From Ceratodon purpureus (Eukaryota; Streptophyta; Bryopsida; Pseudoditrichales; Ditrichaceae): a stretch of DNA of 64,000 nt. The position numbers and the translations under genes are program-made. The notes beneath the pieces were generated by a model. It saw only the letters and a program-made list of their open reading frames with translations, had not been told where the DNA came from and ran no database searches. This document shows, in pieces, positions 1 through 64,000 of this stretch (position 1 is the stretch's first letter; every line of letters starts with the position of its first letter). The stretch is from positions 6,087,585-6,151,584 of the forward strand of contig CM026433.1 of the NCBI GenBank assembly GCA_014871385.1, read 5' to 3'.

Positions 1-333
1 GCATTATTTAACAGCCTTCACATCGGTGTTGCCCCTGGACTGGTGAGTCACGGTGAATTATGTTATTTCCCCAGCACAGGCTCTCTGCGTAGTTCCTTCA
101 CGTCGGGACAGTTTATCCTTTACTAATGGATGATATTACTTTGTGTGCCAAGTATTGAGCCAGGATCCTAGAACAGTTTCTTGCTTCAGAGATTGAGCAT
201 AGCATACCAAGTCAGATTGATTCGAATTTTACTAACTGCGCTAAATTTGATGTGTTAACAGGACCCAAATGTGAACAATACTGTGTGTGCATGAACATTC
301 TACTCTGAATCTGCCCAAGCAACACTTTGCCTG
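1..333 (+). pseudogene. AP-2 alpha-adaptin 3' fragment, left copy
   Basis: Alpha-adaptin is the large subunit of the AP-2 clathrin adaptor that sorts cargo at the plasma membrane. Bases 1-42 encode LFNSLHIGVAPGL of the C-terminal appendage region, followed by a GT donor. A second exon at 262-333, after a TTAACAG acceptor, encodes the DPNVNN...TFYSES segment but has an in-frame TGA after VCA, where the right-hand copy (58649-58720) is open. The final appendage exon is not found in either copy. The copy is cut by the window edge, so the rest may lie to the left. The nonsense codon argues that this copy is dead. Confidence 0.8.
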
Positions 334-613
334 GTACATAGTTTTATCTTATTACTACTTTTTCCCTCTCATTCTCATTTTCGCTTGATTCGCTTTGAGG
401 ATGTCCGAGAACGATTTTTATCCTCAAATATTCTGAAATAGCGTAGAGGTTGGGTGCTCCGGTTTTAAGAATATACCATACAAGCCACTTGTTTCGGACA
501 AACTAGTGTTGAAATTGAATTGCTGGATGACACATCTAGACATGTCTAAAGAATTACGCAATGGCACGTGATACTTTTTGTCAAATTTCGAATTATTTTT
601 GTAGGATTCTGTA
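1..613 (+). repeat. Left arm of a long inverted repeat
   Basis: Bases 1 to about 613 match the reverse complement of about 58376-58980 nearly base for base, with scattered substitutions and small indels. The arm begins inside an alpha-adaptin exon, so it may continue left of the window. Similarity stops near the sequence TTATTTTTGTA. The repeat carries the last recognisable adaptin exons plus about 280 bases of 3' flank, so the duplication included introns and flanking DNA and was not RNA-mediated. Confidence 0.9.
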
Positions 614-789
614 GGAGGATTGTAGCAGCAACAACAAATCTCTTGATGTCAGACTTAGAGCATGTCGTTCGGGTATCAAGAAATTGAGTGGGGCTGGATA
701 ATAGTGCCGGTCTTGGAAACATGGTAGAGATCCTAGAAATTGTAAGCGGAATCTGACGCGCTCTTGGTACAGTTTGCAGTGTTCAGGGG

Positions 790-3700
790 ATGGGTAATTC
801 GAAGAAAGCGCTTCAGAGGGCGACTGTCCCCCAACGGCGGGAGCTGAGATTGGAGTACAGCCAACGTCGGGAGCTGGAAATCTTGGAACATGCCGAGCAG
901 GAGCGGGTGCGTGAACTCAGGTATGCCTATTGTACATGTATAGTCGGAGAGCTTCAGGTCTAGCGAGAGCTGTGGGATTGTGGGTTAAAGCGCTGTATTT
1001 CACCAGGAGTGGCGGGAACTTTTATGGGAAGGAAGCAAGGGAAGGGATGTTCATTGAACCACCTATGTACTAACCTGAGGATAACGCGCTTACCATCGCA
1101 GGGCTGCTCAGAAGCGGGAACATCACCGGGCATGGCGCACACGGAGAGCGTCAACTGAGGTACGGGGTGGTGTTGGCGGCGGCAGTGGAGAGGGTCCTTC
1201 CGGGGCACAAGCCGAGGAATACCCGCCAGTGGGAGAGCAGGGACATGAGAATGCTGAGGTGCCGCATACGTTGGAGGAGAATGATGGCGCACCGTCCACC
1301 GGGGAAGACTCCGTGGAGGAACCTGTGATTGGCACTCAGACTACAGAGTCAGAAGGAGCTGATGGCGACGAAATACAGGGCGCCATAGTGACCCCCCGTA
1401 ACCGAAAGTGCTCATGGGCAGCTTCCAAGGTCATGAATGACCTCATGCGAACCCTGGATGCAGGGCTCTCCGAAGAGGAGAAGAGAATAGTGTTGCGCAA
1501 GTGCTTGGCTGATGAACGGATTCGCGCCCTGGACCCCGAATTGACTACAGCTGTCCAGAGGGTGCGCGCTGGGGTGCCCATGCTCGGACAGAGTTTGAGA
1601 GGGGCATTGCAGACCATACGGTCCACATGCATACAGGGGAAATCAAAGGTGAGGAACATTGTGCTGACGGCTGCTGTCTCGAAGGGCGATTCCCAGAGGA
1701 TGATTTCCAAGGCTTTAGGAGCGTCTCGGTATCTTGTACGAAAAGCTTTCCATCGGCGTGCTGAAGTTGACGAAACTGGGGAAAATTTATGGGCCGGGGG
1801 GGACAGAAAACGGCGTAGCGACGCGCTCAGTGTGGAGGACCAGTCTGCCGTCTGTGGCTGGTGGGAGACGGAGACAACGGTCTCCCCGAACTCAAAAGAT
1901 GTGAAGAGGCGTCGGATAGGACCGAAGGAGCACGAGGAACATGCGACTCATTACTTACAGGTTTCACAGGTACAGTGATACCCGGACCTGGAGGGACTGT
2001 GACAATACCCCCCTGTAATGACAACTGACCTCCCCATTTCAGCACCTCCTCAGTTAGACACAATTCATTGATCACCTCTTTGCTTGGAAATCTTGTGTGC
2101 ATGTGTGAGTGAGTGAGTGAGGTAGGGAGGAAATGCGCTCCATTTAAGCCCGTCGACAGGGATATGGCAAGCGTTATCCCACTAGCTTTCTGTGCCTTTA
2201 AGTGCCCAGTCACCGTGTGGACACAATTTTTACATGGGAGTAGGTACTCGGTTGCCAAAGTTGCCATCGGAATTTCGGTGTCGATTTTGCTGCTGGGTGT
2301 GACGTCTTCTGGAGCAAACATTTCAGTCGCTGCGTTCGGTAATCCACTTCGACTGACCTGGTTGTTGAAGTTCTATACACTTTGGGTAAGCATCCTTGCT
2401 TCCGGCCGAGACTTTACGTGCGTAGTTGGATTGTGATGGTTACTGTTGCATATTGATCCGTTTATCCTGTCATAGAATAACCCGTCAGCAGGTTCTAGAA
2501 CTGCTGTTGAGTTATCTCTTCAAAACAAATCAGTGCTATTCTAGTGGGTCCCCCTGAAATTAGATTCGCAGTAATTAGAGTTTGCCCTGGAAGTCAGTCA
2601 CTGAGGTTTCACATATGTGGGGTACTGGCAATTTCGACACTGCTGCTATGCAGAGGTTCTGGAAAGCGACGAAGGTTGGGACACAAACATATAGGTGGAA
2701 GTGGTTGTTTAGAATTTCTGTTAGGAATGAATGTAAGAAATGGTTCTGATGATTCGTTCTTCGTATTTCTAGGTGCAGCATCAGGATAATTATGTCTCCT
2801 CGTCATGGTGGCCAAGGAGACGCGTTGCGGACCTCTCGTTGCGTGGATGCCAGTGATACCATGGACCTTGCAAGAGAGCCGAGACTGGATCTGTGATGGA
2901 AATGAGGAGTTCCGCAGTGGTTGGAAAAGAGCCTGTGGCTGCCGAGGTTTAGCAGTAGGCAGTACTTAGCTTTCGACCAACGCAGATGAGATCAGAGTCT
3001 GCGGGACTCTCGGGCAACAGTGGATTGGCCTTGCAACAATCTGAGCGTCGCAGCTCCTGTCGACCAGTGCGGGGACGGTTGACAGTTGGAATTGAGAAAG
3101 AAGCCCCACTGATCTCCATGTTGTGTCTGAAAGTAATTCTCTCTGTAATGGCAGGTTCAGATTACACGGCGTGAGCATGTGGCGGCATGGGATGGTAGTA
3201 CAGTGGCACCAAAGTTACTACCTACGACATACTCTCATTCAGTTTGTGTGCATGTGTGTCTGCTCGCAGTTAGAATTTCACACGCGGTTCAGGGAAGCCA
3301 ATGAAGAAAGCAGCGTGGGGCTCAGGGCGTTCGAGTTACTGAAGCCTTTCTACGTGAGGAGGCTGAAAGAGCGAAATACGTGCGCGTGTAAATACCATTG
3401 TGAAGTTGCGGAGCTCAGAGTCGGTTGGAATAACATGCGGACAGCGACAAAAGGAATTCATGGGCGCCACTGTGAATGCACGTGCGACGTATGCGCAGCT
3501 CCGGAACATGGACATCCAGCAGGGGAGGGGCAACCCAGCACGTGCCGTGCGGACCTGGCTCACTTTACCGGACTCACTGATATGTGGCATAGTGTCTTGT
3601 GCCCGGTGGAAGAGGACGGATGGCATGCGCAAAACTGCGTCAAGGGCTTGTGCGACCTCTGTGGGGTTGATATGCTACAGTTGTGTCCTAGAGAGGAGGA

Positions 3701-5713
3701 CGGGAATATTCCTCTCACAGTGCAGTGGCATAATTTCGAGATGGTGCCGCATGGGAGGACCAGGGCCGGGAAGGAGAACAAGGTGCTGAGGATGATGTAC
3801 AAAACGACGGGAGCGCCAACCTTTCTGGACTACTTGAAGCCGAAATTGAGTGCCTTCATAGTCCACAACTACATTGCCAAGTGGCAAGCAGAGCAGTTTA
3901 AGGTATCCATAGACACTTTTCCTCCTGATTCGATTTTGTCCGCCGTTGATTTTGCAGAGAACTACACCTTCCAGCCGTACCAGGAACCGCAGTCCATGCA
4001 CTGGCTGCAACACCAAATCACCATACTTGTGCATATTTGCTATCGATGGAATCCCGCCTACCTTGCAGACCGGCAATCGAGTGTCCCAAAGCTTTTGACT
4101 GAGTACCATTATTATATTAGTGACGGCATGGAGCACGACACTCTCTTCGTTCAACACTGTTTTGCCCTGCATTGGACCCACATCACCAACAGAGGAATTG
4201 TGCCGAATGAGCACATAGTGTGGTCCGATGGCTGCGCTGCACAGTTCAAGTCTCGGAGGTGCTGGTATCACGTCTCACGGTATGCCCAAACTACCGAGTG
4301 CGTTATTTCTGTCTGTGTTTTTTGTGAAGAGTTCATATGAAGATTACATGCCCAGCATTTAGTCCACAGGGTATTTTGAACCGTCCTACACTGCAGGTAT
4401 CCGTCCACAACTGTTATGCCCGGCTTGCCTAATGGATGCCGGATGGTCTGGTCCTACTTCGGGAGTGGGCACGGGAAGGGTCTCCATGATGGAGCAGGGG
4501 CGATGCTAAAATGTGCAATACGGAGTGAAGAGATGAACTTCGAGTCAAGGACGAAGCTGCAAACTGCCGCTGATGTGGTGAGGTTCTGCAACCGAAAGGA
4601 GCAAGAGGAACATCGAGCCTATGGAAAAGCGAGGAGGAGTCTCATACGATATTTCCATTTGATTGAGCCCAGCTCCGTTGATAGGAGTCGAGACCTGGAT
4701 TGCCGACCGGTTGAAGGGACGAGATCGGTTCACTCCGTGTCTTCTGTGTCTCCAACGCATGTTACATATTTGCATATACGGCAGCTTGCATGTTTTTGTG
4801 CAGAATGCATGGATGACAATCCCATGCTCTGTGCAAAGCAAGGACACGTGCGTCATTGGGCACTGAAAGTGCTACAGCCACTAACTCCAATTCCGGTGAG
4901 AGACTTCTCATTCTTGAACTGCTGTCTTTGCTTTAATGGCGGGATTCTCACGTAGGACTGTTTGAGGAGAGGGAGTGCAGCCGTTGTCGGAATAATGGGG
5001 GTTTGTTTCATGCGTGAGGCTGTAAGTCGATTCTTTGGAAAAATTGGAGGTCAGTCATGCTTACTGTCGGCATGCTGTGCATGTGCTTCCATGTGGAGGT
5101 TGCCTGCACGATGAGACGTGGTGAAGGAGCGAGTGAACCAACGGGGGAGTCATCGGGTTCGCGTGAAACCCAGAATGGCAGAGTCGACGATGCGGGCAGA
5201 GATTCAGGCGAGCTTTTTGTACCAGAGGTCGCTCCGGATGCGGAGAACGCCGGTGCAGAGTTTGAAGATGATCTGATTGACGAGGGCGAGGATGATATAG
5301 AGTTGGATTCGGAGGCCGAGCGAGTGGAAACTGGAGACACGTATGTCGTGTATACTGATCGACCAGAGAATGGCGATCGTTTTTTTCTGGTGCTCTGTGA
5401 CATGCCAGTGCACAACAACAAGGCGACATTCACAGACGGGTGGGGCTGTACGTGGCCGACTGACACCATGTTGATAAGCGGTACATACTATCGGCGTCTC
5501 CCGAGTGTGGGTCGTGACAAGGATTCGTTCATGTATGAACTCCTCGAAAATGAGCCGAAAGCCTGGAATTACTCTCATCTCGTGGTTCAGTCAAAGGTAC
5601 AGTTGCTGCAATACAAGAGCAACAAGAGGAACCCACGGTTCAAGATGTCGGCAGAGACGAGAGAGGAGATCCTGTCCAATGTGGAGGAAAGACAATCGTA
5701 TAACGCACACTGA
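790..5713 (+). CDS. Transposon-type multi-exon gene with DDE-like region and HGKG motif
   Basis: Proposed exons: 790-920, 1102-1960 (or 1969), 3270-4279, 4397-4895, and a last ORF at 5057-5713 whose acceptor is unresolved. The first four join in frame at GT-AG sites. The N-terminus is charged and helical. Exon 2 holds a helix-turn-helix-like ISKALGASRYLVRKAF and ends in EHATHYLQ. Exon 3 has FELLKPFYVRRLKER, Cys/His clusters, then VDFAENYTFQ and WSDGCAAQFKS; exon 4 opens with YFGSGHGKGLHDG. The final ORF has an acidic stretch and a fold resembling a BAH or chromo-like reader (WPTDTM, YYRRLPSV). From memory this order matches uncharacterised proteins scattered through animal and algal genomes and suspected to be transposon-borne. 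The spaced Asp residues suggest an RNase H-like nuclease, but this is inference. The 1.3 kb intron 2 holds a GTGAGTGAGT tract and no convincing exon. Confidence 0.65.
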
Positions 5714-5925
5714 TATTCGATGGCCATGGGCGGTGTGTGTGTACTGGCCATATGAGGGGCACGGGTCTGCGGTTCGTGCTGCGAGTGCGAAGTTGTTAAG
5801 GGAGGACACGCAGGGTATTTGAGGTGTGAACGGCTCATTGCTCTTTTTTCTTCTGGTCAGACCCTGCGTAGTTCACGAGGACGTACTGCATGGGGTTTAA
5901 AATGTGAAAGACTTAATTCAGTTCA

Positions 5926-6238
5926 TCGCGAGACAAGCAACCTGAAGCACAGCCTGGCCGAACAATGAAAGCAGTCTTTCGAGAACAGGGTTAATGGTGT
6001 CTTTAATAAGGCTCGTGATGAAGCCGGAGCAAGTGCACAACGAAGTCTTTCTGAGAGTAACAATCTGAAGGCTGACTTGGTGACAGCTGGCACTGAGCGC
6101 ACATTCATTAATATCTCCCAGGTGACTGCTTCTGTGGGGCAGGAAAATGTCGAGGGAAAGCGACACCTATATGGTTTTCTGGACCCTAGGCTACCACATT
6201 TCACGCAGGCAGACCTCGCGTATATAAAGAAGTCATAG
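5926..6238 (+). pseudogene. RNA polymerase II largest subunit (RPB1) fragment
   Basis: One continuous piece encodes a stretch of the RPB1 core: QPGRTM, then SFENRVNGVFNKARD, SLSESNNLK, INISQ, QENVEGKR and LPHFT. This is the funnel and bridge-adjacent part of the catalytic subunit that transcribes mRNA genes. QPGRTM and SFEN lie in different frames, so there is a 1-base indel near 5967, and in the second frame a TGA stands just before KQSFEN. After LPHFTQADL the match ends and a stop follows. Roughly 100 residues of a subunit of about 1800 are present, so this is a captured, disabled fragment. The flanks show no other RPB1 exon. Confidence 0.85.
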
Positions 6239-7689
6239 TTCTCTGTGATTGATCGATGTTGCACACTCTGGAGAAGAGATTGTGAGTCATTCGAAAATCT
6301 TGAACCATTGCTTCTCTTTGTCTGAAACTCATAATGTTATAAGTTCCATACCTGTTTTGGATAGAAGTCTGGGTGGATTTCCTTGTCCACTTCTGTCATG
6401 CAAATCAGCGTAAGGATTACTTATTAACTTCGTCCTGCTGGCTCTCATGCAGGTAATTCCCGTCGTATATGTTGGCGAGAATTCTGGGTGACATTGAAGA
6501 CGGGATTTCTATGCTCTCTATGCTAACTGCTGTCCTTGCCTGCCTGAGTAGAAGTTGTGTACGGGTACGGAATATGTGACAAATACTCGTGTGTATGGTT
6601 TAGTAGCCACGGTGAAATCAAGCTTGCAATTGGATATTCACTGAAGGAAATACATTTCTGTGACACCAAGTGCTATGGACTCTGAACGAAAGTCTCAACT
6701 GCTTGTGTGTGAATTTCTCTGCTTGAAGTCCGCCTGATGTTAGAAATTCCACGCTGTGTGAACCATGAAATTGCAATAAGCAATGACGTGAGAGAATAGA
6801 TAAAGCAACGGTACTTCGAGAGAACATTAAGAGCTTTTCTGAATGCCTCTGCCTAATGCCATCTCATGGTTTACATAGCGTGGAGTACGCCAGACGAGTG
6901 TGCGACTTGTAGGCCGTAAGTATTTCACATGTCCCTTTTGGTGAAATTAATGACAGGTGATAACAATTGCCTTCGGATAATGATAATTTGGTTAAGAAGG
7001 ACCTGTTAGTTGTGTGTTACATGACTGACGTTTGAACATGGGCTCAAGGTGTGTGATCATCGAACTGGTGATTTGCTGCACACACTCGCGCTTGCAAATG
7101 GTTCCGTACCTCAGATATCAGGAAGATTTCTTGCTCACCAAATTTGTGAGGGTTCTTAATTGGTTGTTCAGTCGTTCTTCCATTGCTGAGCTACATCGTT
7201 CTTCTCAATGTTTTACGACCCTTAAACTCTGTTCTGCTTTTACGTTCCTGTTCCTCAGAATTTACTGAGAGAGCTATTCGAAGTGGAATTCTCACTAACT
7301 CAGAACCAGCCATGGACCACAGTTTCTGACCGGCCGGTAAATACAGGAATTTGTAGGGGCATCAGAAGAAGTGGCGCATGAGGCGTTGCAGAAGATGGTT
7401 CAAGATGGGTTCGTACTGTTCGAAGTGAAGGAGGTGGAATTTGTAGGGACGTCGTTGAGACAGCGGGTGCGGGTGAAGGCGGAGGTCTCAGTCCAGGGAG
7501 CCCGGGAAGGCGATCCCCGTCCACGGAGCCTAGTGCTCATGGGAGTGGTTCAATCTTCATTTTGGCACATTGGGAGCTAGATGTGACCGGATTTTGTGAA
7601 TAGACTGAATCATGTTGAGGAATGTCTTTTGGATTTGCATGTGAAGCGTTGGTATTGTAATGAGCTTCGGTGATGTTGTTTCTTGCATT
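6239..7689. other. No recognised gene
   Basis: I see no conserved protein motif on either strand. Short open frames occur (for example 7371-7580, + strand), without recognisable domains or splice partners. The stretch separates the RPB1 and squalene synthase fragments. Confidence 0.5.
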
Positions 7690-8912
7690 TGGATGCTGTG
7701 GCTAGAGCTGCATTGTATGGGTTTCTGTTACAATTCACTCCTGACTATCTTTCAGATGCGATGGGCTTGTTCCTTCAGGTACGCGTTTCTCTAACTTTCC
7801 CTGCTCTCTGCATAATTTGATGTATTGCACACCTCCGTTCGACTACGTACAATCAATTTGCAGCATTTTTAATCACTTGAACTTTGCTCGTTTAATCACA
7901 CTTTCTGTTGTGTGTGTTCAGAAAACAAATCTCATAAGAGACTACCTGGAGCATGTAAATTCTCAACCTGCACCCCCGCGACGGTGGCCACGAGAAGTGT
8001 GGGTGAAATATGCAGACAAGCTTGAGGTATTCCATGTTTGACGCACGTTTTGTGCTCTCTTTTCATGCTTTTCAGTCCTTCCAATTCGCTTCTGTACTAG
8101 TCAATTGCTATTTTTATGAACACCTGAGTACCTCTTAGAACGACGTTGTTTCACAATCTTGAATATGGTTTCAGCTCCCTTCAATTCCGACATGTAATGC
8201 TCTTGGTCTACATTCTTGTGGGGCTCACTAGAAAATTCGATTCTGCAGGATTTCAAGGATGGAAACAACAACAGGGAAGCTTTACTTTGTCTGAACGAAA
8301 TGGTGACAGACGCTCTCTCACATGGCCTCCACTGTCTTCAATACATGGCCTCTTTGCAAGACCCTGCAAATCTACGATTTTGTGCTATTCCTCAGGTACT
8401 GGCATACAGCAGTCTTTGGTAAACCAACATATTAACTCTCATTGCTACTGTTAAACTTTATTGGCAAGGATACTCAAATTATGTGCTACATTTGTGATTG
8501 TCTTGCGCTGAAGATAGTATCTTGGATGATGATATTAGTGGAGTAAACATTCTTCACAATGTTTGTATGGGCTTCCAGATTACTGCATTGGGAACTCTGG
8601 CCATGTGCTACAACAACGTTGAAGTATTCAGAGGATCTGTGAGACTGAGAAAAGGTGATCAATCTGGATAGCCTCGTTGAACCTGCTTTCTTTTGAAGGA
8701 ATAAACTGGCGATAATGGTTGTGAAGTTTCAAAACATGAAATTGTTCCACGATCTTGTACCGACAATGAATCGTGGAATTGAGTTCGTGTTCAAACATCC
8801 CTTATTGAAGCTGTATGGTATCGCAGGTTTGACGGCCAAAATTCTCGACGTTAAGACTATGCCAGATGTCTACGGAGCTTTTTCTGACTTCACCGGCTTA
8901 CTTTCTGACAAG
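7690..8912 (+). pseudogene. Squalene synthase, internal fragment (five exons)
   Basis: Squalene synthase joins two farnesyl diphosphates at the ER membrane, the first committed step to sterols. Exons near 7690-7778 (AMGLFLQ), 7922-8026 (KTNLIRDYLE, WPREVW), 8249-8395 (LNEMVTDALSH, FCAIPQ), 8579-8654 (CYNNVEVFRG) and 8827-8912 (KTMPDVYGAF) join in phase at GT-AG sites. They cover roughly the second half of the catalytic core. The RDYLE segment corresponds to the second Asp-rich motif, here with one acidic residue fewer than the usual DYLED. The substrate-binding N-terminus, first Asp-rich motif and C-terminal membrane anchor are absent, and the next 3' sequence already leads to an AUX1-like fragment. 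No internal stop is seen, but the piece cannot make an enzyme. Confidence 0.9.
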
Positions 8913-9333
8913 GTATTTCGCTTATCCTTTTTCGCTCCTCGGAATCGATGTGAAGATTTTGTTACACATTACCAGTACTTCATTACTTCTTGAATGTTCT
9001 TATCTTGTACAATGGTCTTAGTGAAGGCAATTTGATGTCCATTCCTCAACATTTAATCCTTTGCAGTTCATATCAGGCGTCATGTCAAAGATTTTATTTG
9101 CTGGTCAGGTTTATGTCAATGTAAATCAATGAGTAAGAGGAAACCGCGAACGTAAGAGCCATCGAACGTTATGTGAACTTCAACTGCGCACCCCATCGCA
9201 GATGAAAGCTTTAGGGGGTGTGCGTCAATATTACTTATGAGGCGCAATGTTCAAAAATTTTACATTTTTCATAGTAAAGAAAGGAAATGGTGAGTCTACA
9301 GCTGATATACACATTCGTTTACATGATTTTCAG
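8913..9333. other. Junction between squalene synthase and AUX1-like fragments
   Basis: This 421-base stretch begins in a squalene synthase intron and ends at the CAG acceptor of an AUX1-like exon. No coding motif is visible. The breakpoint joining the two fragments must lie here, but I see no obvious transposon terminus. Confidence 0.5.
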
Positions 9334-10964
9334 ACCGGTTTTGTGCTGGTCACCCTGCCATATACAATGTCACAAATGGGCTTTGCTTGGGGAAGTGCTG
9401 CCTCTGTCCTGTATGGACTAATAGGATCATGGTGTGTTTACCTTCTGGTATGGCTCTACTTGGAATTCAAGTCTCGCGTAGACTTACAAGGCAAAGTTCG
9501 CCAACAGAACTATATTGTTCAGGTTTGTGCAATTATGTCCCAACTCTCCACACAGAGTTCATCATAATCTCGTGTTAGGTTGCACTGACTGAGAACATGA
9601 TGGATTACTGTTTTTATTAAGTTTGCTCCTCACATTTGTCTTACTTGCGCTTGTGTTGTCAACAAATGGCCAGCAAGTGACAGCAAAGAATCTGCGGCTG
9701 TGTGCAGTACCATGAAGTGATTGGGGAACTAACTGGCAGAGGGGGCCGCAAAATCACCTATTTCTACATTATTCTTACACTTTTTATGGCATCAATCATC
9801 TGTGTCGTGGCGTCTTGAAGGTGGGACTCTTGCATATTTTTCTCTGTCCATTGCAGAAACGAACATAAATCAGTCCTAGTGTGAGATTGCAACTAGTTCA
9901 ACGTGATTTGGAGTAATTTGTCATGGTGTCACAGGTCTAATTACCTGGAGAGAGATTACTAATCGTCTGTTAATGTTGTATTGCTTACAATTTTTCCAGC
10001 AACCTTTATTATGCAAATCCACGTCTGAACAAGAGGGAGTGGACGTACATTGCGGGAGGGGTATCGTTTCTAGCTGTCTTAGTTCCAGACTTTGGTCACT
10101 TCCGCTCAGGTGCCTTCATTGGCGTCATTACCACCACCATCACATCTATCTACTTGCTCGTTGCTGCGCTCTCTTATGGACAGGTCTTTTTCTATCAACA
10201 CTGCCATAGTTATAAGTTTATACTGTTCTGTGTTTGCAGCCTTAGTGATGCATCGTGAATACTTGGACGGATGTACATGATTACTATCTTATGTAATGGA
10301 AGACATAGGAGCCCATCTCCATTACAATCTGTTTTAGAATGCAAATAACTGAGAATTCTCTTATTAGCCAAACAGCATGATTTCTTTTACAACGAATCTT
10401 GATGCCTTGAACTCTGTTTTGATTGTACGGTTTGGTTTCTTTTCTGATGATAAAGAGACCAGGAGTGAAGCATACTGGTGCAAACGACATGGTCGAATTC
10501 TTCTCGGGTGTAGGCAATATCTTGGGCGCATACGGAGGCCACGGAATTACCATGTAAGCTGTTATTTTTAAATACTACAACAGAGTTGATTAATCCTGTG
10601 GAACAGACTTCAGAGATTTGTGCTCAACGTGCACTTTTATAATCCAATCCTCAATACAATGATTCCAATAATGAAGTGCAAACTCCAGAGAAATTCATAA
10701 TTGATAGGAGTGAAGAATAGAGGTTGAGCTCAAGTGGGACGTTTCTGTGATGGCAGAGAGATTCTGGAGACCATGAAGAGGCCATCAGCATACAAGTCTG
10801 TCAACCTCGCAGTCTTTTTCTATGCGCTTCTAGTCACCAGCCCCAGTTCCGTGGCAGTTTACTGGTCAGCTGGTGATATTCTTTTGAAACAATCAAAAGC
10901 CTTCGCCGTTCTTCCCAGTAGTGGATGGCAAACACTGGCCATTGCTACCATCATTGCACACCAA
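9334..10964 (+). pseudogene. AUX1/LAX-like amino acid/auxin permease fragment (five exons)
   Basis: Exons 9334-9522 (TLPYTMSQMG, YGLIGSW), 9708-9820 (YHEVIGEL), 10000-10183 (NLYYANPRLNKREWTYI), 10463-10553 (GVKHTGAND, GNILGAYGGHGIT) and 10757-10964 (EILETMKRPSAYK, AVYWSAGD) follow the order and phase of the plant AUX1/LAX auxin influx carriers, 10-11 TM proton symporters of the plasma membrane. The N-terminus and the last membrane helices are missing. Exon 2 ends ...CVVAS followed by TGA, where the family reads straight on to SN(L/I)YY, so the frame is broken just before the splice site. The sequence diverges from canonical AUX1 (for example GAYGGHGIT instead of YTFGGHAVT), so it may come from a divergent AAAP family member. 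It is a captured fragment. Confidence 0.8.
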
Positions 10965-11427
10965 GTAAGCACGACTTGCCATGACTTGCCCTGTTCAAAT
11001 ATAGTAGAGTTATTCTACATAGTCAGAGATTCCATGGTGCAAATTCAGAGTGATTTATGTATTGTTGGACCATCGGAGCTCCCTGTCGATGGCATAGTGC
11101 ACTACGTTCTACAAACTTTGGCTTTCTTACAGGTTTTGGCGTTGTGCATTCTCCTGGTGCTTGTGCTCCTAATTGTGTCGAAGTGACAGAGAAAAATCCA
11201 GCTGAGTACGTCTGGTATAATAAGTGTACTGTACACGAATGGCTGGATACCTACTCGTGGGTGTAGTAGCTTCGTGCTTTTTCCGCCTCCTGGTTAAATC
11301 TTGAACAGGTGTTGTTCATCCACTTGTTGATGTTTTCCTTCTACTGGCTCACGATGGGCCGGTTCAAGGGCGATGGTTTTTGGTTTCCTTAAAAGGGAGG
11401 CTGGTCCTGAGGAGGAATTTCAGAAGC
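10965..11427. other. Carrier-fragment flank, no gene
   Basis: An open stretch after an acceptor at 11133 does not align in frame with the next expected carrier exon. Nothing else is recognised before the B3 gene stop codon. Confidence 0.45.
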
Positions 11428-12405
11428 TCAGAGTTTACGAACCTCGAACTCAGCTTCGGAGACCTCCGCAAATACCAGTGTGTCCCCCATCTTCAGGTGG
11501 TTTAGGGCGACGAAGTCCACCCACCCTTTGGTGAAGTGGCAGAAGGTCTGCTTCGAAGAAGTGTAGCGGGCCGATTTCACCTTCACTGTTTCGAGAGGAC
11601 CAGCGAGGTTGTACCAATTGCCGTCGAATCTGGTGTCCCCTACTGCGCGCCAATAGGCCGTGGGGATGTCCTGAGGAGGAATCGCAATGGCATCAGCAAA
11701 GCAGAAAATCAGGAAGGGATCCCAGGGGCTCGCATGGATGCGCAAGAGTAGAGGCAAATCTAAAGCGCGAGGTCAGCATGTTGGTTCACTCACCAGTCTG
11801 GTGCTCGAAGCCGGCCGGTTATGGCATGCGCGCAAAGTCTTCAGAAAGTGTCCGCGGTCTTCCTCGTACTTCGGGGGGGGGAGCGCTCGACCCGGTGGTG
11901 AGGCATCGCCCAAGTGGATGGTGACTGACAGCGCTGCGTCGTCTACCACCTCGAAGACGAGCAAAGCTGGCGGGGTGACGTTGTTATCGTTCAGGAAGTT
12001 ACGGTAGCCGTCGCCGACAGACTGCCACGCGAGGCGGCCACCGGAGCTGCCCGACGGCTCCATCCGGAGGGGCCACTGCGCCAACGTGGTGATCGACGTG
12101 ATGAGGCTACAGTCGGAGTTTCGGGGCCACCCGGTCCGTTTCCTGAACTTGTGTGGAATCTCCTGCGCAGACCAACACAACTCGAGGGTGAAGAAAGGTG
12201 TAGGGGAACAACGGGAAACTCATGAATGTGACACGAAGCAGGAAGGCAACGTCGAGGGGGTTACCAGTTGAGCGAAGTGGGAGTGCGAGGAAATCATCAG
12301 CGTGAAGTAGCACACTCGGCACTCCTCCAGGTCGGCGACAGCTCTTTTCTTCACAGCCTCCATGTTGATAATGTCCTCTGCCTCGAAGACGACCACCTGG
12401 AGGAG
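11428..12405 (-). CDS. Tandem B3-domain protein (REM-like)
   Basis: Proposed exons on the - strand are 12405-12265, 12162-11794 and 11670-11428, all with GT-AG introns. Domain 1 spans the first intron: CYFTLMISSHSHF, then EIPHKFRKRTGW and LLVFEVVDD. Domain 2 is in the last exon: DIPTAYW, then GWVDFVALNHLKMGDTLVF and a terminal beta strand EFEVRKL before the stop. The spacing of the IP.F, GW..F and GD.LVF elements is that of plant B3 DNA-binding domains, most like the REM group, which act in the nucleus as transcription factors. The frame is open throughout. The start is uncertain: an ATG at 12363 gives MEAVKKRAV, while the exon is open upstream to a TTTGCAG acceptor. It is the only antisense unit among the + strand fragments. 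Confidence 0.7.
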
Positions 12406-13387
12406 CTGCAAACAAACGAATGGGAGCAGCAAGAGCAGAGACGAGAGAGATCGCAGCGAGATAGAACAGGACAAGTGCCTCGCACAATGGCCATGGCCAA
12501 TTTACAGGAAACAGAGGAGAAGGAGTTAATTGCACCTGCCCAGGGGCGGCAGCAGGGTCTGCGTATCACTCTGATGGTGGACAGCTCGGAGCCGAGCCAT
12601 TAGACGAAGGAGACCTCTGTAGTGCCAAATCAGGAAAGCCATGAGCTAGCCATCAGGTCCTGCATGATGAGGATCCGATCCGGTTGGCGGCGAATGATGA
12701 CGGAAATCGTCATCATTGTCCTCGGCCGGGGCATAGATTCTGTTAAATTTTGTTCAGAATCAGCGCATGTCTCAGCTTGCGGATGGCACATATGACATTA
12801 TGGAGGAGAGACAGAAATTATCTGAGGAGGAAGTTGTTCCTCAGCCTCAGCCTATCTCGAGCATGGCCGCTTAGAGACACGGCCAAGTGAGAACTCGTTC
12901 CCTCCAGTTCCAATTGAAGATGAGTCGGACGTCGAATCATCCACAGAGGATGGAGAAGGGAAAGGAGACGATGTTTCTTCATATGCCACCAGCGATGCTA
13001 GTTCAAGCTCTTACGAGTCACCCGGGAGGATTCTTGTTAAGAAACTCACCATGGCTTTGAAGGCATTGCAGGCCTGAATCTGAAACCCAACCCTTTTCTG
13101 CATAATTCGCACCCTTTATGTGTTCTTCTTTGTATTGATCCTCAATTGATGCTTCATGGAGATAATTTAGAAGGAGGGTTGCTAGAGGAATCAAGCAGAT
13201 TTCGTTTTCATACTTTGAAGCCAACTCTTGATGTCCTTACAGGAGCACAATTCTCTTCCTGGTTCAACGTTACCCTCTCCGTCATTAATTTCAATTGTCT
13301 CCCTTCTCTACTCAAATCCTCTTCTGTAGCCTATTGTAAGCACCCTATCATCTTCAGGGTGAAGATATTAACAGATTCTTAATGCAG
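12406..13387. other. No firm gene; acidic low-complexity frame
   Basis: Around 12900-13080 on the + strand a Ser/Asp/Glu-rich frame (DESDVESSTEDGEGKGDD, then SSSSYESPG) runs to a stop after ALKALQA. It resembles the acidic tail of the F-box-like gene at 28.7 kb in composition only. No domain is recognised. Confidence 0.35.
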
Positions 13388-13962
13388 ACCTACATCGATT
13401 GCGTTCACGTCAAGAAGGCTGAGAAGGGTCGAATGCAGGCTGATGATCCTATGGAGGCGGACAAGGATGGTAACAAGGAGGGTGAACAGGAGAGAGACAC
13501 AGAGGGTAATTCCTCAGATGCAGTAAACGAGGCAAAGGTATTAGAAATGCCCTTCTACAATTTTCATTGTTATATTCATCAGTTCAACCACGCTCAGTAA
13601 TCTAAAACACGTGATCTCACTGTCGCTATTCGTGTGCTCAGCACCGAGTGCAGTCTCACTCTGCATTCCTGTCCAAGCAGGATAACCTACCAGTCATTGG
13701 AATACTACATGTACTGTATTTGACTCTGTGGATTTGATGGCGATCTGCGATTGACCACAAAAAATTGGGTTCAACTCAGCAACGATTCCTGCGTGTTTCA
13801 TTATAGAGCTTGTGTCTAACTGTTTACACGCACTATTGGTATGTGCAGATTCAAAAACTTCAAGAGGTAGCCAAGCTCCCAGACATCTATGACAGACTTT
13901 CAAGGTCGCTGGCCCCCAGCATTTGGGAACTTGACGATATCAAGAAAGGTCTACTTTGTCAG
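13388..13962 (+). pseudogene. MCM4 helicase subunit fragment (two exons)
   Basis: Exons 13388-13537 (TYIDCVHVKKAEKGRM plus an acidic linker) and 13849-13962 (IQKLQEVAKLPD, YDRLSRSLAPSIWEL, KKGLLCQ) join in phase. These are the stretch just before the AAA+ motor of MCM4, a subunit of the MCM2-7 replicative helicase. The Walker A exon that should follow (starting LFGG) is not found, nor are the N-terminal OB-fold exons. Both exons are open, so the piece is recent or spared, but it cannot encode a helicase. Confidence 0.88.
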
Positions 13963-14697
13963 GTTTGTTGATAGGGTCATAAATTTGCGATTCCTTGAAG
14001 CATAAAGATAGAAGCTGACATCTTTGAAAATATCAATTACCGATGTTGTATGGTGCACAACTGTACTTTGCTAATGGTTGGTGTTCAGGATCCTCCACAG
14101 CATGCTGTTGATATGCTTCTGCCTGAGAATGATGTTTGTGAATTGTTTCACTTAAAGACCTGCCTCACCCGAAAAGTTCACCTCTCCTTCTGTGAAGGTA
14201 TTGTCACGGGCGAGCCGCAGGACCTCTTTTGCTAGATTGCTGTGGAGATGCACAGGACGTGTACTCATCCTACGGGAGACACTGAGATCTTCTGTATTCA
14301 TTTGAGTTCAGTTTCTTGCTCTGGAATTAGATCTGTATAATCTTCATATTCTACATTCGGTTTCAGTATTGTTGGCTTCTCAGTGTTAATAATTGAAGCT
14401 GATAGAAACGGACACTCGGTAATTGATAAATACATGGGATTTTCAGTAAATACGAATTAAATAGGTTGTCTGAATTTGCATTACAGTTTTTTCTTGGTTT
14501 CGGTCTCTTCTCTCTCTTAATTTTCACCTCCAAATGAAGTGTCTACCGTATCTTTGACCACTAGATAGGCAAGGGCCAGTATGTATGGCTATTGTTGATA
14601 TCTCATAGGTATTTCGATATTGATGGGGTTCTGGATTTGTTGTTCGTGTCAACTGAATTTTGTGCTTAAGCGACTACCCTGGGCTTCTTTGCTGTAG
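13963..14697. other. Between MCM4 and eIF3m fragments, no gene recognised
   Basis: A + strand open stretch after an acceptor near 14090 encodes a DPPQHAVDML-type sequence that I cannot assign. The rest is AT-rich. The MCM4/eIF3m breakpoint must be in this interval. Confidence 0.4.
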
Positions 14698-16282
14698 ATA
14701 TGGAGTGCATTTTTACAGTCATCTCGAATTTGGTATCGGAGGCGACAAGTCCTGATGACGCGCTTGCCATGGCGGATCAAATAGCAAACAAGCTCACTGC
14801 TCAGCCTATTGAGAAGCCAGTCAGTCGAATCAAAATGTATGTCTTCTCTCAACCACTTGTTTCTGGCTGTAAGTAACGGATGATACATGTTTTGAATATA
14901 GTGCTGGACAAGATCACCAGATTTTACCCGGGACCATGAGAAATAAGGGTTTTAAATCTGCATGAACAGCAGCGTATTTCTCGTTTCTCCTGAATACATT
15001 TGTGTGCTCCCATCCTGTATAATGCTGGCATTGCACTGCAGAGATCTTAGAGATAGAGCTTTTACACTGCATTGCTTTCCTACTTGGCATTACAGTTCTT
15101 TGACCCCAAGCTTTCTCCCGTGGGACTTGCAGCTTATTTCACTTGTATAATGTGCTTGAGAGCCCCTACGGTCGGTTTTTGATCTTCAAGAGATTTCTCA
15201 AGCTTGCTGTCGCAGGAAAGGTGCCAGAGCTTATTGTGCCCACTTTCAAGCGCATGGATTCATTCATACAGGAATGGAATGTTAGTGAGAGTGACAAGCG
15301 CGATATTTTCCTGTCGGCAACAAACATTCTAAAGGATCAGAAAGGGTATGTTCAACTGATGTTCAATTTAGGGTTCGTATATCAAAGAAGGTCACGGAAG
15401 CCTACATAGCGAACTGTTATTTGCGATCTACGCAGTCCTTAGAGTGTTGTGTGATCTCAAGCTTAGATGACACCCTGCTGAATCAAGTCGTGCCAAGAGG
15501 TCTTCGCTGGATATTGAAACCGAGTTCCCAGTGGTCAGTAATACTGGGTATTTCAGTTCTTCTTAGTGACCAGCTTTTATCTAAAATCTTTTAAATTTCG
15601 ATTTATAACGTTTGGCTGATTGGTGCGTCCAATTACATGAACATGTGTAGGTACACGAAGGACTCTTACACATTTTTGGTGAAATATTTGGCTACCTTTG
15701 CCGCAGCGGACTCAAGCTATCTTAACGAAGCGAAAGAAGAAGCTGTCAGAGCTGTTATTGAATTTGTCAAGTCTCCAGACATGTTTCAGGTTCAACTCGA
15801 ATTAGAACTTCAAAATAGCCGTGCTTACTTTTAGTTTTTAATCAGATTTTCCAGAATGACATCGTATGCCTGTTTCAAGTATTCGTCCTTATTCACGTAT
15901 CAGTGAAGATTGCATGAACTAACTGAGGTTGCTATTGCAGAAACATCGGTCTGGTGACCAGAGCATTTACCGAGTGAGTTTCCAATGTGCTCTACATTTT
16001 ATATATATTCTTGTTGTTTTTGGATACACGTGAACAAATGTTTGAATCTCTGATCACTTCAGTTTTTTTTGTGTACAGACATTAAGATTATTTTTTGCTG
16101 ACGATGGAACTTTTGTGCATGTCAACCATAGTGTGACCTTTTGGATATGCCAGCCGTGAAACAGCTGGAAAGAGACTCCAAATATGCCCCAGTTTATCGT
16201 TTGCTTGAGATCTTCTTGACCGGCCGTCTTTCTGACTACCCCGAGTTCCAGGCAGCAGATGCTGCAACGTTGAAGAACTATG
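14698..16282 (+). pseudogene. eIF3 subunit M fragment with PCI-region exons
   Basis: Four exons, 14698-14836, 15133-15345, 15651-15789 and 16132-16282, join in phase. They encode landmarks of eIF3m: TSPDDALAMADQI, LFHLYNVLESPYGRF, GKVPELIVPTFKRMDSF, AVRAVIEFVKSPDMFQ, CDLLDMPAVKQLE and FQAADAATLKNYG. eIF3m is part of the translation initiation factor 3 scaffold in the cytoplasm. The N-terminal exons and the C-terminal winged-helix end of the PCI domain are missing, and the final donor (GGTATGCATC) leads nowhere recognisable. All four exons are open. This is the longest continuous housekeeping fragment of the left part. Confidence 0.9.
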
Positions 16283-17527
16283 GTATGCATCGTCTTCTCC
16301 GATTTTCCTCTATTGTAACTGCCTATGTTATTCTTGCCATTCATATGACGTAGTAGGATATACCTGTCAAGTGCAATGGTAGGCTTACGGATCCCTAGCT
16401 TCAGAGCTCAGGTTCGGCCTCTGTCATTCTATCAATGACTGCCCTTATGATTGACTGCCCTTTTCAGTTATGCCTCCACTTCCAGTTTACTGAAATAATT
16501 GCTATGCACTTGTAGGCATCGACCACGCCATGGAACGTGCTCCGCAAGCTCCCCTGTAGCAGCTACACTAACGGGTGACTTCTGTCTCACTAGTAGGAGA
16601 GCTTTCTCCACTTACGAAATTACACCAGTGGAATGACAGACGAACCAGCAGCGGGAAAGTCACTGCTAGCAAACCTGACGTTCCCCATCCCGGCTCTTTT
16701 GGAACCTGACGTTCGTGACTGTCTAGGCTTGGAATTTGGCGATGTCTGGCTTCGGACGGTCCCGCGTCCCGATTTATTTGGTAGTGTTTTAGCCTGACCA
16801 ATGGAGTTAGAGATGCTGTGCAGAAAAGGTTGAGGTGATTCCAGCATGGTATAGTAACCTCGTGGTAAGGTACACCTCACCAATATCAAATTTTTACCTT
16901 CCTCCGAGGCGATTTTAAACGGATTAGTGATAACCGTCGAGATGTCGAAGTGGGGTCGTTTGGTGTTACTAGCTGTGGACCTGGAGTGATCCAATTCATT
17001 ATGCGGACCTCACTTTCATACTTGGTTCTTAATACCAGTGTATTTAAGTAATCATTTTCAGAACTACTATTGATGTCTAAGTTCAGGATCCGGAACATAG
17101 AGAATGACAGAGTCGTGAGATTAAACTGAGAACACAGGATTACAGACATGTAAAATGAAAGCAAGGCAACAACTCCAACATTAGGACACGATACACATAG
17201 ACGAGTGTTTTCAGTGTCAAACATCTAGGGTAATTGTGAAGGTTCAGAGTGTATTCACGAACTGCACCGAAGCATACAGTGCTGCTATTAGACAGGGTGC
17301 TTCAAAATGGACTAAGTTCTCCGAAACTGGCCTAATCTCTCTTGAGGTATTATACGCTAGCTGTCCCAATTTGGTGTTTACATTGTCGATGCAGCGAGAA
17401 GGTCGAGCGCTATACAGGTATATTAGGCTTTTCCATTGTCTCACAAACCGAATCCAGGCCAAAATTAAGCTATACAAAAACTAAAACCTGATCATACTGC
17501 TGCTTCTGTATCCACTCTATCTTGATA
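16283..17527. other. No gene recognised
   Basis: Nothing convincing is coded on either strand. Short - strand frames at 16568-17224 have no domain. A CACTAACGGG sequence at about 16567 was considered as a CACTA end and set aside because no inverted partner was found. Confidence 0.45.
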
Positions 17528-19566
17528 TTAATCGGTGTTACTGTAATCGCTATCTGACAATACCAAGGTGCGCCTTTCCTTAGAGGGTGATCCATTCGGG
17601 GTCAGACGCCCATATTCTGCAAAAAACAAAAGCAGCAACATAAGAAAACAGCATATATAACCGTGTTTCTATTTAACAAATTCATTTAGATTACGGATTG
17701 ATAAGAATGCTCTCAATGATGAGTGAAACATATCTCACCGTGCGGCAACTCGAGCGGGATATCTCTGAAGTGAAGCGGCGACAGGGCGATCTGGTCGAAC
17801 ACTGTTTCGTCAGGGGGGCTAGCACCCAATATTCCAATATCATCGGCTGTCGGCGGTGGTGCATGCTCAGCTGAAAGGGCTTGGGCCTGATGTTGAGAAG
17901 CTGCTGCAAATCTAGCCAGCTCTTCTGGAGAGAAGAAGTCCTCTGCACATGTGACGATTGTAAAAGGTATATGTCAATCTGGATTACTGGGAAATGTACA
18001 TACTGTAGATATAACCAGGTCTTAGCATCTACTTTTGGAAAAATTCGTTCTAAGAATATAAATGATATGAAAAGGGACGATGCTCACCAAAATCCGAGTC
18101 AGGGACAGCTGATTGTGTATGCCTCGATGTTCCACAACCGTGAAGTGCTCTGAACTGAGCTCTGTCTCGTCTCACCGACTTCTTTCTTTCTTCGCGAAGC
18201 CACTCTTCCTGCACTTCCTCTACCGCCATACGCTTCGACCTTGCCTCGTATAGGTCCGCGCTGAGATGAGCTAAGTAGGTTAATTTCTCGTTCGGGGTCA
18301 TGTGCGGGTAACCGTGACCTTTGGCTTCCTCCTTCACTGCACACGTGCCCAAATTTCAGGTCCATTCTAAGACATAATTGGTCATTGTTTACATATAACT
18401 AATTCGGATAGGTTCCACTTACTTGCTTTTATCACTGCAATGTCTGCCTCAGAGCGACGTTTTCTTGTTCGAGTCGATGAGCGTTTCGGTGCCACCGGCG
18501 TTCTTCCTCCCACATTGCGTCCTTCGTCATTTCCCTCGTCCATGATTGGATCAGTGCGTCGTTCTGCTCCAAAGAAATATCAGACAATACTTCGAAGAGG
18601 TTGTCAATGCTCGTGAGGGTAAAACTGAAGGCGAATACTATATTGTACTTGTAACTCAAGATGTGCGAGGAGAGGGATGCTGAGATGGAAGTGAAGCGAG
18701 ACATTATGTAGGTGATGGTGTTCTCACCTGCAGCCCTGTTCCCAATGTCCGCTACGTTGTTTCCGGCATCCAAGTCCGGGCCTGATCCATCCGAGTCCAT
18801 TTTCAATTAGGTGTTAGCACACTTCAGAAAAGCTTCTACCATCTCTATCAAATTAGAATACGATTAAAAATTAGTACTGTAGAAACCGCAATCACTAGAC
18901 CTTACCGTTCTGACAGGATATGGTACTGTACGCCGGAGGTCTGATTATCGCCGAAGGTGGCTCGGGAAGGGCAAACTTCAGGTTATATCCACGAACCTTG
19001 CGCTTGTCCAAGGATTTTGGATTTCTGTTTACCTCCCAGTCGTCGGGTGCCCCCTCCAGCTTGCTCTCGTCCACGTTTAGGTCCAAAATCTCGTTGGATG
19101 GCCAGTCTTTGTGCTCGAGGGCACACCTCCGTTTGTATTCCTCGATGGGCTCGAATGCCTTGGTACCGCGGGAGCACATCTTCTCCGCGAAGCACGCCCA
19201 ATTCACAGCGTAGCCCAGCTTCTCAGCTATCAGTCCCCGACCAAAAGCAATTCCGAAACATCGCTGTTTCCCAATGGGCCGTTGGTGTGTGAGCTGAAAG
19301 AGTTTTTCAATTCTGTATCTCTGCCTTGGACTCTCACACGCACCAGGTTTTGCGTACCAGAATGAGCCTCCACTACGCGGCCCCCATCGATCATTACACA
19401 TTGTCTCGGAGACGACATCTTTCGGTAAGGAGTCTGGATGATCAGTCGGAGCTCCAGGCAGGTAGCCCTCGTTGTTGAGTCCCTTCTCCACGTGAAACCA
19501 AAGGGCATCTCCCATGGCAGGGGCCTCGGAGTTGCATCCTCGCAGAGCAGCCATCTGAAAACACAA
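17528..19566 (-). CDS. Unrecognised family gene A (paralogue of gene B)
   Basis: Six exons on the - strand fit: 19566-18906, 18781-18728, 18563-18423, 18336-18088, 17942-17739 and 17616-17528, about 465 residues in all. Exon 1 holds the main domain of about 200 residues with GLNNEGYLPG, RWGP, FWYAKPG, RPIG, RGLIAEK, VNWACFAEKMC and GAPDDW.VNRNP. Later exons give an acidic link, a basic KRSSTRTRKRRSE stretch (possible nuclear signal), a helical GYPHMTPNEKLTYL unit, LHFRDIPLELPHG, and a tail ending RTLVLSDSDY. Gene B at 36.9 kb has the same pieces in the same order with matching intron phases at the five exon junctions I could place. I know no function. It lies just downstream of the TNP2 gene on the same strand, so it may be cargo or an accessory gene of the transposon. 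The upstream ATG choice is uncertain. Confidence 0.7.
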
Positions 19567-21810
19567 TTGCCAAAGTTATTTACTAAAACAAAGAGTCTGG
19601 TCGCACATTCATAAGCTCCAGTCTAAGCCCTTGTGATCAATATTATGGAACAAGCAACAATCCACTTCGGATTGACATAAGAAATTGCAGAATTGAAGAC
19701 AATCGAGGTAAATGATATTGAAAAACTTACAGATGGTATGTGTATAAGGCCGGTTGTAGGGTTTTGGGTTTCAGTAGAATGCGGCGCTCCGAACAGGTGG
19801 GCGTCGATAACGTCTGTGAGCAGAAGGTAAGCTAAACACAATTGATGACCACCCTCCGGATACGTTGGACAGCAAACTATGACACGGACAAAAGAAGACT
19901 GCGTACAAACCAAGCAAAGGAGGACAGGTTATATAGAAATGGGCAGCAACTACAGAGCGACGAATTCAGAGGACGCGTTATCATGCTCCAAGTCTAGCGT
20001 GATGCAGGCCCTACAACAGGATGCCAAAGAAGATGTGCAAGTAATGCAGAGAGACTGTGGGTTATAGCAATTTACCTCGAAATCGGTGATTCCTCCGCAA
20101 TGTGCACACAACGCAATGTGTAATACGGGCGGCAAGCTCAGTTACCATACCAGGACGGATACCTTGCGCGCAACTTCTTCTCCAAGGTATCTTGATTCGA
20201 ACTCGGAAGGACAAGCGAGGAACTGCGCTACCTCCATCTACACAGAACAGCGTGAAGGAAAAAAAGAAGCAGGAAGATTGAGCAGGGCCTGCCACTTATA
20301 CTCGGTAGGGGGACGAGACACTTGATCGGACTGTTTACTGCGCTCTGAAAGGGATGCATTGTGGAGACAGAAAGAGAGGATTAGGGCAACTAGAAGCGAT
20401 GGTTAGCAGATGGAGGAAATGATGTCTTCCTGCATTGCATGATGATGATGATGGGCTACTTTAAGTGGATTTGACATCCTAGTTACTTCCCTGGGTGAAT
20501 CATTGAGGAAACGTCCTCATAAACTTGACAGGCTAAACATATGATTTGACGAAGGGTTATTGGCAATGATGACTCTCCTGGACTTGAAAGCTAGAGGATG
20601 ACCACCACCATATTCCAACAGGTACTCAAAGCCGCGGGTTCCTTAATCCGCCATGGGCGTTACTAACGCTTTTCAGGGCATGCTGTGCTACCATGATCAG
20701 ACAGAATTGAGGATTTCCATGACATCCGAAACCGCAGTGGAAGAGGAACCAGCCTGCATTCCGGTGAAACCAAAACCAAAAGGGATTCTGCTTCCGCTTA
20801 GGCGAACTTAAGGCCCTTCTAAATTGTACAGAATAGTCAGTCATAAGGTCTCCAACAAATCATAGACTACAATACTCTTAGGGGCGCGAAAATTACCTCT
20901 GTGGTCATCACGGGTTATGTTGTGCATGCTGTGCAGCTTGCATCGACCCTTCTGTTCGAACATGTCCAAACAAACGCAAAATCCATAGAAGATGGTGGTA
21001 CAACACTGCAATAACTTCGTTAAAACCTTGGACAACAAAGTTGATTATTTATGTGCTGATTTTTATGCAAACCAAAGAAATCTGCTTCACCTTGAACAGG
21101 GTAAATAATCTACTGTTTGCCTGACTTAATCCGTCCATTTCCCTTGGAATTTGTGGTATACCAAATCTCTGAATCTCTGTTTAAAACACGTACAGAATGG
21201 TATTTAAACTTGATCCAACGTAGTTTAAACGGACGTTAAATTGCATGGACAGATTACCAATTTTTTTAATGTACATAATGAATTCGACCAGTGCTTCAGG
21301 CCTACTCTGAGAGCACCCACTTTGGTAACTAGTTTTTTGTTCCTTATCTAAAGTCTGACAAGTTCGCAGATGACTCATCTATACTACAATGCGAAGGGGT
21401 GTAACAAACAACATTTTTAAACAAAATTATCCGGGTAAATGTGTAAACTCAAACTTTCACGATCCAAGTGAAGATTACATTTTCTGGAGTTATAAGTGCA
21501 TCAGGCTTCGTATTAGTTATAGTTTGGTTTCGACCGAGACAACCAGGAGAGCTCTCGAGAGATTTGAACATCTGATGCACAACAACGACCGGCAGATTCA
21601 CATTAGTTGCGTGACATGGTAGCATTTCCTGAAATTAACAGTAAATTGTATAACAGAACTTAATAGTAGACACATACACTGCCGTATCCTCCATAAAAGT
21701 TTGCCAAGTAACTGTTAAAACTATTACCCCATGTATTGCCCAATCATGTAAACAAGCATTGAGAGTGCCGGGTTGGATAGTGAATACACTTACTTGGACC
21801 AAAACTATCT
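19567..21810. other. Spacer between gene A and TNP2, no gene recognised
   Basis: About 2.2 kb without a convincing coding region. A short ATGATGATGATG run sits near 20437. This is where one end of the CACTA element might lie if gene A is outside it, but I found no clear CACTA terminus or dense subterminal repeats. Confidence 0.4.
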
Positions 21811-24800
21811 CTACTCGTCGTCAATGAAATCGTACAGCGCTGCCTCTGGAACAGGAGTGGCATTTGAAGTTTGTACCGGCTCATCATCCGACATTTCATG
21901 GTGCTCGATGTCGTTGTGGGCTGCCTCATCGTCGTGTTCCACGTGTGCATTCACGTGTTGAACGTCTGCTTCTAACACGAGCTCAGGTCGAGCTTGTCCT
22001 CGCTGCACTTCACGCATCCCCGCTCTATTTAAATCCAGAGTCGCGTTTTGCCGTCCTGGTGCAGAGAGAGATCGCTCAGATAAGGAGTCAACCACTCTCC
22101 TGGATCGAGGATCTTTATATCGTACAACCTTCCACTCTGGATCGACTGGGTCGTTCACAAAATACACCTGCCACAGATCATTACTACCCTCAGATTATAT
22201 TCTCAAAAAAAGTAGCCCATTTCCATGATGTCATCTTATCCACGCGACATAGTATCGTACCTGCCGAGCGTGCGCTGCTAATAAGTACGGCTCCACATGA
22301 GGAGGTTGTCGAGCATTATACTTCACCGACCAGAAGCCATCTTCGTCTTTCCGGATGGTTCGTATACCTTCAAGGTGTGGTTTAATCCATGAGCATTTGA
22401 GTACGCATGGTTTTATGTGCCCATAGTCAACTTCTAATATGTCGTTTATAATCCCGACGTACAGCAATTCCGCTTCAACTGGGTGTTGGTCTGCCCTCGA
22501 GGAGCGACATGTCTGGTTTACAATAGCGGCAACTCCTGCGTCGAAAGATGCGTAGCTTCCGTCAGTGTCACTCTCGGCGCGAAAGTGGTACCCGAAGGAC
22601 CACATGGACGGATGGTGTCTCACAATTGGCGATGGGAGCCGCGAGATAGTAATCAAGTCCGGAGATGGATTATCGCCTTCTCTGCTCATGCCCCGCACTC
22701 GTTCCTCAAGCCACTCCCAGAACGGGGGTAATCTTCGTCGATTCCTGCGGTCTTCGGCGGACTGTAATGTCTGATACTCACTGCAATGATCAACGAAAAT
22801 TAATGAATATCGGCCTCAATTGCCGTCTCTGCGAACTTGAAAATGAATATCTTCTTTTTCATAATTGTATGGATATTCTAGACTCAGGACCATCGTAAGA
22901 CTTCCAATTGTGTGGTTCTCAGTTACACCATACATGTCTATTTGGATGCAGATGCATAGTTCTAGTGTTAACCATTACCTTCCATCTCGTGCATACACAT
23001 GGGACTTGTGTACTGATAATGGATATTAATGACGGTAGGACTCTGGAAACATAGCAGGGTCTGGGATAGCGAGTTGACAAGATAGTTGCGGAGAAGACAA
23101 GGAACGTACCCGTAGAGAGGGTCTGTAACGTTAGAGTTGCGGATTATGTGTTCGTGAAGTTCGACCAGAGATGTGTCATTCCAGTGCTCACTGCGACCAC
23201 GATTCTCCATCACTTCACCGCCGTCTTGCTCGTCTTCGTCCATGTCCCATATAACCCTGGCTGCAACGGGATATAAATTGAAGTGCTCGGTGACGAACCC
23301 CAAAGCCTCCTCATACATGTAGCCCATTGCAATGGACCCCTCGGGTCTAGTTTTGTTCCTAACTAGTCCTTTTAGGTGACCCAAATACCTTTCCACGCTA
23401 TACATCCATCTTGCATGTACAGGGCCACACCAGTATAGTTCACGAGGCAAGTGCAGGGGAAGATGCTCCATCACGTTCCAAAATGCCGGAGGGAAATGTA
23501 ACTCCAGCATAGCCCATGTTTCAGCAACGTACGTTTGTAAATGTTCCAGTTCGCTAACCTTGATTACCTTCTCGCAAAACATTTTGAAGCAATGTCCTAA
23601 GCGGATCACAGCGATCCTCGGTCCATCGGCCAAGGAACCTCGAATAGCTGCAGGCAGTATCTCTTCAATGAGTACATGCCAATCGTGACTTTTCAGAAAC
23701 TGAAGTTTACCCTTCTCCAAACTGACCAGCTTGTCGAAATTCGCACTGTGGCCAGACGGGACTTTTACATTTTTAATGGTTTCCAAGACCCGCCTCTTCT
23801 CTCCCGGTAATAGAACGTACGGTGCACGTGGCATCAGGTAATGGTCGCTGTCCCCCTGCCTCACGAGATGCAACTCCTCCATTACACCGCACTCCTCCAT
23901 GTCCTTTCTCACGGCGATGTTGTCTTCTTCTCCAAATAGAAACCCGGCCATTGTAGCTGCAACGTTTTTTTCAACGTGCATGACGTCCAAAGTATGTCTC
24001 ACTGGGAGCTCCTGTTACAATGCGGATAAAATGTTCAGCAAAACCAAGCCTACCAGATACTCACGACTTACACCTTGAAAATGGCAAATTTGAACATTCA
24101 AGACTTAACCAGACACAAAATATCAATTGAGAGTTGGGGAGTGCAAGTTTTGCAACAGAGATGAAATTACAGGAAATTGATTGACATGTACGTGCCGTAA
24201 AGGACCAAACATCACCAGTGGCATCGCCCGTATAATAAAACATGGAAACTAGACAATTAGCAAACACTCTCCGATTAAGCATGAAAATCTATATGTCATA
24301 GAGATTAGAGGCTGTAACCTATCGGTCAGGTTCAAGATGACTATGGGTCGGAAGCACAACACATTCCGCTAATTTAATTCTCTGTCTCTCCGGACTAGAG
24401 ATTAAAAGACTTAAAGAGAGTTGGACAGTGTCACTCGAACTGCACATCTCCGGGAAGTAGTGGCATACGCGGTTCGGATACCGGATATGTCCCTCGTTGT
24501 TAGCAGCACATCTGTAAATCGAGTAACTTCCTTGAAAAAACCCAACTACGCAGGTAAGAAACGGAAAGCTATAATCTACTCGTCGATTATCTGAGGATAC
24601 CATATCAATGTGCTTCGGACTGACATCGGAGCAAAGCGATTCTATTCTGCCTGAGATTACAGATGGAGGAAGACGTATTAAAGAGAGAGAACAGAGACAT
24701 TGTAAACTGGGTCCATACCTTCCAGTATGGTAGACGGTAGAGCGATGACACTCGTTTGATGCCGTTTCTACGGACCGGGTCATTCTGAGATGGTCTACCC

Positions 24801-26837
24801 TCATCCCTCAGCCACCTGAGTCGCTCCTCTCCCAAAGCTAGGGCCAGCTCACCAGACACCGGTAAGGGAGCCACCCGGTTCTCGACCTCTCCAAAATGCT
24901 CAGTGTCGAACCGCATGGGATGATCCATCTCCAACAGAAATCTGCGAGCACATCCGCAGAATATATTTTTGTGCAGAGTCTTAGATCTTCTAGATCTAAA
25001 CCCTTCTCCACATACAGGACACCCCACAAAACCATTAGTGGTGCATCCTGCCATCAATCCGTAGGCAGGGAAGTCACCGATTGTCCAAATCACCATTGCT
25101 TTAAGCACAAAGTGTGACGACTCCTTGTAACGAGCAACATCAAAGCAGTATACACCGTATGTCCACAAATCTAATAACTCCTCAATCAATGGTTCGATGA
25201 AGACATCGAAATGCTCGGCTGTGATTGACTTTGGCCCTGGGATGAGTAAAGCTAGCATTATAAAATAGTTCTTGGTGGTTAGCCAAGGAGCTATATTATA
25301 ATTCATGAGCAATAGGGGCCATATGGAGTACGTGCCTCTCTTATCCGAATGTGGGTTGAATCCATCCGTCACCAAGGCCATTCGAACATTCCGATCATCG
25401 TATCCAAATTCCTCAGCGAAACGGCTAGAAATCCACTTCCACTGGGCAGAATCTGATACGTGCTTCATTATCCCGTCCTCTGATCCTATAGTGGCATGCC
25501 AAGTCATTGCTGCTGCTTGCATTGGGCTGCGAAACATTCTCTTCAGTCGCGGTGTAACTGGGAACACCCTGGTCACTTTGTGCGGTACCTGTGACTTTCC
25601 AACACGACGCTTCCTTGGTGCTCTACAAGTCGGACATACCCGAGCATTTTTAAGGGGACCTCTGAAAAGACAGTGATTGTTCGGGCACACATCGTATGAC
25701 TTATATGTGTGCCCAAGTCGCCTCAGGTACTCCGCTCCCTCTCGGTAGGTCTTCGGAAGTGAGTTCGGTTGGGGAAGGATCATGGTACTGAGGGTACGGA
25801 ATAGTTCATCCATGTAGGCGTCGGAGCACTTATGTAATTTTCCTCCACTCAGTAATACATAGGTTGTGCCCATGCTGGAGTGATTTGATCCTGCAAACAA
25901 CGGCGTTGCAGCCGCCTCCTCCAATGCTGTCACTGCTGCATCTGGTTCGTCGTCTGACTCACCCCAGTCCATCGCCTCGTCGTCGTCTGTGAGGTCATCA
26001 TTGCTGGTTCCCGAGTCGGTATGGCCCATGCCATCACCTGCCGCGTCTTCAGATACATGGTCTGGATCGCGCTGCGACGAAACGGGAGACGCAACAGGGG
26101 TTGAGATGCCGACACGCTCCGGCGATCCTATACGCGATGGACCTGATTGGACTGCATCATCTCCTGCCAAGTTTCCGTCGAACTCGCCGTCCATGGGTTC
26201 TGGATCTGCTTCATCAGCGGGGATTGATTCAGGGCGTTGGCCCAACGGAGGACTACACGGATCTGGTACTACTTGCGGATGTATTGGGTCTGGCTCTGCG
26301 TTTGCTGCCTCATTCCGAACTCGATCAACTTGCTCGTACGTTTGTACGACCATTTCATTCAAATCCATACCGGGGTCTAAGTCTCTTCTTCTCAAAGCAT
26401 TCGGAATGCCCCTTGCCTGTGCACCGTAATACCATGATATATGTCCTTCCCATTCGTCATCGGAATCGTCCGCATCAAATCCCTTCCACATTAACCAATG
26501 GAAAAAAAGGCTGAGCTTCATATTGTTACCGGTAAAGACAGAACATAAGTGTAGAAAGGAATTCACATATGCAACTATGAAGGTAAGTTGGTATTGAAGT
26601 TCATGCCTGGGAGGTCACCTCAGTAGCGCCGTAAAACCAAGGGTGCCGGGAATTTGTCCGAACGCATCGTTTATACGAGGCAATGGTGAGCTCAGCCTCC
26701 CTCATATGGATCCGACAGGGGCATGGCATTTTGCTCCATCCTCTTGATCCTGCTAAGGCAATTTCCCGCTGCAGTAGTTTGGCATCCCTCCTTCTAATGC
26801 GCATCTCGTCTGGAGCGCTGCCTCGAATTCCAGCCAT
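21811..26837 (-). CDS. CACTA (En/Spm) TNP2-type transposase, apparently intact
   Basis: Five exons fit: 26837 to about 26620, 26482-24721, 24011-23110, 22780-22261 and 22167-21811. All junctions are open and in phase as far as checked. The first exon has a short Cys/His segment (MPCPCRIHMREAEL) where plant TNP2 proteins carry the transposase-associated domain. Exon 2 has an acidic linker, a CPNNHCLFRG...CPTC zinc site, DGFNPHSDKR, a hydrophobic tnp2-family core and a CPVCG site, ending LYRLPYWK. Exon 3 resumes with HTLDVMHVEKNVA and carries the DUF4218-like region (HLPLHLPREL, ERYLGHLK). Exons 4-5 hold a DUF4216-like region with VYFVNDPVDPEWKVV and an acidic end. TNP2 cuts and joins the element ends. 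A telo-box lies about 100 bases upstream. The intact frames suggest a recent or autonomous element. Confidence 0.88.
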
Positions 26838-26933
26838 CTCGACACGAACCTACAGAAAAATGACCACAGCAATGCCCGACACTTCAGTGCAACGTAACAG
26901 TGCCTGATTACTAAACAGAGCTTTAAGCCTTCC

Positions 26934-26942
26934 AAACCCTAA
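26934..26942 (+). promoter_or_regulatory. Telo-box motif AAACCCTAA upstream of TNP2
   Basis: An exact plant telo-box (AAACCCTAA) lies about 97 bases upstream of the proposed TNP2 start codon. Telo-boxes are common near start sites of plant genes active in dividing cells. Role here is inferred from position only. Confidence 0.4.
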
Positions 26943-27493
26943 TCAATGGAAAACGAGATGAATTCGGCAAGGTGATAACCATAGTGCGAATAAACACGAC
27001 ATCACCCAACGAAAAGGGAGAATGGGACGACGAATCGATTAAAGACAATGATGGGTGCCCTAAGAAGAAGATGAACAGCCAATCATTTCCTTGAATATCC
27101 ATACACAATGAAACCTCGCACACTGTTTCAGGGATGCATTCACGTCTAAAAAGAATGAGCAATGATTCAGAATGACGGGTTCTATTCAGCCTTTGAAATT
27201 TACCCACAAATTTTGAAAGCATAGAGAGAACGTCCATAGTCGATAATCACCCTGACCGTCGCTCTAACGTAGGGCCAAGACTATCCTCTACGCCAGTTCA
27301 CCTATACTACCTATTTCAATGCTGGATTCTATGGGGTGTTCCGGAAAACTGAAGGGCCAGGACAAGGAATACAACCCGACGCAGTCTTTAGAGAGCAGCC
27401 CTAAACCTAATAAAAATAAATAATACTCGTAAAACCCTAAAGCAAACTCGGACGCTCGGTTTCGAAGCTTGTACAGAGAACAACACCTGGTGG
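26943..27493. other. Upstream region of TNP2, no gene
   Basis: No coding motif. A second telo-box-like AAAACCCTAA occurs at 27431-27440. This could be promoter sequence for TNP2 or the 3' flank of the Cys-rich ORF. Confidence 0.4.
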
Positions 27494-27994
27494 TCAATTT
27501 GTGTCGACATTCTCCAAGTCGCAAATCCACTCTGCCTCTAAAATGTCCGGCACATATGGGGCAATTTCAGTAACGGAGTGGTTGATGCGACCTAAAGTCG
27601 CAATGTCGTTTTCCTGCGTGGGGAGCTCCAGTAGACAAGGGCAGATCTGCCCTGTCCATGGTGGGAGGGATGGCTCACAGCGACATGTAATCCACTTACG
27701 TCGCATTGCATCATCCAATGTGTGGAATTTCCTCCATGAATTACCCAGCTTGCACGTGCAAACAGGCCTCGTTAACCACCGGAATTTGGAACAGAGATCA
27801 CAATCACAATTATATAAGCAATCATGCACAGGACCAAAGGGTCCGAGTTCGTACACACGAATTACACGCTCTATCCAACGAGGCTGCCCACCAAACCGAT
27901 CGTCTCGAGTACTGTTCTCCCCATACTCATGCTGATACAGTATAGATGACATTGAAGCCGCAACGAAGACGCAACAGTCGAATGTGCCAGTCAA
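27494..27994 (-). CDS. Cys-rich ORF of unknown function
   Basis: A single open frame of 166 residues. About 14 Cys are concentrated in the middle: CLYNCDCDLCSKF, then PVCTCKLG, ITCRCEP and ICPC. The pattern suggests metal binding, but I recognise no family. It lies between the divergent TNP2 and TNPA genes, on the TNP2 strand. The first twenty residues are hydrophobic and may be non-coding or an artefact of the ATG choice. It could be an exon of a longer gene or an element-specific protein. Confidence 0.4.
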   Translation of the reverse strand: MTGTFDCCVFVAASMSSILYQHEYGENSTRDDRFGGQPRWIERVIRVYELGPFGPVHDCLYNCDCDLCSKFRWLTRPVCTCKLGNSWRKFHTLDDAMRRKWITCRCEPSLPPWTGQICPCLLELPTQENDIATLGRINHSVTEIAPYVPDILEAEWICDLENVDTN

Positions 27995-28733
27995 ACAAAG
28001 GAGGAAGGACTATCAAGCGAATATTCAAGTGAAACGCTTACATGCTTTGTGGAGTCGACCGAGAGTTCTTGCTGCGGTTCGACTTCTGACGGACAAAGGA
28101 ATCACCGTGTGTCCATCCACAGAGCAGAATGGCCTTCTCCAAGGAATAGTCTGTGTCCCAACCTTGTAAGTTCCAACTATCACCTCGCGTTTGATTGGAT
28201 TTCCTGTCGAAAAGGAAGGCTGATATCGTGAGTGCCGTATAGGTATTTCTTATAGACCATTTGGCCGCCGTCTTGACGTACTTCCAGAGGGGGCTAATGT
28301 TATCCTGAACCTAGAGTTTGCTACGCCGCAATCGATAGTTTAGAGGATCCTGTAGGTGCAGTTATCCTTGGCAGTAGGTAGTAATCACCGAACGCGTATC
28401 CAGTTAGAATTAGGACGCGTGTCTACATATTTTTGGTAGGTCTCTTCGAGAGGGCCTTACGCGGAGTTTTCGTCAATCTCATTCCGAGAACCCTCTCGAA
28501 AGTGGTTGTCCCGAGTGGTGTATGGGCAGTACACACTTTTTCTCTGGAACCCACGTCCGAGACAACCAGGGAGAGGTGCAAGGGCACGTACACAACCACC
28601 CGGAATTAGCGACTACCTCCAATTAATGAGAGTGCGCTCACATCGGGGAGATAGTGGAGGACTTTGTTTTAATGCCAGTTTTGGGTAGCGCTTTGCGCAG
28701 ATTATTTTAGGGCTTCGACTCGGAATTCGGGAG
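27995..28733. other. Central spacer of the CACTA block
   Basis: No convincing gene. This is the likely bidirectional promoter region between the - and + strand genes of the block. Confidence 0.4.
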
Positions 28734-29554
28734 ATGGAGCCCCCAGACGGCGTCTTCAGCTACGGGAACAATTTCCCAACCTATCGAACTGTTCCTGACC
28801 CTTATCAACAGCAACGGGCGCATTACACCTTCACAATTTGCTTGCAGGTCAGTACACCGAGTCTGAGAACCTCCATCCTTAGGTGAGATTGCATGCGCTT
28901 CCCACTCTTGCTTCCAAAGTTGTGTTTAATTTGTTAGATAGTATCCGGGTAGTGATGGCGAATTTGAGAGATCAAGGAGTCGGATCAGAGTTGGCTCGCT
29001 CAGAGGGAGGGGTCATTTCGGAACATGAGCGGACATTCGTTTCCATACATGAGCGGATGCGGTTCGCTGTGGAGTTTGAGCGGTGGAGAGTGAGAACATA
29101 CATGCTGAAGCACAACCTGCAAGATCGTCTTTTCTACCCCCACCAGGAATGGTTTGAGCCACCAACCAGTCCGCGCAAGGAGGGTGACCCCGCAGAGAGA
29201 GTCGAGGAATCATTCATGGACATCCTGCCTTTCGACCTGGTCCTCAACAACTTGTGGCCGAAGGTGATGGAAACCCCCACTCCAGAGGATTTGCGTAAAA
29301 CTCGGTTTCCCATCCAGGAAGAGGAATGTTCCCGGGTCACTAACTTTGGCATCTGCTGCCACCTCCGAAGAGTTTGCAAGGGCTGGAAGTCTTACGTGGA
29401 AGAGAGACCTGAATGGAACAAGGGTCTACTAGCGTGGTTGGAGGGTGTGCACAGGATACCTTACGGTGAAAGCAAAAGACTGTACGAATCAAGCTCTTCG
29501 GATGACAGCTCAGATTCAGAAGATTCGTACCATACCGACAAGGAGAGAGAGTAG
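28734..29554 (+). CDS. F-box-like protein with acidic tail
   Basis: The ATG at 28734 opens 38 residues (MEPPDGVFSYGNNF...) ending at a CAG|GTCAGT donor. A TTAG acceptor at 28882 resumes the frame in phase, giving an intron of only 35 bases. Exon 2 (28883-29554) has a central FMDILPFDLVLNNLWPKV segment followed by CHLRRVCKGWKSYVEER, reminiscent of the F-box pattern (LP.D.V...L, then a C+.W motif). It ends in a Ser/Asp-rich tail (SSSSDDSSDSEDS). F-box proteins link substrates to SCF ubiquitin ligases, but the match is weak and functional assignment is inference. It lies between TNP2 and TNPA, on the TNPA strand, and may be transposon cargo. Confidence 0.5.
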
Positions 29555-29910
29555 TTTGGCCGGTCGATAGTTGTCGCACCAGTCGAAGAGGCCGTTCCCG
29601 TTTAGTGCTCTATGTTAATTTCTGGACAGGAAGGTGAAGTAGCAGTAGACTCAGTCCGCGTAGAACTGAATTCGGCGAATCTACAGTTTTACACACTCGA
29701 ATAAATTTGCTTTCTTTATTGCAATTTATATGAAGTTCTTCATTCGGGGTTTCATCCCTACCTTATTTGTGCGCCCACATGAATTTTTGCATTTGATAAA
29801 GACTTTGTCGTGGATTCATACGTCTTTCCGACCTCATGCAGGACGGTTTTTGTAGTGGTCTCTCGGCAATGTCCGGGCCGGGGAAGGTATATTGTTCGCA
29901 ACAGTCAAAG
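29555..29910. other. Spacer upstream of TNPA-like gene
   Basis: 356 bases with no coding motif; presumably the 3' end of the F-box-like gene and the leader of the TNPA-like gene. Confidence 0.4.
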
Positions 29911-32900
29911 ATGAGTAATCCCACATTCGACAACATCAGTAATGCACTTCAGGTACAACCATATTTCCTATAAGAATTGACTTTATGAATTTCTTTTGTA
30001 ACTCCAGCATATACCTGGTATTGTGAATTTCTCTACATGTCAAATCTGTATACACTTGTATTACCTTCAAATAGTTCATGTTATGATATACAGGGTGCCA
30101 CATCGGATCAAGTGCCGGTGATGACCCCGTTTCCATCGAGGCAACCATATTTACCGCAGTGGCCAGGCCAAGGGATGTATCCTCCGACGGGAGCGACATC
30201 CGTGGAGGAAAACCAGCAGCTTCAATTCATGTATCAGCAATTTCTGCATGCAAACATGCACGGAAATTCGCAGACGACTCAGCCTCTAGGTAACTATCCT
30301 CGGATGATGAACCCTGGGCTAATAAACTTTGACTATTCGGTGGCGAACTCATTGCCGAGGAACGTCCCACTCCAGGGTTTGTCATCCGAGAACCAGAATA
30401 ACATGCCTGGAAGTAGTCGCCTATCTGGCTCGTTTGGGCGTGAAGGAAGCAGTAGTGCAAGCGGCGGCCATGGATATACCGCCACCACACAGGCATCAGC
30501 ATCAAGGCCCCAGAAGGTACCTAATTCAACTACACCAAACCAAAACCCCAATCAACCTTTTTTTTTTAGTCAGAGCGCTCATGGTTGGCCCGGATGGGGT
30601 GGTGCATCGACAATGTCCCCCTTTTCATTCCCTCTGTCCGCTGGACCACATGCCATTGCCGACCCTCGGGCGGTAGGAGAAGATACCGGACGTCTCCCCA
30701 TTCCATGTAATGGCGAGCACGACAGGACTCTTGTAGTGAACCCCGGAGAATCAAAGAAGACAGCTCAAAGGCGTGTACAGAGGGAAAGACAACGTGCATA
30801 TAAAATAGCGTCACAGGTGTGGCCTATGAAGATTGCTGCTACCGACGAAGGGGAACTACCAGTAGATGTTAGAGCTGCTGTGCATACACAGATTCGCGCA
30901 TCATCTCGGAGATTCCTAGATCTTTCGGTGATAAAGTTTAGGGATCACCCCGACTCAGATATTCAAATCCTGAAGGACGACCTTGACAGAAGGTTCGTAT
31001 TCGACCCCCCTCTTCGTGAAGGATATGTGTTGTTCTACGTTGAGAGTTCCCTAAGAACAGCTAGATATATCTGGCACAAACATTGGTTGGATACCGGAAG
31101 AGGGGCGAAGCACAAATGGTGTCCTACACGTTTTTTTCCAACATTAGTACGGTACTGGCGGACAAAGGAGGCAGATGAAGAGGCACGGGTTTTAAAAGCG
31201 GAGAGAGAGGCGAAGAGAAAGGAAAGAGACTTACGAATGGCAAACGGCGTGACGGAAGACGGCAATACAGAGGAGGAGTTTGACGTGAGTCAGAACATCA
31301 TCTCCTATACATGACCTTGTCATATTCTTTTTGTTATAACTGGACAATCACATAACACACAGTAGTAAATGACCAGGCTTTGAATCTTTCATGATCGAAA
31401 TTTGGTGGAATGTGCATGTTGGTGAAGCCTGTGTTGGACGAGGATGACGAGAGTGTTTTCTGGGAGGACCTGGATTCGTGCGAGGATTCTTTGGAAGGAG
31501 AGGATCTCGCAGGCTCAACGGCAATGAACGAAACAGAGACACAGGTGAGCAGAAAAGGACAGTCGTGAAACACTATCAACTGTTTCCCGCCACATTCCCT
31601 CAGCTCAGCATAAATCCATGTGTTACTTACTCTCATGCCGTACATTCTTCCCATGCTTATCCGATTTGATATTTACCGCTGCAAGCCAGTGTTTAACATA
31701 TGTATATCCTCCCATAATTACAAAATAAATTTCTCTATCTTAACCTTCTATTGATACGTTATTGATGTACATTACAAAATCAGCAGAGAAATAACGCCTC
31801 TAGGGAAGGGACAACAAGCACTCCGGCCTCCAAAGAGAATGATAGCTCAATCCAGGTACTATCTTTCTCCTTTTTTTGTTTGCATTATTTCGCTGCACGG
31901 TTGTATACTCTGGTTTAGACGTTCTATGGACTGTGTGCTAATCACTCCACTTAAAGTGAATCTTAAACATTCCGCCGTTCCGTGTTGTCCAACTGCTCGA
32001 TCAGGGTCTCAATGAAGGAGCAGGCACCCCGAGTCACGCCACAATTTCTGTTCAGAACAGGAAGAAGGGGGACGTAGTTGCACGATCTATAACCCGGGAG
32101 CTCCTGGCCCTAACAAACCAGGTACAAACCATTTCGAAGAGGTGTGACGAATTTGAGCTCCACAGGTCCGAAAGCAAAAAGGACATGGCGGTGGTTCACT
32201 CTAAGCTAGATCTCCTTCTTGAAGCCTTGCAGGCGAGTGGTCGGGGAAAAGAGGTCACAGAAATGGGTCTGAAGGACTGTACTGGACCGGGGGGAACATC
32301 CGAGCGTCCAGCGAACACTGGAATCAATGTCAGCCAAGGTAACGCCGTAGTTCCACCTGTAGGACCAAGTACGAACGAAAGGACGTGCTCTGCGTCCGGT
32401 GTCTCAGATGAGACTGTTGTAGGCGACCGCGTCAACAACAACCCAGGTCAGTGATTCTGTACAGATCGGTTCATGTTAGGGATTGCTTCAATTTCCGCAG
32501 TAACGTTGTTTAAAAACAGTCGCCAGATTGTACGGAGGCATCAACTACTAGAAATGAGAAATGAGACGGCCATATTCGTTCAGAGAGTGGGTCCATTGCA
32601 TAACTCTACGCGTGCCTTTGATCTTACAGCGGGAGATCAACCGAGAAGTGGACTGAATGCGGCGTTTGGACTACCAACGAATGTAGAGTATTTGCACGCA
32701 CAGAGACGGCCTACTCCAACAGGTAAATACTCGCTTGATTACCTTTAATATTTTATACAATATAATATCCGTAAGCACTAGCTATCGTTATCCTGTTAAC
32801 AATTCTGCAGTCCAATAAGGATACCAGCTCATAATTGGTCATCCATTCTCCCGGTGACTTATTAGCTAACAGATTAGCGTGGGTAAGCAGCTGATCTCGA

Positions 32901-33556
32901 CTCCCCCGAACCAGATGTAGCACTGAAAGGGGTTAGACCAGGACCCAAGAAAGGGACAAAGAAGCCGACAGACAATTTAGCGTCAGACGGCGATGGGCAT
33001 CATGGTACGGCCTCGGAATGCGTCACAGTACAACGCCCTGTCCGTAAAAGGAAGAGACCTTCTAAATTCCTAGATTATGTTCCTCCGGCGGAGAACAAAC
33101 CACGAGCGGAAATGGTATGATCGCTACATCCCCTGCTATGCACTCTGCATCCTGCCATTGTTTATTCATAGGAACTGGCCAGTGTTGGTTACTCATGTAA
33201 CTGATGTTTGCCCTGTGAAGTGCGACCCACTGAAGCCCACCAAGGCGGTTTGGATTCTGCACCCTACTCTCCAGAACAAAACCATCGCTCTTGGGCGATG
33301 TGGCACTCATTGGCGGACGAACAAGAAACAGTTTGTGCCAAACATCCAAGGGGTATCCTGGTCGCACGGAATGCAGCTCGTAACCATAGAGCATGTGTAT
33401 CCTGAGTGGGCCCAAACACCAGTGTTATATCCGGATCAGCAGAGGCAAGGCATAGTGACGATTGGAGACGCTCTGAAGGGGGATTTCAACGAGGACGCCA
33501 CTATTCTATGGCAAACCAGGTTTTTGAACTTGGTAGAAGTCAGCAAAGTAAACTAG
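29911..33556 (+). CDS. CACTA TNPA-like accessory protein, apparently intact
   Basis: Eight exons fit in phase: 29911-29952, 30094-31284, 31428-31544, 31787-31855, 32005-32446, 32501-32722, 32915-33114 and 33221-33556. The N-terminus is Gln/Pro/Gly-rich. The central region (about residues 250-400) has FVFDPPLREGYVLFYVESSL, a Trp-rich RYIWHKHWLDTGRG and a charged KAEREAKRKERD coil, like the plant Transposase_24 (Ptta/En/Spm) domain that binds element ends. Next come an acidic linker, a coiled coil (ITRELLALTNQVQTISKRCD), a basic KKGTKKP and VRKRKRPSKF stretch, and a C-terminal NKTIALGRCGT...VTIGDAL...ILWQTRFL domain like the DUF8039-type ends of such proteins. It is transcribed away from TNP2, unlike En/Spm, where both products come from one transcript. 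All exons are open. Confidence 0.75.
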
Positions 33557-35149
33557 CTGGTGAGTATAGCCTGTAATATCTGGAATGTTAACTCCATAAT
33601 GGGTAAGATTGCAGTCCGTGTTAATGACAAAGTATTTGAGTGTTAGTCTGTATTTGAGTGCCAAGCAGTAGAGGTCTATTATTCTTAAACCCTTATTACT
33701 ATCAAATTTCCCCGATCATGTACTCCATAGCTTATCGATTTTCTTGAATCGCCTTCCGACATGTACTTAACAAGTGAGTTCCGTGGTTTTTTTTTGCAGG
33801 TGGTTCATCGCCCAAGCAAGGCAGTATTCTGAACAACCGTCCGTTGAACTATGATATTTTCGACGGACGTGGTATGTTTCAACGATCAGCCTTTTTTGGA
33901 ATCGTCTCACTTTCATCCGGGGTCCACCTGACAGTTGCTATTCGTTTCTCGAGTTTTGCCCTCATCGACCGCGGAGACATCACAGGGGGCTGTCGATTAA
34001 ACGACCACTGACACGTCCGTACATCAAGTTACGGTATAGACGAACCCAATAGCCCCTATTCTCCAAACCCTACATCCCTGTACATTTCTCATTTCCAATG
34101 CATTGTATGGCTTTCTCGAGTATGCAGGTGATTCCTAGACGACCAGGGTATTGCAAGGAACAAGATATCAGTACCTTAGTGGTTGCAGTAGGTTAGACAT
34201 GTACCGCACCATCGTGTGCTCGTTAAAGCTCGGCCTAGATGACGTTGACAATAGAGTTTAAGCAGTTGAATTAATATCCATACGGTATCCACATTGACTT
34301 CATATGTCAACATTCGGTATGTTACTGCAGCAATACCTGTAATCTTTCATTTGAATGGAAATCTTATGCAACTCACAAATCACATTTCTACCAATGTCGA
34401 ACAAAAGCAAATCGTCGCAGTTAGCACTGTATACCGACTGGTACCCACATGAATGACCACGTGTCATCACATAAATCAACGTAATTAACCCCCGGGACGG
34501 ATCCCCATATTCAGAACGCGGGAACCCTCTTGATTCGACCACGTGTGCATATACTACACGGCAACGACGTCTCCTTCGCGACGTCCCAAGTGAAGTTCCT
34601 TCGGGAATTCGCACCGAGCCGGCGAATGATATATCTGCGATTACATCAGAATCCGACGGTTTATATGTAAGGTGCAGAGGGGTAGTAAATTAGCACCCGG
34701 GGTAACTCGGAAGACACTCTGGATCCCACGTAGGATCTGGTCGATCCACGTAGGATTGCAACCATCGAGGGACACAGATCATAAACTTCAGAGCGACCTA
34801 GTGCGCACGATGACTGTGCAATATGGCGGGCCCGCTGTTGTCCTTTGTGACTTCAAGCACTCAGAATTCTGCGGACCTCTCGAAGTTCGAAATCTCACCG
34901 CGACCCTGCTCCAAGCGTGAAAACCATGTCGCCCACGGGTACTTTTTGCTATACTGGGACGTGAAAACCGTCAGGTTTGCTAGCAGTGAGTGGAGTGCAC
35001 ACTTTCCTCGTACCCAGGTAAGTAAGTGAGTAGCGAATAAGTGAAGGTGCATGCCACGGACGTTGCCCACGTAATCGATAATTGGGAGGACATTGATAAG
35101 TGACCTCAGAAGTGCAAATGCAGGCCACAGTCAGTGGTCACGAAGTCCA
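33557..35149. other. 3' flank of TNPA-like gene, no gene recognised
   Basis: About 1.6 kb without a recognisable coding region. AAGTG motifs begin to thicken from about 35020 into the array that follows. Confidence 0.4.
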
Positions 35150-35612
35150 CCCGTGGAAACACAACACTGAGAGTAGTGATATGTCAGTAGAGGGTGTGCC
35201 GACAAGTGATTGTGATATGTCAGGTACTATGTGAAGAGACCTGCCAAGTGTCAAGTGGTATGTCAAGTGTCAAGGCAAGTGATATGTCAAGTGTCAGTGG
35301 AGAGTGCTCTTACAAGTGGTCAGCCAAGTGTCAAGTGATATGTCAGTGTTCTGTCTAGTGATTCTGATATGTCCAGTATCTTCTGATATGTCAAGTATCT
35401 TGTGAAGTGTTCTGTCAAGTGTCAAGTGCCATGTCAAGTGATATGTCAAGTGCCAAGTGATATGTCAAGTGATATGTCAAGGGTCACTGGAGGCTGTTCT
35501 GTCAAGTGTTCAGTCAAGTGATATGGCAAGTGACACTGAGGGCTGTTCTGTCAAGTGTTCATTCAAGTGATATGGCAAGTGACACTGAGGGCTGTTCTGT
35601 CAAGTGTTCAGG
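35150..35612 (+). repeat. AAGTG-rich tandem array, including a 49-base unit
   Basis: The interval is built from variants of CAAGTGATATGTCAAGTGTC, almost all in one orientation. At its right end a 49-base unit (starting GGCTGTTCTGTCAAGTG) is repeated at 35492, 35541 and, partially, 35590. Dense short direct repeats near the end of a transposon are what CACTA subterminal TNPA-binding regions look like, and the TNPA-like gene lies just upstream. That role is inference; a simple degenerate satellite is the alternative. Confidence 0.85.
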
Positions 35613-35658
35613 ACAAATCGTAAATATTTTTCCTTTTATTTTATTATTTTCTTACCAT

Positions 35659-35677
35659 CACTACAATGGGTGTAGTG
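35659..35677. other. CACTACA/TGTAGTG hairpin, possible CACTA terminus
   Basis: CACTACAATGGGTGTAGTG is a perfect 7-base inverted repeat around a 5-base loop, 46 bases right of the AAGTG array. It begins and ends with the CACTA terminal signature. A similar but imperfect CACTACCCTAAGTGTAGTA lies at 53682-53700 next to another AAGTG-rich region. No matching left terminus or target duplication was found. Confidence 0.4.
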
Positions 35678-36855
35678 GCATTCGTTCTAAACTTTGCAAC
35701 AAAATTATGGCTCCTTCTTCGCATAGGTTCCTTGCTTACTACGGCGTCACTCCATCACTTCGTGGAGGTGACCCTGGTTGGATTGTCTGGGTGGCCTGCC
35801 GAGGTGATTGCTCGTGGCTGAGGTGGCCTCCACGCTTTGAGACGTTGCGGCTGAGTGGACGGGTTAGGATGGAGTGGAGAAACCACGACTACGACAGTCT
35901 GGTGACCAGGTAACCCTAATTTCGCCTCTCTCCAGCCACCATGTCTACCCAATTTGTGGCATTGTCCAGTACTCTGCAGTCATCGGTGGAGAGGAGGTGC
36001 TCCGGGTCAGAAGGCACGTCCTCTTCATTTCGGGGGTACTTGTGGTTGGAGTTCTAGTAGGGTAACTGAGGTTGAAGTTCTAGTGCGATTGGAGGGATTG
36101 CATCCTTGGTCTTTCAGACCCTATGTCGTTTTGAAATTACATTGTGTTGAACTTCGTGATGCTCGTTGGGTTTTTCTCCTGATAAATTACTCTGTGTGTG
36201 ACGTCGGCGTCTGGAGATCTTGCAGCTGAAGCTCATTTTATTCGGTTCGTCCCACTTCACCAACTGCTCTGCTGCTGCTGCGCGTCGTCGAGGGACCACG
36301 CCATCGCTCTTCGCTCACTGTTTTGCCTTGGAGCTGCGGAGACCGATTCGTAGAGGTATGACAATTGCTGCTCTACACGACCTTGTTCAATCTTGCGATA
36401 TTCAATCAATTCTGCTTCAGTGAATTGATTCTCCGCAGATTCTAGGATTCGGGCTTGCTGAGAGAGGGAAGGGTTAGGTCAGTCTTCTTAGGAAATGCAG
36501 GGATAGTGCTGGACGACTGTTCAATGTTTTCAATGCTTTGCGAAGGATCCCAGCTTCCATGATTGTTAGGTTTTCGGATCTAACTGCTTGAGCTTAATGA
36601 AATCTCAAATGCTTCGTGCCTAATTAAAGTATTTCTTCTCTATTCTCCGATTTCAGTGTCGACGAGCTCACTGTTGTTATTAGTGAGTACTGCAGAACCT
36701 TCAAATTCATTGAGACCCGGGCGGTGTTCACAGCGTCTAGGGTTTTCTGGACGGTGCTCAGTTTGTGTGTGGTCCATGTGGCATTTCTGTGCTTGTTGAA
36801 GTTGTCGTAGGGGTTTCCTGTCTAATTATGTGCCGTGGCCATTGTGCATAAGTAG
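35678..36855. other. Upstream of gene B, no gene recognised
   Basis: No conserved coding motif. The stretch presumably includes the promoter and leader of gene B. Confidence 0.4.
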
Positions 36856-38714
36856 ATGCCACCGGCCAGAGCACAAATTCATGGAGCGCGGGAGAAAGGG
36901 GACCCCAGATGGTTCCACGAGGAGGAAGGACTGAACAAACGTGGATACGTCCCGGGTGCAGCTGCCACCGCCGCTTTCTCCTTGCCCCACAACGTCGCTT
37001 CGAAGTCCATGTGTGAGAGGCGATGGGGACCGATGAAGGGTGGCAAATTCTGGTACGCGAAGCCAGGTCAGAGTGAGAGCCCGCGGCAGTGCTACCGAAT
37101 CGAGCGTCTGTACCAGATTACGCACCAGCGGCCAATTGGGAGATACAAATGCATAGGGTTAGCATTCGCACGGGGTTTAATCGCAGAGAAGCGTGGGTTC
37201 GCAGTGGACTGGGCGACGTTTGCAGCGAAGATATGTGCCCGTGGAAAAAAGGAATTCAGGACGTTTGAGGAACTCCGACGGCACTGTCGCGAGATTGGAG
37301 AGCCGTTTCCCCCAAACGAGATTAAAAAACTCGACCTCGACGAGGACTCTCTGACTGGAGCTCCGGATGACTGGCTGGTAAATCGGAATCCTGACCTGCT
37401 TGATCCTAACCTTCTACAGGGGTTTGATCTCACATTGGCTCTGCCGGGGGTTATGCCAAACATTGTGCACCGACCGCTTTATTGCTCTTTCAGAGAGGGA
37501 GAAGGCGAAGCACTGTCTCCATCCTAAGTCTTCTCTACTCACTTCGCATTTGTATGTCTCATTACCTCATTAATACTGGGGCCCTTTTGAAGACTACTTA
37601 CCCGCTGTGTACAACTTCTGTGCAGGCTACCCCACCGAGACAGAAGACGAGACTGATGCCAGCGACGACGACATTCTCTCAAACAAAACGCCACAAGGTA
37701 CTGAAATTCAGAACATCATTAAGACCCGAACTTTCATGTTCCTTACTGTTGACTGAAACCCCAGTGAATTCTGCAATGCCTCCGTAGGATGAAGAACATG
37801 ATGTCCGAATTTAATCCATGATCGCTCCCTATTCTGACATCAACTACATCGTGGCGCCGCAGGTGCCACAGCATCTGCGCAAGGTGGAGACCTCGCCAAC
37901 GATATGGCGCGCTCTGTTCCAGCACGCGACGATAGCACTCCAGCGGGGAAGGGGAAGCGTAAGCACGACGACGACGTCTACATCATCGAGCAGAGTAAGA
38001 GCTTGAAATCGGTGGCCATGCTAAGACGTGCTCTTTATTCACAATACCTGTGTCTCGCCTAACCTGCGATGTTCTTCATAAACGCAGTGAACGATCGTGC
38101 CATGGCGGACGGGTACCACCACATGACGGGCTACCAGAAGCTAAGTTATCTGTACGACCGTGGAGATGAGTTGGACGCGGAGAGGCGCAAACGGAAGGCG
38201 GTTGAAGACGTGCAGGAATCCTGGCTGAAGAGCGAGCGGGCCCAGGCCGTGCAACGGGGAATTGAGAACATGATGTCGGATTCTGGTAATTTGAGTACGG
38301 ATTTGTTTTCAGTAGTGGCGTGAACAGCATCAATGACTTCCCTGACTGAGATCTACGTTATTGTGGTCTTTGACACCGTTGAGTACACCCGTGCAGACGA
38401 GTTGTTCCAGCCTCCTGGCGGGACACAGACGGTGGCCGAAGACCATGAGGACGAGGACTATGAGGATCCGGCCCCGCCAACAATGACCAGCCCGTATTCA
38501 CCTCTGCCTTTCAAGCGCCTTCCCCTGCAACTACCAAAAGGTAAGCACAGAAACGAATGTCAGTTCCATGAGCCACCTCATACATTTCAGAGTTTTCGGT
38601 TAGATCCCATATTCGCATTGTGTAAGTTCGTTACCGCGTACTCTGACTCTTTCTAGACAGACACCCAGGGGACCCGGACCCTGGCAGTTTCAGATGACGA
38701 GGAGGAGAGTGCTT
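36856..38714 (+). CDS. Unrecognised family gene B (paralogue of gene A)
   Basis: Proposed exons: 36856 to about 37499, 37626-37697, 37863-37994, 38088-38285, 38397-38540 and 38661-38714. The first domain mirrors gene A: GLNKRGYVPG, RWGP, FWYAKPG, RPIG, RGLIAEK, VDWATFAAKIC, GAPDDWLVNRNP. Then come an acidic exon (TEDETDASDDD), a basic one ending DDDVYIIEQ, the GYHHMTGYQKLSYLYD helix, LPFKRLPLQLPKG and a tail RTLAVSDDEEESA. Five exon junctions share phase 1 with gene A. The exon 1 donor is unresolved; a GC donor (GAAG|GCGAAG) would keep the phase, otherwise exon 1 stops at 37527. It lies downstream of the TNPA-like gene on the same strand, mirroring gene A and TNP2. Function unknown. Confidence 0.68.
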
Positions 38715-40042
38715 AAGCGAGTGCAAAGAAGTCTCGACGTTGGCTATGGAAATTCTACGCACTTGTGGCAGCAGTGATCGCGATTTTGAGGACTTCAAAC
38801 GAGAAGTTCAATAGCAATGCACGGGACCTTACAAATCTTCTGTGAGGAGTGGAGAGTAGGGCGCGCGCGCTCGAAATCAAATGCAGGCTCTTGCGGAACC
38901 GAAGTTGGAGCCAGTGCTTTTGATGTTCTTTTGCTGACTTTTCAGTGCATTTGATGTCTTTGCGAAACAGCTGGATAGGACTCTAGAGAAGTAGACTTCC
39001 AACGCAGGCTCGTATCTTACGTCTCTACCGTGGAAAACGCGTGTTTCTTACTTTTTGCATCTCTCTAGAAGAAAACATGGCAGTACTACCGTAAACTGTA
39101 CACAGAAGCTGCCTTATAACATTCCACGTTGATAAAAACTAAGCCACTCTGGTTGTAATCTTCAAGACTTCAAGGCAGACTGAGAGCATCATGATAAACT
39201 CTGCTCCCAAGTAAAATTCTGTAATAGAACCTTCGGGATGGCTTCCTGTTGCTCCTAACTGTTGTGTCGGATCTTGAGAATCCAGTGTAGAAGTCACCCT
39301 TGTGATTCGCTGGTGTGACGAGCTTGACACAAAGTTCAGTACGCAGTCAGTTCTCACTGAAAACCGTTGGATGAGTGCCTTAACTGCATGTGAGGGCGCT
39401 GTACATGGCGCTGGTATGATTCCTTCTTATGTTTTCTGCGTTTCTGGGTTTGCTTTCATCTTTGGTTTTGCTTTGGGGAGAGGAGAGGAGAGGGCAATAG
39501 CATGTTATGGTTTTTCAGTTAGCAATGTGATCGGTGATCGGGTTTGTGCTCGAGTTCGGGAGCGTTTTTTTGGTTTGTGGGTGCGTTTGCTCGGAGGTTT
39601 TTCGGGTTGGGAGGGGAGTGGATTTTTGTTTGTGGGAGTTTTCTGGGAATGTGGGAGGCAGTGATGGTTTCTGAGAGCTCTGCGTTGTGAAGGGACTGGG
39701 GACGCGGTTAGAGCCTGCTTTTGTGGTCTTTGGTATCTTCTTAAGAAACTAAAACCCTAATTGATAGTCATCCTGAATGGTTAGCCTCTGTAGGAAATTT
39801 GAAGCGGATGGTTGTCGATTTATTCCAGACTGGCTTTCGGTCTGAGTTGTTGCTGCGTTCGCCAAATTAGGTCATGCTGGATGTGTGAATCTTATTTGCT
39901 GCAGAGTTTTGTTCACGATCGGTTGTAGAGGATAGTTTGCCGGCGGGGTCTACACTTGATGTTATCATTGGTGTAATTGTTTGATTGAGATATTCATGTG
40001 AATGATTACAGCATTTGCGGGAGTTGGAAGTCAATCTGCAGT
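38715..40042. other. 3' flank of gene B and leader of the SPPL fragment
   Basis: No gene recognised. The frame at 39302-39664 (+) is G/T-rich and has no domain. The last few hundred bases look like a plant 5' leader, with a telo-box at 39752. Confidence 0.4.
39752..39760 (+). promoter_or_regulatory. Telo-box motif AAACCCTAA
   Basis: Exact AAACCCTAA about 290 bases upstream of the first signal-peptide-peptidase-like codons and in the same orientation. Its presence suggests that promoter or leader DNA of the source gene was carried along. Inferred from motif and position. Confidence 0.35.
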
Positions 40043-40692
40043 TGCTGTTACACTAGACACCTCACAGGCGTTGTTAATCCCCATCACATGCTCCTGCTCC
40101 TTGCTGATCATGTTCTACTTGTTTTCATCGGTGTCAATGCTCATCATGGCCTTTACTTTGGTGTCTTCAGTGTTATCATTGGGGTTTACTTTGGCACCGT
40201 ATGTGACAGCCTTAAATGCGCGATTAGGGGATGTTGTGGTTATAAGCCGAAGCTGGTTTGGACCTATCACCCGATCACAGGCAGCATTAGCATTGTTCTG
40301 TGTAGGCGTTGTTACCAGTTGGATGGTGACTGGGCACTGGTTTCTGAACAATGTGCTTGGCATATCCCTCTGCATTGCTTTCGTTAGCCATGTGCGATTG
40401 CCTAATATCAAGGTCTGCGCTCTGCTTCTGGCGTGTCTGTTTGTATATGATATCTTTTGGGTATTCTTTTCGGAGCAGTTGTTTGGCTCCAATGTTATGG
40501 TCACTGTGGCCACTCGGCAAACTTCCAACCCGGTACACACCGTTGCAAATTCGTTGAACATGCAAAGAATATCAGAGGTTGTCGTCAAGAAGTTCGACCT
40601 GCCTTTGAAGCTTATTTTCCCCCGTACCTTCTGGGATGTATCCAGTGGGAATTTCCGCAGTCAGTATCTTATGATCGGTCTTCGTGACATGG
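40043..40692 (+). pseudogene. Signal peptide peptidase-like (SPPL1-type) fragment
   Basis: SPPLs are multipass intramembrane aspartyl proteases. A continuous frame encodes LDTSQALLIP, several hydrophobic helices, NNVLGISLCIAFVSHVRLP, FVYDIFWVFFSEQLFG (catalytic YD motif), NPVHTVANSL and GLRDM at the GTAAGC donor. The second catalytic motif should read GLGD; here it is GLRD, so the Asp is kept but the essential Gly is Arg. The exons after it, including the PAL motif, are missing, because lectin-kinase sequence follows within 150 bases. The N-terminal protease-associated domain is also missing. The fragment is open but inactive by both truncation and substitution. Confidence 0.87.
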
Positions 40693-40847
40693 TAAGCTTC
40701 TTCATTCTCATTGTTCATTCTGTGATTGGTTGGAAGATTTTCTACAGCAGCAGGTCGTTGTTGGTTGTAGCAGTGCTTAGAACTTAGACGTTGAGTTAAA
40801 TTTTGCTGGATACTTCATTAACCAAGGCTCCTGGTTACAGTCTGCAG

Positions 40848-43143
40848 ATCGGTTTCGCCTTGTCCTCCAACCTGACTGCAACTTGAAACTCCAGGAAATC
40901 TGGCCTGAAAACAACACTGTCAAACAGGTAAAAGCATTCTACTCATTGATCTTCTTACATCACCCCACTGACACCTTGAGTGATCTGAGCAAATAGTTAC
41001 CAAGAAAAAATTCTAAGTATCAAGATAATTTGGGTTACAATTATTGACAGTCATGGGTGATAATAGTGTTGCTATATGTCGTCCACTCTGTGTAAACTAT
41101 ATACTAAACTTGCGGTATGGACATTTCTCCACTTTGTACAAACTGTAGAATCAGGCTTCGCAATTGAAAACAACCTCAATTTTGTTAAATTGGCAACGTT
41201 ACATGCAATTACCATAGTGTGTGAGATAGAGTGGCATACTTAAGTTTCATAAAAGTGGCGGAATTAGTTCCACTTGGGAGTATTTCATGTACAATTTTGA
41301 CATCTTGTGGTGAAAAGTGAGTGGTTGACCATTAGTGACGTATAATGACAAGAACTCAAAGAATGTAACAGAGATTCTGAAATCACAATTCAATTCTTTG
41401 AATAACCATTTTCCTCAAGAAACCGGTCGCCAATTTTAACGTGACAGTTGTCTAGATTTCAAGATGAACCTTTTGTATTGGAGTTAATTACTGATTGTTG
41501 GTTATGATGTTAGGTGATCTGGGAGCCTCCAACTACTTCGGGGGTTCGAACGAGCTGTCAGTTGGTGCTCCAGCCGACAGGCGTGTTAGAGATCAAAAGC
41601 AACGGAAGTGAAGGGACGGTGTACTGGAGCAGCGGCGCGGCAGGCGATCCCACCGTGAACTGGGTGTTGAAGCTGAACTCCGACCGAGGAGGCCAGTTGG
41701 TGGTGGCGGGTATCTTGAACTCCGGCACTCAGTTGTGGACCACTCTGGCCGACTCAAGCTCCAGCAACCAGATGTGGTGGTGGATTGTGGTCGGCGTCGT
41801 GGGTGGCGTGCTTGCACTTGTTGCTGTTGCCTTACTCTTCTGGTTTTGCTACGCCCGGGACAGTAAGCTCCGGCACCCTAAACTACTCACCGTCCATCTC
41901 GTATCTAGAATCTGAGTTTTGATTTTAGGTTAAAAATTCTAGTTCTGTGATGAATTTCATGGTCAGATATCCTCACCACCAAGTGTAGGGTTCCTAATCT
42001 GAGAGTGATTGATTACTTAGGTGTTTAGAAATGAATCAGTCAAGCGATAATGTCACCAGTACCAAAGAGAAGTGATACAGATATAAAGACTGAACTGATT
42101 CGCTCAAGAGAAGTTGCTTTTAAACTTTCACAAATTATAAGACCTAATATGATGCTAGAATTTATTCTAAATCATATAATTGGCCATGGAGTATTGTGGA
42201 GTGACAGTGGTATGTGCTAAATCTTAGTCATTTGGACTATTTACTCATGTCATAAGCTACATAATTTCCTTCCTTTCTCCTCACTTTTCAAGTGCTTCAA
42301 GATTTTCCCATTTTAGAGTACGTGTCGTTAAGCTGCATTAATGGTATTGATGTTGAGATTTGTATGATTGCTGCATGCTTAAATGTGTGTGAACTCTGCT
42401 TTTTGTGATTATGGGGTGTGAGTGACTGCAGAGTTCCTGGACCCTATCGACAAGGCGTTCCAGAAGAAACTGCAAACATCCGGATTCTCGCAAGTTTGGT
42501 ATTCCGACTCCAAGATCAAGCAATGCACCGACAATTTTGCACAGAAAATCGGTCAGGGTGGGTTTGGGGATGTTTTCTACGGCAAGTTGCCTGACGGACA
42601 GGAGATCGCCGCCAAAGTGTTGACGCCTGAATCATGTCAAAGCAAGCAGGAGTTTTATGATGAGGTAGGTGCTCACTTCTAATCTGTTTTCCCCCTCAGT
42701 CCCTGATAGATTAGCCGGATATCATAAGTGCCATTTTCAGAGGTGGTAGTGGCTGGAACAAGAAACCTCAATTGATAGTATCTCATCTCAATTTTCATAA
42801 ATTTGTTGACATGATTTTCTTGTCATGGAGTGACTAGTGAATCGACTATAATACGGTGCTCATAAAATCATGAGAAAATGTCATATTCAACTATGGGAAG
42901 TGGTACAGACACTGCTCAAATTTCATTTCTGCGGAATATCGCCATTTTAATGGAATTGAGGTTAGGTCAAGAAATATGGATCATTTGGTTGATTGGTTTG
43001 GTGTGTGGATGTGCAGATTGAGCTTCTATCAACGGTGCATCATAAGTATTTGGTTTCTCTGCTAGGGTATCGATGCACACGGAGGCACCGAATCCTCATT
43101 TATGAATACCTTGGTGGCGGGGATTTACGACAAAGACTGCAAG
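40848..43143 (+). pseudogene. Bulb-lectin receptor-like kinase fragment (four exons)
   Basis: Exons 40848-40927, 41514-41862, 42432-42664 and 43017-43143 join in phase. The first two encode mannose-binding-lectin-like repeats (FRLVLQPDCNLKL, CQLVLQPTGVLEI, GTVYWSSG), then a single transmembrane helix (WWWIVVGVVGGVLALVAVAL) and a basic stop-transfer. Exon 3 begins the kinase: IGQGGFGDVFYG (Gly loop) and IAAKVL (ATP-binding Lys). Exon 4 gives IELLSTVHHKYLVSLLGYR and YEYLGGGDLRQRLQG. The sequence then ends before the HRD and DFG motifs, so no catalytic loop exists. Such kinases sit in the plasma membrane and sense extracellular ligands. The signal peptide is also missing; the SPPL fragment occupies that position. 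Confidence 0.85.
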
Positions 43144-45160
43144 GTGCTCAAGAATTGAACCATTATTCCCTAATTGATGCAACAAAATTCAGTGCTTACT
43201 TCAGTTGGCAAGTGAAGCTGTAGAAGTTTCCCTTTGATCAGTACCCTTATCAAGAGAGGTTGCACATCAATGTCGATGAGTGAAGTATCGAGAAACTTTG
43301 AAATTGCTACATCAAGTATTATTTTTGTTCCACAATCACTTTCATCCAGTTTAATCTCCCATCTGTTTATACGACAATGTCCATTTACCATTTAGCACAT
43401 CGTACTTCTAGAATCGCAGAGATTATGCATGTTGACCACTCTAAAGTCCTGCCCATTCTATACAATCCCACATTTTACAAGTGGAGTGCCCCGACGCTTG
43501 CTGTACCGTATGGCAAGTAATGAACCACTAAATTGCAAACTGTTTCCATCACCCGCAGCTTCCAATTTAAGACCAATCGAATCTCGTGGAAACCCGAAGT
43601 TGCTTCCTATGTATACGTTTCTGGATTTTATGACATACCACTTCACTTTCCACTGCCCATCTCCTTGGTGCTTTGCTTTCCAGTTCAATCCCTACTTCCC
43701 ATCTCCGAACACTTCGCCTTGCACTTCACTTTCTACAGTCTTTGCATTATACAGTAGGTTACTTTACCCTTCTATGTAATGTGACGGTGCAGCAGCTTCA
43801 AATACTGAATCTCCTATAACCAGCGTCTCAGAACCTCCACAGCTGCAATATTTACACTCTCTGCATGCAATTGGCCGCATTTCTCCCCGTCATAGCGTTT
43901 CTGCTCTTAGACTTCATCTTTGGTCACTAAACTGAACGTGAAAATATCCATGAATCTCCTCTACCGATTCCATATCTCTCCTATTTCGGATTTTTTCCTT
44001 CCCAACTATGAGGAACTTCAAAGCACTGTCATCCCACTTTATCGCATGACAACCCCGATTTCACTTCCACTGTGGAAAGCCTTCTCACCCCCACGACAGT
44101 GTCAACAGAACTGCAAATCCACGTTCCACTACCTGAAGACTGATCCCTCCGCGGGTCTCTCGAAGTTGAATTCCTATGTACGAATTGTTCTTCTCGGCTC
44201 AGGAAAATGGTCCATATCAAAGGCAGTGAGCATTCCGGAGTGGTTTATGGGGTTTATACATTAGAGTTTTAATCGGGCGTCGTACACGCGTCCTACACTG
44301 AAATTGTTCCATTCATTTTTGCAATGCATAGCCAGAACCAAGTTGTGTGCTGCATTGAATTGAATCAGAAGTAGCCACTCTGAGTGTGTTGTATAGAACT
44401 ACTAATCAACAGAATTGCACATAGAACCCATTCAGCAAAGATGTGCAGAGTTTACTTAAAGGCCTAACTTTATGTCTTAAAGCTCTAAAACCGTATTCCG
44501 TCGACACCACAAGCAGTATTGCATGGTTCAAAACAGTTATGTGAAATTTGAGTTTAGAGTGACGATCTTAACATCATATGAAATTGAAAATGTTGCACAC
44601 AGCACATTGTGGACCGTCTCAAGGGAAACAATTGAGGATCACAGTCCTCGAACGTGAAAAATTGAGAGTGACAGTTCAATAAGACACAAGTTTGACGCGT
44701 TCGCTAAAAGAATCCGACATAGATTGTTTGCAGGACTCGGAATTCACGACCTGACCTTTTCCTCAGGATGAGCATTTCAGTAACCGACTGAAGAAAGGAA
44801 ACAATGGCACACACAGTCCACCACTTCGCACTATTGTGTTTACGGAAGGAGAAAGGACTCGCAAACCTTCGTGTAATCCGCCATTCAGCAAGTATTTGGA
44901 AAGGGGAAATTGGGCACTCCACGCAACCTGTCCACGGCACGCCCACACAAGACAAGACTGTTAGCCAAAATATGATCCACAGACCATCACATTAATGACT
45001 GTACGATCTAACAAACAGCGCACACTCTCTGAATGTATGTAGAAGTTCACTCAGGGTTGTGGAATTTCGCAAACAATTACAAACACTGACAATGAGATGG
45101 GAAGGACAATGGAAAAACAGCAAGGAATAGAACACCGGAAACTGGGTTTGGAACATACCT
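43144..45160. other. No gene recognised
   Basis: About 2 kb with only short frames lacking domains. The remaining kinase exons were looked for and not found. Confidence 0.45.
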
Positions 45161-45835
45161 TCACAGGCGCTTGCCGCGCTGATCCGGCGTGACCCACACT
45201 GTCTCCAGCAACTCCTGCCCATCTCCTGGGATGACGTGCACTTCGACCATCCACCCGCCCATGAGGAAGGCAAGGAGGGAGTTCAACTCGGAGTTCAGGA
45301 ACTCACCCAAGGGCTGGGTACGGAGCCTCATCGACAGGGGGGTCGTGAAGGACCAGGATTTGCTGAAGACCGCGAGTGCAGCATCAAACTCTGCCAACCG
45401 ATTACCCCGGCGGTGAAGCAGCCAGTTTCTCCCGGCAACAGGCAGATGAAATTTGCGCAGGGAAGGAGCAGCGCGCAGTGCATTGTACTATAGCCGGGAC
45501 CTCATCGCTGCGTACCACTCCTTGGACAGGCACGCAAGTTTCGGGATGAGCTCCAAGAGCAGGCTGCGATTCACGTTCAGCCGATCGACAGCAACCCAAG
45601 GATCTGCGGGAGCAGAAGCAAACTCAACTACGTGATCAACTATAACATGGCACGCGACGATGTCGAAACACCCTCGCTTGTTTCTCGCAGAAGCAACGAT
45701 CCAAGCAAGGTCAGACATCTCCCCGAAAACTAAGACGACCACCGAGAAGAAACAGGGGCGTGTCAGACGAGGTCGGTACAACAGAGGAGCGACGGAGGTG
45801 GAACACGAACAACAGAAGAGCGCAAAGGCAATCAC
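45161..45835 (-). pseudogene. F-box-like reading frame broken by a stop
   Basis: On the - strand a frame running from about 45700 to 45490 (DPWVAVDRLNVNRSLLLEL, then LACLSKEWYAAMRSRL) has the look of a degenerate F-box (leucine-rich helix followed by C.SKEWY). It meets TAG at about 45487 and continues in the same frame as YNALRAAPSLRKFHLPV through SFTTPLSMRLRTQPLGEF to a stop at 45161. The match to known F-box proteins is weak. If it is one gene it is interrupted; a splice skipping the stop is possible but no good site is seen. Confidence 0.35.
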
Positions 45836-46797
45836 AAGGAGGAACAGGTTGCAAAGAAGTTGCGTACCTTGGTCTTGGAGAGAGAACAGCGTTGGAGGAT
45901 GGAGAAGACGGCTGCCTTCGTCTCTGCAGCCATCAAAATCCAGCTTGACAGCCCACCATGATCACCCTGTTAATGATGTCGATTGTGGGCAAGTCCCTTC
46001 GAGTCACTTCTGTGGAGGAAAATGGTGATTATGGAGAGCTCTAGGTTAATCATACCTGGACAATCCTGTCTGCTCATGATGGAGTCCGCAGCCCAGACAG
46101 CATCAGGTCAAACTCATTTGAGCTTGACACTCACCTGTCCTCGTCAGCCCCCATAGGTAAAACATTTGGCATTACATGGGATTATGTAAAGGAAGTTCGA
46201 ACAATACATACTGAATTACTATCACTACCAAATAGTCTTCTACAGATCTCAACTTATTTAATTCACAAGTGCAAATTACAAAATGGGAACTCAAGATTCA
46301 TGTATTCATTCCGAAGTTTAAAAATGTAAGAATACCTGCTGCATAAGGAGCATGTAGAGTGACAGGCACTTGTTGAGTGTCGTCAAGCTCCAAATACTTC
46401 ACTCCACCTGCCAAATCCACTTTCATTGGCTAACTGATCGTGGTATAAACGAACAGTGCTAAACAAAAGGTGCAACATTGTCACTGCGTCGAAGGAATCG
46501 AGATGAATGTAGCTTGCTCCAAAGTCACCCAACGTTTTAGCCCAACAACTTAAAAGCGGAGTCAGAGAAATCTGCATGTTACAGAATGAAGCTCAAAGAG
46601 GACCGTCACTAACACCGTAGGAGGCTCATCACTTGGCGAACAAACATTTATTTATTTCTGAAAAGAATAAGGTTTAGAAACAACATAAGCTAATTCATTC
46701 TTTTCTGGTTTTTTGCCTTCATGATTTTCTAATTTGCAATGTTGTAAAATTTCAGAATTTCTTCCCGAGTACGAACCTGCTCTGGTACAACGGTATC
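45836..46797. other. No gene recognised
   Basis: A - strand frame at 46383-46577 (SFDAVTMLHLLFSTVRLYHD) may be an exon but cannot be assigned. Nothing else seen. Confidence 0.4.
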
Positions 46798-46998
46798 TCA
46801 TCTCAGAGAGAACAGACTTAAGATTTCGAAGAGTTGCTTCGCCGCAGTACGAGGCAGGTGCTCTGCCACACTCTTGCCTGCCATAGCTATGGACTGAGCC
46901 ATAGTTTGTCCCTCGTCGTGCTTGTCTGCCATCTGAACAAGCCCCACGTATCCAATTATACCACGGCAAGCACTCACAATGAGACTCGCTACAAAGCC
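46798..46998 (-). other. Exon-like unidentified frame
   Basis: The - strand frame from 46998 encodes a small hydrophobic segment (SACRGIIGYVGLV), then MADKHDEGQTMAQSIAMAGK and VAEHLPRTAAKQLFEIL, which reads like real protein and has no internal stop until TGA at 46798. It lacks a usable start, so it should be an internal exon. I cannot name the family. It lies downstream of the coiled-coil exon at 47.4 kb on the same strand and could belong with it. Confidence 0.35.
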
Positions 46999-47404
46999 AT
47001 GTCATCAGAAGTTGCAGGATACCTGAACTAAGTGGAGCTTTTGACATGCTTGGAAAGGTACCGTCAGGCCAGAATTATCATACCCATTTCATTGTGCACA
47101 ATTCGAAGAGGTGTCCGAAGTGTGCCTGGTAGAACTTGTGTTGCTTGCGAATTCGCTGCGGGTCGATGTCCTCACAACACCGGTCTCCCTTTGCTCCAGT
47201 TCCCTCTGGTACTCCCTCTACACATCCAGCACCAAGATAGCACTAATAGCATGAGTTCAATATGTTACATTGCAATGGAAGTCATACAGTGTAAGAAAAT
47301 CATCAAGCTCTAGCGCACGGTGGATTATATAAATCAGACACCATTCATATCTTGCCTCGACTCAATCGCTTCAATGGGTATTCAATCGTTTAAAGAGCAC
47401 GAAC

Positions 47405-47522
47405 CTGAGAACGCCGTTCTGTTTCAATGTCTAAGCTAAGCCTCAGCTCCCGAGTTTTAGCACGCTGTTTCTCCAATAGACGCTGCCTTTCAATATCTGC
47501 CTCTGCTTCAGCTGCTCTTTCC
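47405..47522 (-). other. Coiled-coil exon, unidentified
   Basis: Between a GAAG acceptor and a CTCAG|GTTC donor the - strand encodes AAEAEADIERQRLLEKQRA followed by TRELRLSLDIETERR, a strongly charged helix. It may belong with the coiled-coil exons at 48.8-49.7 kb, with the UPL fragment inserted between, or to another gene. Confidence 0.35.
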
Positions 47523-47692
47523 CTTCAGTAACATCAACATTAACATCACTTTAAAATGCACCCATGGATAGGATCCACTGATGACCCTGGGGAAGTACAT
47601 CACTCTTTCAGATTTGCGAGCTTTAACGAGCACAGAAATTCAACTGTGAGAACATAGCATTAAAAAGGAGGAAACAGTCACTTCTCCTGATT

Positions 47693-48604
47693 TTACTGGA
47701 GAAGAACTGTGAAAGCAAGCAGCCTTATGCGTATGTGCTGCCTCCTAGAATTCAGGTTCGCAAACGCCCGAGCAAAACGAATGCGGGTAAGAAGCGCGAA
47801 TCTAAGGTTTGAAGGCACTTGGTATTGGTCAACTAACTTTTTAAGTAACTCATTGTCCTCCTCCAGTCGAAGATGAAGATCAGGAATGTGTATCACTCTA
47901 AGTCCAGAAGTGTTGGTCTCACCGTGAGAGGGAGTCGAATCGTTCTCTGTATAAAACTCAAAGTGAAGGGTAGCCCCTAATTTACAAGCATTGGAATCAC
48001 ATCCACTATCGACAGCACACGCCAATAAACCTAGCCGTTCTTCCTTGCATTGAGGGTTGTATCACCATGCCATCGCATAGCTCGAGTTGACTGCACGGGT
48101 TTTTTCACAGACGATGCTGAAGTTTGTAAAGCTCCGATAACTATGTCCGGGTCCGTCGAAGCAAATAACAAAGATACATGCCGCAACCACTCCCAAAGTC
48201 CCCATATCCCTTACAGCGCTAGTTCTTCAATGTCCAGACATCCTTGTATAAATCTGATACAATGCCCGAAAAAACACTTGATTAAACTGGTTACTCCTCA
48301 ACAGCAAAACGACCTACAAATCGACAGAACCTTTTGCAATAAAAGAACATATCGCATAGCTCGAAAATGAAGGCGCAACATGACACCGCGCAGTACCTCG
48401 TTACTGCTGTAGAGATATTTATTCACGCAATTTTCTAATATAATGCGTGTAACCCTGAGAACTCGCAATACAGCTTCTTTCGGAAATGGACCATCTCCTT
48501 CCAGAAATTCACCCTCCAATTGCAAGTCCTTCCTTGGCTTAACATGCTGCTCAAAGAAGAGCTCGAAGTGATTGAACAGGTCCACCCAATGATAAAATTC
48601 TCCC
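47693..48604 (-). pseudogene. UPL1/UPL2-type HECT ubiquitin ligase, N-terminal fragment
   Basis: UPL1 and UPL2 are giant (over 3,500 residue) HECT E3 ligases. The - strand exon at about 48604-48398 encodes HWVDLFNHF, KPRKDLQLEGEFLE, FPKEAVLRVLRV and ILENCVNKYLYSS. Within about 48210-48010 lie LFASTDPDIVIGALQT and RWHGDTTLNAR; from 48025 to 47693 run GATLHFEFYTENDS, LRVIHIPDLHLR and LRFALLTRIRFARAF. These match the N-terminal helical-repeat region. Between TTLNAR and KEERLGLLACA about ten residues present in homologues (an FALAQGWGG-type segment) are missing and the frame shifts, giving a stop. First exon, the rest of the repeats and the HECT domain are absent. Confidence 0.85.
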
Positions 48605-48844
48605 TAAAAGTTCAGAGCGTCAAAGTGTAAATAGAATGGAAACCGATAAAATACACCACTCACAGAAAGCATCATAACGCAGAATTAAAATAAAGGAGCT
48701 CTCTTGCCATATACGCACGGCACCTAATACATATAAAGACATCAGCAAATGAGCCCCACAAGGTTTGAGACTAATTACATAAGATTTCAATTCAGGATTA
48801 GAAAAGCCCTCAAATTTCACAGTTCTTCTCCAGTCAGATTTTAC

Positions 48845-49735
48845 TTACTCCGCAATGATCATCGTTCGTAGCTGCTTCAGACGATCCTTTCTGCTATCAG
48901 AAGAGGAACCTGCAAAACATAAAATGGTAAACCTAGTGCCTGAGGAAGTTGGTTTGTGATATGAAAAAGAAAATTGGTCTTCAGATTGCTCTAATTAACC
49001 AAATGCATCCATATTGTCATTTGTGTTGGCAAACATCAGAATACAGGAGTTGTAAATATTGGTGGTAGACGTACAGGATGTCCATACCTTTGAAAGGTGC
49101 CGGATCAACATTGTTAGTTGGCGCTAACCCATCTCCACCCTGAAGAGCTCGTTCTTCTCTTAACAATTCGACTTCGATTTCTGCCTCCTCGAGCTCCTGC
49201 AGGCCGAAGCATGCAAGTCGTTACTTTCGCATCTAAATGGCTTACTTAATAAAAAAGTTACTCTTACTCGTGATATGTTAATACCCTAGTACCAAATAAG
49301 TGAATAAACTTCGAAAGGGGTTCTTAGATATGAACCACGCCTTCCTGTGCAGTTGCAGAAGTATGAAATTCCGCCTCAGAGCGCAGCACACTTAGCCTAG
49401 CTAGTACCTGTGAAAGGCAAGTCACACACTCACGTAAGTGTCTAAGACTCTTAAATTTATGGCAAGTCCTTGACCAATTCTGTGTGGCAATTGTGGGCTA
49501 CAGAACATGAGTCGGAAACTTTAAATCGGTACAAGAACTGAATCACTTAAGTAAGCTGGGCAAATCCAAAGAGATGTTCTGATGAACACAAGAATTCATG
49601 ATCCAAGAAGCAGCGTATACTGTGAGCAAGCATAAGGAGCACTCACTTCCACATCCCCCTCACGCACTCGATTAGATGATAGAGGTGGCTTACCATTCTC
49701 CTGAGCGCTTGTTAACAATTTACGCATATACTGCA
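48845..49735 (-). other. Unidentified coiled-coil exon series
   Basis: Four short - strand open stretches bounded by plausible splice sites: near 49735-49651 (YMRKLLTSAQENGKPPL), 49409-49330 (LARLSVLRSEAEFHT), 49197-49088 (ELEEAEIEVELLREERAL) and 48909-48845 (RKDRLKQLRTMI). They are charged and helical and look like successive exons of one gene, but I cannot name it. They lie directly upstream of the UPL fragment on the same strand; no UPL first exon is among them. Confidence 0.35.
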
Positions 49736-50345
49736 CAAGTCGGGCAATTAATTATGTGTGAAATGCTTCCCATGCTCACAGAAAGGTAAATAGGAAATTC
49801 AAAGATACTGAGGATGTCACATGCAGATTGCTGATCAAGATATACAGGAAATCAACTAACGGCCTCTTCGGCATTATCGTCCTCATTCCGTAACTGAATC
49901 CCGCCTACCAGAATTCTCTCTCTCTCTTCACAAATTTCCCCCCTGCATCAGCTTGCGTGATTAGCAGGCCTCTTTCGTACATTAACTTTCTGAATTCTGA
50001 CAACTAACTGAGTCTTTTCAGTGAATGTATTAACATTCTGTCATGAACTCCCGCATAGTACTAGCTTTCACTGTTGACAGTACTACATCGTGGTAACCAT
50101 GCAATCCATCAACATCCTTTCACTATCAGATCCTACGAGACTTGAAATTTCGGGCCTCTTTAAATTTGTTTGACTACCTCTAATTATTTTCCCCCACTTC
50201 ACACATTTCTGTTTTCTTGATGAAAAGTTAGGTGAAGAATACCCAATCACAAGCAATAAAGATGAGGTAAGCTACACAAGCTTGGTTGGAAAATATTATT
50301 ACCACGTTTTGATTGCCTCAAGGACTCAATGCTGTCCCAAACCCG

Positions 50346-50672
50346 TTATGGAATGGTATCATAATCAGGAGGATTAGAGTAAAGGCACACATGTGCCAGC
50401 AAAGACAGGCCCGATTGGGTGAGCGGTTGTGACTTAAAGATCATATCGAAGGCGACCAACAGAGACTGAAGCTGCGAAGACTCCACATAAGGCACCACCT
50501 TTACCAGAACGTCCGAAGCTTGCTTCCTCAAGCGACCAGAGGCATCTGATGTTGCACTTGTCACCACAGTAATCCACATAGCTGATACAAAAGTCTCCAG
50601 AGCAGGTCTTTGACCGCCCACAGCACCTGCAGATGTCTTCGAACCCAAATTGTCCTCCTCTTCTTCGATCAC
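50346..50672 (-). other. Helical-repeat-like frame, unidentified
   Basis: A 108-residue open frame with an acidic start and amphipathic helices (VLVKVVPYVESSQLQSLLVA, LLAHVCLYSN) resembles a piece of a HEAT or armadillo protein. No ATG or splice choice can be defended, and I cannot assign a family. A captured exon is plausible given the surroundings. Confidence 0.35.
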
Positions 50673-51824
50673 TTTCTCAACAACTTCCCATCACATTCAG
50701 AAGCTGATTGATCACATTCCTGCACACAAATGCATCACAAATTCATCCCAAATTCAGTGGCTAACATTACGCTCCCCCCACCGTATGTAACAAAATCATG
50801 ATAGTTCTAAGTGAACGGGGAAGTACAGAATGCGTCCGAGATCATCATTCCAGCGCCTCCTGGATGACAACCGACTGAATTAGAACCTCTACAATATGAA
50901 GTGGTTTCATCACACATCTACTGAACCATGGTACTACTCAGAAAATGCAAAGCACCAACATCAACCAGTCAACCCAGCTCCAGCCCCACATGCTGCGCTC
51001 GGCCACCTCCTCCTTGGAGTCACCTGCTCCACCAAGGCAGCTAAGCTCTTCTTCGGGCTGAACGGAGGTGCACGGTGCAACGCACCGTGGATGTCCTGGC
51101 AATGCAGTCCTTGGCGCTCCGGGGGATCATCATTCTCCATCGCCCTAACCCACTTGAAAACACCATGAACTCCCCGAGAACTCAAGAACTGATCCCTCGT
51201 CAGTCTTAATCTTCAGCCACTCTAGATCCCTAAACTCTCCCACAATCCCTCGAACCGTTTCATTCACTTGAAACTCCCATCCAACCGAAACTGTGTCCCG
51301 GCGAAGCCATATCCCACCGGAGGGTTTGACGATCTGAGGTAAAGTGAGACATGGCTTGCCTGAATAACTCCAGACCCAGTAAGTACTCGTAAAACCCTCA
51401 CTTCAACCATTACTTCAACAGTAACTGAAGTCATTGCAGAATTCACAAAAAGTACAATGAATCCTCGAATAGATATCTTAAGCTTTCTTACAACGCAACA
51501 AAAATACACAGTGCTACTGTGCTCTTTACCATGCCCTGATCTCGATGCCTGTATTATCATAAACATTTCAGAGAACTCCCTACGAAGATGGCTATGATCA
51601 TATTCATATGGCCGGTAAAATTCCTATGTACTGAGCCGCTCTTGGATATAGCTACAACGGAGTGAGTTGCCCAATACCGTAAATCCGAACCAAGCGTACG
51701 CACCTGCCTTGTGTGCGTCTCCCCTGCATCGCACGGTGCGGTACACTCTGAAAATGGGGCGGACAAAATTGAGCAGCTGAACTGACTACTACATCACTAG
51801 GATTGCCCTGTCCTGCTCTGTACC
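50673..51824. other. No gene recognised
   Basis: Short frames only, on both strands, none with a recognised domain. Confidence 0.4.
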
Positions 51825-54800
51825 TCAGTCACGCTTCCTCTTTGCTACCTTGCCTCCACGGCCTCGACCCTTCCCAGCATCGCTGACCACGGCCGGGGCT
51901 CTGAATTTCTCCTGCAATCCAAGTTGCGCAAGTGGCTTCATATTTGTCGCTTTCTCTCCCCTTGCAGCGCCCTGGATGGATCGACCTCGACCCAGAGTCG
52001 CCTTCTTGGTCACTGGCTCTTTACCTGCATCACTTGTACTCCCAGGAGTAACAGCCGGGGACGGGCACAGTCTGTTGTGCAGGGCCGCTTGTCGCCTCGT
52101 GCTATGTGGACGTGTTCCCTGGGAAGTTCTCTTGTCAACTGTTGGGGACGAGCCCGGTTCTGCCTGGATTTCAGCACTTTCCGTGTCCCCGTCAAGTGCT
52201 TGGAACTCTGTTGCTGGCAACGCCCACTCGAGGACTCCTTTACTGGCAGGCGACGATTCCTTTTCAGTTTCTTCACCCATGGCCCTGTCCGGTAAGGTCC
52301 TCTCGCTCGCTGGCTCTAGAACGTCCACATCCTCGTCGTCACTGAGAGCCACGTGAGGAATGCCCGTCTTTGGCGCTGGCTCTTCAGGACTCGCTAATAC
52401 TCCGTCGCCAGTCATTGCCATTGTCTCCGGGATGATGGTTTCCCCTACACTACCGCGGACCCCTTCTAGCGCCGGAAACGAAGCCCCTGGCGCCTGACTG
52501 AGACAGACGTCGTCGTCCCCGAAAACTATACTATCATCGAAAGTGCGGCCCGTTCCTGATCCCAAGTTAGAACGGGACCCGGATTTCGGAGTCCTCCCAA
52601 GGCTTCGGCTGGGCACGTCCTCTATTTGCATAGGCTTGCCAACCGAGTTTATCCTGCCAACACTCCCCGTCGGCGTCCTCCAGCTTCCAGAGGCGGGAGT
52701 GCCCAACTGCCCGGAAGATGGCGTTCTCGATCCTTGGTGTCGCTGAGACACTGGTGTTCCCGATACAGACGGCACCTGAACTGCAAGTGCCAAGATCAAC
52801 AAGTTTGATGCATCAGGTCCTCAACCTCAACCACGAAAAACTTATTTACATGTCCATGCACCGAACCAAGCATGCTGAAGCAATGTCAAAGTAAATCCCT
52901 CGAGAAGATGAAGTCCTGCCCTTCACTGTACAATACGTGCATACGAGTTTCAGTGTCCTTCCCAAGACCCAAGTGAAACTAAAGTGGAAAAAAACATGAG
53001 CACCGAATCTAAAGTGCCTTGCAAGTGTCGAAGCACTTCTCCAGCTCATCACAAGTGCCACAGTGTCCACGTGGGCACTTCGGTGGCGACAATGCAGTAC
53101 AGGAGCCCGATCCGGCCACCACACCGCCACTGACTCCTAAGTGTCTCCTGAAGTACATAGTGAGACTCACGCTTTCGACCTTCTCCCCGTGGTCAAAACA
53201 GTGGAACTACAGGGATTACTCAGTTCCAACTGCCACCCGGCACCCCCAAGAAAAGACAGAATACAGAAACTGCGGAAGTGGAAGTCGAAGTGGCAAACCC
53301 AAGGGCAAGTGCCACGGCACAGTGGAGGAATTTCTCCGCACTTTTGAAAGTGAGACATCGCACTCTCAGCTCGCTGCAACTGAGTCGGAATTCGTGGCAG
53401 CACTTCGACAGTGGAAGTGACTGAGACAAACTCTCGGGATGTGCCACATTCAAACTCCAGGGCAGAAAGTGACTAACTCCAGTGGGAATGGCAAGCAAAG
53501 CGGCTGCTTCATGCTTGCCACTTCACATGGCACTGCCTAGGCCCTTCTACGCTCATCCCGAAGTTATTTAGGGCCCCCACAGTGCTGTTCACGTGAACCG
53601 GCGCTGGCACTGCACTTGTCAAGGTGATTAGTCATGCGGTTTCAATTCGAATGACTTCAACGCACCTCCAACCGTGCCCCGCACTACCCTAAGTGTAGTA
53701 TCAACATTTCACGTGATCACCTGAACTTAAAACGAGTTACAAGCGGAAACCAACTGTACGGCACTGAACAGATGTAGCAGTCGGAGGGGGTGAACTCCAA
53801 CGCTGAACCTTCCTGAATGGAAATCTGGAATCACTGGAATACTTTACTTACAGTTTGTAGACGCGGCTGCACCGACATTCCCGGATTCAACCGTGTTGAG
53901 TGTACCCAGGAGACCTTCCTGTTTGGGCTGCCGCAAGGGAGGTATGCGGACTTGATTCGCTCCGAAACTCGCCATCCAGTCGGAGCAGAACTCCTTCTCG
54001 CAACCTCGATACGCACACTGCCTCCTCCCGTCACTTAACCACGCTGCCAAGCAGAAATGATGGTACACGCACCCGCAGTCAGCTATGGAAGCATTAAGGC
54101 ATTTGAAGTTGTAGCCGCAAACAGGGCAGTTCTCAAGATAAACAACCATCGTCCTGCCTTGCTCTGGTTGTCTAGGATTGCGAATAGGCAGCGGTGTCGT
54201 TCCCATCCCTGAACCTTCGGCCATGAGCTGAACTTGATCAGTTAACTTCGCGAGCCAGAGCTCCGCTCGTACTGCGCCCATCCCACGAAGCGTTATCTCT
54301 CTCTCAATCTTTTTCAAGTCCTCCTCCAGCCCCTTCTGCTCCTTCCGGAGCTCTTCCGTCCTTGCACTCTCCCTGCTGAGAATGTGTTCTCCGAACTCCA
54401 GGTCCTTATCAAGTATCCTGAGTTCCTTCTCGTCCTCCATTTCGGTCTCCCCCACTCTCTGGATCTCGCTACCCTCTGAACCGATTTCCGTTCTTACTCC
54501 GTTGAAGTGCGCCACGAGGCTCTCACGCCGTCGCCGTATGTTCGCGCAGCTGAGCTCCTCCTCTCGCACAGACTTCTGCCTCTCCGCCAACGCCCCGTCC
54601 ACTCCCTTGCACTTCTGCTGTACCTCACGCTGCTGGTGCTCGAGCACAGATCTGCAAACCAAAGGTAATCATCAGTTATTATACACACCGTCACCTCGTC
54701 CACATGACATCGAAGGATCCATTCCATTCCCACGCTACTTTCAAGCTGAGTGTCTCTGATTCTTTCGACCCAATTTGCGCTTGTAACGCAGAGAATTGTG

Positions 54801-56277
54801 CATTCAACTCTCGCTCTCGCGGCTCCTTGTCATCGCCCTGTGCGCTATTCGCTGCGGGCACCGCTTTCGCCATCAGATCATTGTTCCTCTGCTCAAGGTC
54901 TTGCGCAAGCTGCATTATTTCCTCGATTTGAGAGTTCTTCTGCTGCAACGCGTCGCTTAGATTTGACGACTTCACTCGCTCTTCCCGCAGCCGCTCCCGA
55001 AGGCTCTGGGCCTCTGAGTCTTTGGCTGCCATTTTCAATTCTAGAACTGAGACTAACTGTTTCAGTTCCTGAATGCGCTTTGCCTGCTCCTGGACATTTG
55101 TGGCCAGCTGTTGTTTCTGTTTCTCTGATTGATCATGTGCAGTCGTCAATTCTGAAACCTTCGTGTTCAATTCTCCTGTAGTGCTCATGTCATTCTCTAT
55201 CCTTCCCTCTTGCTCTAGTTTCCAACTCTTCAACTCCTGATTCTCACGTCTAACATCTTGGAAAGAGTTTTGAAGTATCTTCAACTCCGCATCTCTCACT
55301 TCTAGAGCTGCGGCTGCAGCGCTACTGGCAGTAGTCTGAGCTTGGAGTTTAAGCTGTAGTTCCCCTACCTCGCGCTCCTTCATTTGGAGCTTCGCTTGGT
55401 ACTCACTGTTTTCTCTCTCTAGATTGTCACCACGCATCTTCTCCGATTGGAGACCTTGCAACTTCCCCTGATACTCTCGGTTCTCTTTGGCGAGAGCATC
55501 CGCGCGTGTCGTCTCTGAGTAAAGAGCTCTCAACTTCCCCAGGAGATCTCTATTCTCCTTCTCAAGCTTATCAGCCCGCATCTTCTCCAGCGAAAGACCT
55601 TTCAGCTTCTCCTGGCACTCTCTGTTCACTTTCTCAAAGTCATCAGCTCGCATCTTCTCCACATAATAGCTTTTTGTCTTCACTATAAAATCACTCTCCA
55701 AATCCTTCATGCATTTTTCCAAATGCTTGATGCGATTGTCTAGTCTTTGGATGGTTTCCTTCTCCTTAAACCTAACCTCCAAATCATCGATATGCGCCTC
55801 ATTTCGAGCAGGAAATCGCTGGTGATCATCAATTCCCCGTGATGTATTATCGACCTTCCCTAAATGAGCACCGTTGACGCCTCTACTGTCGATATTCCCA
55901 TACGACCTATAATTCGTTTCAGAATCCTGATTTCTGTTAAATGTCGGAGGTCTTTGAATGCCTCCAGCAGAATTAGACCCACCTTCCAGCCGCGGTATAG
56001 TACTTCGACTACTTAGCCATGAATTCCAATAAGATCCTGGTATTGTCCAAACATAAGAAAACCAACCTGGGGGCGGTGGTTTCGATTCAGGTAGTGGTAC
56101 TTCCATGAAGGGTGAGCCTTCATATTCGGCCGTTTTGAAGCCATTCCTCTGATCACCAGCTTGCTTTGTTAAATAGTCATTCCTCCGATCATCTTGCACA
56201 GATGGGAAACCATTTCTTCGAGCATCCGGAATGGTTGGTAGACTATTATAGTACGCCATTGTATATATTGCTGACAA
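51825..56277 (-). CDS. Coiled-coil / zinc-finger protein with disordered basic tail
   Basis: Three exons join in phase: 56277-54739, 54651-53852 and 52780-51825, about 1,100 residues. An alternative ATG is at 56259. Exon 1 begins with a Pro/Trp-rich part (PPPPGWFSYVW) and then a long coiled coil containing four tandem 24-residue repeats of the type EKMRADxLEKENRExxxKL. Exon 2 continues the coil and ends in a RING-like zinc site: CPVCGYNFKCLN, CGCVYHHFCLAAW and CAYRGCEKEFCSDW. Exon 3 is disordered, Ser/Thr/Pro-rich, and ends in GRGRGGKVAKRKRD, a likely nuclear signal. Similar coiled-coil plus Cys/His proteins of unknown role occur, from memory, in repeat-rich non-seed plant genomes. The frame is open. 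Intron 2 (1.07 kb) holds an AAGTG-rich tract. Confidence 0.6.
52940..53700. repeat. AAGTG/CACTT-rich region inside an intron
   Basis: AAGTG or its complement CACTT recurs every few tens of bases, in both orientations, with longer words such as GGAAGTGGAAGTCGAAGTGG. At 53682-53700 stands CACTACCCTAAGTGTAGTA, an imperfect hairpin like the perfect one at 35659. The arrangement (motif cluster, then hairpin on its right) copies that at 35.15-35.68 kb. It may be a CACTA-derived remnant within the intron; this is inference. Confidence 0.6.
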
Positions 56278-58375
56278 TCAAATATAGCAGACTTAGTGAA
56301 ACTTGGGTATTTCTGTTTCATTCAGCAACTGGATATCGGCAGCTTTGTCGATGTTGTCACCCTACACTGAACAAGCAATATCTGCAAGTTGTTAAAATAA
56401 GAAGCAAGTAGCGTACTGAAACCAAGGTTTGTAACGTATTGAAAGCCAAGAAAAGGGAGAATTAATGCTGATTCTGGAAAGGAAGGGATCTCTTGACTCT
56501 AACGCCTTGCAATGACATTTCGAAGCAGACTTAGAACAATTAAAAACGACCTTTAGTTCAATCCATCACCAGAAAAAACATAATCTCCCAGAAATCTGAA
56601 AACTTTTCGATTGAGCTTCGTAAATTCATTAGAGAAAATATATACGAGCTTGGAACTGATGCAATCATGGTGAAATGGCTAAGTACTGAGACGGTTTAGA
56701 GCACAAGTTCCAGAGAGACAGACTTGCTTCTACTCCTCACCGACACAAATCCCAACTCAGGTTGACTGCTGACCTACACTTCCATGCAAAGTCTTCAATT
56801 GAGCTCAAAGTCTTCTTATCAAATAGCACTAACCGATTCTGGACAAAAACACACAACAAGTTTGCAAAATAACATCTAAAACTGCAGTGAACTCTACAAT
56901 TAGGAACCCCGTCGACCTCTAGGTGCCCAAAAACTAACCCTCGCCCCACCAGCAAAAAAGTGCCAATTATGGAAATCCAACTGACCGTATGTCTAAGCGT
57001 CTACTGTAAACCTCGCGAGAAGCTACCGTACATGGCTAGTAACCCCTGAACCCTAAACCGTAATAATAAAACTCCCTCAAAAAAAATTATAACCCTAAAC
57101 CTGGCAAACAGAGGAACTGTTCCAGCTGCAGGGGAATGGCTATGGCGACACTGACCGCAATAGTGGACTCTGGAGAAGCATATTCGCAAGAAGGTGATCC
57201 GTGTAGGTCATCTAATCTAGCTAGACGCATGACAATCGAACAGGGCAATTAATCTGAGCACCAGTACCGCTAGTCGCTAAGAGGCGGACCTCACTATCTA
57301 ATAGCAAATACTTGTAGTCACTTACCCAGGCCGTAGCGGGCCGAACACCTTCAGAACTCGTCCGCAAGAAATACAGTGGAGCGCCATAGCCAACCACGTC
57401 GCTAGTACGCTCCCTCGATACAACCTTAAACCCTTGCAACTTCATCCGCGTTCCAGACTCAGCTTGGACCCCAACTAAGTTAGACAGGTTCAGCAGCTCC
57501 CTAGCAAGGAGAACATCACCGAGCAGTTTCAGAATTGGGTAGCAAGCTAGACAGACCGGCGGTTGTCCCAGTCTGCACAACTAGCTAGCTAGCTAGCTAG
57601 CATGTGTAGCTAGAGCTACCACATGCAACCTGAGCGAAACAAGTTGGTGGCGAACCACAAAGACGGACGCAGCAACAGTTGTAGGCCCAGAAATCGCTGG
57701 AGTAGGGGCTGGAACAACAGACGGCACTGGTGTCAGCGTCCGAACATCGATCAGTTGCTCCTTCATGTATTCTTCGAGCCTGCATTCCCACCAAAGCTTA
57801 GATCATCGTGAATGTCGAAAGCGCCACACTCAGCCGTTATTCTCTAGTTAAATTTGATAAACATAAATTTAAAGTAACAATGACTAGCTAAGAACATGAA
57901 CATTAATTTCCTAGAATATGATCAAGCACTGTTCAGAATCATTAATCTTAATGCAGCTTATAATGACAGAATACATCAGTTGGAAATGCTATGTGGCATA
58001 CTCATATGTTGTGGTTGGATCTGGAGAACCAACTATCAATCGCAGTTGTGTCCTGTCGGAAGGATCTGTTTCCACTCGTATCTGCCAATACACATCCACT
58101 GCTTATCAGTTGCCGATCGCCTAGCAAAAAGATCGTCCACTATTTTCTTCCTCTTATATGTTGTTAAGGTGGATTTGAATGTTTTCACCCTTTTACAGAG
58201 TACTGGTTCCTAAGTTCTTAGACTAGTGAATCTCTTACAGTACTGAAAATAATGTTCACAGATAATACTTTTGAACCTTAAATCTGGTACTCCCCTCTTT
58301 TCCCACAGATCAATCCTATGTATGCACAAAGTGACGAAGAGACTATAGCACATCAAATTTAACTCCATTTCAGAA
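56278..58375. other. No firm gene; telo-box-like motifs
   Basis: ACCCTAAAC/CCCTAAACC motifs at about 57051-57059 and 57091-57100 suggest plant promoter DNA. A - strand frame at 57221-57580 (119 residues) and a Pro/Val-rich one near 57780-57610 have no recognisable domain. Confidence 0.4.
57581..57600. repeat. (CTAG)5 microsatellite
   Basis: Five perfect CTAG units in a row, followed by further scattered CTAG/AGCT words. A simple self-complementary microsatellite. Confidence 0.9.
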
Positions 58376-58980
58376 TCGTACAAAAATAATTCAAAATTTG
58401 ACAAAAAGTATCACGTGCCATTGCGTAAGTCTTTAGACATGTCTGGATGTGTCATCCAGCAATTCAATTTCAACACTACTTTGTCCGAAACTGCCTTCCT
58501 TGTATGGTATATTCTTAAAACCCGATCACCCAACCTCTATGCTATTTCAGAATATTTGAGGATAAAAATCGTTTTCGGACATCCTCAAAGAAATCAAGCG
58601 AAAATGAGAATGAGAGGGAAAAAGTAGTAATAAGATAAAACTATGTACCAGGCAAAGTGTTGCTTGGGCAGATTCAGAGTAGAATAGTGTTGCACACACA
58701 ATATTCTTCACATTTGGGTCCTGTTAACACATCAAATTTAGCGCAGTTAGTAAAATTCGAATCAATCTGACTTGGTATGCTATGCTCAATCTCTGAAGCA
58801 AGAAAATGTTCTAGGATCCTGGCACAATACTTGGCACACAAAGTAATATCATCCATTAGTAAAGGATAAACTGTCCCGACGTGAAGGAACTACGCAGAGA
58901 GCCTGTGCTGGGGAAATAACATAATTCACCGTGACTCACCAGTCCAGGGGCAACACCGATGTGAAGGCTGTTAAATAATG
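58376..58980 (-). repeat. Right arm of the long inverted repeat
   Basis: Reverse complement of bases 1-613. It carries the same adaptin exons and 3' flank. The outer limit matches the first base of the window only because the left copy is cut by the window edge. Confidence 0.9.
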
Positions 58981-61900
58981 CTGCCATCTCGGCAAGAGGG
59001 ATGGGCCTTACATTTCGCACCTACAGTTCAATCACCGATGTAATGCATTATAATTAATATTATTCTATAAGTTCTTGAAGGAAACAATTGACTCTCAAGA
59101 TAATTAGAACATGTTAAGAAACAGACTATGTACAAACCCAAACCACTTCACCAGATGAAAAATAGAATCTCTACATCTCAGTGAAAAAGTGCCAACCACA
59201 TCAAGAAGAACTGATGCCTACCACTTCTTGAAGCTTTGTAGGGGGACCAGTTAGCGCTCGCCATCTTCCTACGAAATCATTTGCAGTTACGGGTACTGCT
59301 TGTAGGAATTTGTTCATCAACACTGGAAGTTTAAGAGTCACGCCTACCTGGAAGTCCAACCCCTCAATGAGCTTAACTTGGGGAAAAAACATCATAAAGA
59401 ACAATGGTAGGTACTTCCTTTAAACCCATCGGCAGCTCTAGTATAAATCATTGAACTACAAGGCCCCTGACTCCCCACGCTAACATTGCACAATTAGAGC
59501 AAACCGTAAACAAGTCAAGTGACTAAATAGGGCAGAATACAGAGGTGCAGTGAAGATGAGATGGTGACGTACAGGAATGTTCCCATTGTTGTAGGCAAAT
59601 TCCAGAACCGCTGTCTCTCGGCTGGCTTGCAAACAAAATATATCGAAGGGGCATTGCACCTATAGAACACAGAGAACAGTTAACACTTTCAGGCTTCAAT
59701 GCCTAGACAACCTCATGTAATTTCTAAAACCAATGCGAACCTTCTCGCAAGTCCAGTGTCAACTACAGGCACCTGCTAAGTTGCAGCCACACAGAGCATC
59801 TGACAAATAAAAAGATAAAGCCCAGTGTACCGTTTCATAAACTCACCTGAGCCCTTGGCGGAATAGTATCAGGAACTGGAGGTGACTGAAACCTTAAATG
59901 AGAGGGTGGAAGCACCACAACTTTAACATTGCTTAAAGACCCTGTGTGCTTGTTACCAATAAACAAGACCAGTCGCCCTTGAATTCCTCTCCAGTCAGCT
60001 TTAACTCCAATCTGTACATGCCCAATACTAGTGTTACCCTCAATAGAAAACCTTAAAACACAAGACTAAGAATCTACATAGATGTTCAGCATATGCAACC
60101 CATCATCAGTATGTAAAAAGTCCTATGAACAAATCAGAATGTAAGTTTGAGTTACACGTACGTGACTATAATGGAGATCTAAGATACATAAATTGCCAAA
60201 ACATTATATTGAGATGCTACCCAATATTTCCAATAAAGAAGATAGACTCACCTGAACGTAAGGGTCTTCGTAAAGAATCCCACTATCCTTGATCATCAAT
60301 GCTTTCTACCAATCTTCAATATTTCCAATCGGCTGTACAGTACATATAACCATGAAGCTGTAAGTAAGAGATAGAAGGAATTAGCCAATAGCATAATAAA
60401 TAGGAGGATTGTAGCACCAACAACAAAATGTAAAGAGTCACGAACAATCCTGTACCTGAACTTTCGTATCCGGACCATCGTAAAGAGCGAGTGCTAACGG
60501 GTCCGCTGGTCCAGATACTTGGGCAGGGGCAGGCCCAGGAGCCAGACCAGAAGGATCGAGACCAAAGTCCAGAATTGCGTTATTATCAGATGGCATCGTG
60601 CCAGGGGCAGCCTCAATAGCTAGAGGTGCAAGCACGTTTCCTTTGGTAAATCAACTGCACTTGGCGCTGGTGTTGGTGCAGGCGCGGTTGCAGGCATCGA
60701 TGCCGGTGCAGTAATTGGCTCTTCCAACAGCGAAGGGGCTGCTACAGCCGCCGCTGCTGTCATTGGTACCTCAGGATGAGCATTTCCATTTGAAAGCGCT
60801 CTTTGATGTGCTGATGAAGGAGGCTCTGGAAGAGCTAATTGCTCCTGAAAAACAAATGTCACCATATACTTCAGTTAGAATCTGCATCGGAAATTTTCGG
60901 ACTGGTGACATAGACAAGTTTTAAACAGAAGCCCCTAATAGCGTCACTGACTAATTTGCAACACCCAACATCACATTTTAATACCTGATTATTATTCATT
61001 CGTCTTCCGATATCCTACTACTGCAAGCAAGGAAGGTATAAGTTTTGATACCGTTTGAACAGGTGCAACTGATGGTTTCAAAATAGGAGGATGCGCAGCT
61101 CCATTACTTTGTGGCTCTGCTACAACCAACGCCATCGAATTTTGCTGCTGAAGCCTCAATTTTGTAGCGCTTGCTTCTGCTGCATCTCCTTCTGTGTTTT
61201 CAGCCCTTTTAAGAAGTGCAGACTGCAAAAATTGTGCACCACATTTTCTTTAGTGCCTTATTATTGTTGTAGAGACGAATTAACATAATGCCTCATGTTG
61301 TCTGAGGGATGCAACTGAATGTACGCTATTTATTACAAGAAGCCAGAAACCTCTTAATTTCATGATGGCTACAAAAGCATACCTGACGTTCTGGAAATTT
61401 AGGCATCTCTGCCATAATGTCCACCATATCAGGACCTTTCTCGCACAACATCAGATACTCAACGCACCGTTGTTGCACATCGGCATCCACCGAGCACTCA
61501 TACCTGCCAGCAAACCAATATCCAGATATTTAAGTTGGTCTGAGGGGATGCAAAGAGAGGAAGTTAAGTAAACAACACAAGAATTAAAAAAGTCTGAAAA
61601 CTTGTGACAAAGAACGCCCTAAAATAAGACCTCCCCGTTACTCTAGTGACTGTCAAACACCAAATATTAACTTCGGCAGACCGTGTACTTAATCTGCCTC
61701 TGACATTTTCATAAACCAAGAAAGAATTAGAAGCATACGAAATTGAAATTATAGACGATCACCTCTTGAACACATCTAGAACACGCTCCCGAAGTTCGGG
61801 ATCTTGAGGCTGGGAGTGAAGCAAAATTTTCGCAAAGGCCGAAAGCAATATAGCCTTGGTTCCAATTCTGCAGGAAGAGGTGGAACCGTTATTTCAACAA

Positions 61901-63030
61901 GGCATGTAAATCTCTAGAAGAGAAGACGAAAATCTAAAATAGGAATCTCTAGATCCTCGTGACGTCTCGGGAAATTAAAAATACAGTCCTCGTAAATTAG
62001 TACTACACTTCTCGGTATGACAATAAGCATATCAAACTAGTTGTTATCCATACTGGAGGCAAGAGTCAGGGAAACGACACTGCATTGCATCCTGCTTAAA
62101 TAAATATAAATGATAGGATGCCTACGTGACAATGGGGAATTTGTTTTGTTCTGCGTAAAATATGTCCTTCGGTGTGCAACCTGGTTGTCTGGCCAGCAAA
62201 TGGCTGTACTCTCCAAGCAGATATCCAGCCACCTGAACGAGCACCAGATACTTAGAAGCGTGGCAGAGGCGTAACATCAAAATCTTAGACTACAAAGCAA
62301 CTCCAAATCTCTCGTAGAGGTCCTTTGCAAACTAGAAACTAATTACAAATCCTCGGAAGAAGTCAGTCTTGGGTCAGAAGTCTCGAGGACGAATGAGCCA
62401 TCCAAGGCATGCGTCTTCTATCACTTTAGAAAATAAAATCACAGATTGCAAGTCACATGTGACATGTGACTCCACGACATGTTATGCTCACCTTCACCAC
62501 CGTTTCATGTACTGCCGGTTTATCAAGATAAGCCAAAACCGTTGCGGCAGCATACGCCTGCAATTGCATGGATAAAATTAATACTTATCAATGAAAACAC
62601 TTGCATTCTTCAGATTAAGGATCTTTACTAGAAGTCCTCAGATATTATGATTCCTTCAACAAATGCGTGGTATTAATTAAATGAAAACAACAAATAGCTC
62701 GTTCTAAATTTAAAGAGCACGCAGAATTCCAAGTCAGACAAAGAAGAACATGAAGCTGATTTTCAAGTTTATTGCAAAAGAGACAAATTCAGCTTCCTGA
62801 ACATCAATACCTGAAGGTCTTCACTGTTGGTTACAAACTGCAGAACTCGGTACCATATGTCGTCACTAACAAAATCCCCAGTGTGGATCCAATCACCTGA
62901 TGTTGAAGCCAGATGACAACATACAATATGGTTAACGACAAACTGAAATCACCACCGGCATGCTGTATCAAGTCCAGCAAAAAATCAGTTGTCGAAAATT
63001 CTTTTCGAGGAGCAAACATATGAAGATCAT
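58649..63030 (-). pseudogene. AP-2 complex alpha-adaptin, C-terminal half
   Basis: About fourteen - strand exons: near 63030-62956 (TTDFLLDLIQHAG), 62896-62811 (FVSDDIWYRVLQFVTNSEDL), 62557-62492 (DKPAVHETVVKV), 62232-62126 (GYLLGEYSHLLARQPG), 61867-61763, 61503-61383 (CSVDADVQQRCVEYL), 61222-61052, 60844-60456, 60305-60252 (YEDPYVQ), 60011-59847 (IGVKADWRG), 59659-59573, about 59390-59222 (NKFLQAVPVTANDF), 59020-58940 and 58720-58649. They cover the end of the trunk, hinge and ear of the clathrin adaptor subunit. The Pro/Ala-rich hinge has a 1-base frame change near 60640 with no room for an intron. The N-terminal trunk exons and the last ear exon are missing. Hence a truncated, probably dead copy, though otherwise open. 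Confidence 0.88.
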
Positions 63031-63280
63031 ACCTGATGTACCGACAAGCGCAGGATGAGGGCAACGCGGATCCAACGCAGGCTTCCTTTGAGAACGATGG
63101 TTCGGTGACGGTGATGAGATGGTCGATTATGCGACAGATTGTTGGGGGGCTTGGAGGCGTTGAAAGTGAGACAAAGAGAAGGACAAGTGCATGACAAGAC
63201 GCGATCACCTACATGGCGGGGGACAGCACCGACAACAAAACACACTGAATTCAGCGCAGAAAATCACAGTTTAGGTATGC

Positions 63281-63982
63281 TCACATTTTTGGTGCAATGG
63301 CGTTATTGTCAGCCTCGGCGACCTTCAACAGCTCAAGCACTCCAGACGTTTGTTCTTGCGAGAATCGCACAGCATCACAGGCTGCTCCGAATTGCCGACG
63401 TTGGCCGAATGAAGTCCCCTCCCCCGCAGTCTCCAGACCTCGCAGCTCGTCCCATTTCAGCCGACACGCTTCCTCCACCCTCCCATCCCTCTCCCACGAT
63501 GCATATTGTTTGCGGCAGATATCGAAGGCGAATCTGGCCCAATTAATCTTCGCCTTCCCCTCTCTCTCCGCCAACCAGCTCCTCAGGAAGTACCTCGCGT
63601 ACTCCTTGTTAGGAGGAGGGTGATTATACACCACCAGATACTGCTCATAAACCTTGGCACACTCCTCCTCTGACAATTGATCATTCGGCACAATTCGCAA
63701 ACCACTCCCTCCCTTGTTCGGAAAGACGCGCATCAGATGTGCGTCGGTGATGTGCCTGACACCGCACTCCGTCTTCCCGCAAATTCCGGCGTCTTCCAAG
63801 TTTAGCCGCTCCGCGAAGTCCTGCACAGTCCACTTGCTACGATCATGCAATGCCTTGGCAAACTTTATGCGTTCCACACCCTTCCTATTCAGCTCGACCT
63901 CCACCTTTGGCAGGACCTCCACCTTCGGCACGACCTCCACCTTCGGCAGTGGAGAAACCTGGTCACATATCTCTGATGCCAT
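63281..63982 (-). CDS. Unrecognised protein C, weakly similar to genes A and B
   Basis: A single open frame of 233 residues. It begins with tandem PKVEV units (three near-copies), reflecting a DNA repeat at about 63890-63955. The body has SKWTVQDFAERLNLEDAG, ITDAHLMRVFPN and YARYFLRSWLAEREGKAKIN followed by WARFAFDIC. The last part parallels the RGLIAEK..(F/Y)AV(D/N)WA.FA.K(I/M)C core of genes A and B, with the same spacing. The C-terminus (NNAIAPKM) may instead be a GT donor (AAAAAT|GTGAGC) into further exons. Function unknown; weak similarity only. Its end is 250 bases from the AP-2 alpha fragment. Confidence 0.55.
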   Translation of the reverse strand: MASEICDQVSPLPKVEVVPKVEVLPKVEVELNRKGVERIKFAKALHDRSKWTVQDFAERLNLEDAGICGKTECGVRHITDAHLMRVFPNKGGSGLRIVPNDQLSEEECAKVYEQYLVVYNHPPPNKEYARYFLRSWLAEREGKAKINWARFAFDICRKQYASWERDGRVEEACRLKWDELRGLETAGEGTSFGQRRQFGAACDAVRFSQEQTSGVLELLKVAEADNNAIAPKM

Positions 63983-64000
63983 CAGGCTTGGCTGCGCGCT

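Follow-up and report, generated by a model that had tools for sequence, protein, structure and literature searches.

Two related genes that point outward on either side of a set of CACTA transposase genes raise the question of whether they belong to one transposon, and of what their products do. They lie in a 64,000-nt stretch of the moss Ceratodon purpureus, which is referred to here as the window (contig C13 in the genome searches). A reading made from the sequence alone had described these genes, A and B, as a mirror-image pair of an unrecognised family that flanks the CACTA genes and could be carried by a transposon. The features of the locus are collected in Table 1.

Table 1. Features of the window, in window coordinates
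Feature	Position	Strand	Remarks
Gene A	17528–19554	-	six coding exons, 461 aa, within the CACTA element
Gene A exons	19554–18906, 18781–18728, 18563–18423, 18336–18088, 17942–17739, 17616–17528	-	spliced model
Gene A exon 1	18906–19554	-	conserved N-terminal region
Gene A exon 4	18088–18336	-	GY.HMT region
Gene B	36856–38716	+	six coding exons, 416 aa, beyond the CACTA element
Gene B exons	36856–37504, 37626–37697, 37863–37994, 38088–38285, 38397–38540, 38661–38716	+	spliced model
Gene B exon 1	36856–37504	+	conserved N-terminal region; GC donor in the window copy
CACTA-type DNA transposon	16661–34988	.	18,328 bp, TSD AGT; terminal repeats, TSD and empty site in C11
Left terminal inverted repeat, CACTGCTAGCAAACCTGACG	16661–16680	+	20-bp perfect repeat
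Right terminal inverted repeat	34969–34988	-	20-bp perfect repeat
TNP2-type transposase gene	21811–26614	-	several exons, unspliced; Pfam Transposase_21 and DUF4218
Candidate TNPA-like second CACTA gene	29989–33556	+	open frames, assigned by position only
Open frame with weak F-box resemblance	28883–29554	+	within the CACTA element; Pfam F-box E 0.061, below cut-off
Candidate recombinase/transposase-like frames of the B unit	1085–5713	+	sub-threshold Pfam matches only; function guessed
eIF3m gene fragment	14697–16557	+	part of the repeated unit; protein match, end 16557 by eye
Direct-repeat array, motifs TGTCAAGTG / TGATATGTCA	35210–35611	+	upstream of gene B
Open frame of the B unit	51825–52820	-	in 5/5 stretches, loosest in C3 (40% aa); no Pfam match at E<0.1
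RING-like open frame	53844–54668	-	73–100% aa in 5/5 stretches; RING match weak, E 0.03

Gene models and relationship of A and B

The spliced models of A and B agreed in an exon 1 of 649 nt and in phase 1 at all five internal junctions, the latter as the sequence-only reading had reported. Its gene ends were close, with the start codon of A lying at 19554 instead of 19566, and the stop codon of B ending at 38716 instead of 38714. The GC donor of gene B intron 1 was replaced by GT in all seven further copies read, which supported the model, and AG and GT were present at the predicted junctions of B in the same seven. A splice acceptor lies immediately 5' of the start codon in both genes, and by eye each appears to have an intron in its 5' UTR. 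The composition of the products points to a larger N-terminal region and, after it, segments that are acidic, partly basic and helical (the helix judged by eye).

A and B matched each other by tblastn at E 4e-69. The identity was 55% over a 198-residue core encoded by exon 1, and 45% across the full alignment of 405 residues. Measured against shuffled sequences, the similarity was 18 SD in exon 1 and 6 SD in exon 4, modest in exons 5 and 6 (2.3 and 2.7 SD) and absent in exons 2 and 3 (1.0 and 0.0 SD); the introns scored 0.5–2.4 SD. The tblastn E-value and the shuffle scores ruled out chance similarity. The N-terminal domain noticed in the sequence was therefore one of true homologues. The proposed correspondence of exons held in order and phase, and did not extend to the sequences of the 'acidic' and 'basic' exons (2 and 3).

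Synonymous sites in the core were saturated (pS 0.78 versus 0.76 for random codon pairing), and the non-synonymous difference was low (pN 0.31 versus 0.73 for random codon pairing; dN 0.41). When unselected divergence was simulated to the nucleotide identity of A and B, none of the 500 runs was stop-free, and amino-acid identity did not exceed 35%. The split between A and B is thus old, and both were retained as proteins. The spliced models of A and of the window copy of B contain no frame breaks, and their intact frames and constraint ruled out decaying pseudogenes. Selection at the protein level, surmised before, was supported by these core values and by a dN/dS of about 0.3 between diverged B copies. 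The best explanation is that A and B represent two ancient lineages of a single uncharacterised family of proteins in repeated moss DNA.

Full-length A and B matched no Pfam family at E<1, in agreement with the earlier description of the family as unrecognised. The exon-1 region of one of the two matched FYVE at E 0.16, which we treated as noise, as we did weak matches of this region to a designed binder (E 1.3) and to lasso peptide B2 (E 0.011). No relative of the region was found at a meaningful E-value in PDB sequences, NCBIfam or PHROGs. It gave 19 pattern matches in viral contigs and 28 in prokaryote genomes, none of which was confirmed, and no relative in phage records, which were searched with B only. 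Structure prediction, which had been suggested as a check, was run with AF2 on the exon-1 region and did not recover a fold (mean pLDDT 34, no usable structure). The titles and abstract openings listed by literature searches contained no account of the family or of the repeated unit around B, and the family, being nameless, is unsearchable by name.

The CACTA element and the order of insertion

The element around gene A is bounded by CACT-type, 20-bp perfect terminal inverted repeats and a 3-bp AGT duplication. The longest comparable run of terminal repeat in 100 Markov-resampled windows was 11, versus the 20 bp observed. The TNP2 gene matched Transposase_21 (PF02992) at E 5.3e-58 and DUF4218 at E 7.4e-31 in Pfam. 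A match to DUF4216 (E 5.9e-6, 27.2 bits) was below the cut-off of 30.6. With these ends, this duplication and a TNP2 with DUF4218, together with the sub-threshold DUF4216, the element belongs to the CACTA (En/Spm) superfamily. It departs from that superfamily in also holding gene A and the weak F-box-like frame. Gene A is thus carried by an 18.3-kb CACTA element, the one element in which the link of A to CACTA was seen.

TNP2 and TNPA make up the standard CACTA gene set. Among the frames assigned to the candidate TNPA-like gene, those at 29989–31314 had no Pfam match at E<1 and those at 33074–33556 none at E<0.1; those at 31960–32454 had a weak spectrin-repeat match (E 0.059). A cysteine-rich open frame on the minus strand (27494–28009), between TNP2 and the F-box-like frame, likewise had no Pfam match at E<0.1. 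The motif AACCTGACG has only three sites in the window, one in each terminal repeat and one more near the left end of the element. No tandem array was found in the element.

Gene B starts 1,868 bp past the right end of the element (34988). Contig C11 contained an empty site, in which window sequences 1–16660 and 34989–40806 followed one another without a break, at 99% and with only one AGT. This showed that the CACTA element was a later insertion, which jumped into a larger multi-copy unit already holding B. The element end and the empty site ruled out that A and B both lie in one CACTA element. The picture of two genes flanking the CACTA genes did not survive this result, since the element ends before B and contains only A, and the mirror-image layout is without support as a meaningful arrangement. 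We are nearly certain of the homology of A and B, the CACTA ends and the insertion order, taken together as a single claim.

A second CACTA element around B was also rejected: among other pairs of CACT-type ends flanked by a 3-bp TSD, scanned for right ends up to 46000, the best did no better than those of 30 shuffles. A putative canonical CACTA end at 35659–35677, beside the array, was rejected as partnerless; the other matches had two to three mismatches and were no more than expected by chance. The proposal of a transposon-carried family was upheld for A, which is in a transposon, and partly for B, which is in a probably mobile multi-copy unit. The part that failed was that both would be CACTA cargo.

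The repeated unit carrying gene B

Gene B was searched for in the 362-Mb assembly of 151 contigs. It matched no fewer than 40 loci (49 rows, merged into 40 loci, came from the 40 candidates scored out of 113), ten of which were near full length, at 81–100% identity on eight contigs. The remaining loci were partial. Seventeen of them shared one 220-nt match at 74% with equal score (gene B 156–375; C1–C5), and these probably represent a high-copy subfamily of the A/B family.

For five of the ten loci near full length, surrounding stretches of 40 kb (C11a, C11b, C6, C7 and C3) were compared with the window. In their long blocks, C11a, C6 and C11b matched at 95–99%; identity fell as low as 66% in shorter or rearranged pieces, most of them in the motif array. 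C7 matched in pieces at 73–88%, and C3 at 75–92%. The long blocks of C11a (1–16660, 34989–40806, 43181–54739 and 57680–58565) together account, at 99%, for some 34.9 kb of the 45.7 kb that lies outside the CACTA element; the parts without a match were 40807–43180, 54740–57679 and everything right of 58565. At 54740–57679 (about 2.9 kb), which spans most of a coiled-coil-looking frame (54691–56277), C11a carries a different sequence of about 0.5 kb.

Gene B, the RING-like frame and the frame at 51825–52820 (loosely in C3) were matched in all five stretches. The candidate recombinase/transposase-like frames were matched at 97–100% aa in C11a and C6 and at 64–86% aa in C7. They had no match in C3, and the C11b stretch, which starts at window 5825, does not reach them. 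Frames within 3096–4955 that contain SDGCAAQFK and GHGKGLHDGAGA motifs were conserved in C7; these frames are a candidate transposase of unrecognised type.

The unit also contains pieces of host genes. The eIF3m fragment matched residues 75–290 of a plant eIF3m and not the last approximately 100 residues, and a search of the window did not recover the last exons that the fragment lacks. A short aberrant tail of the fragment precedes the CACTA insertion. eIF3m protein matches were obtained from C11a only among the five stretches. A signal-peptide-peptidase frame (Pfam Peptidase_A22B, E 5.9e-46) recurred in C11a, C11b and C6.

Inverted repeats at 1–611 and 58371–58981, 58 kb apart, were 96% identical. 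By eye they resemble the end of an AP-2 alpha adaptin gene, which we presume them to be. The idea that they terminate a giant element was rejected on this resemblance, and because both C11 copies leave the window inside the right arm. The match to C6 runs on to about 60429, and C7 has kinase-like sequence (by eye) in place of the window's adaptin piece. The right-hand junctions of the unit differ between copies.

The genes of the CACTA element were absent from the five stretches, except for a weak match in C3 to the last-third TNP2 piece (24% identity, E 1e-9); the transposase query consisted of this element's TNP2 pieces only, so that a distant CACTA transposase could escape it, and C11b has a 10-kb gap. 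Copies of B without CACTA genes, which the sequence-only reading had named as evidence against itself, were thus what these stretches contained, bar that one match.

The gene itself was read at eight of the 40 loci (L001 to L008, L001 being the window). Five were intact and three broken (L004, L005 and L006); L007 and L008 were identical in coding sequence. Comparison of L001–L003 with L007/L008 gave dN/dS of 0.27–0.30 at dS 0.30–0.32. The values were 0.39–0.79 among the near-identical L001–L003, on few changes, and 0.36–0.55 in pairs with the broken L005 or L006; those of L004 are meaningless owing to its frameshift. The divergence of the window copy from L007 was 8.2, 9.6 and 18.7% at first, second and third codon positions and 21.9% in introns. 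From L006 it was 6.5, 4.1, 12.0 and 15.6%, respectively. L002 and L003 had too few changes to tell. B is therefore constrained as a protein between diverged copies.

The motif GTCAAGTG occurred in one orientation within 3 kb upstream of B, with 13 copies in the window, 14 in C11a, 11 in C6 and 16 in C7. The array was thus present in four of six copies. C11b was unreadable here because of its gap, and C3 lacked the array, with one GTCAAGTG in the 3 kb. L007 and L008 had no array motif in the 1.5 kb upstream of B.

Possible roles of the family

The CACTA element offers one comparison. TNPA is the second, non-catalytic CACTA protein, and the product of gene A would likewise be a second, non-catalytic protein of such an element. 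The likeness to TNPA of En/Spm lies in this putative role, and the element of gene A has another candidate for the TNPA role. VANC of the Arabidopsis VANDAL elements offers another. It is a transposon-carried non-transposase gene, and the regions it targets are tandem repeats, containing short motifs, that lie in the noncoding DNA of its own elements (PMC10398659). A, and probably B, resembles it in the first respect. In the second, only B may be similar: in four of six copies it has a tandem short-motif array in the noncoding DNA beside it, and the array differs in arrangement from copy to copy. No Pfam relationship to VANC was found for A or B, and the carriers differ. A defining trait of VANC proteins is that they strip DNA methylation from the copies of their own elements.

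We put the chances of an accessory nuclear role for A and B as even. In such a role, the N-terminal region of about 200 residues would recognise short motifs within the noncoding DNA of the carrier element itself, with the array upstream of B as the candidate target of its protein. The acidic stretches, basic patch, helix and tail would recruit partners. As a result, copies of the element may stay expressed (anti-silencing, as with VANC), or transposition may be assisted (as with TNPA). Anti-silencing or end-binding ranked highest, because repeats of this tandem, short-motif kind are what VANC proteins act on; this is an argument by analogy, and anti-silencing in particular seems rather improbable.

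The end-binding alternative holds that A and B are TNPA-like cofactors that join transposon ends, and not anti-silencing factors. It is rather unlikely. Gene A does lie within a TNP2 element, AACCTGACG is found in both terminal repeats and near the left end, and the B array resembles the subterminal repeats known from CACTA elements. On the other hand, the frames at 29989–33556 are a competing candidate, three AACCTGACG sites are few for a binding platform, and the array lies upstream of B, at no demonstrated end. A and B might instead be a moss host gene family, captured separately by two kinds of repeats (transduplication) and having no part in transposition. Gene capture by CACTA elements has been reported (PMC13317346), and the B unit carries host pieces, namely the eIF3m fragment without its last exons and the signal-peptide-peptidase frame. 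These pieces vary among the five stretches (eIF3m in C11a; the peptidase in C11a, C11b and C6), however, whereas gene B and the frames within 51825–54668 are found in all. Several B copies are also intact and constrained; since eight of the 40 loci were read, a single-copy host locus may be among the rest. We consider host capture to have a low probability.

The B unit, for which no ends were located, is probably a transposon, and a large, gene-capturing one. Alternatively, the unit may be a block that spread in another way, such as by segmental duplication. This would fit the failure of CACT-type ends around B to exceed shuffles (right ends up to 46000), the adaptin-like nature of the 96% inverted repeats, and the variable right-hand junctions. 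It fits less well with the ten near full-length copies on eight contigs at 81–100% identity, and with the mixture of constraint and decay in these copies, as expected of transposon genes. We regard such a block as an improbable origin of the unit.

We tentatively favour the reading of an uncharacterised family in moss repeats, with A and B as nuclear accessory proteins of transposons and the B unit as a transposon, and give it as a whole somewhat less than an even chance. More doubtful is a further possibility, that one accessory family serves two unrelated kinds of moss transposons, a CACTA element and a gene-capturing element of more than 35 kb with a recombinase, a RING-like protein and an array. 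If true, an anti-silencing or targeting system would be shared and diversified among different element superfamilies. To our knowledge, few systems of transposon anti-silencing accessory proteins are known. The B unit, with its fragments of host genes, merits a proper description. A constrained family without a recognised domain, occurring both in a CACTA element and in a large moss repeat that carries genes, would provide an independent system for silencing evasion.
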